From an uncultured Anaerolineae bacterium (GTDB lineage: Bacteria > Chloroflexota > Anaerolineae > Anaerolineales > Villigracilaceae), in assembly GCA_903822545.1 (NCBI GenBank), contig CAIJPN010000229.1, positions 1 to 45,561 on the forward strand: DNA of 45,561 bases. The letters run 5' to 3'. Every line of letters starts with the position of its first letter. Positions within the stretch are counted from its first letter, which is position 1. The notes under the pieces were generated by a model that did no database searches, was not told where the DNA came from, and saw nothing but the letters and a program-made list of their open reading frames with translations. The position numbers and the translations under genes are program-made. Below, piece by piece: positions 1 through 45,561 of the stretch.

Positions 1-114
1 AAATTTTTCCAGATGCCCAAAACAGCCCTTTTTGGCCCTTTTTCGATCCGTTTTTTGAAAATAACACCCCAATTTTACGCACACCAATCGCACAAAGGCT
101 GGATAACGAATCTT

Positions 115-1014
115 ATGACCCCCCAAACCTTCCCCGAATTTCACGCCTGGCTTACATCCCAAGACCGCTCCGAAAAGACGATACTCGCTTACCTGGCAGA
201 CCTGGAACGCTTCGCGACCTGGTTCGAGCAGGCCAACGGCCACCCTCTGACCCCGCCTGGCCTGACCCCCACGGATATTCGCCTGTACCGGACTTCGCTC
301 CAGGAGCGCCATGCCAAACCGGCGACCATTAACCGGATGCTGGCCGCCATCCGCGCCTACGCAAAGTGGGCGCTGGAAACCGAACAAATCAGCAGCGACC
401 CGATGCGCGGAGTAAAGCTGCTCCAGGGACAGAAGCTGGCTCCCAAATGGCTGGATCGCGGCCAGCAAAACAAGCTGATCTCCGCCGCCGAACAGGCCCT
501 GAACGCTGCGCAAACGGATACCGCCAAAATGCTGGCTCAAAGGGACTTGTCGATCATCCAAATTCTTATCCACACCGGTCTTCGGATTGGAGAGTTGATA
601 TCTCTGACCAGGACAGATGTGGTGATGTCGCCCAGGAAGGGCAAGATTATTGTCCGCCAGGGAAAAGGGGAAAGGCGGCGGGAAGTACCCCTTAATTCGG
701 AAGCACGGAAGGCGATCTCGGACTGGATGTCCTACCGGGGCGACGAGGGCACGCTCCTGTTTTCCGGCAAACGCGGCGATGGGATTTCCATCAGCGGGGT
801 GCATCGTCGCCTGGCCGAGTTGGGGCGGATTGCCAAAGTGGAAGTTCACGCCCACACTTTGCGTCATACGTTTTCAAAGAACTTAATTGATGCCGGTGTC
901 AGTCTGGAGAAGGTCGCCAGCCTGCTGGGGCACAGCAGTCTGAATACAACGCGGATATATACAACGCCGGGGGAACGAGACCTGGAAGCAGCGGTAGAAA
1001 GACTGGCAGGGTAG
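115..1014 (+). CDS. Tyrosine recombinase (XerC/XerD-like integrase)
   Basis: Site-specific recombinase of the tyrosine family, which cuts and rejoins DNA through a covalent phosphotyrosine intermediate. With the start at 115 the protein is 299 residues, the usual Xer size. An N-terminal SAM-like DNA-binding domain spans about residues 3-90 and a catalytic domain about 110-295. The catalytic set is visible: R157 (HTGLRIGEL), H247 and R250 (HTLRH), H273 (LGHSS) and nucleophile Y282 (TRIYTT). An in-frame ATG at 13 would add 34 residues with no family resemblance, so I prefer 115, although no clear ribosome binding site precedes it. No tRNA gene, att-like repeat or phage gene is visible beside it, so it could be a housekeeping-type Xer paralogue or the integrase of an element that lies to the left. 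Confidence 0.9.
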   Translation: MTPQTFPEFHAWLTSQDRSEKTILAYLADLERFATWFEQANGHPLTPPGLTPTDIRLYRTSLQERHAKPATINRMLAAIRAYAKWALETEQISSDPMRGVKLLQGQKLAPKWLDRGQQNKLISAAEQALNAAQTDTAKMLAQRDLSIIQILIHTGLRIGELISLTRTDVVMSPRKGKIIVRQGKGERRREVPLNSEARKAISDWMSYRGDEGTLLFSGKRGDGISISGVHRRLAELGRIAKVEVHAHTLRHTFSKNLIDAGVSLEKVASLLGHSSLNTTRIYTTPGERDLEAAVERLAG

Positions 1015-1075
1015 ACGATGCAGCATCCTCGGGAAATCCGGGGGTGTTTTATTATCACAAAAGGCGAATCGCTGA

Positions 1076-1249
1076 AAAGTAGGACCCATATTCACGCAGA
1101 CGGATATCTTTAAGACCAGCGCCGCGCTTGGTGCAAGTGTAGTTGATGTCAACATTCCGGTGCAAATGAAGAATTTGGCCGCCTATAACACCAATCTCGA
1201 AGATGTGCGCGCTTTTCTGGAGGATCAGTTTGAAATGGTATCCGCCTGA
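1076..1249 (+). pseudogene. Orphan C-terminal reading-frame remnant
   Basis: A frame open from the stop at 1073 to a TGA at 1247-1249 encodes about 57 residues with normal protein-like composition (contains TSAALGASVVDV and ends FEMVSA) but no start codon with a ribosome binding site. It reads like the C-terminus of a larger lost enzyme. I cannot name the family. It lies between the integrase and the GH20 operon end, which suits a decayed junction. Confidence 0.35.
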
Positions 1250-1278
1250 ACGTGATCAAGCAGGTTACCGGATTTGAT

Positions 1279-1302
1279 GGCGCAACAGCTTGCCTGTGCG
1301 CC
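1279..1302 (-). terminator. Weak hairpin downstream of the GH20 operon
   Basis: GGCGC-A-ACAG pairs with CTGT-GCGCC around a five-base loop, with one bulged A, just past the stop of the minus-strand operon at 1307. No T-run follows, so factor-independent termination is uncertain; it may only be a 3' end stabiliser. Confidence 0.3.
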
Positions 1303-1306
1303 AATA

Positions 1307-3157
1307 TCAACTTTCTGTGGACATTTGTTCCAGGCGGGCTATGCTGTCGTTCAGCCCGCCGGGGCGGCTACGCAATAGCCAGACCTCACGGTGTTCGGCT
1401 GCCAGCCGACGGGCATCCTGCTGCAGGCTTTCGGGCGTGATGGGTGCTGATTGGTGCAGGTAGCAACCACGCATACAGGCGTGGCGCAGCATGTCGGCGA
1501 CAAATACCAGCTCACGCACCAACCAGTTGGCATCTGCGCGATTACTGGAAGCCCTAGCCAACCGGCTGGTTGCCTGCTCAATGGCAGCTGAAGCCTGGTC
1601 AAAAGCTGCCGCAGAAGGTAGACGTTGGTCGGCGCGCATATCTTGTAGGGGCATTTGCAGTACACCGAACAGAGCAGACATATTGATGGGTTCAATACCC
1701 GCGGTGCGGTACACGTTTCCCAGGTCAAATGCCGCCTGGCCCAATGCTCCAGATGGGTCACCAAAAGCATACAAACTGGAAGCGCGGGCCATATCCAGCG
1801 TTTGGCTGGCTTCCACGGTCCAGGCATAGGCCGCACCGGCAGCGAACCCAATAAAACTGATCGGTAGTGGTTGCCAGTGACCGTTATCGCCCCAGTCGGT
1901 GTTCAAATATCCAATTGCGCCATGCTTCAGACCATTTTCTGCGGCATTTTGCAGGTTTCCCAGCGCATTATCGGTTCGTCCAGCCACTGAATTCCACGAT
2001 GAAGTCCCGGGGCAGACGTAGAAGGGAATGCCGGCTTGTTTGAACTGGGCACCCTGCTGGTCAAAAGGATGGTTGGCTTCATAGCCCCAATCCAGGGCAA
2101 TCACTTCGCGAGGCAGTTCGGCAATCAACTCTGGCGCATGCAAGATAATGTCGCCCCAGAACTGCATGGTGAAGCCGCGCCGGCTGACAGCCTGCTGAAT
2201 TTGCAATAGAAAATCCAGGTAAACGCGCGTCGAGCCGCGTTCTTTGCAGGCTGCTTTGCTGCGTCCGGCGCCCAGGTCGAATGTTTCGTCACAACCAACG
2301 TTAAACATGCGGCTGGAGAAGTGCGGCAGCAGTTCGTCATAGAGTTCTTCCATCAAACGCAAGCTGCCTGGGTCAAGCGGGCACAGACTGAAGGGCCCAT
2401 TCATATAATCGCCCCAGGGTGCTAGAAATCGTTCGTGTGTCTCTGCGAGGTGGGCATACCCTGGATGAACCAGCCAGCGGTGCATGTGGCCGAACGAATT
2501 TTGGTTGGGTACCAATTCAATAAAGCGCTCACGACAGTATGCATCGAGCAGCAGGATTTCTTCCCCGGTGATCGGCGATGCCTGCGCCCAAACCTGTGGA
2601 TGTCGGCGGTAGGCAAAGGTATGCTCTGTGTAAAGCTGAAACTGGTTAATTTTCCAGCTTGCCAACATGTCCACCAGCATATACAGTGTATCCATAGTAG
2701 GCACACGGTCACGGCTAATGTCGAGCATCACCCCACGCGCCGCGAAATCAGGCCAGTCAGTCACATCCAGGCAGGGCAGTATCGGACCGCATTGCTCCAT
2801 TACTTGGTTCAGCGTGCATATCGCATAGAATGCTCCAGCGGGGTCACTGGCTTCCACACGAATATCCTGCCCTGTAATGGAAAGATGATAGCCATCCGCG
2901 GGGAGTACGCCGCCCAGCTCGATTTTTATGCCGATCTGGGCATCCGGCATACCGGCGCCGGCAGTGGTTTGCCAGGCCAGGCCGACCCTGGCAAGGAGTG
3001 CCTGCTGGAAGCGGCGGGCAGCCGCAAACAAGGTCTGAGGGGACGCGCCAGACAGGTGAATAAGTTTATCGCCAGTCAACCGCAGGTTGCCTGGTAAATA
3101 TTGGATACTGCGAGGGGTAGGGAGAAGAATCAGATTAGTCATAGAAGCGTTCATCAT
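1307..3157 (-). CDS. Glycoside hydrolase family 20-like protein (beta-N-acetylhexosaminidase type)
   Basis: Predicted exo-acting hexosaminidase. GH20 enzymes release terminal GlcNAc or GalNAc by substrate-assisted catalysis. The protein has 616 residues: an N-terminal GH20b-type alpha/beta domain (about 8-125, beginning LLPTPRSI) and a TIM-barrel beginning at RGVMLDISRD (about 141). The hallmark Asp-Glu pair is D290-E291 in FNVGCDETFD. There is no signal peptide, so it probably acts on imported oligosaccharides. Its ATG overlaps the stop of the upstream receiver/PAS gene in TAATG, which implies translational coupling. It is the last gene of the LacI-regulator operon. Family assignment is solid; hexosamine specificity is inferred, and distant GH20 members can act on other sugars. 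Confidence 0.85.
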   Translation of the reverse strand: MMNASMTNLILLPTPRSIQYLPGNLRLTGDKLIHLSGASPQTLFAAARRFQQALLARVGLAWQTTAGAGMPDAQIGIKIELGGVLPADGYHLSITGQDIRVEASDPAGAFYAICTLNQVMEQCGPILPCLDVTDWPDFAARGVMLDISRDRVPTMDTLYMLVDMLASWKINQFQLYTEHTFAYRRHPQVWAQASPITGEEILLLDAYCRERFIELVPNQNSFGHMHRWLVHPGYAHLAETHERFLAPWGDYMNGPFSLCPLDPGSLRLMEELYDELLPHFSSRMFNVGCDETFDLGAGRSKAACKERGSTRVYLDFLLQIQQAVSRRGFTMQFWGDIILHAPELIAELPREVIALDWGYEANHPFDQQGAQFKQAGIPFYVCPGTSSWNSVAGRTDNALGNLQNAAENGLKHGAIGYLNTDWGDNGHWQPLPISFIGFAAGAAYAWTVEASQTLDMARASSLYAFGDPSGALGQAAFDLGNVYRTAGIEPINMSALFGVLQMPLQDMRADQRLPSAAAFDQASAAIEQATSRLARASSNRADANWLVRELVFVADMLRHACMRGCYLHQSAPITPESLQQDARRLAAEHREVWLLRSRPGGLNDSIARLEQMSTES

Positions 3158-4713
3158 TAGCCTTTTTTATCATCTGTAACATCCATAATGTTTCCCATGA
3201 TTGCCGGGCATCCATTGATCCCTGCGACGAAGTGCAAGACCGCGATGCAGTTTGTTGTCCCATCTTTGCGAATGCCGTGAAACTCACAAAGGGTTGCGTC
3301 AACTTCCCCAGACATACTCTGGTGGAAATGCTTTTTGATCGATTCGTGGTCGCTCGGATGGATCAATACCAGCAAGTCAGTCCCCATCAATTCGTGTGCT
3401 TCGTATCCAAATGTCCTTGCAAGTGCCGGGTTCACATATACTAACTGTCCATCCTGCACAATATAGACGCCAGTCAAAATGTTTTCACTTAGTGCGTAGA
3501 ACAGATGTTTACTCTCTTGTAGTGATTCTTCCATTTGTTTAAGATCAGTGATGTCTTGAGAAATTATTTGAACGTACTGGACCATACCGGCATCATTTAA
3601 AATAGGCTGGTAAATTGTCCGGAACCACTTTTTTCCAGCCGGGAGATTAAATTGAGTTTCAACGGTTTCTGAAATACCGGATGCAAACACATTCCTCATG
3701 CGCGTCATAAGTTGCTCTCCACGGGTTGGCCCGAAGATCTCTACAACATTTTTCCCCAAGGCATCTCCGCGTTTCATGTTCAAATACTGGGCCGAAAGAC
3801 TATTTTGCATGACAAGACAGCATTCCATATCAAAAATCGAATTTGCTGTGCTCGAATTCTCAAATATAAGCCGGTATCGTTCCTGGCTATCTCTCAAGGC
3901 TTCTTCATCCCGCCTGCGCTCGGTCACATCGATATTGGTTCCAATCATCCGCTGGGGCTTACCATCAGGATCCCGAAATGTTTGAGATGCGGCCTGGATA
4001 AAGCGGACAGACCCGTCTGGGCGTACGATACGAAATTCGGTCGCATATTCTTTCTCACCACGTAAGGCAGCCTGGATATCTTGATTCACTCGATCGACAT
4101 CGTCAGGGTGGACACAGCAGATAAATGCCTGGTAAGCGCCAATAAAGTCTTCCCGGGACACACCATACAACCGGTACATGGAATCGTCCCAGACCAATTC
4201 GTTGCTCACTACATCCCAATCCCATACTCCAATCGAGGCCGCCAGGGTAGCCTGGCGCAGCCTTTCTTCCATATGCCTACGCTCGCTGATTTCACTTTCC
4301 AAAGATAAATTTGCGCAACGCACTGCCAGGTTGGCTTCATACAGCCTGAATGCCATTTTGATTGAGGCAAATAACACGGTTGGAGTGCTGTTTTTTACTA
4401 CATAGCCATACGATGTGATTTTTTCGGCTTTTTCCACCACTTCTTTTTCTGTGTGTGATGATAAAAAGAGAACTGGGATATCATGTTCCTTAAGAATTTC
4501 CATGGCTGCCTGGGTGCCGTCTATGCCCCTGCCCAGGTTGATGTCCATCAGGATAAGGTCAGGATGTTGTGAATCAGCCAGCACAATAGCATCTTCACCG
4601 CTGGATGCCGTCAACACATCATATCCTTCCCTGCGCAACAATTTTTCCTCCCCCATTGCAAGGATAGCTTCGTCTTCAACCAGCAGGATCGTTTTGGGTT
4701 TCTGATCCAACAT
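3157..4713 (-). CDS. Receiver domain protein with three PAS domains and no output domain
   Basis: Signal-transduction protein of 518 residues. Residues about 7-125 form a two-component receiver, with phosphoacceptor D57 (LILMDINL) and the conserved lysine K107 (GYVVKNS). A helical linker is followed by three PAS modules at about 150-270, 275-395 and 400-515, the first with the typical WDWDVVSNELVWDDS segment. Proteins of this build normally continue into a histidine kinase domain. Here the frame stops right after the last PAS (DVTDDKKG), with no H-box or ATPase motif and no DNA-binding or GGDEF domain. It starts 24 bases after the GH78 stop and its own stop overlaps the GH20 start. It may act by protein-protein contact or be a kinase that lost its C-terminus. 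No partner kinase is seen in the window. Confidence 0.85.
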   Translation of the reverse strand: MLDQKPKTILLVEDEAILAMGEEKLLRREGYDVLTASSGEDAIVLADSQHPDLILMDINLGRGIDGTQAAMEILKEHDIPVLFLSSHTEKEVVEKAEKITSYGYVVKNSTPTVLFASIKMAFRLYEANLAVRCANLSLESEISERRHMEERLRQATLAASIGVWDWDVVSNELVWDDSMYRLYGVSREDFIGAYQAFICCVHPDDVDRVNQDIQAALRGEKEYATEFRIVRPDGSVRFIQAASQTFRDPDGKPQRMIGTNIDVTERRRDEEALRDSQERYRLIFENSSTANSIFDMECCLVMQNSLSAQYLNMKRGDALGKNVVEIFGPTRGEQLMTRMRNVFASGISETVETQFNLPAGKKWFRTIYQPILNDAGMVQYVQIISQDITDLKQMEESLQESKHLFYALSENILTGVYIVQDGQLVYVNPALARTFGYEAHELMGTDLLVLIHPSDHESIKKHFHQSMSGEVDATLCEFHGIRKDGTTNCIAVLHFVAGINGCPAIMGNIMDVTDDKKG

Positions 4714-4737
4714 AACACATCCATATTCCTTGCTTAT

Positions 4738-7176
4738 TCAAGAATCGAATAGGAGCATATTTTCCCCGGCTATAAGGATTTGTTTCTGTTCACCGTATTC
4801 AAACTGACCGGTCACGCCGATGGGCAGGCGGATAACGCCGGTCAGGTGTCCGCTCACCAGGTGCAGATCAGCTTCGATCTCGCCCTTGGGGTGCGGCATA
4901 ATGCCATAAATTTCAGTCAGCCCTGCCAATTGCGGCTGAATTGAGACTTGCTCGAAGCCGGCGCTTGCCGGACGAATGCCAAGCAGGGATGCAAAGTAAT
5001 GGTAAAGTGGATGTGCCCCCCAGGCATGGCAATCCGAGCGCACTTTATGCGGGTTGCCGCTTTCATAGGTAGTTTTGAAATCAAAATCCAGCATCTCAAA
5101 CCAGAAATTCATACGCTGCATGAAAATATCCATGCGGCTGAGAACACGGCAGGTTTCAAAGAAGTAGTGCATGAAGTAGACTGTGGGCGGGGTCATCCCA
5201 TCAGCCGAGAATAGGTTGTGAGCGATGGCTGTACGCCGGGATTCGGAGAGCGTGCCGCCTAGAATGGCCAGGCATTGGCTGTGCTCGGTGAAAACGGTGT
5301 GGGAAAGATCATCAGCATACAGGCCCTTTTGCTCATTCCAAAAACAGGCATCCAGGGCAGCGCTGGTTTCGGTTGCCAATCGGCGGGCACGGGATGCCAG
5401 TTCGGGCTCCTGCATGATTTGTTCAAGCTCGGCGACCAGGGTTAGGGCATACACGTATTGCCAGTTGAGCGGCGCACATATCCCGCCAATCTCTCCTCCG
5501 GGAGCCACTCCAGCCGGCCATTCAGGAACCCAGTCGATGTAATTCCAGCCAGCAGGTGAACGCACCAGCCCAGCGGTGTCGCGTAGAACGGTGAAGGCAT
5601 CCATTACGGTGCGTATCCCAGGCATCAGCGTACGGATGAAGTCCAGGTCGCCACGCCAGGTCAGATAATCGTTCACCATTCCCACCCACCACAACGAGAA
5701 GGGCGCGATGATTTGCCGTTCGCGCGATGGGTAGCGAGATTGGGTCAATCCGTTGGTAAGGCGTGAAATGTCGAACATCTTGAGAGCTTTGCGCGGCAGA
5801 CGGTCATCGCGGCTGATCAGGTAGGTGACCAGAGCTTCCAGGCGCGTATCGCCGATATACATTAATTGTTCGTAGAAGGGGCAATCCGCGTAGGTTTCGT
5901 GCGAGTCCATTTGCAGGGCGCGCGTCATAATGGGTATAACCTGCTCCAGACGCGGGTCTGATGCGCAGAAACGGCTCTCATTCTCCAGCGGGTAACGGGT
6001 TTCGCGGAAGATTAGCGACTCCAGAACCAGGGGCTGATCGTGTGTCTCGACCAGGATTTCAACATAGCGACCGGCATTCCACCACAAACCATCAAAATGC
6101 CGCTTTGGCCCTCCATCGGGCAGGTAGGCATTGCCAATTCCATCCTGATTTACCCAAATGGTAGTGAAATATTTGCCTTCTACTTCGCCACGATTACCCT
6201 TATCCATTTTTCCCACATCGTCAAACAGACTTTCCTGCCAATGAATACGAACTGAGCTGTGCTTGCCACCGGAGACGATGAGTTTCTCATAAGCGCAGTA
6301 ATACTCATCCAGGTCAATCAGGATACGGCGATGTGTATCAGGCGGGATGGTCACTGAACCTCGCCCGGCCAGCAACGCTGCCCAGGCAGATTCTTCCGCT
6401 GGGAGATGGTCCGCTGCGCGGATAGGAATGGCGTGTGTAGTGGTTGAGACTGGTGCGGAAATGTTGCGCACACGCCCGATGGGGCGTGTCACTTCCAGCA
6501 TCGGCGGAAGTATGGCCGGAGTTAGCAAGTGTTCGTATGGCTCCAAATGCCCGCGAGTGGAAGCGTTGTAGGCGGGGTGGAGTTTTTGTGAGGAAAGCCA
6601 TCCAGTTCCTGCACCACGCTCGAAATACCAGGGAAAGGTATTCCCATTCACCAGTACCTTGTGCCCGATCCCAATCCCAGACAGTGGATGGGTGAATGTG
6701 TACCCATCCAGCCTCTTGACTTTCCAATTAGCCCGCCCTGTGGCCAGCAAATCTAGGTGACGTTCATCGTCTGGACAAAGCAGGAACCCAGGGTGTGCAG
6801 AAAGTTGTGCCTCGGGGGCAAGATCGCCCAGCGCCCAACAGCGTGCTACCAGGGTGTGGAAGCCAAACCCTAAGCATAAATCATAGGTTTCGAAAAACCA
6901 GTGCAGTCGATCTCCGCGCTCTGGACCTCGCCCGATGCGTTGGCCATCCAGGTAAAGCTCATAACGTTCATCGGCAGTCACATGAACGCGTATTTTTACA
7001 TCCGCATCTAAATCAAAGTGCAGACAATAGGCAGCGACAAATGGCGGGGTCGCTCCTGGCAGGCCAATCCATTGGCAAGGCCAAGGCTGGCTACCATCCC
7101 AGGGGGAATCGGGATTGTAGTTTCCACTAAAAGGGGCAGAATTGATCAGGATGCGGGTAACGTGAGATGTCGTCAT
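4738..7176 (-). CDS. GH78-like alpha-L-rhamnosidase
   Basis: 812-residue six-hairpin glycosidase of the bacterial alpha-L-rhamnosidase type, predicted to remove terminal L-rhamnose from oligosaccharides. N-terminal beta-sandwich regions (about 30-390, including HVTADERYELYLDG, typical of the N-terminal rhamnosidase domain) precede an (alpha/alpha)6 barrel (about 400-740) and a short C-terminal beta domain. The barrel has DCPFYEQLMYIGDTR at 431, matching the GH78 DCPxRDE...GD region, with E436 the likely general acid. No signal peptide, so cytoplasmic. Its ATG overlaps the LacI stop by four bases (ATGA). The rhamnose operon at 36.8-44.4 kb gives a route for the product. The departure from the classical QRDER motif leaves room for a different deoxy-sugar specificity. 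Confidence 0.8.
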   Translation of the reverse strand: MTTSHVTRILINSAPFSGNYNPDSPWDGSQPWPCQWIGLPGATPPFVAAYCLHFDLDADVKIRVHVTADERYELYLDGQRIGRGPERGDRLHWFFETYDLCLGFGFHTLVARCWALGDLAPEAQLSAHPGFLLCPDDERHLDLLATGRANWKVKRLDGYTFTHPLSGIGIGHKVLVNGNTFPWYFERGAGTGWLSSQKLHPAYNASTRGHLEPYEHLLTPAILPPMLEVTRPIGRVRNISAPVSTTTHAIPIRAADHLPAEESAWAALLAGRGSVTIPPDTHRRILIDLDEYYCAYEKLIVSGGKHSSVRIHWQESLFDDVGKMDKGNRGEVEGKYFTTIWVNQDGIGNAYLPDGGPKRHFDGLWWNAGRYVEILVETHDQPLVLESLIFRETRYPLENESRFCASDPRLEQVIPIMTRALQMDSHETYADCPFYEQLMYIGDTRLEALVTYLISRDDRLPRKALKMFDISRLTNGLTQSRYPSRERQIIAPFSLWWVGMVNDYLTWRGDLDFIRTLMPGIRTVMDAFTVLRDTAGLVRSPAGWNYIDWVPEWPAGVAPGGEIGGICAPLNWQYVYALTLVAELEQIMQEPELASRARRLATETSAALDACFWNEQKGLYADDLSHTVFTEHSQCLAILGGTLSESRRTAIAHNLFSADGMTPPTVYFMHYFFETCRVLSRMDIFMQRMNFWFEMLDFDFKTTYESGNPHKVRSDCHAWGAHPLYHYFASLLGIRPASAGFEQVSIQPQLAGLTEIYGIMPHPKGEIEADLHLVSGHLTGVIRLPIGVTGQFEYGEQKQILIAGENMLLFDS

Positions 7177-8204
7177 TTTTTTTGCGAAGGTGGCTGTGAA
7201 GTACTTTGGCGCACAACAAGCTTAGGATAGAGAACGCGATGATGTGCTGCCGCGCTAGGATCCTGAATCAGAGACACCAGATGTTGGATGCTTTGTGTAC
7301 CCAGTGCATGGTAATCTTGCTGGACTGTGGTGAGTGGGGGCGTGCTGAAAGCCGCAAAATCCATGTCATCAAATCCCACAATAGATAAATCCTGTGGAAT
7401 TTTAAGTCCAGCATTGTGCGCGGCCTGTATGGCACCCAACGCGGTTTCATCGTTACCGCAGACCAGGGCAGTAAAAGAACGATCTTTTGCAAGCAGTTGG
7501 CTCATCGCATTGAAGCCACCGCGCATGGTAAAGTTGCCAGGTTCGCTGGGACCGTGTGCTATGTTGTTTGAGCGCAGTACTTCTTGATAGGTAGAGTGTC
7601 GGATACGTGCATCATCATATCTGTCGGTAAACCCGGTGATTTCGGCAAACCGGCTGTGACCCAGATCTATCAAGTGCTGCATAAGCAGCCTAGTGCCTAA
7701 CTCCTGATCAATCAGCACAGAGTTTGTATCGGGGCCCATGTTGCTACCGACAATTACCAGGGGTATCCCGCTACTCAAAGTGAAGATTTCTTTGTATGTT
7801 ACATTGCTCCAAGGCATTAGCAGAACGATCCCATCTACCTGGCTAGCTACGATCTCGGATAACTTTTGCCGCATTTCAGGAAGAGAGTATGCCTGGTGAA
7901 GAGCTGTTAATCGGAATTGGAAACCTTTCTCGTAAGCAACGATTTCCATGAATGGAACTGCTCGCAGGTTGAAGATATCAAAGGCCAAGACATGGATCGC
8001 GTTAGACTTCCCGGTTACCAGGCTGCGAGCGGCGCGATTCGGCTGATAGTTTAATTCGGCAATTGCCTGGTTTACCTTTTCCAGTGTTTGGGGAGAAACT
8101 TTTGACATCTTATTGACGACACGCGATACAGTCTGGTAAGACACACCAGCCAGTTTGGCAACATCGTGAAGGGTGGCAGGCGACGAACCGTTTTTTAATG
8201 GCAT
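7173..8204 (-). CDS. LacI-family transcriptional regulator
   Basis: 343 residues: an N-terminal LacI helix-turn-helix (about 11-57; ATLHDVAKLAGVSYQTVSRV then the hinge helix YQPNRAARSLVTG) and a periplasmic-binding-protein-type effector domain (about 62-335). Such proteins repress sugar genes and release DNA on binding a sugar. It is the first gene of the minus operon and faces the ABC transporter genes. The operator core TGAACGTTCA at 8423-8432 overlaps the -10 of the divergent promoter, and a related TGTGAAGGTTC site follows its own -10, so it probably represses both directions. The same pair of sites recurs at 23528-23688. A Shine-Dalgarno-like GAAAGGG precedes the ATG. Confidence 0.93.
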   Translation of the reverse strand: MPLKNGSSPATLHDVAKLAGVSYQTVSRVVNKMSKVSPQTLEKVNQAIAELNYQPNRAARSLVTGKSNAIHVLAFDIFNLRAVPFMEIVAYEKGFQFRLTALHQAYSLPEMRQKLSEIVASQVDGIVLLMPWSNVTYKEIFTLSSGIPLVIVGSNMGPDTNSVLIDQELGTRLLMQHLIDLGHSRFAEITGFTDRYDDARIRHSTYQEVLRSNNIAHGPSEPGNFTMRGGFNAMSQLLAKDRSFTALVCGNDETALGAIQAAHNAGLKIPQDLSIVGFDDMDFAAFSTPPLTTVQQDYHALGTQSIQHLVSLIQDPSAAAHHRVLYPKLVVRQSTSQPPSQKK

Positions 8205-8274
8205 AGCAAAACCCTTTCAGTATATTTCGCAAGAGAATTCTTCACCATTATACATAAATTTGGGGGTAAACATA

Positions 8275-8320
8275 GAGAACCTTCACACTGGTTTATACCA
8301 TATAAAATGATGAAAAAGTT
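8275..8320 (-). promoter_or_regulatory. Minus-strand promoter and degenerate operator of the LacI operon
   Basis: On the minus strand, -10 TATAAA (8297-8292) is followed four bases later by TGTGAAGGTTCTC (8287-8275), a degenerate form of the TGTGAACGTTCA site on the other strand of this region. A poor -35 (AACTTT, 8320-8315) lies 17 bases upstream. The same 13-base element occupies the matching place at 23540-23528, which argues for a real autoregulatory operator. Confidence 0.6.
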
Positions 8321-8392
8321 AGTATTTGTTGTTTTTTTGTGTTGATATTTGATGAAAAATGAAAATAATAACAAATATCGTCGAATATATGC

Positions 8393-8435
8393 TTGACATA
8401 GCAATGTGTGCCGAATATAATATGAACGTTCACAT
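8393..8435 (+). promoter_or_regulatory. Sigma-70-type promoter with LacI-type operator for the transporter operon
   Basis: TTGACA (8393-8398), a 17-base spacer and TATAAT (8416-8421) form a consensus promoter. The palindrome TGAACGTTCA (8423-8432), extended to AT-TGAACGTTCA-AT symmetry over 8420-8435, begins one base after the -10 and would block RNA polymerase. The -10 box and operator are repeated exactly at 23669-23688 (continuous TATAATATGAACGTTCACAT). Confidence 0.85.
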
Positions 8436-8627
8436 TTTTGAGCATTATCGAATCTCCCGTTTTCGAATTATGTGAAGTGGCGCATCGTATGTCAGCCAAC
8501 GGGCAAATCATCAGTTACAGTTCCGTACCAACACTCGCTTTATTTAGCTTCATGCGCGCGTTACATCGTTACTCAACTCTGTGCGCAATTTGTATTATGT
8601 TGACAGACGCAAACAGGAGAAGTTCGC
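8436..8627 (+). other. Long untranslated leader of the transporter operon
   Basis: About 190 bases separate the expected transcription start from the first permease ATG. The only structure I see is an imperfect stem near its start (CATTATCGAA, 8443-8452, against TTCGAATTATG, 8463-8473). No open frame with a ribosome binding site and no riboswitch class I recognise is present. Confidence 0.4.
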
Positions 8628-9635
8628 ATGTCAGATATCGCCGTTGGCACATCGAAACCGGTTTCAAAACCTAAGCCCCGTTGGACAACAGATGTAATCT
8701 ACTGCAATCTGTCCTACTTGATGATGGTGTTACCGGGAGCGACTTGGTTAATATTTTTTGCCTACCTGCCTATGCCTGGCATTATTATGGCGTTCAAAGA
8801 CTATCGGCTGCAAAAACCCCCTGAAGATTATTGGATTCAGAATCGGTTTATCTACAGCCTTATCGAGAGTCCCTGGGTGGGGTGGGATAACTTCCAGTAT
8901 CTGATTCTTCCTACAAATCTTAATAACACTATTTTGTTTGTGCGTAATACCGTTTTTTATAACTTAATGTTTATGGTTGTCGGACTGGTGTTTTCGATAG
9001 CTCTGGCAGTCATCATTTATGAATTAACCAACCGATTTTTGGCTAAGCTATACCACTCTATATTTTTCTTGCCGTTCTTTATTTCATGGGTGGTGGTGGC
9101 GTATGTCGTGTATGCGCTTGCAAATCAGACCGGCATCATCAACACAATACTTTCGTCTTGGAGCATGGAACCGATAGAGATTTACAAAGAAAAAACATAC
9201 TGGCCGTATATTTTCTTGTTTGCAAATCTTTGGAAATATACGGGGAATGGTTCCATTCTTTACTTAGCTATCATCACCGGAATTGACCGGCAGCTTTACG
9301 AGGCAGCTGCGATAGATGGCGCAAATAAATGGCAGCAGTTCTGGAATATTACCTTTCCGCAATTGATTCCGACTATTGTTTTGTTACAAATTTTGGCGGT
9401 TGGACGCATTTTTGCATCCGATTTTGATTTATTCTACGCACTTCCGGCGGGGTCTGTAATGCTTCGAGACGTGTCAACCACCATTGATGTCTATGTATTC
9501 AATATGTTGCGCTCTACCGTTCCGCTTGGGTACCCTGCAGCGGTATCGCTCGTGCAATCAGTAATTGGCTTTGTCCTCATCCTTGTGACCAATTATGTGG
9601 TGCGCAAGACACGCCCTGACCTGGCGCTGTTCTAA
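8628..9635 (+). CDS. Carbohydrate ABC transporter permease (LplB/UgpA-like)
   Basis: Inner-membrane subunit of a CUT1-type sugar importer, 335 residues with about six transmembrane helices (first near 28-55). The cytoplasmic EAA loop that docks the ATPase is visible as YEAAAIDGANKWQQFW with PQLIPTIV, about residues 224-248. The LplB-type start (MMVLPGATWLIFFAYLPMPGI) suggests the subgroup associated with complex oligosaccharides such as rhamnogalacturonan or xylan fragments. A good AGGAGA site lies 9 bases before the ATG. It is first in the operon behind the LacI-controlled promoter and is followed by a second permease after 25 bases. No ATPase subunit accompanies it, as is common when a shared MsmX-like ATPase serves several importers. 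Confidence 0.93.
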   Translation: MSDIAVGTSKPVSKPKPRWTTDVIYCNLSYLMMVLPGATWLIFFAYLPMPGIIMAFKDYRLQKPPEDYWIQNRFIYSLIESPWVGWDNFQYLILPTNLNNTILFVRNTVFYNLMFMVVGLVFSIALAVIIYELTNRFLAKLYHSIFFLPFFISWVVVAYVVYALANQTGIINTILSSWSMEPIEIYKEKTYWPYIFLFANLWKYTGNGSILYLAIITGIDRQLYEAAAIDGANKWQQFWNITFPQLIPTIVLLQILAVGRIFASDFDLFYALPAGSVMLRDVSTTIDVYVFNMLRSTVPLGYPAAVSLVQSVIGFVLILVTNYVVRKTRPDLALF

Positions 9636-9660
9636 AGCAGACTCTAATAGGAAATGCAAA

Positions 9661-10584
9661 ATGAAACTGCTACCTATAAAAACAAAACCTGCCCGGGACA
9701 TGTTGGCGATTTCACCTGCCACAAACCTTGCCCTGAATATCTTAATGTTGATTTGTGTAGCTTTGACGCTGGCTCCTTTCTACGTTATCGTCATCGCTTC
9801 GGTCACTTCTGAGGCTTCGCTGATACAAAATGGATATCGCTTATGGCCGGAAGAATTTTCTCTTTCTGCCTATACCTATCTCTTCACGGAAGGCTCCATC
9901 ATCCTCATCGCATACAAGAATACGATCATTTCTACCCTCGCTGGTACTGTGTTGACGTTGGTTCTCGTTATGCTATATGCCTACCCACTTTCGAGAAACA
10001 ACTTCAGATTTTCCACTTTTTTTACATTTTTCGCTTTCTTTACCATGTTGTTTGGCGGTGGATTGGTATCGTATTACATGGTCATGCGACAAATCCTGCA
10101 TATCCAGAACACGATGTGGGCACTCTTCTTACCATCGTCGTTCAGCGCCTTTTGGGTATTTGTGCTGCGCACCTATATCAAAACGAATGTACCCGAAGAA
10201 TTGATCGAGGCCGCCCGTATAGACGGCGCCAGCGAGTGGCGTACCCTCTTCCAAATTGTTATACCCTTGTCCGTGCCCGGGCTTGCAACAGTGGCCTTGT
10301 TTAGCGCCATTGGTATTTGGAACAACTTTTTCAATGTCCTACTTCTGGTGGACAAGGTGGAACTGTATAACTTGCAGTACACCATTTACTCCACTCTGAA
10401 CAACATCCGCTTTCTGTTGCAAAATGCGGACAAAATGCAAGGCCTTGTAAATCTCTCCGAACTTCCTACGCAAACGTTTCGCATGGCAATGGCGGTGGTC
10501 ACAATTGGTCCCATTGTCCTGGCTTATCCCTTCTTCCAACGTTATTTTATCCGGGGCTTGACCATCGGTGCTATCAAAGGATAA
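9661..10584 (+). CDS. Carbohydrate ABC transporter permease (YtcP/UgpE-like)
   Basis: Second membrane subunit of the sugar importer, 307 residues with the start at 9661, preceded by AGGAAA. The frame is open further upstream, but that part overlaps the first permease. About six transmembrane helices; the EAA loop reads EELIEAARIDGASEWRTLF with PLSVPGLATV. It ends FIRGLTIGAIKG, the usual YtcP-type C-terminus that contacts the ATPase. It should pair with the preceding permease as a heterodimer and receive substrate from the lipoprotein encoded next. Confidence 0.93.
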   Translation: MKLLPIKTKPARDMLAISPATNLALNILMLICVALTLAPFYVIVIASVTSEASLIQNGYRLWPEEFSLSAYTYLFTEGSIILIAYKNTIISTLAGTVLTLVLVMLYAYPLSRNNFRFSTFFTFFAFFTMLFGGGLVSYYMVMRQILHIQNTMWALFLPSSFSAFWVFVLRTYIKTNVPEELIEAARIDGASEWRTLFQIVIPLSVPGLATVALFSAIGIWNNFFNVLLLVDKVELYNLQYTIYSTLNNIRFLLQNADKMQGLVNLSELPTQTFRMAMAVVTIGPIVLAYPFFQRYFIRGLTIGAIKG

Positions 10585-10608
10585 GCCCCTTCCACATATT
10601 TGTTCGGA

Positions 10609-10630
10609 ATTATGGACACATATCCATAAT
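10609..10630 (+). other. Intercistronic hairpin before the binding-protein gene
   Basis: Perfect 8-base inverted repeat ATTATGGA - six bases - TCCATAAT between the second permease and the binding lipoprotein. Hairpins in this place often stabilise the 3' part of a processed mRNA and raise expression of the binding protein relative to the permeases; that role is inferred from position. Confidence 0.5.
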
Positions 10631-10661
10631 ATAAAAACCATATTTGAAAAGGAGAAGAAGA

Positions 10662-12257
10662 ATGTTACAAAAGATTGTGTCCCTGTTTTTGCTCGTAGCC
10701 TTCCTGCTGGCTGCCTGCTCGCCAGCCGCAACACCCGAGCCAACCACTGCGGCTATTGAGGCCCCCAATGCCACCGAAGCCCCCGAGGCTACCGAGGCCC
10801 CATCTGCAACCCCAGAGCCAGCCTGCACCAACCCTGTAGCGCTTGACCTGTATATGGTTGGTAGTGGTGATACTCCAGCCCGTGCGGATGTAGAAGCCGA
10901 ATTGAATGCCTACATCGAGCCGCTCATCTGCGCCAACGTAACCTTCAACATAGTTGGCTGGGGTGACTGGTTCCCCAAGGCTATCACCGGTATTCAGGCT
11001 GGCGAGAAGATGGATATCTTCTTCACCGCCGACTGGTGGCAGTATAACGAATTGGTCGCCCAGGGATTGCTCCTGCCGCTCAATGACGACAAGGGACCAA
11101 ATGGCAACCTTCTTGCATTGTACGGACAGGGTATCCTTGAAAATATCAACCCAGCTTTCATCAGCGGGACCCAGGTTAAAGGCGTCAACTATGCTGTTCC
11201 GACCAACAAAGAACTGGCAATTCCCGAAGGCTTCATCTACAATGCGGGCTTTGCGGAAGAAATTGGCTTCACCGCGGCTGACGCTGCTAAAATCAGAACC
11301 ATGCGTGACTTCGAGCCCTGGCTCGAAAAAGCCAAAGCCGCCCGCCCTGATGAATACCCCTACCTGCTCAACAGCAAGCCAGGCTTTTATCCCTGGCAGA
11401 GTGGTTTTGCTGGCGGTGTTCCTTATGACATTCTGACCATGAGTGGAATTCCCGATGCAAATGGCAAATTCGATGAAACCATTGTCAATGTTATCGAAAG
11501 CGAATGGTACAAAGAATATGTTATGGTAATTCGTGAGTGGCAACAGAAAGGTTGGGTACATCCCGAAGCAGCCCTGGCTGGTTACGAAGCCGACCCTATC
11601 CAGAACGCTGGCAAGTTCTTATTTGTGGTACAGCCTCTAAAAGGCAATGGCATCAAAGCCCAGGAACTCGTCAATTCTTCCGGCAATCCCGATTTGCGCC
11701 TGGCTGAAATTGAATGGGCGCCGAAGGTGGTCGCCACCATCAACACCGGTGGTTCGATGCTCGCCATTCCCGCCCTGTCGGAACACCCGGTCGAAGCGAT
11801 GAAATTTATCAACCTGCTGCACACCGACCCTAAGGTTGTCAACATGGCGCTGTTTGGCGTCGAAGGTAAGCACTGGGCATTGGAAGCCGATGGTAGAGTG
11901 AACATTATCGACAATGCCTGGTACAGCGCGCACCCAGGCGCCTGGGTTTGGGGCAACACCCAAATTCAGTATGTGACCAACAAAGAAGACCCCAATAAGG
12001 CGCGTCTACTGATTGAATATTCCAACGACGCCTATTCTCATCCTTCCCTGGGCTTCCGCTTTGACAAAACGCCCGTGCAGGCTGAAATCACGGCGGTAGA
12101 GGCAGTGCTCGGTACCTATTACATGCCTCTTCTCTATGGTTACATTGACCCGGCTACCGAACTCCCCAAATTTATTGATGAGTTGAAGGCTGCTGGAATC
12201 GACAAGGTCAAAGAGGAAGTGCAGCGCCAGTATGATGCTTGGAAGGCGTCGAAGTAG
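10662..12257 (+). CDS. Extracellular solute-binding lipoprotein of the sugar ABC importer
   Basis: 531-residue substrate-binding protein. The start at 10662 follows AAAAGGAGAAGAAG; the frame is open upstream without a better start. A lipoprotein signal ends at the lipobox LAAC (C19), followed by an Ala/Pro/Glu/Thr-rich linker to about residue 55 that tethers the binding domain to the membrane. The body is a family-1 type binding fold, and the C-terminal segment (about 440-531, ending QRQYDAWKASK) resembles the DUF3502 region of LplA-type binding proteins. It closes the transporter unit and is followed by a strong terminator. The substrate is not readable from sequence; the neighbours suggest oligosaccharides. 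Confidence 0.92.
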   Translation: MLQKIVSLFLLVAFLLAACSPAATPEPTTAAIEAPNATEAPEATEAPSATPEPACTNPVALDLYMVGSGDTPARADVEAELNAYIEPLICANVTFNIVGWGDWFPKAITGIQAGEKMDIFFTADWWQYNELVAQGLLLPLNDDKGPNGNLLALYGQGILENINPAFISGTQVKGVNYAVPTNKELAIPEGFIYNAGFAEEIGFTAADAAKIRTMRDFEPWLEKAKAARPDEYPYLLNSKPGFYPWQSGFAGGVPYDILTMSGIPDANGKFDETIVNVIESEWYKEYVMVIREWQQKGWVHPEAALAGYEADPIQNAGKFLFVVQPLKGNGIKAQELVNSSGNPDLRLAEIEWAPKVVATINTGGSMLAIPALSEHPVEAMKFINLLHTDPKVVNMALFGVEGKHWALEADGRVNIIDNAWYSAHPGAWVWGNTQIQYVTNKEDPNKARLLIEYSNDAYSHPSLGFRFDKTPVQAEITAVEAVLGTYYMPLLYGYIDPATELPKFIDELKAAGIDKVKEEVQRQYDAWKASK

Positions 12258-12297
12258 TTATTTCGGCAATAGCCAACTGTCATTCCGACATAACCGA

Positions 12298-12330
12298 GGG
12301 GCCGCCTCAGAACAAGAGGCGGCCCCTTTT
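12298..12330 (+). terminator. Strong factor-independent terminator after the transporter operon
   Basis: An 11-base perfect GC-rich stem (GGGGCCGCCTC / GAGGCGGCCCC) around a seven-base loop is followed directly by TTTT. It lies 40 bases after the binding-protein stop and separates the importer from the next gene set, or allows partial read-through to it. Confidence 0.9.
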
Positions 12331-12396
12331 CATGCAAGGACAAGTTTGTCATGGGTTAGCGCTTGCAACAACCTTAAAAAGAAAGAAAACTAAACC

Positions 12397-13878
12397 GTGA
12401 GCCTCAAAAAAATCATCCCGTTCTTCCTCATTATTAGCTTCCTAGTCGCCTGCGCACCTGTTGCACCTGCCACTGCTCACGAAGCAACTATGTCAACCCT
12501 GCCCGATGGTCAGCGTTGGATGACCCATTTCAAAAACGACCTGCTTCCATTCTGGGATCGTCCCGAAGCCCTTGGCGCTCCGATTGGCAAATTTCCATCC
12601 AAACGCTGTAACAACGGTACAGTCTTTGAAGTGAAAACCAATCCGTGCCCTGAAATCAGTGAGAACGCCTGGCTCTTACTCGACCGAGAATTTACCGTCA
12701 CCCGCTCGCGCCAAACCTATGCTTACGGTATCGCTTTTCACCTCACCGGCGATCCGCGTTACTTGGAATATGCCAAAGCCGGGGTGGATTATCTGCGGCA
12801 GAATGCATTCGACAGAAAAAACGGCGGCACATATGCCTACTGGAATGGTGATAGTAAGGCCTGGGAACCTGGCCCCAAATTCCGCAATCCGCAGGAATTG
12901 GCCTATTCCCTGCTTGGTATTTCTAATTACTACTACCTGACCCGCGACCCTGAAGTTCTACCCGACATCCTTGCCGTCAAGGATTTCATCTTCAAGAATT
13001 ACTACAACCCCGACTTGAATGCCTTACAGTGGATGCAGGCATCGGATGGCAGCGAGACTAATCCGTTCGACAAACGCCTGGTCGCCCAATTGGACAATCT
13101 CAATGCCTACATGGTGCTGATCACCCCGCTATTGCCCGAACCCGAACAAAGCGCCTGGAAGTCTGACATGGTTAAACTCGCCACGCTGATGATTGAAGAG
13201 TTCTATTCCGAGAAGGACGGGCTGTTCTTCCTGGCCGTCAACGATCCCTCGCAAAAAAGTCTGGAATATTCCGGAACCGATTTTGGTCACTCGATTAAGG
13301 CTATGTGGATGATTTACCACACGGGACTTATCGCTGATGTTCCGGACCTCGTCTCATTTGCTCGAATAAACGGCCCGCGCATTCTGGAGAAAGCTTACCT
13401 TACTGAGAACGGCTCGTGGGCCAACGGCTATGAGGTTGGCGGCGTGCTGGTAAAAGATAAGGACTGGTGGATTTACAATGAACTCGACCAGTTTGCGATG
13501 GTCTTTGCCTTATCTGACCCATCCCTGGCCCGTTACCTGCCCTACACCACCGATTACTACTTCCGTTATTTCGTTGACCACGAATACGGCGAAGTCTGGA
13601 CGGCCATCGAAAACACCACTAACCAGCCGAAGTCTGGTGCCTTGCCCAAAGCCTGGCCCTGGAAGAACGCCTACCACACCTTCGAACACGCTCTGCTTGG
13701 CTACATCACTGCCCAGCAGATGAATGGGCAGTCGGTCACGTTGTATTACGCCTTCCAGCAAAAACCTGCGGAAAGCACCATCCAACCCTACTTCCTGCGC
13801 GGCGATCTGATAAAACTGGAGAGCGAGCAGAAAAACGGGATCACGCTCTATCGAGCGGAGTTTCGCAACATTCGCTAA
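12397..13878 (+). CDS. Secreted lipoprotein of the N-acylglucosamine 2-epimerase superfamily
   Basis: 493 residues from a GTG start; a lipoprotein signal with lipobox LVAC (C19) comes first. The body is an (alpha/alpha)6 barrel resembling AGE, cellobiose and mannobiose 2-epimerases. Both catalytic-histidine regions of that superfamily are present: DFGHSIKAMWMI (compare the usual GHDIE) and KNAYHTFEHALLGY (compare YHxxR). Known disaccharide 2-epimerases convert the reducing-end hexose between glucose and mannose in the cytoplasm, so an exported lipid-anchored copy is unusual. A GH130 phosphorylase at 30129, typical of the mannobiose-epimerase pathway, lies in the same putative regulon. The start rests on the signal peptide fitting directly behind the GTG; the ribosome binding site is weak. 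It could instead be a non-catalytic or hydrolytic relative. Confidence 0.75.
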   Translation: MSLKKIIPFFLIISFLVACAPVAPATAHEATMSTLPDGQRWMTHFKNDLLPFWDRPEALGAPIGKFPSKRCNNGTVFEVKTNPCPEISENAWLLLDREFTVTRSRQTYAYGIAFHLTGDPRYLEYAKAGVDYLRQNAFDRKNGGTYAYWNGDSKAWEPGPKFRNPQELAYSLLGISNYYYLTRDPEVLPDILAVKDFIFKNYYNPDLNALQWMQASDGSETNPFDKRLVAQLDNLNAYMVLITPLLPEPEQSAWKSDMVKLATLMIEEFYSEKDGLFFLAVNDPSQKSLEYSGTDFGHSIKAMWMIYHTGLIADVPDLVSFARINGPRILEKAYLTENGSWANGYEVGGVLVKDKDWWIYNELDQFAMVFALSDPSLARYLPYTTDYYFRYFVDHEYGEVWTAIENTTNQPKSGALPKAWPWKNAYHTFEHALLGYITAQQMNGQSVTLYYAFQQKPAESTIQPYFLRGDLIKLESEQKNGITLYRAEFRNIR

Positions 13879-13890
13879 ATACTGTTTTTG

Positions 13891-15651
13891 ATGAAACCCC
13901 AGCCCTTTCTCGAATCCTACTTTTTGAACCAGCCCCCGCTGAAAACCCTCTGGTTGCTGTTTGAAGCGGACCGCCCGCGCTTACTCCTGGCGGCGGTGTC
14001 CTTTGTTATCAAACACAGCCCGGTCTGGCTGCTGCCTTTGCTAACTGCCAACTTAATTGATGTCGTGGTCGAAGACCGCCCGATTGCCGAGTTGTGGTGG
14101 AATGCCCTGTTGCTGGTCTTGCTGATTTTTCAGAATATGCCCCTGCACGTTCTGTACATGAATCAGTTGAGCGCAGCCCTGCGCAGCGTAGAAACCCGCC
14201 TGCGTTCGGGTCTTTCGCGTCAGTTGCAGCGCCTTTCCATCGGTTATTTCACTCGCGCCAGCGCCGGAGTGCTGCAAAATAAAGTGGTGCGCGATGTCGA
14301 AAACATAGAACAGATGGTGCGCACTCTTTTTGATGGTGGTCTGAACGCAATTAGCAGCCTGGTGGGTGCACTGGTCATTACCGCGATCCGCGCTCCGGCT
14401 TTCCTGCCATTTTTCCTGGTCATGGTGCCGATCACGACCCTGTTAGTGCAGGTCACACGTAGCAGTCTGGCGGCACGCAATGAGCAGTTTCGCAGCGAAG
14501 TGGAGCGCATGGCAGCCCGTGTCAATGAGATGACCCACTTAATTCCAATCACCCGCGCACACGGCCTGGAACAAGACGAACTGGAGCGTGTGGATAGCAC
14601 GCTTTCCAGTGTGCGTAAAGCCGGGCTGGAACTCGACATGACTAATGCCGTCTTTGGCTCTCTATCCTGGGTAACATACAGCATGTTCAACGTACTATGT
14701 CTGATTGTTGCCACTTGGGTGGCATACCACCAAATCCTTCCAATCACGGCAGGCGATGTTGTACTGTTGAGCGGTTATTTTGCTGGCTTGACAGGCTCGG
14801 TCATGGTACTGGTAAATCTGATGCCACCCATCAGCAAAGGCATCGAATCCATCCGCTCGATTGGAGAAATCTTGAAGGCCCCTGATCTGGAGCATAACGA
14901 GGGTAAAGTATCCGTTGAGTCGGTACGCGGTGATTTCAGTTTCGAAAATGTGGATTTTCACTATCCAGATACCGATGCATCGGCTATTAGCAGTTTTTCA
15001 CTGGAAGTTCCCGCCGGGCAGAACGTTGCCTTCGTCGGGCATTCCGGGGCCGGGAAATCCACCATCCTAAATCTGGTGATTGGCTTTGTGCGTCCGACTT
15101 CGGGCCGCATTCTTCTTGATGGCCGCGACATGGATACGCTCGACCTGCGTACCTATCGCCGCTTTCTGTCAGTTGTGCCGCAGGAGTCGATTCTTTTCGA
15201 AGGAACAGTACGCGAAAACGTAACCTATGGCCTTCGTGACGTTCCAGATGTGACGGTCGAAACGGCTTTGCGCGACTCTAACGCTTGGGAATTTGTCCAA
15301 GATATGCTTGACGGACTCGAAACCCATATCGGAGAGCGCGGGACCAAGCTTTCCGGTGGACAAAAACAGCGACTTGCTATTGCCCGCGCCCTGGTACGCA
15401 ATCCGCGCGTTCTAATTTTAGATGAGGCTACTTCAGCCCTCGACACTGAATCCGAATCGCTCATCCAAGAAGCCCTGGCGCGCCTGATGCGTGGCCGCAC
15501 AACCTTTATCGTTGCCCACCGCCTGTCCACCATTCGTAATGCAGATAAAATTGTGGTCATGAAACAGGGCAAGATTGTTGAAATGGGCACTCATACCGAC
15601 TTGATGCAGCAAAACGGACATTATGCCAGCTTGCAAGGTAGTCAGGTATAG
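13891..15651 (+). CDS. ABC exporter, fused membrane and ATPase domains (MsbA-like)
   Basis: 586 residues: a type IV ABC transmembrane domain with six helices (about 20-320) fused to one ATPase domain (about 340-580). Walker A is GHSGAGKST, the signature LSGGQKQRLAIARAL, Walker B VLILDEATSALD and the switch histidine lies in IVAHRLSTI. It should work as a homodimer that exports or flips lipids, peptides or glycans. It follows the epimerase lipoprotein by 12 bases and precedes a DUF624 gene by 24, so it belongs to the same transcript. It is not the missing ATPase of the importer, because its ATPase is fused to an exporter-type membrane domain. Substrate unknown. Confidence 0.92.
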   Translation: MKPQPFLESYFLNQPPLKTLWLLFEADRPRLLLAAVSFVIKHSPVWLLPLLTANLIDVVVEDRPIAELWWNALLLVLLIFQNMPLHVLYMNQLSAALRSVETRLRSGLSRQLQRLSIGYFTRASAGVLQNKVVRDVENIEQMVRTLFDGGLNAISSLVGALVITAIRAPAFLPFFLVMVPITTLLVQVTRSSLAARNEQFRSEVERMAARVNEMTHLIPITRAHGLEQDELERVDSTLSSVRKAGLELDMTNAVFGSLSWVTYSMFNVLCLIVATWVAYHQILPITAGDVVLLSGYFAGLTGSVMVLVNLMPPISKGIESIRSIGEILKAPDLEHNEGKVSVESVRGDFSFENVDFHYPDTDASAISSFSLEVPAGQNVAFVGHSGAGKSTILNLVIGFVRPTSGRILLDGRDMDTLDLRTYRRFLSVVPQESILFEGTVRENVTYGLRDVPDVTVETALRDSNAWEFVQDMLDGLETHIGERGTKLSGGQKQRLAIARALVRNPRVLILDEATSALDTESESLIQEALARLMRGRTTFIVAHRLSTIRNADKIVVMKQGKIVEMGTHTDLMQQNGHYASLQGSQV

Positions 15652-15675
15652 GGCAAAACCCAAGGAACGCTTCGC

Positions 15676-16329
15676 ATGTCTGAAGATTTTTTCGAAAAAC
15701 TTCCCGCATCCTTTCGCACGATTTGGACCACATCCATCCACTGGTGGGACGATCTGTTCATGCAGGCGGTCATGAACCTGCTGTGGAGTCTTTCCTGGTT
15801 TACAGTCGTCCTGGGACCACCGCTAACGTTTGGCATTCATTATGTCGAGAGCCAGTATGTGCGCGGCGAAAACCCGGGTTTGCGCGGAATGTGGGAAGGC
15901 GCTCGCAAATATTTTGTCAAGAGTTGGCTCTGGATGCTGGCGAACCTTTTTATTATCTTCGTGTTGATCGCCAGTCTTGATGCATATCAGCTGATTCAAG
16001 CAACCTGGGCGGGAATTGCGCGCGCCATAACGGCAGGGATTGGTGTGACCTGGATTCTCATCCAGTTTTATGCCGTGCCACTTCTGATGGTTCAAGAGCA
16101 AAACTCGCTGCGCCTGGCCTGGCGTAACGGCTTGATGATGATCCTGGCATCGCCAGGCTATCTGTTTATTTTGCTCCTTTTTCTGGCTTTTTCCGGCTTC
16201 ATGAGTGCTATCCTGGTTTTCCCAACCATTCTTGGCTTTACCACTCTGCTCAGCCTGCTTGCCAACCAGGCAGTCCGTGACCGCCTGGCAACTTTCCGTA
16301 AAATTCTGGCAGATGACGATACAGTTTAA
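15676..16329 (+). CDS. DUF624 (YesL-like) membrane protein
   Basis: 217 residues with about five transmembrane helices: near 35-55, 88-112, 117-140, 155-175 and 178-200. The pattern (WWDDLFMQAVMNLLW near the start, ENPGLRGMWEGARKYF in a cytoplasmic loop) fits the DUF624/YesL family. These proteins occur next to LplB/YtcP-type importers and pectin-degradation genes in many Gram-positive bacteria and Chloroflexota, but their function is unknown. An AAGGAA site precedes the ATG. The next gene begins two bases after its stop, so the two are probably co-translated. Confidence 0.8.
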   Translation: MSEDFFEKLPASFRTIWTTSIHWWDDLFMQAVMNLLWSLSWFTVVLGPPLTFGIHYVESQYVRGENPGLRGMWEGARKYFVKSWLWMLANLFIIFVLIASLDAYQLIQATWAGIARAITAGIGVTWILIQFYAVPLLMVQEQNSLRLAWRNGLMMILASPGYLFILLLFLAFSGFMSAILVFPTILGFTTLLSLLANQAVRDRLATFRKILADDDTV

Positions 16330-16330
16330 G

Positions 16331-19300
16331 ATGCGGGAAATGAAAATATCTGTTATGAGCCGTATTTTCTCGTGCATCCTGTTGATTTCGATTATTGCAA
16401 CTCAGCTGCTTGGGGGATGCTCCACTACCCCTGAACCAATTCCCTCCCTGATCTCGTCTTCCACGCCGACTTCTGCTCCCCTACCGACTCAGATTCATCC
16501 ATCTTGGGATGGACTGGCCAACCCCGCGCTCTGGCAGGGTGGAGCCGATTACCAGCTCGAAACGCGAAGTGGCGTCTTGGTGGTGCAGGCTAATAAAATC
16601 AGCCCCAATGCTTTCATGGAAGCCACATTTCCCCCACTCGACCTTCGTTCTGCGCCGTATGCCAGCCTGACCGCACTTTCAGATATTTCCGCCAACATTA
16701 CGGTAGGATTGGTAGATGCCGATGGCAACGATGGGTGGGTTTTAGGCAACTATGCAAACCGGGAGATGGCACACGGCGCGAACCCCCTGACCCATACCTT
16801 CGATTTCTCCAAAGCCAACCTGGACTTGAGTAGCATAACCGCCATGCGGATTACCTGCAATCGGGGCAGCCCCTCCTGCCGCACTTCATTCCAATTGAGC
16901 GAAATCTACCTGGGTGGGAACGCCATCCGCTCGCTGGCCTATGCCCCCTTGCCGGATGTTGACATCGTGATAGGCGATTCCCCACTTCCGGTTGTTCTCT
17001 TCCCGCTCAGCCGTGAGGATGTGGCCGAAATCTGGCGCGCAGATTTTCCGTCCGACCTGCTCGCTTCGGGAGAATTTCAGGATGGGCAGTTCATTTATTC
17101 CCTGGCCGGAAAGCCTGGGCGCGGAAAAGTCACGCTAATTGGTGAAAAAGACGATAAAACCGTCGTACTCTCCTTCACCCTAACCATCTCCGAAAACCAA
17201 CCGCCCCGCCTGGCAAAACCGGATGATCAGATTCTCGCTGTTGGTGACTCTGTCACTGTGCGCCTGACTGGGTTGGATGATGGCGACTCGGCCTCAGCGC
17301 AACCGATTACCATTAACGCCGCCAGCGCTGACCCGACAATCGCCACTATCGAAACACTCGAACACGATGGCCGCAGTCGTTGGGCGATTCTCTCACTTAA
17401 AGCACAATCTGCTGGGCAAACGCAAATCACCCTGACCCTGACTGATGACCGGGGCTCGAGCATCACCCAAACCTTTTCTATCTCGATTTATCCCGAACTC
17501 AATCAAGCTCCAACCTTCAATTTGCCAGAGTTGCTCCTCATTCCAATGAACGGCGAATTGCGCCAGCCACTCATGGATGTTTCTGCGGGTGAACCCGGTC
17601 AACGCGTGACATTTCGCGTTCAAACCGATGCATCCCAAGTCAACGCTGAGATCGAAAACAACGTCCTGCTTCTGCGTGCCAAGCCCGATTTCATCGGAGA
17701 TGTCCGCGTAACTGTCATCGCCATAGATAATGGCGGTAACGAACGCAACCAGGGTCATGCAGTTCTTACACGTTCAGCAACGGTGCATGTGCGCCAGTCG
17801 CCCACCACCGGGCTATCTGATTTTTTTGAGGCTCCTCAGGTTGCTCCCGCGTTAGCAGGCAGTGGTGAAGGCGCGCATAGCTTGGCAATCGAAGACGGCG
17901 CGCTGCGGGTGGACATTGATAAGTACCTGACCAACAACAAATGGGCTGGTCTGTGGTACGCCCTGCCCACCGAACTCAACCTGACGGAAAACCCGGTTAT
18001 CACGCTTCGCATGAGAGCCGACCGCCCCACGACCATGCTCATCTTTCTGTGGGATGCTGATGACCGCTACAACACTGCTGGTACTGCTACTGTAATTGTG
18101 GATACCGACTGGAAAGACTACACTCTTGATTTTTCGGGTAAGAACCTCGATTCCGAAGGGCAGGCGGTAGATTTCTCTCGCCTGAAGGCATTCCTGCTCA
18201 ACTTCGCGCCAGGTCAAATGCACCGTGGTACAGTCTGGTTGGATGATCTGCGGGTCGGGACGGAAGCCGCTGTTCTCTCTGCCCCACCCGCGCTGGACAT
18301 CCAGTCCCCGCCGCGTCTTACGCTCCTTCCGGGTCATTCCACTACCGAAACGGTGTCCATTTCCGGTTTGCCAGGGAATGAAACAGTGGAATTAACGGAT
18401 ACCACACCCGGTCTCTTAACCGAAGCCCGACTGGTTGCACAAGGCGATGGTCATTTTCTACTCACGTTGCAGAGCGATCCGGCCAAAGCGGGCCTCGCTC
18501 GCTTGAAAGTGACCGCCCATGCTTCTGATGGTCGCCGCTCCGAAAAATTCATTGATGTCATCCTTCCCGCCTTGCCCCCTGCTGACCTCCTGACCCTAGA
18601 CCGCTCTACGCGCTACCAGACGATAGATGGTTTTGGCGCTTTCTTAGGGACGGGCGCATGGAATGAACAAAAGCAGGATATCACCCTGCCCTTTGTTCAG
18701 GATTTGGGCATTACCGTGGGACGTTTTGGGATTGTTGATGTTGACTTCGAGCCGCACAACGACAACGCTAATCCTTACATCACTGATTTTGATGCCTTTG
18801 ACCGGAGCGCCCTGCCGCTCGACTGGATGCGCCGCCTGAAAGCTGAAAGCGCGGTGGAGAAATACATTCTCACGGTCTGGAGTCCACCAGATTGGATGAA
18901 AAAAAGCCGCTCCCGCGCGGCCGTCACTGGTTCTGGTGAGAACTTTTTGGAGCAGCGCTACTATGAGGAATACGCCGAATTCCTGGCGGCGATCGTACAT
19001 ATCGTCCGCGAAGAAACCGGCATCGAGTTATATGCAATTTCCGTACAGAATGAGCCACAATTTAACGAGCCATATGCTTCCAGCCTGCTTCCTGCCGATA
19101 AGATGGCGCAGGTACTGGCTGTTGTCTCACGCCGATTTGCCGCCGAAGGCATTCAGACAAAGCTCTTCATGCCCGAGGCTTTGCCCCAGCAAAAGGGGAT
19201 AGATGAATACATCCGCCAACTCGACCTCGTTCCCGATGCTAGCCAGGGGACGGATATCATCGCCATTCACAACTACGATGGCGATGGAATCAACGTAGGC

Positions 19301-19831
19301 GGGGCCGGAGCGCAGGAGTGGGCTGATATTTACCAGTGGGCCAATGTAACTCGTCCACGCCGGATTTGGATGACCGAAACTAGCGGACACCCCAATACCT
19401 GGTCAGGCGCGATGCTGCTGTTTGGCAATATTTACAACGCCCTGGCCTATGGCAACGTTTCCGCCTGGGTCTGGTGGACTCTGGCGGAAACATCAGGTGC
19501 TGCTCAATTTGGATTGATGGTTGATAACCAGCCAACTGCACGCTACGCCGTCTCGCGGCATTTTTATCGTGCGATTCAACCCGGAGCGATACGGATTCGA
19601 ATCGCAGCCCCTGATGACTTGCTCGCCCTGGCATTCGAAAACCCCGATGGAACAACTGTTATCGTTCTTTATAACAAGGGAAAAGCGCGCCTGGTGACCA
19701 GCCCCGAAACCGGGACTCTGGCCGAAGCCTGGTTCACACACGACGGCCTGCTTAATCGCCCGGCGCAGATCAGCGGCGAAAGCGTTCTTCTCCCCGCTGA
19801 TGCGGTGCTGACAATGGCATTTAGACCGTAG
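16331..19831 (+). CDS. Large modular GH30-like glycoside hydrolase lipoprotein
   Basis: 1166 residues with the start at 16331, two bases after the DUF624 stop. A lipoprotein signal ends at LLGGC (C30). The order is: a Ser/Thr/Pro linker; a carbohydrate-binding-like beta-sandwich (about 50-190); two or three Ig- or cadherin-like beta modules (about 210-500; NQPPRLAKPDDQ and NQAPTFNLPE start two of them); a second binding-like module (about 495-650); a further beta module; then a GH30-type TIM barrel from about 755 with a C-terminal beta domain. The acid/base is E908 (SVQNEPQ) and the nucleophile E1016 (WMTETSG). GH30 enzymes act on xylan, beta-1,6-glucan, glucosylceramide or fucosides, and subfamily cannot be set here. 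Surface anchoring suggests first-stage cleavage outside the cell. An ATG at 16340 is an alternative start. Confidence 0.82.
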   Translation: MREMKISVMSRIFSCILLISIIATQLLGGCSTTPEPIPSLISSSTPTSAPLPTQIHPSWDGLANPALWQGGADYQLETRSGVLVVQANKISPNAFMEATFPPLDLRSAPYASLTALSDISANITVGLVDADGNDGWVLGNYANREMAHGANPLTHTFDFSKANLDLSSITAMRITCNRGSPSCRTSFQLSEIYLGGNAIRSLAYAPLPDVDIVIGDSPLPVVLFPLSREDVAEIWRADFPSDLLASGEFQDGQFIYSLAGKPGRGKVTLIGEKDDKTVVLSFTLTISENQPPRLAKPDDQILAVGDSVTVRLTGLDDGDSASAQPITINAASADPTIATIETLEHDGRSRWAILSLKAQSAGQTQITLTLTDDRGSSITQTFSISIYPELNQAPTFNLPELLLIPMNGELRQPLMDVSAGEPGQRVTFRVQTDASQVNAEIENNVLLLRAKPDFIGDVRVTVIAIDNGGNERNQGHAVLTRSATVHVRQSPTTGLSDFFEAPQVAPALAGSGEGAHSLAIEDGALRVDIDKYLTNNKWAGLWYALPTELNLTENPVITLRMRADRPTTMLIFLWDADDRYNTAGTATVIVDTDWKDYTLDFSGKNLDSEGQAVDFSRLKAFLLNFAPGQMHRGTVWLDDLRVGTEAAVLSAPPALDIQSPPRLTLLPGHSTTETVSISGLPGNETVELTDTTPGLLTEARLVAQGDGHFLLTLQSDPAKAGLARLKVTAHASDGRRSEKFIDVILPALPPADLLTLDRSTRYQTIDGFGAFLGTGAWNEQKQDITLPFVQDLGITVGRFGIVDVDFEPHNDNANPYITDFDAFDRSALPLDWMRRLKAESAVEKYILTVWSPPDWMKKSRSRAAVTGSGENFLEQRYYEEYAEFLAAIVHIVREETGIELYAISVQNEPQFNEPYASSLLPADKMAQVLAVVSRRFAAEGIQTKLFMPEALPQQKGIDEYIRQLDLVPDASQGTDIIAIHNYDGDGINVGGAGAQEWADIYQWANVTRPRRIWMTETSGHPNTWSGAMLLFGNIYNALAYGNVSAWVWWTLAETSGAAQFGLMVDNQPTARYAVSRHFYRAIQPGAIRIRIAAPDDLLALAFENPDGTTVIVLYNKGKARLVTSPETGTLAEAWFTHDGLLNRPAQISGESVLLPADAVLTMAFRP

Positions 19832-19876
19832 ACAAAGGATGGCAGCCACTTCAAAAAGTGGGTGCCATCCTTTGTC
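19831..19876. terminator. Bidirectional terminator between convergent genes
   Basis: A 20-base stem with one mismatch (arms begin GACAAAGGATGGCA and end TGCCATCCTTTGTC) and a short A-rich loop lies between the GH30 stop on the plus strand and the UroD-like stop on the minus strand. Its symmetry suits termination of both transcripts. Confidence 0.8.
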
Positions 19877-19881
19877 TATTA

Positions 19882-20985
19882 TCATTCTCCTGACAAGGAG
19901 GGATATTTATAATTGCGCGTCCAGCGTTCCAGCCCGGCGAGCAGGTTGTCTCCTGTTTCAAGATCAGGCACGCCGCTGATGTGGAGCGCCAGCCCGCGCG
20001 GGGATAGGGTTTGCATAACCAGTTCTAGGTCGCTGACCTCGCAGTAAACGATGATACCCTTGCCAGCCGCCTGGATTTTCTGGTAGACCTGCACCCATTT
20101 CGAGAAGCCTTCACGGCCTGCGCCGGGCACCCACTGAACGGCGTGCAGTTCGGGGATTTGTAGGATCATATCCAGATGGCGCAGCGCGCCGGGGCCGTCG
20201 AGGTGGTAGATGGAGCGGTCAAGGAAGCGGCATTCTTCGGCAATCCCGGCCAGGAAGAATTCGCGGTACATTTTGGGGCTGATCAGCGCCGAGAAATCGT
20301 TGGAGGGGATATAGTATTTTTCGTAGCTCGCCAAATCCAGCCAGCTGGTGATGGCCTGGCCGGCGTTTTTGAGTTTTGCATACCAGAAATCGTAGACTTT
20401 GTAATAATCGGGCTGCAAACGCTGAAGCAGGGCTTTGACCTGGGCCGGGCGCTCAATCAAGTCGATTGCCAGGTCTTGTGGGTTGCGCAGCGCCGCCAAC
20501 AGGTCGCCGCCAGGGTGCCAGTCAGGCATGCCGACGATGTATTTATCTCGGCCCAGCTCCAGCATGGCATCGGTCAGTTCGGCCAGCTTGTGGAAATAGG
20601 GATTGTCCCAGTCCAGGGTCAGGTTGTCGGCTGTTGACCAGTCTTTCAGGATTGGCTCGCTCCAACTGGTGCCGTAATCGCCAAAATAGAGCGGGGAGCC
20701 GTAAAAAGCGGCCAAAATCTCGGGGCCGAGGTTCGGAAAGGCCACGGGCAGGCTGTCTGCCAGGAAAAGGCGGTTTGAAAGTTGAGCATCGGTCAGTTTT
20801 GCCTGGTATTCCACATCTAGCCAGCGTTCGGCGGTCGTGGCGTGATCTATCTGTGGGAGCGGAACCTGTTCTGCGGCGGGTTTCTCAATCGTAAACTGGG
20901 CGACTGGCCGGTCGAGTACGGCGCACTGCCAGAAGGCCTCCATGCGCTGCATGGTTTGGTGGAGGTCGGGTTTGAAGGCTAGCAT
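19882..20985 (-). CDS. Uroporphyrinogen decarboxylase-fold protein lacking the zinc methyltransferase motif
   Basis: 367 residues of the UroD/methyltransferase TIM-barrel superfamily (segments YHLDGPGALRHLDMILQIPE and LALHISGVPD are typical of the C-terminal half). Corrinoid methyltransferases of this superfamily use an H-x-C...C zinc site. Here the corresponding strand reads GIIVYCEVSD, without the histidine, and no later Gly-Cys is found, so a standard thiol methyltransferase is unlikely. Heme synthesis is also unlikely given the context. Similar proteins are frequent in sugar loci of Anaerolineae and other anaerobes, and their function is not known to me. It is the last gene of the minus-strand unit that includes the glycosidase-like gene at 21188-23431. 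It is distinct from the zinc-motif homologue at 33382. Confidence 0.7.
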   Translation of the reverse strand: MLAFKPDLHQTMQRMEAFWQCAVLDRPVAQFTIEKPAAEQVPLPQIDHATTAERWLDVEYQAKLTDAQLSNRLFLADSLPVAFPNLGPEILAAFYGSPLYFGDYGTSWSEPILKDWSTADNLTLDWDNPYFHKLAELTDAMLELGRDKYIVGMPDWHPGGDLLAALRNPQDLAIDLIERPAQVKALLQRLQPDYYKVYDFWYAKLKNAGQAITSWLDLASYEKYYIPSNDFSALISPKMYREFFLAGIAEECRFLDRSIYHLDGPGALRHLDMILQIPELHAVQWVPGAGREGFSKWVQVYQKIQAAGKGIIVYCEVSDLELVMQTLSPRGLALHISGVPDLETGDNLLAGLERWTRNYKYPSLSGE

Positions 20986-20987
20986 AT

Positions 20988-21056
20988 TTAAATCAGATCC
21001 ATGTTCAGGTACGGCGTGAAAGTGGAAACGTCACGGGGCTTGCTGCGGACGTTGGG
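20988..21056 (-). pseudogene. Shifted-frame tail after the tiny lipoprotein
   Basis: In the frame one step from the small lipoprotein, an open stretch overlaps its end and continues to a TAA at 20990-20988, giving a protein-like tail (RDVSTFTPYLNMDLI). Together they look like a longer lipoprotein split by a one-base frameshift or a deletion that left only its two ends. Confidence 0.35.
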
Positions 21057-21135
21057 TGAAGGGAGCGCCACAGGCAGACAGCATCAGGGCGGCGAGCACA
21101 AGCAGGGTTACGAGCATCCAAATTTTTAGGTTCAA
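21031..21135 (-). CDS. Very small lipoprotein, 34 residues, TTG start
   Basis: An AGGAGA site precedes a TTG (21135-21133), and the frame encodes a full lipoprotein signal (charged start, about 15 hydrophobic residues, lipobox LSAC with C22) followed by only 12 residues (GAPFTQRPQQAP). It lies between the glycosidase-like gene and the UroD-fold gene in the same direction. Either it is a real minimal lipoprotein, or the start of a longer one broken just downstream (see 20988-21056). No function is assigned. Confidence 0.5.
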   Translation of the reverse strand: MNLKIWMLVTLLVLAALMLSACGAPFTQRPQQAP

Positions 21136-21187
21136 CTTAACTTCTCCTGATGATTTAGGTTTTTAGAATGGGTCGATTTGTCAGATA

Positions 21188-23431
21188 TTATGAAATTACC
21201 AATCTACCCTCGCCAAAATGCGTGAAGTGGCAGGTTTGCAATCCGCAGTCGCTCGTCCAGTAGCAGAGAATGGCGCTGCCATCCGAATCAGTTAAAGCGG
21301 CGGTGGGGAGCGGGGCGGAGAAAGTCATTTGGGCAAGACCAAATGACGTGAAACGATAGCACGTTTGACCGTTGGGATGTTCCACAGCGTCTAACTGTAC
21401 AGTGGAACGCAGGAGGAGGGGTATATCCAGGGCCGAAACAAGCCGAACACGGTGCGTCGTTCCCACTTTCAGATAGTTTTGCGGCAGTTGCAGCGTACCA
21501 GGGGTAAATTGACCGTCAATTTCTATCCCGACCGCATGACCAGTTGGCCCAAATTCGATTTCAAGGAAACTGCCGCGCCAGGGATAAGATTCGATCTGAT
21601 CGAAGGCGGATGTTGGCCGAAGCGCCAGTCCATACGGCAAGCGGCGCAGACCGAGCGCCGTCCACGCACCCAGCCAGGCACCCATTGAAAACCCTTGTGG
21701 GCGTATGTCGTGATACAGGTTGCCCTGTGGCGCGTTGAACTTTTCGGGCATGGCGCCGCCCATCGGCAGGAATTGGCCGGGACGTTCGGTCTCTTGGGCA
21801 ATGCGCTGGTGCAATGCCAGCAGCTTCTCTTCTGGGTACAACCAGATGTCGGCGGCAGCCAGCATGGAGCACAATCCACTGATCCAATGCATATCAGGCT
21901 CGGCGGTCACGCTATCCAGGGTGGCGATAAGTACGCTGTCCCGATCATCGAGCGGAGCGAAGTTGGGCAGGGTCAATCCCCACAAACAGCAACTGGACTC
22001 CTGCCCCCAATGTGGCACAATGACATGCCCGCCTGTATCCAGCGTTTGCTCGGCATAGATGGGAATGCCTGCGTTCCGCGTCTTAAGCAGGCATTCCAGT
22101 TCCGTCCATACGCGCCCGGCTTTTTCCACATAGTGCGATTTGCAACGCATAGCAGCCAACATAGTGTAAGTGCTGTGCATGAGCAGGTTGAAATACACAT
22201 CGTAATTGCGTGTTACGGCATGCCCCTGCCAGTGTAATCCGTCACCTGCCAACTGTACGGGTTTGCCAATTGCAAAATCCACACCGCAATCTCGGTGGCC
22301 GACGGTGGGGGTTTCATCGGCGAAATGCTCACCATATAGACCGCGTCCCTCATCCCATGTCATCTGCTCTACCCAGTTCAAGGCTTCGTCAACAAGGTCC
22401 CAATCGGTGGTTGTAACGAAATCCAGGTGGCCGAACTGTGTCCAGTGGGTAAAGAGCGCCCAGATAACGTAGAAAATCCCATCTTCCTCCAGTCGCCCAT
22501 ATTTTCGGTGGATCAACTGGCCGAACATCCGTCCGCGCGGCAGACCCGGCTCGTCTACCAAGGTCGGGTTATCGAGCAAGAGCCGCCCCAGTTCGGGCAG
22601 TTTATGCGGCCATCCCGCACCAGCCATGAACGGGAAAGCAAACCCTGCCTCACGTACCCAAAGCAGGTAATAGATGGCTTTGAGCGATGCGCGAAACGCC
22701 CCGCTCTCGTCAATCATCGAATGCAGCCCGCGCACGATCTTGCGGCGCAGGGCTTCCATTTTGGGGTAAGTGTTTGAGCGGGTGTGTCCGCTTTTTTCGA
22801 TATCGTGGAGAATGAACTCGATATCGCTTAAGTGGCTGGATATCGGCTTTTGGGCGACGACTGGCAAATTGACATGGATGCATTCTCCCTCCAGTCCACT
22901 CCCGATTACCAGCAGTTGTCCAGCTGAGAGTTCTACTCGCGCATAGCGACTGTTTTCTGGCGCATGGATATGACTGTAACGGATATTCCCCAACCCTGGC
23001 CCGGCGCAAGCTACGAATTCGAAAGTAAAGCGCGGCTCCGGATGGCGAACATGGAACAGGTGTGGTTCTGCAACAAGGATTTCATCATACCGAAAGGTTT
23101 TCAAGTTCACAACCAATGGCTGTTCGCCCCACAACAATACGGCAGCGGTATCAGGGCGAACAGCCAGGTGCAGGGTTTGTTCCCGAAAATAGAGGATACT
23201 ATGATAGGGGTCGTAGTCGCAACGCAGGAAAGAGCCCAATCCACAGCCCGGCAACACAATTTCCTGAAAGACATTCAGGTGATCATCGCGGTGCGAGTAG
23301 TTTCGGTCAAAGCAATCGCTGGATTGGCCCGCCAATGGCGACCACCACAGTTCGAGGTAAGAATCGTCCAGCCGATATTCCACACGCAAGGCTTGCGGGT
23401 TAGAGAGGAAGATTTGGGTTGGGTGAGTCAT
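21188..23431 (-). CDS. Unassigned six-hairpin glycosidase-like protein
   Basis: 747 residues without signal peptide or membrane segment. An N-terminal beta-rich part (about 1-200), a central helical region (about 215-620) and a C-terminal beta part (about 630-747) give the layout of (alpha/alpha)6-barrel glycosidases. Acid and aromatic-rich segments (WVREAGFAFPFMAGAGWPHK, TWDEGRGLYGEHFADETP, PHWGQESSCCLW) are reminiscent of GH15/GH37/GH63-like enzymes, but I cannot match a family motif. It is read from a promoter divergent from the GH1 operon and carries the degenerate LacI-type operator, which ties it to the sugar regulon. Best described as a candidate glycosidase with an unassigned family and probable cytoplasmic location. 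Confidence 0.6.
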   Translation of the reverse strand: MTHPTQIFLSNPQALRVEYRLDDSYLELWWSPLAGQSSDCFDRNYSHRDDHLNVFQEIVLPGCGLGSFLRCDYDPYHSILYFREQTLHLAVRPDTAAVLLWGEQPLVVNLKTFRYDEILVAEPHLFHVRHPEPRFTFEFVACAGPGLGNIRYSHIHAPENSRYARVELSAGQLLVIGSGLEGECIHVNLPVVAQKPISSHLSDIEFILHDIEKSGHTRSNTYPKMEALRRKIVRGLHSMIDESGAFRASLKAIYYLLWVREAGFAFPFMAGAGWPHKLPELGRLLLDNPTLVDEPGLPRGRMFGQLIHRKYGRLEEDGIFYVIWALFTHWTQFGHLDFVTTTDWDLVDEALNWVEQMTWDEGRGLYGEHFADETPTVGHRDCGVDFAIGKPVQLAGDGLHWQGHAVTRNYDVYFNLLMHSTYTMLAAMRCKSHYVEKAGRVWTELECLLKTRNAGIPIYAEQTLDTGGHVIVPHWGQESSCCLWGLTLPNFAPLDDRDSVLIATLDSVTAEPDMHWISGLCSMLAAADIWLYPEEKLLALHQRIAQETERPGQFLPMGGAMPEKFNAPQGNLYHDIRPQGFSMGAWLGAWTALGLRRLPYGLALRPTSAFDQIESYPWRGSFLEIEFGPTGHAVGIEIDGQFTPGTLQLPQNYLKVGTTHRVRLVSALDIPLLLRSTVQLDAVEHPNGQTCYRFTSFGLAQMTFSAPLPTAALTDSDGSAILCYWTSDCGLQTCHFTHFGEGRLVIS

Positions 23432-23527
23432 CGGGTAAGGAAGTCCATATAGAAGCGGTTGTTAAGGGGTTTGTCTCAACCCAGATGGGGATAGTATTTT
23501 ACTTTCCAGGAAATCTGGCCAAAAAAA

Positions 23528-23570
23528 GAGAACCTTCACATTCTTATACTACCACAAAATACAAAAACAA
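23528..23570 (-). promoter_or_regulatory. Minus-strand promoter and degenerate operator of the glycosidase-like gene
   Basis: On the minus strand, TTGTTT (23570-23565), a 16-base spacer and TATAAG (23548-23543) are followed by TGTGAAGGTTCTC (23540-23528). The last element is identical over 13 bases to the one behind the LacI gene promoter at 8287-8275. Confidence 0.6.
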
Positions 23571-23619
23571 TAAATTCTTCTACTATATTTTATTATTTTT
23601 TGCAAAATAACACACTTTA

Positions 23620-23688
23620 ACGATAAATATCGTCAACATATGCTCTTGACGTAACCACGCGCGCTAAATATAATATGAACGTTCACAT
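23620..23688 (+). promoter_or_regulatory. Promoter, LacI-type operator and upstream palindrome of the GH1 operon
   Basis: TTGACG (23646-23651), a 17-base spacer and TATAAT (23669-23674) are followed by operator core TGAACGTTCA (23676-23685), the arrangement seen at 8393-8435. Upstream, ACGATA-AA-TATCGT (23620-23633) is a perfect inverted repeat with a two-base centre. The first region keeps only its right half (AAATATCGTC at 8373-8382) before the matching ATATGC. The rest of the 320-base divergent gap is AT-rich. Confidence 0.85.
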
Positions 23689-23751
23689 TATTACGCGTCA
23701 GTGGCACCCCTTTTTCAAGCCCAAAGCCCTGTCCTTAGGAGCACAAAACAC

Positions 23752-25131
23752 ATGATCCATTCTGATTTTCCAAAAGAATTCTGGTGGGGCGCGGCCACCT
23801 CCGCCTACCAGATCGAAGGCGCCTGGGATGCAGATGGCAAAGGCGAATCCATTTGGGATCGCTTTTGCCATCTGCCCGGCAAAGTGCTCAATGGAGATAC
23901 TGGACAGATATCCTGTGACCATTACCACCATTGGCAGGCCGACATCGCCCTGATGAAATCGCTGAACCTGCAAGCTTATCGTTTTTCCATCGCCTGGCCG
24001 CGCATCTTACCTGCCGGGCGTGGCAACGTGAATTCAACTGGATTGGACTTTTACAGCCGTCTGGTGGATGGTCTGCTTGATGCCGGAATCCAACCCTTCG
24101 TCACCCTATATCATTGGGATCTGCCGCAGGCCTTGCAAGATGAAGGTGGCTGGGCAGAACGGTCTACGGCAGAGGCTTTTGCAGAGTACACAGATGTCGT
24201 TACTCGCCATCTCGGTGACCGCGTCAAATATTGGATGACACATAATGAGCCATGGGTGGCCGCTTTTATGGGATACCAGATGGGCGTACATGCCCCAGGC
24301 TTGCAGGATTGGAATGCTGCCATTCGTGCAGCTCACCATCTCTTGTTGTCGCACGGATGGGCTGTGCCAATTATCCACGCCAACAGTCCTGGCGCAGAAG
24401 CTGGCATCGTCCTCAATTATTCGCCTGGTGAGCCAGCTTCACCAAGCGGCGCCGACTATCAGGCAGTGCGTCGCCATGATGGCTATCAACATCGCTGGTT
24501 CCTCGACCCCCTTTTTGGCAGACACTATCCGGCAGACATGGTGGCCGAATTTCAAAGCATGGGTGTTATGCCCACCGATATGATTCACAGCGGTGATATG
24601 GAATCCATTGCAGCGCATAGCGACTTCTTGGGCGTCAACTACTATACCCGCACTATCCTGCGCGCAAGCATTCCTGAATCCGAAAACCTGCCGCGCACTA
24701 ATTTTTATGCACCAAAGGATGAGTGGGCGGCAGGCGGTTGGGGAGATATTTACCCTGTTGGGCTATATAACATGCTCTGCCGGCTTCACTTTGATTACCA
24801 GGTTCCCAAACTATATGTTGTAGAAAATGGCGTCAGTACCGATGGGGGCGAACCTGTTGAAAAGCAAATCAGGGATACATGCCGCATTAGCTACCTGGAA
24901 CGTCATCTGGAGCAGGCCCAGCGTGCCATCCAGGCAGGTATTCCATTGGCTGGTTTTTTTGCCTGGTCACTGATGGATAATTTTGAATGGGCAATGGGAT
25001 ACTCCCTGCACTTTGGCATGGTTGGGGTGGATTATGCCACCGGCAAGCGCATTCCAAAAGATAGCGCGTTCTGGTATCGCGATGGTATTGCTGCCTGGAT
25101 ACATGCTCATGCTGTATCTGGAATTGCCTGA
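23752..25131 (+). CDS. GH1 beta-glycosidase
   Basis: 459-residue single-domain TIM-barrel beta-glycosidase, probably cytoplasmic. The start at 23752 follows TAGGAG; the frame is open upstream to 23701 but without a ribosome binding site. The family start DFPKEFWWGAATSAYQIEGA is present, with acid/base E166 in THNEPW and nucleophile E358 in YVVENG. The family includes beta-glucosidases, galactosidases, fucosidases and mannosidases; the conserved QIEGA glutamine and HW pair (121-122) indicate an unphosphorylated sugar subsite, but not which sugar. First gene of the long plus-strand unit behind the second LacI-type operator. Confidence 0.93.
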   Translation: MIHSDFPKEFWWGAATSAYQIEGAWDADGKGESIWDRFCHLPGKVLNGDTGQISCDHYHHWQADIALMKSLNLQAYRFSIAWPRILPAGRGNVNSTGLDFYSRLVDGLLDAGIQPFVTLYHWDLPQALQDEGGWAERSTAEAFAEYTDVVTRHLGDRVKYWMTHNEPWVAAFMGYQMGVHAPGLQDWNAAIRAAHHLLLSHGWAVPIIHANSPGAEAGIVLNYSPGEPASPSGADYQAVRRHDGYQHRWFLDPLFGRHYPADMVAEFQSMGVMPTDMIHSGDMESIAAHSDFLGVNYYTRTILRASIPESENLPRTNFYAPKDEWAAGGWGDIYPVGLYNMLCRLHFDYQVPKLYVVENGVSTDGGEPVEKQIRDTCRISYLERHLEQAQRAIQAGIPLAGFFAWSLMDNFEWAMGYSLHFGMVGVDYATGKRIPKDSAFWYRDGIAAWIHAHAVSGIA

Positions 25132-25222
25132 TCCTGTTACATCCTGCCTGGATTTCAGGTAATGAGCAGGCGGCATTTCTACCAGACCCGCCAAACCATT
25201 TCCGATGAGAAGGATATCTCCA

Positions 25223-26770
25223 ATGAACAAAGCAAGATATGTTGCCATCTTTCACGCCAATCTGAACTACGCCTTTCTTACCCCCGATAAATATGAGCGT
25301 ACCATCCGTGCATCCTACGAAGTAATTATTGACACATTCAGGGATCACCCCAACCAGCAGTATGTTTTTGAAGCATCTGGATACACCATCGACACGATGG
25401 CGAAACTGACTCCCGATGTGCTGGAAAAACTCAAGGATGCCATACGCAGAGGGCAGTGCGAGTTCATGGGAGCCCCCTACGCTCACCCGATCATGGCTAA
25501 TGTGCCGGAAGAGGATGGCTACTGGTCGTGCGAAGCTTCTCAACGTACCTATGAAAAATTTCTTGGCATCCGCCCGGAAAGTTGGTGGAATCCCGAGTGT
25601 ACCTGGACGCAATATGTTCCATATGCCTTTCGTAAGGCAGGAGCCAAATATCTGACACTGGACTTCGAGTCGTACATGAACTCCAATGACAAGGATTATG
25701 CCTGGGTGGAACGCAACCGTACCCAGGATATCTACTGGGGCGGCCACCTGCCGTGGTACGAACTCGACCCTGATTGCAAGTTTCTACACCAACCCTTTCA
25801 TAACGTGGTGCCCGGATTACATGGCATGTGCAGATCCGATCGGTTAATGGGGAAGTATGTAAGCTACTTCCTTGGCAAAACTAGCCTGGAAGATTACCTA
25901 GAGAATGTACGCCACTGGACAGGCAGTGGCAGGGGAAGCACCATCATTATCGCTGATGACGCTGAATACTGCGGCACGACCGGCTACTATTACGTGAAGT
26001 ATTTCCGCGATTATGACAAGTGCTTCATGGTTGATCCTGAAGCCCCAGCCAAACTGGACGCAATGATCAAAGGTATCAAGGAATTCGGGCGGTTGATTAC
26101 ATTTAAGGATGCCTGTGAAATGGAACCTGTGGATGAGCCTTTTTTCGTGGAAGACGGCGGGGCCTGGCACCGGACCTATTCCATTGTCTGGGGTGGTACA
26201 CCTGAAGCCCGTCATTGGGATCCCATTTTAGAAGGGATACGCCGTCAATATAAAAAGTATTGCCAGCCGATCACCGAGGGAACGCACAAGGAAGAATTTG
26301 CTGAAATTGTCTGGCGGTTTTGGTTTCATCTGACCTGCGCCGCTAATTCCGATGGGCGTTGGCCCGCTCCCCCGGCGCGTACCTGCCCATTCAACCGGCA
26401 ATGGGTAGAGGATGAAATCACCATCACCCGTGCTACGTTGGCAGAAATCCGCAAGCGCATTAAAGCCAATGGGTACCATCTGCCACGAAGGAAAGGCTTC
26501 TCTGATGATCCAAATGCTGAGAGCAGCTACCAGTTTCACTTTACCGACAAACCCATAAACAGCCCCTATGACATCCCGGCGCTTACTACCTACGAATTGT
26601 CTCATGCTATCTATTACTACAATGCGATGGTGGATAGCAAAGTGCCGGACAAACTTGAAAAGGGTAAGCATATGCTCAAAGCCATCTTCGATGAACTAGA
26701 TCGTCGCGGCATGAAGGGTATCCGTCCTGGAGGCGCAAAAGGTACGGAAAAGCGGGTTCTTGATATTTGA
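25223..26770 (+). CDS. GH57-like protein
   Basis: 515 residues (start 25223 behind AGAAGGA). The N-terminal half resembles the seven-stranded barrel of GH57 and related GH38/NodB-fold enzymes. Two diagnostic regions are visible: WWNPECTWTQYVPYAFRKAG, with E125 at the position of the GH57 nucleophile, and IIIADDAEYCGTTGYYY, with D245/D246 and E248 near the acid position. The first GH57 motif (HxHxP) is altered to FHANLNYAF. GH57 members act mainly on alpha-glucans or alpha-galactosides; the altered motif and the beta-glycan setting make substrate transfer unsafe. No signal peptide. It sits between GH1 and a binding-protein-like gene. Confidence 0.65.
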   Translation: MNKARYVAIFHANLNYAFLTPDKYERTIRASYEVIIDTFRDHPNQQYVFEASGYTIDTMAKLTPDVLEKLKDAIRRGQCEFMGAPYAHPIMANVPEEDGYWSCEASQRTYEKFLGIRPESWWNPECTWTQYVPYAFRKAGAKYLTLDFESYMNSNDKDYAWVERNRTQDIYWGGHLPWYELDPDCKFLHQPFHNVVPGLHGMCRSDRLMGKYVSYFLGKTSLEDYLENVRHWTGSGRGSTIIIADDAEYCGTTGYYYVKYFRDYDKCFMVDPEAPAKLDAMIKGIKEFGRLITFKDACEMEPVDEPFFVEDGGAWHRTYSIVWGGTPEARHWDPILEGIRRQYKKYCQPITEGTHKEEFAEIVWRFWFHLTCAANSDGRWPAPPARTCPFNRQWVEDEITITRATLAEIRKRIKANGYHLPRRKGFSDDPNAESSYQFHFTDKPINSPYDIPALTTYELSHAIYYYNAMVDSKVPDKLEKGKHMLKAIFDELDRRGMKGIRPGGAKGTEKRVLDI

Positions 26771-26799
26771 GCCAAGTAATGCTTAAAAGGATGTATTCC

Positions 26800-27978
26800 A
26801 TGCCCGAAATCACTTTTTCAACGCTTGGCTGTGAAGAAGGAAACCCAACAGTTTTGGCACTGCTATCTCAATTTGAACAGCAGTTCCACTGCAATGTGAA
26901 AGTACGTTGGCTGAGTTGGAAAACCGGACATGCGGAACTGAACCAGATTGCCTTTGAGCGTCGGGGGGCGGATGTTTCCGTAATTGGCAGCACCTGGCTG
27001 GGAAGCTACATCAGTATGCAGTCTTTGCGGGCCTTTCTGCCAAATGAAATCCGAGCACTTGGCGGTTTTGATGCTTTTGTACCCGTTGCCTGGGCGCCTG
27101 GGCAGGATTACGAAAATAAACAGCCTTATGCAATCCCCTGGTCTCTAGGCATTTTCATGCTTTTCTATCGCTATAAGGGACTGGAATCCGCTGGGATTGA
27201 TATCCATCAGGCTTTTACAAGTATTCATCAGTTGGAAGAAACGGTGGCTTTGCTGGCACAAGCAGGGCAACCGCTGCCGATTATATTGCCTGGTGCAAAC
27301 ACGCCTGAAATCCTGCATGGAATTGCTCCTTTTGTGTGGAACGAAGGGGGGCATTTCAGGTCGAAAGATGGTTTGAAAATGCTCTTTGCATCTCCGGAGG
27401 CAGTTCGCGGCATGGCCCGCTATTTTAAGTTAACTCGGCATGTAAACCCCAAGTTTCTCCCTAGCTTGCAAGGTAATACCGGTCATCTGTTTGTAAACGG
27501 TCAAGCCACAATAGGGCTTTTATCGTCCGAGGCTATTTACCACCCCACTCTTTCGCAGGCCGAAATGGCTGAAACTTGGGGGGTTGCGCCAATGCCTCCG
27601 CAATCATTTGTGGGCGGAAATTGCCTGGTCATCTGGCAACACACAAAAAATGAACGATTGAGTAATGAATTGGTCTATTTTCTGACAGGCCATGAATGCC
27701 AGTTGCGACAAAGCCACATCAATCGCCAATTTCCGGCTCGTTTATCGGCCTTACAAAACATGGATATTCCCCAAATATCTCTATTGAGTGAATTACAGGG
27801 TGGCCGGACGTATCATTCCGCACGATTATGGGGCGTGGTTGAAGATAACTTAATCCGTGCTTTGTCGTCGGTATGGCATCGTTTCTTGGCAGAGCCTGAA
27901 TTGGATGTAGAAACGCTTCTGGGAGAAGAGTTATCTCCACTTGCCAGGCGTCTGGCCGCCACCATGTCGAGCTATTAG
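26800..27978 (+). CDS. Family 1 solute-binding-like protein without a signal peptide
   Basis: 392 residues with the start at 26800, chosen because AAAGG lies nine bases upstream; earlier in-frame starts (TTG 26767, ATG 26779 and 26791) would add only a short charged segment. The protein aligns by eye with extracellular sugar-binding proteins: ITFSTLGCEEGNPTV at the first strand, DVSVIGSTWLGSY, YAIPWSLGIFMLFYRYKG and FVNGQATIGLLSS are all typical positions. No hydrophobic leader or lipobox can be made from any start, so it should stay in the cytoplasm. It contains no helix-turn-helix. It may be a cytoplasmic sugar sensor or chaperone, or a binding protein that lost its leader. It follows the GH57-like gene after 29 bases. 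Confidence 0.72.
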   Translation: MPEITFSTLGCEEGNPTVLALLSQFEQQFHCNVKVRWLSWKTGHAELNQIAFERRGADVSVIGSTWLGSYISMQSLRAFLPNEIRALGGFDAFVPVAWAPGQDYENKQPYAIPWSLGIFMLFYRYKGLESAGIDIHQAFTSIHQLEETVALLAQAGQPLPIILPGANTPEILHGIAPFVWNEGGHFRSKDGLKMLFASPEAVRGMARYFKLTRHVNPKFLPSLQGNTGHLFVNGQATIGLLSSEAIYHPTLSQAEMAETWGVAPMPPQSFVGGNCLVIWQHTKNERLSNELVYFLTGHECQLRQSHINRQFPARLSALQNMDIPQISLLSELQGGRTYHSARLWGVVEDNLIRALSSVWHRFLAEPELDVETLLGEELSPLARRLAATMSSY

Positions 27979-28095
27979 ATCAACAAACCTCCTACCAATA
28001 TACATGGCTTGTCAACGCATGTACTCCATTCCTGCGCGAGCACCCAAAGACGGGCAATATCTTGTTTTAAATACTGTTGCTTACAAGGAGAATTC

Positions 28096-29109
28096 ATGAA
28101 CAGAAAACTTTCCATCGGCATTCTTGGAACCGGTTTCATGGGCAATATGCATGCACAGCGCCTTATGAAGCAGGATGATGTTGTTGTCACTGCCGTTTGT
28201 GGCGAAACAATTGCCATGGCCGAGGAATTGAAGTCCAATCTCAAAGTGGGAGATGCTATCGCGTTTGGCAACTTCGACGAGATGCTGGCCACATCCCAAT
28301 TGGATGCGCTCTATATTTGCCTGCCGCCATATGCCCACAGCGGGCAGGAGGAAAAGGCTGCGGAGCGAGGTATTCACCTGTTCTTGGAGAAACCGATCGC
28401 TTACAACATTACCCAGGCAGAGTCCATCGTTGCGGCGATTGAGAAGGCTGGCGTAGTCAGCCAAGTGGGTTATCACATGCGCTTCCGAAAAGCCGTGACA
28501 GCGATAAAGAGAATATCGGCTGGCAAACCCACCCTCTTCGAGGGTCGATTCTGGTGCAATTTTGGCGGACCGCCCTGGTGGACGGACAATGCCAAATCGC
28601 ACGGACAAATCTTTGAGCAGGTTATCCACCTGTACGATATGGCGCTCTACCTCTTTGGTAAAGTGGACAGCGCATCGGGCTTCGCTGCCAATCTGTGCCA
28701 CAACACCGATCAAACCTACACCATCGAAGATACCAGTGTTGGAATGTTGCGCTTTGCAAACGGAGCGTTGGGCATGATCACTGGCTCTAACTGTGCCATC
28801 CCGGAACGATTCATCAGCACCTTCCGCGCTGTCTTCGAACATGTCACACTCGATTACCACTCAACCGGCGATTGGCGTGTCAAAGATGAGTCCACCCTGT
28901 TCGTTCACGATGGAAAAAACATCATCGAACAACAGGATTTCGATGAAAACAATGATGTTTATCTCGATGAAACCCGTGCCTTCTTGGATGCAATTCAGGG
29001 CAAAGCTTCGCAGATTGCCACAGCCCGTGATGGGCTGGATGGCATCCGCCTCGCCAGCGCAGTGCTGGAAAGCGCATCTAGAAATGGTTCACCCATTCAA
29101 CTCTCATAA
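28096..29109 (+). CDS. Gfo/Idh/MocA-family oxidoreductase
   Basis: 337 residues; start at 28096 behind AAGGAG. The N-terminal Rossmann fold (GILGTGFMGNMHA, about 7-19) binds NAD(P), the conserved EKPIAY motif lies near residue 98, and the C-terminal half is the alpha/beta catalytic domain. Family members oxidise or reduce sugars, inositols and their derivatives, and some act as NAD-dependent glycosidases or epimerases by transient oxidation. In this operon it could process an unusual sugar released by the hydrolases. The next gene, also a dehydrogenase, starts 12 bases later. Substrate not readable. Confidence 0.9.
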   Translation: MNRKLSIGILGTGFMGNMHAQRLMKQDDVVVTAVCGETIAMAEELKSNLKVGDAIAFGNFDEMLATSQLDALYICLPPYAHSGQEEKAAERGIHLFLEKPIAYNITQAESIVAAIEKAGVVSQVGYHMRFRKAVTAIKRISAGKPTLFEGRFWCNFGGPPWWTDNAKSHGQIFEQVIHLYDMALYLFGKVDSASGFAANLCHNTDQTYTIEDTSVGMLRFANGALGMITGSNCAIPERFISTFRAVFEHVTLDYHSTGDWRVKDESTLFVHDGKNIIEQQDFDENNDVYLDETRAFLDAIQGKASQIATARDGLDGIRLASAVLESASRNGSPIQLS

Positions 29110-29121
29110 AAGAAAAATACC

Positions 29122-30132
29122 ATGTCTACCCACCCTCGTTTACTTATCAATCTGCCCCCCACTTTTTTCACCCGTCCCGAGTTAGAGCCGCATTTCAAGC
29201 GGCTGGAAAAACTGGCATCTGCCATTCGCCAGACATCGCACAATACCACCGACGAAATCATGCGCGACTTGCCCTGGGCCGAAGCCGTCGTCATGTGGGC
29301 CTGGCCTGGCTTCGGAGATGATGAACTTAAAGTCTGCCCTGACTTGAAATTCGTCGGTCAAATCAACACCACCGGTCAACACGTGCGCGCCTGCTTAAAG
29401 AAGGGCCTAGCAATCTCGGAGGTGCGCCATGCCTGGTCGCCTTCGGTTGCCGAACTAGCGCTGATCCTGATGATGAGTGGACTCCGCCAAACCAGTAGCT
29501 ATCACATTGCCATGACCAAAGGAACTGAACACTGGCTGCGCGACTTCCCCGCCGACATTGATGCCCGCGAACGCCAACTGTCCGGACGCTCAGTCGGCAT
29601 CGTCGGCTTCGGTGGTATTGGGCAGCACCTGGCGCGGTTGCTCGAACCATTCCATGTGACTTTGCGCATCTATGACCCGTATCTGCCCGCTGAAGTTGCC
29701 GCACAGTATGGCGCTCAACCAGTCAAGTTGATGGAACTCATCCAGGAATCTGAAGTTGTGGTGTTGTGCGCAGCCAACACAGATGATGCGCATCACCTGT
29801 TGGATGCCCAAGCGATCAAGGCTTTACGCAAGGATGCCGTGCTGGTCAACGTAGGACGTTCGATGCTGGTGGACATGGCTACCCTGGAAGAACGCCTGAA
29901 GCAAGGTGATCTGATCGCCATGCTCGATGTGTTTGACCAGGAACCACTGCCCGCCGATTCACCGCTGCGATCCCTGCCCAATACCTACCTGACCCCCCAC
30001 GTCGCAGGTGGTATCCTGGAATCCGTGGAACGGTCCCTGGCCTGGCTGGCTGATGACCTCGAGTCGCACCTGAACGGCCAGCCGCGCAAATTTGCCGTAA
30101 CAGAAAAGATGCTCGTCTCATTCCCCGGATGA
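29122..30132 (+). CDS. D-isomer-specific 2-hydroxyacid dehydrogenase family protein
   Basis: 336 residues. A catalytic domain flanks the NAD-binding Rossmann segment [18 protein letters not shown] (about 155-172); [19 protein letters not shown] and [11 protein letters not shown] are the conserved C-terminal blocks, with the histidine of the last in the active site. The family reversibly reduces 2-ketoacids to D-2-hydroxyacids. In sugar operons such enzymes may handle glyoxylate, hydroxypyruvate or keto-sugar acids; which applies here is not visible. Its stop overlaps the GH130 start by four bases (ATGA), so the two are translationally coupled. Confidence 0.9.
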
Positions 30133-31307
30133 ACAATAATACCTTTCCTCAACGCCTGACCGCCCTGCGTGAAAAGCACGCCGCCCTACTGGCCCGCCCC
30201 AACGGCGTGAACCTGCTCTGGGATAACGGGATATTCACACGCTGGCAGAACCCGGTCGTTACCGCCGCCCATGTTCCATTGGAGTGGCGCTATGACCTGA
30301 ACCCGCAAACCAACCCATACTTGATGGAACGCCTGGGGGTCAACGCTGCCTTCAACCCTGGTGCTCTGGAACATGAAGGCAAAATCCTGCTTGCCTGTCG
30401 GGTGGAAGGATACGATCGCAAATCCTTTTTCACCATCGCCGAAAGCGAAAATGGGGTAGATAACTTCCACTTTTGGGATGAACCGATCGTTCTGCCCGAA
30501 ACCGATGACTCCGACACAAACGTGTATGACATGCGTCTGACACACCACGAAGATGGCTGGGTCTATGGCGTATTTTGCACCGAGCGCAAAGACCCCAACG
30601 CCCCACCCGGCGACCTCTCCAGCGCGGTGGCCCAGGCTGGAATAGTACGAACGCGCGACCTGAAAACCTGGGAACGCCTGCCCGACCTGAAAACCAGCTC
30701 GCCCCAACAGCGCAACGTTGTGCTGCACCCGGAATTTGTGGATGGCCAATACGCCTTCTACACCCGCCCACAAGACGATTTCATTACAGCAGGCAGCGGT
30801 GGCGGCATTGGCTGGGGATTGAGCGCTTCGATAAACCCAGCAGTCGTGGAGAAAGAAATTATCGTCGAGACCCGCAACTACCATACAATCAAGGAACTCA
30901 AGAACGGCGAAGGTCCGACCCCGTTCAAGACCGAACGCGGCTGGCTGCACCTGGCGCACGGGGTTCGTAACACTGCCGCAGGACTGCGCTATGTTCTATA
31001 TCTGTACTTGACCGAACTGGAGCGCCCTTGGGTAGTTACACATCAACCGGGTGGCTACTTTCTTGCGCCAGAGTTTGATGAGCGCGTTGGCGATGTCAGC
31101 AACGTGGTTTTCTGCAATGGGTGGGTGGCTCGCGCCGATGGCAGCGTTCTAATCTATTACGCTTCATCTGACACGCGCATCCATGTTGCCACCAGTTCAC
31201 TTGACCAGTTACTTGACTACACCATTAACACTCCGATAGATGGATTCCGGTCCTATGCCAGCGTCCAAACTCGTCTTGATCTGATTCGGCGCAATCGCGC
31301 ACGATAA
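30129..31307 (+). CDS. GH130 phosphorylase, mannosyl-glucose phosphorylase-like
   Basis: 392 residues of the five-bladed propeller family GH130. [20 protein letters not shown] (75-94) and [14 protein letters not shown] (131-144) contain the phosphate-binding arginine region and catalytic Asp D134; the text [17 protein letters not shown] and VFCTERKD resembles subfamily 1, the 4-O-beta-D-mannosyl-D-glucose phosphorylases. Those enzymes split Man-beta-1,4-Glc with phosphate into mannose 1-phosphate and glucose, after an epimerase has made that disaccharide from mannobiose. An epimerase-superfamily protein is present at 12397, though secreted. No signal peptide, consistent with a cytoplasmic phosphorylase. 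Family certain, subfamily likely. Confidence 0.88.
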
Positions 31308-31380
31308 GGCAACTCTATAGAATCGGGTTACTTTGCTCGATTATTGCCAAAAGCCCAACCTGATGAAAGTGACTTGCTAA

Positions 31381-32187
31381 ATGACCGCGCGAGCAATTCC
31401 CCTTTGGATAGATAATACTCCGGGCGTTGACCCGAACATTTTACAGAAACCACCCTACCTTGAACCTTATCTTGTGGCGGGTAATGGCACTCATGCATGC
31501 GTCATCATCTGCCCGGGTGGTGGTTACTGGATACTTGCCCCCCATGAAGGCGAACCTGTGGCGCGATGGTTGAACCAGTTGGGTATATCGGCTTTCGTAT
31601 TGCACTATCGCACCACCCCATACCATCACCCATACCCGCTATTAGATGCCCAACGCGCTGTGCGCCTGGTGCGCGCCCGGTCAAGCGAGTTCAACATTGA
31701 CCCACAGAGAATTGGCGTGTTGGGTTTCTCGGCGGGTGGACACCTCGCCGCCACCGTTGGCACACACTTCGATGCAGGCGATACCGACGCAAGCGATCAA
31801 ATTGAACGAGTTTCGTGTCGCCCGGATGCACTCATCCTGTGTTACCCAGTAATCACATTCGCCGAATTTCGCCACGAGGGAACGCGCCAAACATTACTGG
31901 GGGAAATGGCTTCTCCTGAGCACATTCTCTTGCTTTCCAATGAAAAGCACGTCACAGCGGACACACCGCCTGCTTTCTTGTGGCACACCGCCAACGATGA
32001 AGAAGTCATGGTCGAAAACAGCCTGCTTTTCGCCAGTGCTTTAAGCCGAAACAAAGTGCAATTCGAACTGCATGTTTTTTCTGATGGAAAACATGGGCTC
32101 GGGTTAGCGCAAGAACACCCCCAACTATCGTTATGGATTAAAGCCTGTGAGAACTGGTTGCGCTTGCTGAATTTTTGCGTGCCATAA
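31381..32187 (+). CDS. Alpha/beta-hydrolase, acetyl-esterase type
   Basis: 268 residues. The oxyanion-hole segment CPGGGYW (44-50), nucleophile S117 in GFSAGG, a late Asp region (HTANDEEV) and a histidine in GKHGLG form the expected triad. This resembles bacterial esterases of the BD-FAE/carbohydrate acetyl-esterase group, which remove acetyl groups from xylan, mannan or pectin fragments. No signal peptide, so it probably acts on imported oligosaccharides. The next gene is a second, unrelated deacetylase 13 bases on, and the pair suggests acetylation of the substrate at more than one position. The 73-base gap before it holds nothing I can identify. Confidence 0.85.
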   Translation: MTARAIPLWIDNTPGVDPNILQKPPYLEPYLVAGNGTHACVIICPGGGYWILAPHEGEPVARWLNQLGISAFVLHYRTTPYHHPYPLLDAQRAVRLVRARSSEFNIDPQRIGVLGFSAGGHLAATVGTHFDAGDTDASDQIERVSCRPDALILCYPVITFAEFRHEGTRQTLLGEMASPEHILLLSNEKHVTADTPPAFLWHTANDEEVMVENSLLFASALSRNKVQFELHVFSDGKHGLGLAQEHPQLSLWIKACENWLRLLNFCVP

Positions 32188-32200
32188 ACTGGAGTATCCC

Positions 32201-33181
32201 ATGCCTTACTTTGACTTGCCCCTCGATCAACTAAAAACCTATCGGCCAGAAAGCACTGCTCAGTCTGACTTCGATGATTTCTGGAAAATCACGCTGGAGA
32301 CTGTCCGCTCACACCCGCTTGATGCACATTTCACCCTAGTAGACAACGGTCTGAAAGCGCAGGAAGCCTTCGATCTGACCTTCCGCGGCTTCGGCGGACA
32401 ACCGATCAAGGGCTGGTTCATCCTGCCTCGCAAGCGCACCGGTCTGGTGCCCTGCGTGGTGGAATTCCTGGGCTATACCGGTGGGCGTGGATTCTCTACT
32501 GACTGGCTACTATGGCCCAGCCTGGGCTATGCCCAATTGGTGATGGACACGCGTGGACAGGGCTCTTCAGTCGGCTGGACACATGGCGATACACCTGACT
32601 TGTACGGGGAGGGTGGCAACCCAACGGTTTCCGGGTATATGACCCAGGGCATCTTGGATCCGAAACATTATTTCTACCGCCGCGTCTTCTCCGATGCTGT
32701 TCGCGCCGTGGAAGCTGCTCGAGCACACCCAGAGGTAGATTCCAATCGCATCTGCGTCACGGGTGGTTCGCAGGGCGGCGGCATTGCTATCGCTGCCGCC
32801 GCTCTTGTCCCGGATGTAGAAGCAGCAATGCCTGATGTCCCATTCTTGTGTCATTACCGCCGCGCCACCGAAATTGTAGACTCGTACCCCTATCAGGAAA
32901 TCGCCCGCTTCTGCAACGTTCATCGCGATAAGGTTGAGACCGTTTTTCGCACGCTGTCCTATTTCGATGGTGTGAATCTGGCGAGCCGAGCGCGGGCAAA
33001 AGCGCTTTTTTCTGCTGGTCTTATGGATATGGTCTGCCCGCCTTCTACTATCTTCGCAGCTTACAACTACTGGGGTGGAATGGAAAAACAAATCATCACC
33101 TACCCGTACAACGGACACGAAGGTGGCGGCGGTTTCCACACGCAAGAAAAAATCAAATTCCTACGCGGACTGTGGGGCTGA
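32201..33181 (+). CDS. CE7 acetyl-xylan esterase / cephalosporin-C deacetylase family
   Basis: 326 residues, the usual CE7 length. The family motifs are intact: RGQG (118-121), nucleophile S190 in GGSQGGG, an Asp in SAGLMDMVCPP and the His-Glu pair in YNGHEGGG. CE7 enzymes are cytoplasmic hexamers that remove acetyl groups from short sugars taken up by the cell. The GGAG just before the ATG fits a normal start. It lies next to a second esterase, so deacetylation appears to be a main step for this substrate. Confidence 0.92.
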   Translation: MPYFDLPLDQLKTYRPESTAQSDFDDFWKITLETVRSHPLDAHFTLVDNGLKAQEAFDLTFRGFGGQPIKGWFILPRKRTGLVPCVVEFLGYTGGRGFSTDWLLWPSLGYAQLVMDTRGQGSSVGWTHGDTPDLYGEGGNPTVSGYMTQGILDPKHYFYRRVFSDAVRAVEAARAHPEVDSNRICVTGGSQGGGIAIAAAALVPDVEAAMPDVPFLCHYRRATEIVDSYPYQEIARFCNVHRDKVETVFRTLSYFDGVNLASRARAKALFSAGLMDMVCPPSTIFAAYNYWGGMEKQIITYPYNGHEGGGGFHTQEKIKFLRGLWG

Positions 33182-33276
33182 AGCATGGCAAATAGATTAC
33201 ACCCTGATCTGTGTCCTAAAAACTGCGCGCTGAGTTCAAACAACCCGCAATCCAACCAGCCAACTCACGCACTCCG

Positions 33277-33342
33277 CTTGGAGAAAACTTATACCGATGC
33301 CCAAACCCAATTTGATCTCCTTTGTGGCCGACCAGTGGCATG
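33277..33342 (+). repeat. First copy of an imperfect direct repeat (sulfatase leader)
   Basis: This stretch, starting CTTGGAGAAAACTT and ending GACCAGTGGCATG, matches 35182-35246 (CTTGGGAAAACTT ... GACCAGTGGCGTG) at DNA level across the leader and the first 15 or so codons of the sulfatase gene. The two copies enclose the methyltransferase and corrinoid-protein genes. Confidence 0.65.
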
Positions 33343-33389
33343 ATGCAGCAATGACTAACGTGTCGGAAAGAAAGAAAACCCATGTCTGA
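33297..33389 (+). pseudogene. Sulfatase N-terminal remnant
   Basis: An ATG with GGAG upstream opens a 30-codon frame whose first 14 residues (MPKPNLISFVADQW) match 11 of the first 14 of the intact sulfatase at 35201 (MPAPNLIFFVVDQW). Similarity ends at once after this, and the frame runs eight bases into the methyltransferase gene. It is either the stump of a second sulfatase or a duplicated leader. Confidence 0.7.
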
Positions 33390-34449
33390 CAATCTGACAT
33401 CGATAGAACGAGTAGAAATCGTTTTGCGCGGTGGAATCCCCGACCGCGTGCCAGTTAACTTGCATAACTTCATGATGAACGCCCGAGCTTCGGGGTTATC
33501 GTTTCCCGATTATTTTCAAAATGGCGAAGCCATGGCGGAAGGACATATCAAAGCCTGGCGCGAGTTTGGCCACGATGTCATCCTGCTCGAAAACGGCACC
33601 GTAGCATTGGCTGAAGCGTGCGGCTGCCAGGTGGAGTATCTGGATGATAGTGCTCCAGTTCATATTGCCCCTGCCATCAAAAGCCTGGATGATGTGGGAA
33701 AACTAATCAAACCAGATCCCTATAAAACCCACCCCCTGCGGGAAAATCTGAAGGCCACCCGTACCGTTGCCAATGAAATTGGCCAGCGGGTTTATGTTAT
33801 GGGGCGTGCAGATCAGGGGCCATTCTCCCTGGCATCCATGCTCATCGGGATCGAAAATTTCCTTTTTGCCGTTGTTGACACGGCTTCTCAGAATAAATTG
33901 GAACAACTGCTCGATTTCTGCCTTGATGTTGTCTATACTTATGCCCTGGCCCAGGGTGAGCAAGGAGCACGCATGACATCCATCGGGGAATCGCTCTCTG
34001 GGCCGGATGTGTGTTCTCCCCGTGTCTACAAAAAATATGAGTGGGGGTATGCTAAACGCCTGATTGAACAGTTGAAAGCCAATAACCTGCCGCTGGCTTA
34101 TCATATTTGCGGTAATGCCACCCGCATTGTTCACGACATGACGGAAACGGGGGCAGCCGTACTCGAATTAGATTACAAGTGCGATTTACCCACTATCAAG
34201 CAAGCAACGCAAGGCAAAACTACCATCCTCGGTGTGATTGATCCCAGCGGGGTGTTGGCGCTCGGAACACCTGAAGATGTCAGGGGAAAAGTAAGAGAAG
34301 AACTGGATGTGCTGGCTCCAGGCGGTGGACTGATTTTGGGGCCAGGCTGTGCTCTGCCGGCTACAACCCCTGTTGAAAATATCCATACCTTGGTTGAAAC
34401 TGTACACCATTATGGGCGCTATCTGCCAGATGGAACGCTCATTTCTTAG
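33382..34449 (+). CDS. MtaA/MtbA/CmuA-like zinc methyltransferase (UroD superfamily)
   Basis: 355-residue TIM-barrel protein. The zinc site of corrinoid-dependent methyltransferases of this superfamily is complete: H241-x-C243 (AYHICGNA) and C323 (GPGCALP). Uroporphyrinogen decarboxylases lack these residues, so a methyl-transfer role is favoured. Known relatives move a methyl group between a corrinoid protein and coenzyme M, tetrahydrofolate-linked steps or a methylated substrate. The corrinoid protein is encoded next, 89 bases downstream. Lying among deacetylases and a sulfatase, it may remove O-methyl groups from sugars; that is inference. No corrinoid-reactivating ATPase is seen in the window. 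Confidence 0.85.
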   Translation: MSDNLTSIERVEIVLRGGIPDRVPVNLHNFMMNARASGLSFPDYFQNGEAMAEGHIKAWREFGHDVILLENGTVALAEACGCQVEYLDDSAPVHIAPAIKSLDDVGKLIKPDPYKTHPLRENLKATRTVANEIGQRVYVMGRADQGPFSLASMLIGIENFLFAVVDTASQNKLEQLLDFCLDVVYTYALAQGEQGARMTSIGESLSGPDVCSPRVYKKYEWGYAKRLIEQLKANNLPLAYHICGNATRIVHDMTETGAAVLELDYKCDLPTIKQATQGKTTILGVIDPSGVLALGTPEDVRGKVREELDVLAPGGGLILGPGCALPATTPVENIHTLVETVHHYGRYLPDGTLIS

Positions 34450-34538
34450 ATGTTCTTCTGCCAGGTGCTCCAACATCAGCATTGTTGAAGAAATCTACCC
34501 AACCCTAAGCCCAAGAACCCAACATGGAGAAATAGATA

Positions 34539-35174
34539 ATGAACGAAGAACTCTCAAACCTTTTCAACGCCATTCTTGAAGGAGATATGCCGAGCGCCCA
34601 AAGTGCGGCCCAGGCTGCCCTGGATGCGGGTTTAGACCCTGGACTGATCTTATCGGATGGCATGATTGCCGCAATGAAGGAAGTGGGTAGACGTTTTGAA
34701 GACGGAGATTATTTTGTACCAGAGATGTTGATTTCCGCTCGAGCCATGCAAGCCGGTCTGATCCTTCTGAAACCACACTTGCAAAGTGGTAATGTGAAAT
34801 CCGCAGGGAAGGTTGCCATTGGTACAGTTAAAGGTGATTTGCACGATATTGGTAAGAATCTAGTGGCGCTGATGCTCGAAGGTGCAGGGTTTGAAGTTAT
34901 AGATCTTGGAACAGATGCTGCGCCTGATGTTTTTGTTAAAGCAGCGCAAGAAGGTGCTCAGTTGATTGGCATGTCTGCCCTGTTGACTACCACCATGAAT
35001 AGCATGGATATGACCATTCAATCGCTCAAAAATGCAGGATTGCGGGATAATGTGAAGATTATTGTGGGCGGCGCTCCTGTGACACAAGAATTTGCCGCCA
35101 AAATCGGTGCAGATGGTTTCGCGCCGGATGCCAGCCGGGCGGTTACGCTGGCGCAATCATTGCTTGAAAAATGA
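34539..35174 (+). CDS. Corrinoid (cobalamin-binding) methyl-carrier protein, MtaC/MtbC-like
   Basis: 211 residues: an N-terminal helical cap (about 1-85, B12-binding type 1, with DGMIAAMKEVGRRFEDGDYFVPEM) and a Rossmann-like cobalamin domain (about 88-211). The base-off ligand motif D100-L-H102-D-I-G105 is intact, followed by the GVDLGTD-like segment (VIDLGTDA) and a GG near the end (VGGAPV). The length is standard for the family. It should carry a methyl group on cobalt between a methyl donor and an acceptor, in the cytoplasm. GGAGAAA precedes the ATG. It is paired with the zinc methyltransferase upstream and a sulfatase downstream. Confidence 0.93.
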   Translation: MNEELSNLFNAILEGDMPSAQSAAQAALDAGLDPGLILSDGMIAAMKEVGRRFEDGDYFVPEMLISARAMQAGLILLKPHLQSGNVKSAGKVAIGTVKGDLHDIGKNLVALMLEGAGFEVIDLGTDAAPDVFVKAAQEGAQLIGMSALLTTTMNSMDMTIQSLKNAGLRDNVKIIVGGAPVTQEFAAKIGADGFAPDASRAVTLAQSLLEK

Positions 35175-35181
35175 ATTAATA

Positions 35182-35246
35182 CTTGGGAAAACTTTCCTTT
35201 ATGCCTGCGCCAAACTTGATTTTCTTTGTAGTTGACCAGTGGCGTG
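35182..35246 (+). repeat. Second copy of the sulfatase-leader repeat
   Basis: Counterpart of 33277-33342; it includes the leader and the first codons of the intact sulfatase gene. Match is imperfect but covers both noncoding and coding bases. Confidence 0.65.
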
Positions 35247-36679
35247 GCGACGTGCTTGGTCACCTTGGAAACTCTGCTGCCCACACCCCCAACCTGGATG
35301 CCTGGGTGGCCAGTTCTGCGGTTTCATTCCGCCATGCCTTTATACAAAACCCTGTGTGCACCCCCAGCCGTTGCTCTTTCATGACAGGATGGTATTCCCA
35401 TGTACGCGGTCACCGTACGATCTACCATATGCTCCAGCCGGATGAACCAATGCTGTTGCGTTCTCTCAAACAGGCTGGGTACTATGTCTGGTGGGGCGGC
35501 AAGAATGATGTTGTCCCGGCGCAATATGGGTTTGATGCCTTCTGCGACTTTCGCCTGTCATATCCGGATCGCCTCTGCCGTCGAGATTTGCATTCTTACA
35601 ACGATTGGCGGGGAGCGCCCGACCAGCCTGGCTTTTACTCTTTCTACGCAGGCCGTTTAGATAAGCCGGCCAATTACCCTGCAGACGAACCTTTCTACTT
35701 CGATATGGATTGGCACACTGTCCTCAGTGCTATAGACTTTTTGGCTGACCCGCCGACGAACCAACCTTGGTGCTTATATATCAACATCAGTTTTCCTCAC
35801 CCGCCGTATGGCGTGGAAGAACCCTGGTATAGCCTGATAGACCGCCATCATCTACCGCACCGTATTCCGGCCCCGCCATCCTGGGAAGGTAAACCGGCGA
35901 TGTTGACCGGGATTTATGAAAATCAGAACCTGCAAAGTTGGGGAGAAGACCAATGGGATGAACTGCGGGCAACATATTACGGGATGTGCGCGCGCACCGA
36001 TCATCAGTTTGGATTGCTTTTGGACAGGCTAAACAAAAGCGGATTGAACAATTCAACTGCCATCTTCTTCTTTTCTGATCACGGTGATTTTGCTGGAGAT
36101 TATGGTCTGGTCGAAAAATCTCAAAATACATTTGAAGATTGCCTGGTATGTGTCCCTTTCCTGGTAAAACCGCCAGCCTGGATTCCTATCCGGCCAGGCA
36201 TTAGAGATGCCCTGATAGAACTTGTGGATTTTTCTGCTACGGTGGAAGATTTGGTAGGCCTACCGTCTACCCACACCCATTTTGGGCGCTCACTGTTGCC
36301 TTTGATAGCAGGCGATATAGATACCCATCGTACAGCAGTTTTTTGTGAAGGCGGGCGAATTCAAGGCGAAATCCAGGCCATGGAAACCCTGGATGAAAAA
36401 CAAGGCCGGAACTGGCTTTACTGGCCGCGCCTGGAAGTTCAACATCGTTCAGATGCCGCCCACACCAAGGCAGTCATGTGCCGCACGGCAGAATACAAAT
36501 ATGTCTATCGCTTATACGAGCAAGATGAGCTTTACGATTTACGCAGCGATCCACAGGAACTGCACAACCGTATCGCCGATCCAGGGCTTGAGAATATTCG
36601 CCAAGCGTTGAAAGACTGCGTATTAGAATTTCTGCTTGGTACAGGTGATAACGTGCCACATCAATTGGACCGGCGGTAG
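35201..36679 (+). CDS. Type I sulfatase (S1 family)
   Basis: 492 residues with the start at 35201 (MPAPNLIFFVVDQWRGD, supplying the metal-binding Asp). The modification motif C53-T-P-S-R, whose cysteine must become formylglycine, lies in NPVCTPSRCSFMTG; FFFSDHGDFAGDYGL supplies the second metal-binding block. No signal peptide is visible, so it probably acts inside on imported sulfated sugars, which is less common than periplasmic location. A maturase (anaerobic anSME type or FGE) is needed and is not in the window. Last gene of the plus-strand unit; substrate could be a sulfated sugar, but phosphonate-hydrolase-like relatives share this fold. Confidence 0.9.
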   Translation: MPAPNLIFFVVDQWRGDVLGHLGNSAAHTPNLDAWVASSAVSFRHAFIQNPVCTPSRCSFMTGWYSHVRGHRTIYHMLQPDEPMLLRSLKQAGYYVWWGGKNDVVPAQYGFDAFCDFRLSYPDRLCRRDLHSYNDWRGAPDQPGFYSFYAGRLDKPANYPADEPFYFDMDWHTVLSAIDFLADPPTNQPWCLYINISFPHPPYGVEEPWYSLIDRHHLPHRIPAPPSWEGKPAMLTGIYENQNLQSWGEDQWDELRATYYGMCARTDHQFGLLLDRLNKSGLNNSTAIFFFSDHGDFAGDYGLVEKSQNTFEDCLVCVPFLVKPPAWIPIRPGIRDALIELVDFSATVEDLVGLPSTHTHFGRSLLPLIAGDIDTHRTAVFCEGGRIQGEIQAMETLDEKQGRNWLYWPRLEVQHRSDAAHTKAVMCRTAEYKYVYRLYEQDELYDLRSDPQELHNRIADPGLENIRQALKDCVLEFLLGTGDNVPHQLDRR

Positions 36680-36801
36680 TAAATTTCTCAAAGTAAATAT
36701 TTAATCCGTTTGGTTCTTTCTTTTGGGACAAGCCACCTTGCAGTCGCTGCGACGACGTCCACAGTTAATCCATAAAATCAAGACGAGGTAACCCAGGGCA
36801 C

Positions 36802-36825
36802 AGGGCGGAAGATTGCTTCGCCCCT
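36802..36825. repeat. Hairpin repeat between convergent sulfatase and aldolase genes
   Basis: AGGGCGGAAG and CTTCGCCCCT pair around four bases with small bulges, followed by a CCCTAC-A-rich edge. GTAGGGGCGAAG-like hairpins of this type occur widely between genes of Anaerolineae (from memory), so I class it as an intergenic repeat that may also end both transcripts. Confidence 0.5.
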
Positions 36826-36832
36826 ACAAAAA

Positions 36833-37444
36833 TTAAAATTGGCTATAAGACCCGCTCATCCCGCGATACTCGATGAACGGCTCGTTGATGATTTTGGCGG
36901 CCAGTTCCATCTGGCAGGATTCTTCGAGACAGGTGGACCAGTGGAAGGCTTCGTCGAGAGTCTGGCCGGTAGCGAAGCTGCCATGTCCGCGCAACATGAT
37001 GATTTTGTAGTTTTTCAGCGCTTCGGCGACTTTGTTCGCCATCTGCGGCGTGCCGGATGCGAATTCTTCGGTCACGACCGGGATTTTTTTGAGCAGGTAG
37101 GATGCTTCGTTGTCAATCGGCACGAGCTCGTCACGAGAGAAGGAAAAGGCCACAGCTGTGCGCGGGTGACAGTGGCAGACTGCCAGAGCGGGCGTGTTCA
37201 GATAGATGGCGCGATGTACCAGTAATTCGGTCGAGGCCAGCACAACGTTGCTGTCGTTTTTATCCAGCCGGGTTTCGATCAGATCGTGTGGCTTGAGCCG
37301 TCCGAGTTGCGCACCGCGCCGTTTGATGATAACGCGGTCGCCGAGACGGATGCTCAGGTTACCGCCGTGCGAGCTGATGAGCTGCGCCGTGAACAAGTCT
37401 TCGCCAATTTCGCGGAACATTTCGTAAATTCGTGGATCAATCAT
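36833..37444 (-). CDS. Class II aldolase/adducin-family protein (fuculose-phosphate aldolase type)
   Basis: 203 residues, the size of L-fuculose/L-rhamnulose phosphate aldolases of the small subgroup. SSHGGNLSIR near residue 24 gives the phosphate-binding loop, HCHPRTA (92-98) the first two zinc histidines and RGHGSF the third. It would cleave a sugar phosphate to dihydroxyacetone phosphate and an aldehyde. It overlaps the oxidoreductase gene by four bases (ATGA) and ends the rha operon, which already has a true RhaD, so it may act on a different deoxy-sugar phosphate whose aldehyde product is then oxidised by the neighbour. Confidence 0.88.
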   Translation of the reverse strand: MIDPRIYEMFREIGEDLFTAQLISSHGGNLSIRLGDRVIIKRRGAQLGRLKPHDLIETRLDKNDSNVVLASTELLVHRAIYLNTPALAVCHCHPRTAVAFSFSRDELVPIDNEASYLLKKIPVVTEEFASGTPQMANKVAEALKNYKIIMLRGHGSFATGQTLDEAFHWSTCLEESCQMELAAKIINEPFIEYRGMSGSYSQF

Positions 37445-39222
37445 AGTAAATTCTCCAATCCCAACTCCGCCAGCTTCTTCGGGGTTGGTACGCCGTTCTC
37501 GTCCCAGCCGCGGGTGCGGTAGTATTCTTTGAGCATTGGCTCCAGTTGCGAAACCCAGCCCTTCGATGGGCCATCGGTCGGGGCTTCGGTGAGCAGTCGG
37601 GGCGGCAGACTATCGTTCTTGCTGGTGAAACCTTCCCGATTGTTGTACAACCGCTCCAGGTTCCAGACGCGCTCGCCAACTTTGATAAGCTCGCCAGTGG
37701 CATACGGGATACCCGTTACTGCGCCGAGCACGCGAGCGAAATATTCATCCGCAACGCCCATGTTGGTGAATTTGCAGATAACGAGCGAGTCAATCGCCGC
37801 GTTGGAGTTCTGGTTCAGAATGACAAAAGCGGACTTACCCTGCACCTGGAATCGGTCAATCAGCTTGGGTAGGCCGAGCACTTCCAGGCCAATCATGTTG
37901 CCGCGCATGTGACATCCGCCGCGGTTGGATGTGGCGTACAGCAAGCCCTGACCCTGCAAACCGCGCGGGTCGTAGGCGGGCATTTCCATGCCTTTAGCCG
38001 TCATCGAAAGTTCGGGATGCCCGTATTTTGTCGCCAGTCGCAGCGAGCCATCGGCCAGTTCCGTGCCGATGTCGCGGCGATAGGCCATCGCTTCGACGGT
38101 GGGAGCCAACTGGTCGGCGCGGCCAAAGCGCAAATCTGAGTCGAGATAACCCTTCTCCGAGAGTTCCATCGCGCAGGCAATGGTTGAACCCGCTGAAATG
38201 GTATCCAGCCCCAAATCGTTGCACAGCGCGTTGACTTCGATAATCGCGGGCAGGTCGTCGATGCCGCACTGCGCGCCAAATGCCCAGGTAGACTCGAATT
38301 CCGGGCCTTCGCCTTCCACTTTTTCGGTTTTGCTGATGCGGGTGCAGCCAATCGGGCAGGCCCAACAAGACTGGTTCTTAACCAGGTATTTCTCGGTCAG
38401 TTCTTCGCCCGAAATCGCTTCCGCGCCTTCAAACTGCGTCTGTTGGTGATTTCGGGTCGCCAGCGCGCCAATGTTGTTCATGATGTTCATCAGCACCACG
38501 GTGCCGAACTCGGGCAGTGCCTGGCTAGTCAGCGGGCTGGCCGCCAACAGCTTCTTGGTTTCATACATCAGGAACTTGTAACGTTCCTTGTCCATGATTT
38601 CGGGGCGGGTTGAGCCTTCCACCACAATCGCCTTCAGGTTTTTCGAGCCCATCACCGCACCGGGGCCGCCGCGCGCCGCCGCCCGTTCACGGTCGTTCAT
38701 AATCGCCGCAATCCGGCTCAGGTTTTCGCCCGCTGGGCCGATGCACAGCACGTTGCGTTTGTTGTTATTCTGGCCGAGCTTCTCGGTCAGGGCAAAAACG
38801 CGCATGCCCCACAATTCAGACGCATCATGGAAGGTCACTTCGCTGTTCTTGATTTCAATCCAGACCGGCTTTTCAGCCTTGCCGCGCACAATCAGCACGT
38901 CATAGCCGGTTTTCTTGAACTGCATCCCCCAGTACCCGCCCGAGTTCGCATCCAGCACGGTGCCGGTCAGCGGGCTTTTGGTGGTTACCGAAAAGCGGTT
39001 GCTGGTCTGGTAGCCAGTCGCCGTCAATGGGCCGTTGGTAAAAATCAGCACATTTTCGGGGCTGAGCGGGTCCACATCCGGCCCCACCAAATCCCACAAC
39101 AGCCGCGCACCCAGCCCGCGCCCGCCGATAAACTGCTTGGCCATCTCTATATCGAGCGGCGACTCCTTGTGGGTCTGCTTGGTCAGGTCAATCTCTAAAA
39201 TTTTTCCGTTCCAACCGTTCAT
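37441..39222 (-). CDS. Aldehyde:ferredoxin oxidoreductase (tungsten/molybdenum enzyme)
   Basis: 593 residues from the ATG at 39222, which has AGGAG close upstream; an earlier in-frame ATG contains that site and is rejected. The family start (NGWNGKILEIDL) and FIGGRGLGARLLWD are intact. The [4Fe-4S] ligands are C286-x2-C289-x3-C293 and C483, as in characterised enzymes, and the ARGGPGAVMGSKNLKAIVV segment binds the bis-pterin cofactor. These oxygen-sensitive enzymes oxidise aldehydes to acids and reduce ferredoxin. Placement behind the rhamnose genes points to L-lactaldehyde as substrate. A pterin sulfur-carrier gene lies 11 bases upstream, supporting cofactor supply in step. Confidence 0.95.
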   Translation of the reverse strand: MNGWNGKILEIDLTKQTHKESPLDIEMAKQFIGGRGLGARLLWDLVGPDVDPLSPENVLIFTNGPLTATGYQTSNRFSVTTKSPLTGTVLDANSGGYWGMQFKKTGYDVLIVRGKAEKPVWIEIKNSEVTFHDASELWGMRVFALTEKLGQNNNKRNVLCIGPAGENLSRIAAIMNDRERAAARGGPGAVMGSKNLKAIVVEGSTRPEIMDKERYKFLMYETKKLLAASPLTSQALPEFGTVVLMNIMNNIGALATRNHQQTQFEGAEAISGEELTEKYLVKNQSCWACPIGCTRISKTEKVEGEGPEFESTWAFGAQCGIDDLPAIIEVNALCNDLGLDTISAGSTIACAMELSEKGYLDSDLRFGRADQLAPTVEAMAYRRDIGTELADGSLRLATKYGHPELSMTAKGMEMPAYDPRGLQGQGLLYATSNRGGCHMRGNMIGLEVLGLPKLIDRFQVQGKSAFVILNQNSNAAIDSLVICKFTNMGVADEYFARVLGAVTGIPYATGELIKVGERVWNLERLYNNREGFTSKNDSLPPRLLTEAPTDGPSKGWVSQLEPMLKEYYRTRGWDENGVPTPKKLAELGLENLL

Positions 39223-39233
39223 AATTTCTCCTG

Positions 39234-39515
39234 TCATCCGCCAGCCATCGGCGGGAAAATTGACACTACATCAGACTCTGTTACCGGAGCATTTACATCA
39301 TCCGTGGGATGCCCGTTTATTGTGATGATGACATGTGGGCAGATTTGCCCGTTTCCCGAAAGAGCATCGGGACTATGTTCGAGCAGATTCGCCACAAGCG
39401 CCGGGTACTGTTTAACCAGTTCGGATACCACCGCCCCGACACTTGCTCCTGTTACCGAAACTTCTTTTGTTCCCGCTACTTTGCGCAGGTTGGCGAATAA
39501 CTTTACTGTGGGCAT
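39234..39515 (-). CDS. MoaD/ThiS-family sulfur carrier protein
   Basis: 93 residues from the ATG at 39515 (PTVKLFANLRKVAGTKEV), ubiquitin-like, ending in the required Gly-Gly (FPPMAGG) that is adenylated and thiocarboxylated. It donates sulfur to make molybdopterin dithiolene, used in both molybdenum and tungsten cofactors. The open frame extends upstream to 39545 but without a ribosome binding site and into an inverted repeat. MoaD-like genes are commonly placed next to aldehyde ferredoxin oxidoreductases; here it directly precedes that gene. Confidence 0.9.
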   Translation of the reverse strand: MPTVKLFANLRKVAGTKEVSVTGASVGAVVSELVKQYPALVANLLEHSPDALSGNGQICPHVIITINGHPTDDVNAPVTESDVVSIFPPMAGG

Positions 39516-39531
39516 TTTTCTCGCCTGTGGA

Positions 39532-39618
39532 GTGCGTCGCACCATGCTAAACGGGACATTTCTCAGCCTTGGGAAATCCCGTTTAATGGGTTAATCCTAC
39601 CCGTTTGGTGCGACGTAC
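39532..39618 (-). repeat. Nested inverted repeat with two competing pairings between rhaA and moaD
   Basis: Outer arms GTGCGTCGCACCA (39532-39544) and TGGTGCGACGTAC (39606-39618) pair with one mismatch. Inside, AAACGGG (39549-39555) can pair with CCCGTTT at 39578-39584, extended by a further base and weaker pairs, or with CCCGTTT at 39600-39606, which would lengthen the outer stem. The two pairings exclude each other. It may be a mobile palindromic repeat, a processing site, or an RNA switch ahead of moaD. Confidence 0.65.
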
Positions 39619-39623
39619 CTTCA

Positions 39624-40871
39624 TTATCTCTTCGAGAGTTCCTTCTTCTCGTAATCCTTCACCACCCGCATGAAATCCATCCCAACTGGCACGCCTTTTT
39701 GCTGGCAATAGGTATCCCAAACGGCGCTGGCAGGCATGGCCTTGAGTTCTTCCATCAGTGCCAACCGGCTGGAGAAATCACCTTCGGCTTCGAACTGGTT
39801 GAGCATCTGGCGCGGCTCGAGCAGGGCATTCAGCACTGCCCGGAGCGTATTCCGCGCCCCGATTGTCCACGCGGCGATGCGGTTGATGCTCGCATCGAAA
39901 TAATCCAGCCCGATATGCACGCGATTGAGCGCATCCGCTCGGACGATTTCCTGGGCGATAGCCTGCAAATCATCGTTGAAGGTGACCACATGGTCACTAT
40001 CCCAGCGCACGCCGCGGCTGACGTGCAGCAGGATTTCGTCGATATACAAAAGGATGGATGAAATCTTGTCGGCAATCGTCTCGGTGGGGTGGAAATGCCC
40101 AGAATCGAGCGTCAACAGTACCCTGCGGCTGACGGCGTAGGCGGTGTAGAACTCCATCGAGCCGGTGACGTAACTTTCAGAGCCAATTCCGAACAATTTA
40201 GGCTCAACGGCGTCCAGGTTGTGGAACAACTTTTCAGCCAGGATTTTGTCCAGGGATTCGATGAGCAGGCGGCGGGGCGTGGAGCGGTCCGCCGGGGAAT
40301 CCTTGTAGCCGTCGGGAATCCAGATATTCGTTACAGCCTTAGTCCCCAATTCCTTCCCAAACCAATCACCGATGTTGCGGCTGGCGATGCAGTGCTCCAC
40401 CCAAAACTGGCGAATGGCCGGGTCGCGGTGCGAGAGCGTGAACCCATCGGCGGCGAGGGGGTGCGAGAAACAGGTCGGGTTGAAATCGATGCCGTGATTG
40501 TTGGCTTTTGCCCAATCCTTCCAGCCGGAAAAATGCCTGGGCTCGATGGCGTTGCGATCAACTTTGGTATCGGATTCGAGATAAATGGCGTGCAGGTTCA
40601 GGCGGTGCGAGCCGGGCAGCAGGCTGTAGATCACGTTCAGGTCGCGGCGCAGTTCATCGGCGTTGCGGGCCTTGCCGGGATAGTTGCCGGTGGCAGCGAT
40701 GCCGCCAGTCAGCTCGCCGTCAGGGTTCTCGAACCCGCCGACATCGTCACCTTGCCAGCAATGCAGCGAAATGGCGATTTTTTCGAGCGCGGTCATGGCG
40801 ACATCGGTATCCACACCGAAGGCGGCGTAGCGTTCTTTGGCGAGGGTGTAGGCTTGTTGAATATTATCCAT
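39624..40871 (-). CDS. rhaA: L-rhamnose isomerase
   Basis: 415 residues, clearly the Escherichia coli RhaA type: [19 protein letters not shown] near residue 34, [58 protein letters not shown] and SGHFHPTE match the family through the metal ligands (Glu, Asp and His residues of these blocks). It converts L-rhamnose to L-rhamnulose in the cytoplasm. AAAGGA precedes the ATG. Gene order after it (moaD, AOR, aldolase) is unusual; before it lies rhaD, with an imperfect inverted repeat in the gap. Confidence 0.97.
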
Positions 40872-40887
40872 AATGATTTCCTTTTCT

Positions 40888-40945
40888 GACCGTGGACGAT
40901 AGACCGTAGATCGTCAAATCCATCTCTGGTCTGTCGTCTGCGGTT
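40888..40945 (-). repeat. Imperfect inverted repeat between rhaD and rhaA
   Basis: GACCGTGGACGATAGACC (40888-40905) and GGTCTGTCGTCTGCGGTT (40928-40945) match as inverted arms at 13 of 18 positions and fill nearly the whole 73-base gap. A shorter GACCGTAGAT echo lies inside. It looks like an intergenic palindromic repeat; its right end reaches the rhaD stop. Confidence 0.55.
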
Positions 40946-41790
40946 TAAAAAATGTTCTGCTTGATATTGAACGCAGCACAAATGGCGCGGATTTCTTCGG
41001 GACTCAGACCTTCGCCGATTTCGCCAACTGTCAGATTGAGATACTCGTACTTGGCGGCGGTTTCGGCGTACTCCACACGGTCGGCGGCACGCTTAACGGA
41101 AATATCAGAGCGGGCCATGACGCCGTGCTTGGCCCAGATGACGATGCGATGCTCGCGCAGTGCCGCGACGTTCCCAGCCATCAGTTCAGGGGAGCCAGGT
41201 AGCTTGAAGGGGATAAAACCAATTCCTTCGGGCAGGTTGATGATGTTTTCGGGCTGCCAACGCAGCAGGTGGGTGTTTAGATAAGTTTCATCCTGGTAGC
41301 GCGGGATGTGGCTCAGGTAGGTCAGGTGTACCGGCTGGGCGTGGATGACGGCGTGAAAGTTGGTGCCGGTCAGCAAAATCTGGTCGTAGTGGACGGCTAG
41401 GTGCGAGTTGAATTCGCTGGTAACACGCTCAAAGCGGCGTTGGTAAGAAGTATAAAGTTTGCCGGTTTTCCCGCCTTCGTTGACGACGATACAGGCCAGG
41501 TTGGCAGTCGGCTCATCGATGATTTCGCGCAAGCGGCGGCCGGAGCCGCTGACGATGAAGGTAGCGCCCGCCAGTTCAGGGACGGGCTGGGGCAGTTCAA
41601 TTTCGCTGATGAGCGGGAATCGCGTGCGCAACTCAACCGGCCACACCGTCCCGGTGTCCTTCCGGGAGCGCAGGCAGATGGAAATATTGCCTGCCGCGCC
41701 TTCGCTGGCTTCGATTTCGGCGATGTGGCGGCCTGCTTCGCCCATCATGGTAAGCAGGTCGTCGAGTTCAGGGTAGGGGGATTGGAGCAT
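40945..41790 (-). CDS. rhaD: Rhamnulose-1-phosphate aldolase
   Basis: 281 residues, class II zinc aldolase of the RhaD type. EGAAGNISICLR, FIVSGSGRRLREI, SEFNSHLAVHY, HAVIHAQPVHLTYLSH (zinc histidines) and VIWAKHGVMARSD are the expected blocks. It cleaves L-rhamnulose 1-phosphate to dihydroxyacetone phosphate and L-lactaldehyde. AAGGA precedes the ATG. Encoded after rhaB with a perfect hairpin between them. The lactaldehyde has no classical dehydrogenase or reductase gene here, which gives meaning to the oxidoreductase gene downstream. Confidence 0.96.
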   Translation of the reverse strand: MLQSPYPELDDLLTMMGEAGRHIAEIEASEGAAGNISICLRSRKDTGTVWPVELRTRFPLISEIELPQPVPELAGATFIVSGSGRRLREIIDEPTANLACIVVNEGGKTGKLYTSYQRRFERVTSEFNSHLAVHYDQILLTGTNFHAVIHAQPVHLTYLSHIPRYQDETYLNTHLLRWQPENIINLPEGIGFIPFKLPGSPELMAGNVAALREHRIVIWAKHGVMARSDISVKRAADRVEYAETAAKYEYLNLTVGEIGEGLSPEEIRAICAAFNIKQNIF

Positions 41791-41803
41791 TTTTATCCTT
41801 GCA

Positions 41804-41832
41804 GTAAGGGCGAGCCATCGGCTCGCCCTTAC
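41804..41832 (-). repeat. Perfect hairpin between rhaB and rhaD
   Basis: GTAAGGGCGAGCC (41804-41816), three-base loop ATC, then the exact complement GGCTCGCCCTTAC (41820-41832). It takes up most of the 45-base gap. Without a T-run it is more likely a repeat or mRNA processing/stability element than a terminator. Confidence 0.75.
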
Positions 41833-41835
41833 GAG

Positions 41836-43284
41836 TTATTGGGTTATTTTCAACAATTTTTGATACGCATCATCCCACCCGGCCCGGTTGCCTGGCTGAT
41901 AGGTTTCGACTTCAAAGGAGTGGCGAACCAGAGCGCGGGCTTCTTGAAGGTTGGAGAGATGCCCGATGGTAATGGCTTGCATCAGGATGTTGCCGATGGC
42001 GGTGGCTTCAACCGGGCCGGTGATGATGGGGCGATCCAGACAGTCGGCGGTGAGCTGGTTGAGCAGGCGGTTCTTTATCCCGCCGCCGATGATGTGCAGC
42101 GGGGCGAGGCGCTTGCCGGTCAGTGTTTCGAGTCGTTCCAGCACCAGGCGATACTTCAATGCCAGGCTTTCGAGCGCCACGCGGATGATTTCTCCGCGTG
42201 TCTGGGGGACAGATTGCCCACTTTCGGCGCAGAATTTTTGGATTTTGGCGGGCATATCGCCGGGGTGGAGGAAAATTTCTGCGTCGGGGTCGACGACGGC
42301 CAGGAAGGGCGTGGCTGCGGCAGCGAGTTGGGTAATTTCATCGTAAGAGAGGCCCCACTCGCGTTTACATTCCTGGACGAGCCACAGACCCATGATGTTT
42401 TTGGATAATCGCCATGTTCCGAATACTCCACCTTCGTTGGTGAAGTTGTAAGCCAGGGCGCGCTCATCCACGCAGGGCGCATCTGCTTCGATGCCCATGA
42501 TGCTCCAGGTTCCGGAGCTGAGCCAGGCGAAGTCTTTCCCGTCAGCGGGAACGGCGACAACAGCCGAGCCGGTATCGTGGCAGGCGGGAGCAATGACCGG
42601 GATGAGTCCGGCCCCGGTTTTGGCGGCGATTTCGGGGCGGAGACTGCCGAGGGCAGTTCCCGGCTCACAAACAGGAGGCAGGATGCGGGTGGGAAGCTCC
42701 AGCTTTTCGAGCAGGGGCAAGGCCCAGGCGCGGCGGACCGGATCAAAACACTGGGTTGTCGTCGCGTTGGTAAATTCACAACATATTTTGCCACTCAGCC
42801 AGTAGTTGAACAGGTCGGGGATGGTGAGGAAGGTCTGTGCGGCATCCAGCAGGGGTGATTTTTGGATACGCATCGCCAAAAGCTGGTAGAGCGTGTTGAT
42901 TTGCATGAACTGGATGCCGGTTTGGGCGAAGATTTGCTCGCGGGGCACACGGCGGAAGGCTTCCTCGAGCATGCCATCGGTGCGGGTATCGCGGTAATGG
43001 TGCGGATTGCCGAGCAGCGCGCCGTTTTTATCCAGCAAGGCAAAATCGACGCCCCAGGTGTCGAGCGCCAGGCTGGCGAGGGGGGCCAGGGCGGCGGAGG
43101 CGGCGATCCCCGCCTGGATGTCAGTCCACAGGCGCAGGATATCCCAGTGCAGGCCATCGGGGAGTTGAACGGGGTGGTTGGGGAAGCGATGGGTCTCGGT
43201 GAGAGCCAGTTTGCCGTTCTCGATGCTGCCGAGAATGGTGCGCCCGCTTTCGGCGCCGAGGTCGATGGCGAGGTAGTTGGCCAT
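41836..43284 (-). CDS. rhaB: Rhamnulokinase
   Basis: 482 residues of the FGGY sugar kinase family. The start LAIDLGAESGRTI is the rhamnulokinase form of the ATP-binding phosphate-1 loop, followed by DILRLWTDI; LDTWGVDFALLD holds the catalytic Asp region, WLSSGTWSIMG the phosphate-2 region and LHIIGGGIKNRLLNQL the adenosine motif. It phosphorylates L-rhamnulose at C1. It starts three bases after the rhaM stop, so it is tightly coupled. Position in a complete rha operon makes the identity firm. Confidence 0.96.
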   Translation of the reverse strand: MANYLAIDLGAESGRTILGSIENGKLALTETHRFPNHPVQLPDGLHWDILRLWTDIQAGIAASAALAPLASLALDTWGVDFALLDKNGALLGNPHHYRDTRTDGMLEEAFRRVPREQIFAQTGIQFMQINTLYQLLAMRIQKSPLLDAAQTFLTIPDLFNYWLSGKICCEFTNATTTQCFDPVRRAWALPLLEKLELPTRILPPVCEPGTALGSLRPEIAAKTGAGLIPVIAPACHDTGSAVVAVPADGKDFAWLSSGTWSIMGIEADAPCVDERALAYNFTNEGGVFGTWRLSKNIMGLWLVQECKREWGLSYDEITQLAAAATPFLAVVDPDAEIFLHPGDMPAKIQKFCAESGQSVPQTRGEIIRVALESLALKYRLVLERLETLTGKRLAPLHIIGGGIKNRLLNQLTADCLDRPIITGPVEATAIGNILMQAITIGHLSNLQEARALVRHSFEVETYQPGNRAGWDDAYQKLLKITQ

Positions 43285-43287
43285 GGG

Positions 43288-43605
43288 CTAATCCAGGTGG
43301 AAATATTCTTCGAGTTCGAGGAAAGTTTCATCGGGGCGGGCATTGGTGTCTGTGAAGGGCGACATGAACTGTTGCCAGCGAGTGTTGACTTCGGTTGCAG
43401 CCATTTTAGCTTGGGCAGCCGAAAGGCTCTCTTCGGTTTCGAAATAGCCAAAAACCAGGCCATCTGCGCGCAAGAATAAGGAATAATTATGCCAACCAGA
43501 TTCGCGCAGCGCCTGGAGCATTTCGGGCCAGACGTGTTTGTGATGTTCTTTATATTCGGCCAAGCGCTCCGGGCCGATTTTGAATTGAAAACCGATGCGC
43601 TTCAT
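43288..43605 (-). CDS. rhaM: L-rhamnose mutarotase
   Basis: 105 residues from the ATG at 43605, preceded by GGGGAA; the frame is open upstream but overlaps the regulator gene. The dimeric ferredoxin-like fold family signature is clear: MKRIGFQFKI, YKEHHKHVWPEML with the active-site His, GWHNYSLFLR and LVFGYFETEE. It speeds interconversion of alpha- and beta-L-rhamnose for the isomerase. It lies between the DeoR regulator, four bases upstream, and rhaB. Confidence 0.96.
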   Translation of the reverse strand: MKRIGFQFKIGPERLAEYKEHHKHVWPEMLQALRESGWHNYSLFLRADGLVFGYFETEESLSAAQAKMAATEVNTRWQQFMSPFTDTNARPDETFLELEEYFHLD

Positions 43606-43609
43606 GCAA

Positions 43610-44380
43610 TTATTCCCCGCAAATCGTGAACGGGATGTTGGCAGATTGCAGGCACAATTTCCACTCGTCTGTGATACTGGCATCAGTAAAAAGATGGGCG
43701 ATTTGCGCAGGGCGGGCGAAGGGTGTCAGGTCTTCGAGACCCATTTTGCTCGAATCGACGAGGGCAAAGACCTGTTTTGCCGATTCGATGGCTTTGCGCT
43801 TGAGTTGGGCTTCTTCCAGATGGACTTCGGTCAGACCGCGCTCGGTGCTGAATCCGCTGCACGAGACAAATGCCTTTTGAATGTGGAGTTCTGCGATGAT
43901 TTGTTCACTCAACAACCCGGTTACGGAGGAGCCGTCTGGGTTGACTACGCCGCCGATCAGGATGACAGTATTCGATGGGTTTTGCGCCAGTAGCCGGGCA
44001 ACTTCGATGCCGTTGGTGACAACCCGCAATCGGGAGCGGTCTTTCAGGTTGAGGGCTAAGTAACAGGCGGTGCTGCTGGCGTCCAGCAAGATGGAATCGC
44101 CATCGTTGACAAGTTTGGCAGCCCCAGCGCCGATGCAGTTCTTCTCGCGGGCGTGTTCCTGGTGGCGGGTGCTAAAGACGGCACTTACCAAGTGGGCGGT
44201 GTCGTTCAATACGGCACCGCCATGCACCCGAGTGAGATAACCTTCCTCTTCCAAGGCGTTCAGGTCGTTACGAACGGTACCTTCGGAGATTTCAAGTGTC
44301 TGGGCAATTTCGGGCACGCGCAGGCCGGGCTGGGCGCGGAGCAGTTCAAGCAGGGATTGACGGCGTTCGTAGGTGGTCAT
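43610..44380 (-). CDS. DeoR/GlpR-family regulator of the rhamnose operon
   Basis: 256 residues: an N-terminal DeoR-type winged helix (about 1-58; YERRQSLLELL, then ISEGTVRNDLNALEEEGYLTRVHGGA) and a DeoR C-terminal sugar-phosphate-sensing domain with DGDSILLDASSTACYLA and NGIEVARLLAQN blocks. DeoR proteins usually repress and respond to a phosphorylated pathway intermediate, here plausibly rhamnulose 1-phosphate or a triose phosphate. It is the first gene of the operon and so probably autoregulated. AAGGA lies upstream of the ATG. Not related to E. coli RhaS/RhaR, which are AraC-type. Confidence 0.93.
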   Translation of the reverse strand: MTTYERRQSLLELLRAQPGLRVPEIAQTLEISEGTVRNDLNALEEEGYLTRVHGGAVLNDTAHLVSAVFSTRHQEHAREKNCIGAGAAKLVNDGDSILLDASSTACYLALNLKDRSRLRVVTNGIEVARLLAQNPSNTVILIGGVVNPDGSSVTGLLSEQIIAELHIQKAFVSCSGFSTERGLTEVHLEEAQLKRKAIESAKQVFALVDSSKMGLEDLTPFARPAQIAHLFTDASITDEWKLCLQSANIPFTICGE

Positions 44381-44916
44381 GGGCTACAGATCCTTTTTGC
44401 AATACATAAAAAACTTGATTAGATTGTAGTAGCATATTGATTTTTGTCAAGATTTGCTGAAAATTGTAGTTTGTTATTGAATTAGATAATGAAGTTTGGC
44501 GTTTACGCCTTGACTCTTGTTGGATTCTTTGTAGGTCTGGTCCCCAATAGTTAGTGCCAGAACAATAGAGAAATTAGGGTAGGCATTGGGCGAAAACGAA
44601 AAGTGATCATCAAGCCCCCTTTTTAAGCAAAGAATGTAGTGGTTAAGTAAGCTGGAAAACACCGAGAATGGATTTCGCCACAGAGACACGGCGAACGCGG
44701 AAAGAGCCCGAAAAAAGCGCTGTGAACTTGGTGTCCCTACGCCTTGCGTATCCGCTTGCATGGACGGCTGACAGCTTATCTGGAAAAGCAAATTGCAGCG
44801 GGAATACTATCAGGATCATCCCTGCTGGATGTCCCTGTTGTGGAAGCAGGTCTAGCTAAAGGTGCAGAGTTAGATTGGGATACGACCATTCAGGAGTTAC
44901 TTAAGGAATAAGCACC
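44381..44916. other. Intergenic region: rha promoter side and decayed DNA
   Basis: The left third is AT-rich and carries the minus-strand rha promoter. ATTGTAGT occurs twice in direct orientation (44423-44430 and 44463-44470), a candidate DeoR-site pair. The rest holds no convincing gene: a short frame on the plus strand (about 44725-44911, ending IQELLKE) has no start signal and no recognisable family, and looks like a remnant adjoining the cyclase pseudogene. Confidence 0.4.
44423..44450 (-). promoter_or_regulatory. Promoter of the rha-AOR operon
   Basis: Minus-strand TTGACA (44450-44445), 16-base spacer and TACAAT (44428-44423) lie 43 bases before the regulator ATG. The ATTGTAG sequence (plus strand) overlapping the -10 recurs 40 bases upstream, which could be where the DeoR protein binds. 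Confidence 0.75.
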
Positions 44917-45372
44917 TTGCACAGCTACCTCCCCCAAGACTGGTCACGCGTCCTGCTGAGCAGGGAAGAACTGCCAGACCGCACCCACTGGACCGCGCTT
45001 TTTGCCGACATCATCCGGCTTTACCCCATGACTAAAAAAACTGACCACCGAACTCGGCCCCGGCGTGGCGCGGAGGAACTATCCAGCGGCCTGAACCAGA
45101 TCTACGATGTCCTGATCGGCGTGCTGGAAAGTTATGGCAGCAACGTCATCGGCTTCGCCAGGAATGCGATAACGTGCTGGTTCGAAAAAAGACTGTGGGG
45201 AACCGTGGTTAATGGTCTGCTGTCCGCGGTCAACGCATTGTCTATCCGCCACGTCCAGGAGATTGTCACGTGCAACAGCAGCACCCTGCTCGACCTGACG
45301 ATTGGTGATAAGGGCAGCTACATCCCTTTTACGCGCTTGCTTTACCTGGATCGGTTGTTGAAATATTCCTGA
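44917..45372 (+). pseudogene. Adenylate/guanylate cyclase pseudogene fragment
   Basis: Read in pieces, this is the N-terminal part of a class III cyclase of the Chloroflexota type: TALFADI, then SGFTP in the next frame, MTKK back in frame, LTTELGP shifted after a run of seven A, then RRGAEELSSGLNQIYDVLIGVLESYG and VIGF-ITCWF. At least four small insertions or deletions restore each other, and the second metal Asp is lost (FARNAITCWF instead of the expected GDAITCWF). Similarity ends near 45270. It is dead unless sequencing errors explain every shift. Confidence 0.72.
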
Positions 45373-45561
45373 GCATTGGTGTAGAACTGGTCAAATACCG
45401 CATTGACCGTCTCCAGGTCAGCCTGGCTGACTCCCTGGCTGACGATGACCAGCCAAGCACGCATGGCCTCTTCCACACGCCCGGCTGCGTCCCGGCCTTC
45501 ACCAGTTAGTGACACGGTGATGCTGCGTCCATCCGTCGTAGCGGGGGATGTCGCCACATAC
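45342..45561 (-). CDS. MarR-family regulator, C-terminal part (cut by window edge)
   Basis: About 73 codons from the right edge to a stop at 45342. TTDGRSITVSLTGEGRDAA is the wing of a MarR winged helix (DGR followed by the beta-strand and LTxEGR), then a C-terminal dimerisation helix ends QEYFNNRSR. The start and DNA-recognition helix lie outside the window, so the true start is not visible. Its target is unknown; it overlaps the end of the cyclase pseudogene on the other strand. Confidence 0.7.
   Translation of the reverse strand, partial: YVATSPATTDGRSITVSLTGEGRDAAGRVEEAMRAWLVIVSQGVSQADLETVNAVFDQFYTNAQEYFNNRSR

Follow-up and report, generated by a model that had tools for sequence, protein, structure and literature searches.

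The window, by which we mean the whole stretch of DNA analysed (45,561 bp, the full contig), carries a gene for a type A UroD-fold methyltransferase (A) adjoining a gene for a corrinoid protein. The two genes are part of a polysaccharide operon; the genes of this operon and of its surroundings are:

23701-25131, + strand: GH1 glycosidase, which opens the co-directional run (PF00232, 2.4e-161)
25205-26770, + strand: GH57/GH38-like protein (PF03065, 1.1e-22; PF01074, 4.2e-6)
26767-27978, + strand: solute-binding protein (PF13416)
28009-29109, + strand: GFO/IDH/MocA oxidoreductase (PF01408)
29122-30132, + strand: 2-hydroxyacid dehydrogenase (PF02826)
30129-31307, + strand: GH130-family protein (PF04041, 2.4e-24)
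31381-32187, + strand: BD-FAE-family esterase (PF20434, 2.5e-21)
32201-33181, + strand: AXE1-family esterase (PF05448, 6.4e-117)
33382-34449, + strand: type A UroD-fold methyltransferase, 355 aa (PF01208, 3.1e-65; H241-x-C243...C323)
34539-35174, + strand: corrinoid protein, 211 aa (PF02607 and PF02310; D100-x-H102-x-x-G105)
35183-36679, + strand: sulfatase with a C-x-P-S-R motif (PF00884, 2.7e-32; CTPSR at residue 59)
39624-40871, − strand: RhaA (above its NCBIfam cut-offs; Pfam)
40945-41790, − strand: RhaD-like protein (RhaD model matched below its NCBIfam cut-off; Pfam)
41836-43284, − strand: RhaB-like protein (RhaB model matched below its NCBIfam cut-off; Pfam)

Every gene between 23701 and 36679 is on the + strand. 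Intergenic distances range from −4 to 200 bp, and the largest (200 bp) lies directly 5′ of A. The initial annotation had placed the pair inside a glycosidase operon, and this co-directional run with its GH1, GH57/GH38-like and GH130 genes bears that out. It had also set the pair between two deacetylases and a sulfatase: the BD-FAE and AXE1 esterase genes are indeed upstream and the sulfatase gene downstream, but deacetylation of sugar by both esterases is presumed from their family names. That acetyl, sulfate and methyl groups might be stripped jointly is a reading of the gene order in this one window. The L-rhamnose catabolism genes (39624-43284, − strand) adjoin the operon. A promoter-like site matching 11 of 12 consensus positions lies at 23646-23674, just 5′ of the GH1 gene; the frequency of such sites in the window is not above that in shuffles.

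The methyltransferase and the corrinoid protein

Both open reading frames and the motif positions given in the initial annotation for a zinc-motif methyltransferase and an intact corrinoid protein were confirmed. Residues 241-243 of A read HIC, with C323 as the third residue of the triad, and A is probably a zinc-type methyltransferase. With 220.9 bits against URO-D (PF01208, cut-off 23.9) it is a member of that family. The best-scoring NCBIfam model was TIGR01463 (mtaA_cmuA), at 185.1 bits and under its cut-off of 235.4; the MtaA model NF040654 gave 136.8 bits (cut-off 400). In a FastTree phylogeny of trimmed columns, from which three partial sequences were dropped, A fell in a separate URO-D clade of 79 sequences (support 0.994). 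Deep nodes of this tree are weakly supported (0.36 and 0.63), and it was built without MtvB, OdmB, VdmB, MtoB, CdmB, MecC, MecE and Mlp1-3. The H-x-C...C triad is invariant across the clade (79/79), as is a D144-Q145 pair absent in MtaA, CmuA, HemE and the related types B and C.

The closest solved fold to the predicted structure (pLDDT 96.9) was MtaA (4ay8 and 4ay7, Z 43.8 and 43.7), and the HemE chains listed reached at most Z 39.0, below the 43.7 for 4ay7. CdmB was absent among the structure-search rows listed for A, an absence that excludes nothing. A role in haem synthesis was rejected, since a separate HemE is encoded on another contig of the same genome (C126, 443 bits) and A is without that protein's H-G...H pattern. 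A is the only URO-D gene on the contig.

The corrinoid protein has both B12 domains (B12-binding, PF02310; B12-binding_2, PF02607), and its residues 100-105 read DLHDIG, matching D-x-H-x-x-G. It scored below every NCBIfam cut-off listed and reached no characterised family among them. The closest relative found (70% identity) is in locus L116, where genes for sugar ABC, LacI, a kinase and A also occur. Other corrinoid proteins of the same genome are distinct: those of contigs C2 (adjoining an MtmB-type gene) and C8 (adjoining an MttB-type gene) share 43% identity with it, and that of C100 shares 38%. On the question of placement raised by the initial annotation, neither A nor the corrinoid protein grouped with the characterised systems compared, the aryl-ether enzymes lying outside the tree.

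Relatives of the pair in other genomes

In a number of bacterial phyla, relatives of A were found repeatedly in the neighbourhood of genes for sugar use, a recurrence that the initial annotation had proposed to look for with both genes of the pair; named strains with A loci include Anaerolinea thermolimosa, Moorella stamsii and Acididesulfobacillus acetoxydans. Sugar-gene classes were present in 45 of 80 A loci. Among loci of at least 15 kb, 29/45 held at least one such class compared with 2/23 control regions from A-bearing genomes (39 control regions in all, 23 of this length), and RbsC/RbsB-type genes were found in 17/45 versus 0/23; the reference families were defined from A loci, which biases this comparison, although no locus was scored against itself. 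Taken singly, LacI was enriched (p 0.016), and the GFO/IDH, FGGY, ROK, MalF, MalG and corrinoid-protein classes were not significantly so (p 0.065 to 0.53). A within-locus test gave a modest signal: 62 sugar genes lay at most three genes away from A, the expectation being 50.9, and 78 of 5000 shuffles were as high. Genes were predicted with a simple caller, which yields false genes in high-GC loci, and named from Pfam and NCBIfam matches of representatives transferred via BLAST clusters, with SDR, AKR and ADH labels assigned by eye. The window's 2-hydroxyacid dehydrogenase clusters in BLAST with genes from three A operons (L093, L094 and L097), although it and the GFO/IDH protein have only 27-29% identity to their L093 counterparts (27% for the dehydrogenase). 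In a non-systematic view of the loci, the order esterases, A, corrinoid protein, sulfatase was not met elsewhere.

Several loci hold larger sets. L100 combines GH2, LacI, sugar ABC, A, MetV, corrinoid protein, pterin MT2 and RACo genes (partly identified by BLAST cluster), and L162, labelled Blautia, has A with an aldose epimerase, two further URO-D proteins, a PocR regulator, a corrinoid protein and RACo. A corrinoid protein is near A in only 10/81 loci, the window included. More than one URO-D gene is found in 32/81, and in many A loci the second protein has a different triad, mostly HCH or HDH; A is the sole URO-D in four of the sugar operons (L093, L094, L095 and L097).

One such operon also occurs with a sister protein, type B. 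L093 (with A) and L263 (with B) show the same operon; identity is 62-66% for four of the genes in common and 35-37% for two. In this conserved sugar operon, A and B take each other's place. The rhamnose mutarotase gene RhaM adjoins B in 9 of the 10 closest loci, including that of the window's own genome (contig C121), in which B adjoins both RhaM and GH29. In L154 a single run of genes comprises RhaM, B, GH3, GH29 and A, and L192 unites type B with sugar ABC, LacI, RACo, pterin MT2 and MTHFR plus MetV. Because RhaM was found in only 1/80 A loci, the rhamnose link is to B and not directly to A.

The corrinoid reactivator RACo was detected in 38 of 40 A-bearing genomes, the two misses being small assemblies (1.5 and 2.0 Mb); half of the 80 named A loci (40) supplied the genomes searched for RACo and MtaB. 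In a sample around one Acidobacteriaceae genome, RACo was found in 8/120 (7 above cut-off) and A in 1/120, compared with RACo in 4/4 A-bearing Acidobacteriaceae genomes (Fisher 3.6e-5 versus the family sample), although taxon labels of A-bearing genomes, taken from record titles, may differ from the family used for this baseline. The link was weak in a class sample (23/25 A-positive genomes versus 193/273, p 0.014), in which the 25 A-positive genomes (E 1e-40) include several at 29-36% identity that are perhaps other URO-D types. The B12-binding_2 domain was missed in 2/41 genomes, a count that includes MetH-type proteins. Among 35 stretches from A-bearing genomes centred on RACo or a corrinoid protein, a recognised URO-D gene was present in only 10, two of them A loci already counted; the 25 without one include L196 of an A-bearing Acidobacteriaceae genome (G313). 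In several genomes, RACo and a corrinoid protein are accompanied by homocysteine methyltransferase genes, and some of the observed pattern could therefore reflect methionine synthesis.

The initial annotation had also pointed to a reactivating ATPase and a methyl-THF pathway, and RACo and a methyl-THF/Wood-Ljungdahl route were both located in the same genome. The window itself has no MT2 or RACo gene, and the genome's other URO-D and RACo genes are on other contigs. In all, the genome has three RACo and four Pterin_bind genes (one probably FolP), and contig C11 places an AcsE-type protein (MT2) beside RACo and also encodes CFeSP, ACS, CODH and MetFV.

Proposed role and rival readings

Polysaccharides of plants, algae and bacteria contain O-methyl sugars, and the demethylation route for 6-O-methyl-galactose is an oxygen-dependent P450. 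We consider it reasonably probable, from the sequence comparisons above, that the pair provides two components of a B12-dependent demethylase acting in carbohydrate breakdown. A would take a methyl group from an O-methylated sugar, a candidate being an O-methyl-6-deoxyhexose such as O-methyl-rhamnose, and pass it to the Co(I) that the corrinoid protein carries. Two proteins encoded on other contigs of the genome would complete the system: a methyl-THF methyltransferase handing the methyl group on to THF, and RACo keeping the cobalt reduced. The methyl group would then enter the MetF/V and CODH/ACS pathway or methionine. The proteins, motifs, gene order and genome complement are read directly from the DNA, and the comparison among loci is what suggests the sugar link of A; the direction of methyl transfer, the substrate, the zinc and the choice of partners are as we infer them. 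We lean, by a small degree, towards a broader proposal: that UroD-fold corrinoid methyltransferases of types A, B and C form a widespread, undescribed pathway of anaerobic O-methyl-sugar demethylation in Chloroflexota, Acidobacteriota, Verrucomicrobiota, Actinomycetota, Spirochaetota and Firmicutes including Lachnospiraceae, in which B, next to RhaM, may act on O-methyl-rhamnose or O-methyl-fucose and the methyl group may feed THF, acetyl-CoA or methionine.

The sugar O-demethylation first suggested by the initial annotation gains partial support from the sugar setting, the RACo and methyl-THF route, the placement of both proteins apart from the characterised systems compared, the link of B to rhamnose and the L100 and L192 operons, but is opposed by the His-Cys-Cys triad, which PMC10418091 reports as a mark of the S/Se-methyltransferases of the superfamily, the O-enzymes having carboxylates or substitutions. 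A might therefore instead pass the methyl group to a thiol. Also counting against the proposal are the few A loci with a nearby corrinoid protein, the lack of MT2 and RACo genes in the window, the small share of RACo or corrinoid-protein stretches with a URO-D gene, the low identity of the window's two dehydrogenase-type proteins to those of L093, the near absence of RhaM from A loci and the weak RACo link in the class sample. Such an MT2 role, like that of MtaA, in which A would transfer methyl from the corrinoid protein to homocysteine or a similar thiol while the sugar demethylase itself would be a different protein, type B for instance, seems to us unlikely but deserving of weight: the H-x-C...C is identical to that of the thiol enzyme MtaA, which is also the best fold match, and a second URO-D with another triad accompanies A in many loci. 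However, the operons with A as their only URO-D and the substitution of B for A argue against it, as do the pterin-type MT2 already present in L100 and the homocysteine methyltransferase already in A's cluster at L089. Moreover, the triad is not limited to thiol enzymes, because CmuA, which acts on the methyl-donor side, carries it. The same triad, with the proposal made for type 1 mlp clusters in PMC10418091, could point to a methyl-thio or methyl-seleno substrate; we regard this as highly improbable, given the setting of sugar import and catabolism and the lack, homocysteine methyltransferases aside, of any recognised sulfur or selenium gene among the annotated neighbours.

A further reading assigns the pair to a methionine synthesis split over separate proteins (corrinoid protein, homocysteine methyltransferase, pterin methyltransferase and RACo), with its position in sugar operons incidental; such sets occur, whole or partial, in L089, L185, L191, L195 and the contig of L100. 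Yet among annotated A loci a homocysteine methyltransferase is near A only at L089 and on the contig of L100, a separate S-methyl_trans protein serves homocysteine there, and the frequency of sugar-gene classes at A loci also speaks against it, leaving this account improbable. Methanol, for example from pectin, with A acting as MtaA, has little chance of being the substrate: L110 does hold MtaB with a corrinoid protein and A, and MtaB is near RACo in two Acidobacteria stretches and one Spirochaete stretch (L166, L171 and L173), but just 10 of 41 A-bearing genomes searched have MtaB and it was not found in the window's own genome (G000), on which ground this assignment was set aside.

If the demethylase reading holds, a corrinoid route would explain anaerobic clearing of sugar methyl groups and supply acetogenic and methionine metabolism with methyl groups from sugars. 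Many genes labelled only 'uroporphyrinogen decarboxylase family' would also gain a function. The gene sets of the A and B loci point to testable substrates.

Comparison with known corrinoid systems

No description of corrinoid demethylation of sugars was found in the literature searched, whose coverage excludes most subscription journals. MtaA (methylcobamide:coenzyme M methyltransferase; PDB 4ay7/4ay8) shares with A the UroD fold (Z 43.7 over 331 residues, 1.8 Å) and the triad, but differs in sequence (24% identity), in lacking the D144-Q145 pair and in having no comparable sugar setting. CmuA, the chloromethane methyltransferase of plasmid pCMU01, likewise has the triad and is 24% identical over 86% of A, which lies below the TIGR01463 cut-off; PMC13222342 describes CmuA as MT1 and corrinoid protein in one protein. 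The corrinoid protein has the two-domain architecture of 1y80 (6.2e-59) and of MtgC/MtbC-type proteins, but falls below every NCBIfam cut-off listed and stands apart from the C2, C8 and C100 proteins of its own genome.

Type 1 mlp clusters, as described in PMC10418091, resemble the window in joining UroD methyltransferases with His-Cys-Cys to a corrinoid protein, but unite Mlp2 and Mlp3 with a Ram/RACE protein and have a sulfur or selenium connection. The window has a single UroD protein in a polysaccharide operon and RACo on other contigs, and assignment of A to these clusters was rejected on its one URO-D gene and the absence of RACo from the contig. The aryl-ether O-demethylases MtvB/OdmB/VdmB and CdmB are of the UroD superfamily and, according to PMC13222342, follow the same logic of MT1, corrinoid protein, THF MT2 and activase. 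CdmB, the sole aryl-ether enzyme compared, matched A at only 25.8 bits, differs in substrate and gene setting and, according to the same paper, is without zinc. As in these three-component corrinoid O-demethylases, a UroD-type methyltransferase here adjoins a corrinoid protein, with a THF methyltransferase and a reactivating ATPase encoded in the genome.

The methyltransferase–corrinoid protein pair and its genome

The initial annotation read two genes within a polysaccharide locus, encoding a methyltransferase with the site H241-x-C243...C323 and a corrinoid protein with the motif D100-x-H102-x-x-G105, as a candidate anaerobic sugar O-demethylation pair. ORF calls and a domain search confirm that both genes are real and intact, and both motifs were recovered in a sequence check:

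33382–34449, + strand: URO-D family protein, 355 residues (with its relatives, type A)
34539–35174, + strand: corrinoid protein, 211 residues

The pair sits towards the end of a same-strand gene run (23701–36679), which encodes, in order, GH1, a GH57/38-like protein, a solute-binding protein, GFO/IDH, a 2-hydroxyacid dehydrogenase, GH130, BD-FAE, AXE1, A, the corrinoid protein and a sulfatase. Convergent to it are genes for an aldolase, an aldehyde:ferredoxin oxidoreductase, a ThiS protein and L-rhamnose isomerase, aldolase and kinase; the first three (36833–39545, − strand; the third ThiS-like) form a single run adjoining the rhamnose genes. The window, which is the complete contig C229, also contains a phage-type integrase gene at its start (13–1014; PF00589, 2.9e-36) and, in the polysaccharide locus, two adjoining ORFs of 367 and 747 aa (19882–20985 and 21188–23431, both − strand) with no significant Pfam match.

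Genome-wide searches placed neither a corrinoid reactivator (RACo) nor a pterin-binding protein on this contig. The assembly as a whole (5.5 Mb, 237 contigs) holds three RACo genes and four pterin-binding proteins, and its contig C11 carries MTHFR+MetV, an AcsE-type pterin protein adjoining RACo, two CdhD-type CFeSP subunits, ACS and CODH; thus, both supports sought for the pair, a reactivating ATPase and a methyl-THF pathway, are present. MtaB, the methanol-system methyltransferase, was not found in a search of this genome. Besides A, there are six URO-D proteins, including one of the sister type B (site H-x-C...H; contig C121), directly after alpha-L-fucosidase and L-rhamnose mutarotase (RhaM) genes, and two of the sister type C, one adjoining a GH127 gene. 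The genome also encodes an MtmB-family monomethylamine methyltransferase (344 bits; no internal stop in the reading frame) adjoining a corrinoid protein (contig C2; L028 6419–8565), and a UroD protein with S-C-C replacing H-C-C beside a homocysteine methyltransferase and RACo (contig C51; L023 8314–12655), which clusters with MtaA with weak support.

Family, structure and corrinoid dependence

Among NCBIfam models, A scores highest against MtaA/CmuA, at 185 bits, below the cut-off of 235, and the corrinoid protein falls under every NCBIfam cut-off listed. In a tree of 139 UroD-type proteins, which leaves out aryl-ether enzymes and Mlp proteins, A belongs to a 79-member clade (support 0.994) separate from MtaA, CmuA, HemE, B and C, with weak deep nodes. 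H-x-C...C is kept in 79/79 members, as is a D144-Q145 pair that is absent from the five other groups. The predicted model of A (pLDDT 96.9, 55 sequences) has MtaA as its closest fold (Z 43.8 and 43.7), followed by HemE (39.0); DSSP places D144-Q145 at the end of a strand, on the barrel side expected to hold the active site. A fourth URO-D-like protein (379–400 aa, H-C-I/Y/F) lies one or two genes from A in 7/81 loci (L101, L109, L115, L116, L122, L123 and L131).

The corrinoid protein shares 70% identity with its counterpart in L116, and 62% with the Anaerolinea thermolimosa protein (L185); with three others from its own genome, two of which adjoin MtmB- and MttB-type genes, identity is only 38–43%. 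Of 40 A-bearing genomes searched for RACo, 38 have it; a B12-binding_2 domain was found in 39 of 41, a count that includes MetH-type proteins. In a family sample drawn around one Acidobacteriaceae genome, RACo is rare (8/120) and A rarer (1/120, that genome having RACo); all four A-bearing genomes labelled Acidobacteriaceae have RACo (Fisher 3.6e-5). Four RACo stretches from such A-bearing Acidobacteria (L164, L166, L168 and L171) jointly contain type B, corrinoid protein, MtaB and sugar transporter genes, which are absent from the RACo stretch of the A-bearing genome G313 (L196) and from a second stretch of another genome (L167). A recognised URO-D gene occurs in 10 of the 35 RACo or corrinoid-protein stretches fetched.

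Distribution and sugar setting

Matches to A at 1e-40 occur in 25 of 298 genomes of the class. The genomes listed from the same family (13) and the same order (6) have no such match, a pattern that suggests lateral transfer or frequent loss of A. Scanning the species genomes yielded 85 relatives; the named loci are the best 80 of these (identity down to 31%) and are labelled Chloroflexota, Acidobacteria, Verrucomicrobia, Actinobacteria, Spirochaetes, Firmicutes and others. Clustering of the genes around A, with representatives checked against Pfam, identified sugar ABC genes, LacI, GFO/IDH, and FGGY and ROK kinases, and at least one sugar class was present in 29/45 long A loci versus 2/23 control regions (p 8e-6). 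Among long-flanked loci of the nearest relatives, L086 (A 69% identical) has sugar ABC and FGGY kinase genes, and L084 (68%) has genes for mannonate dehydratase, a ManD/galactonate-type dehydratase and RraA. In two genomes a small Ureidogly_lyase-like protein adjoins A (L089 2297–2731; L100 9549–9983). A desaturase-Rieske-reductase fusion of about 760 aa, found at loci with these methyltransferases (L116 11818–14091 and L166 1918–4206; 60% identical), is a possible oxygen-dependent counterpart.

The strongest indication that A and B perform the same kind of step comes from an exchange between two loci, L093 and L263, which share a sugar operon followed by A in the former and by RhaM and B in the latter. 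Identity between them is 65% for FGGY, 63% for GFO/IDH, 66% for a cupin isomerase and 62% for an unknown protein, and lower for the 2-hydroxyacid dehydrogenase (37%) and KDPG-type aldolase (35%). Where B shares at least 56% identity, RhaM is its neighbour in 9 of 10 loci, the window's own genome included. RhaM is missing from all 7 more distant B loci and occurs in 1/80 A loci and 0/39 control regions. The aldolase of one B locus, L261, is 66% identical to the RhaD of the window.

Multi-gene sets around A and B (some gene names in L089, L100, L162 and L192 are transferred from a cluster representative)
L154 (uncultured Lachnospiraceae, the sole A locus with RhaM), one run: RhaM, B, GH3, GH38-like protein, GH29, third URO-D, A
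L261: B, RhaM, two more URO-D proteins, sugar ABC, LacI, corrinoid protein, aldolase
L089: A, RACo, corrinoid protein, homocysteine methyltransferase, MetV
L100: GH2, LacI, sugar ABC, A, DUF1638, MetV, corrinoid protein, pterin MT2 (second methyltransferase), RACo
L162: A, aldose epimerase, two more URO-D, PocR regulator, corrinoid protein, RACo
L192: type B, sugar ABC, LacI, RACo, DUF1638, pterin MT2, MTHFR+MetV

Proposed reaction and known systems

Most probably, A accepts the methyl group of an O-methylated sugar and loads it onto the corrinoid protein. Hydrolases of the operon would release the sugar, and MT2 and RACo would be supplied by genes at other sites in the genome. Chemistry raises the strongest objection to A acting on a sugar: PMC10418091 ties His-Cys-Cys to S/Se substrates. 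CmuA takes its methyl group from chloromethane with a triad identical to that of A, so the triad does not settle the matter. A could instead be an MT2 that passes a methyl group to a thiol, which we consider rather unlikely.

The components themselves are of known kinds. The papers found in our literature searches do not describe the substrate class or the gene settings, and in them we saw no report of an activity for A, B or C.
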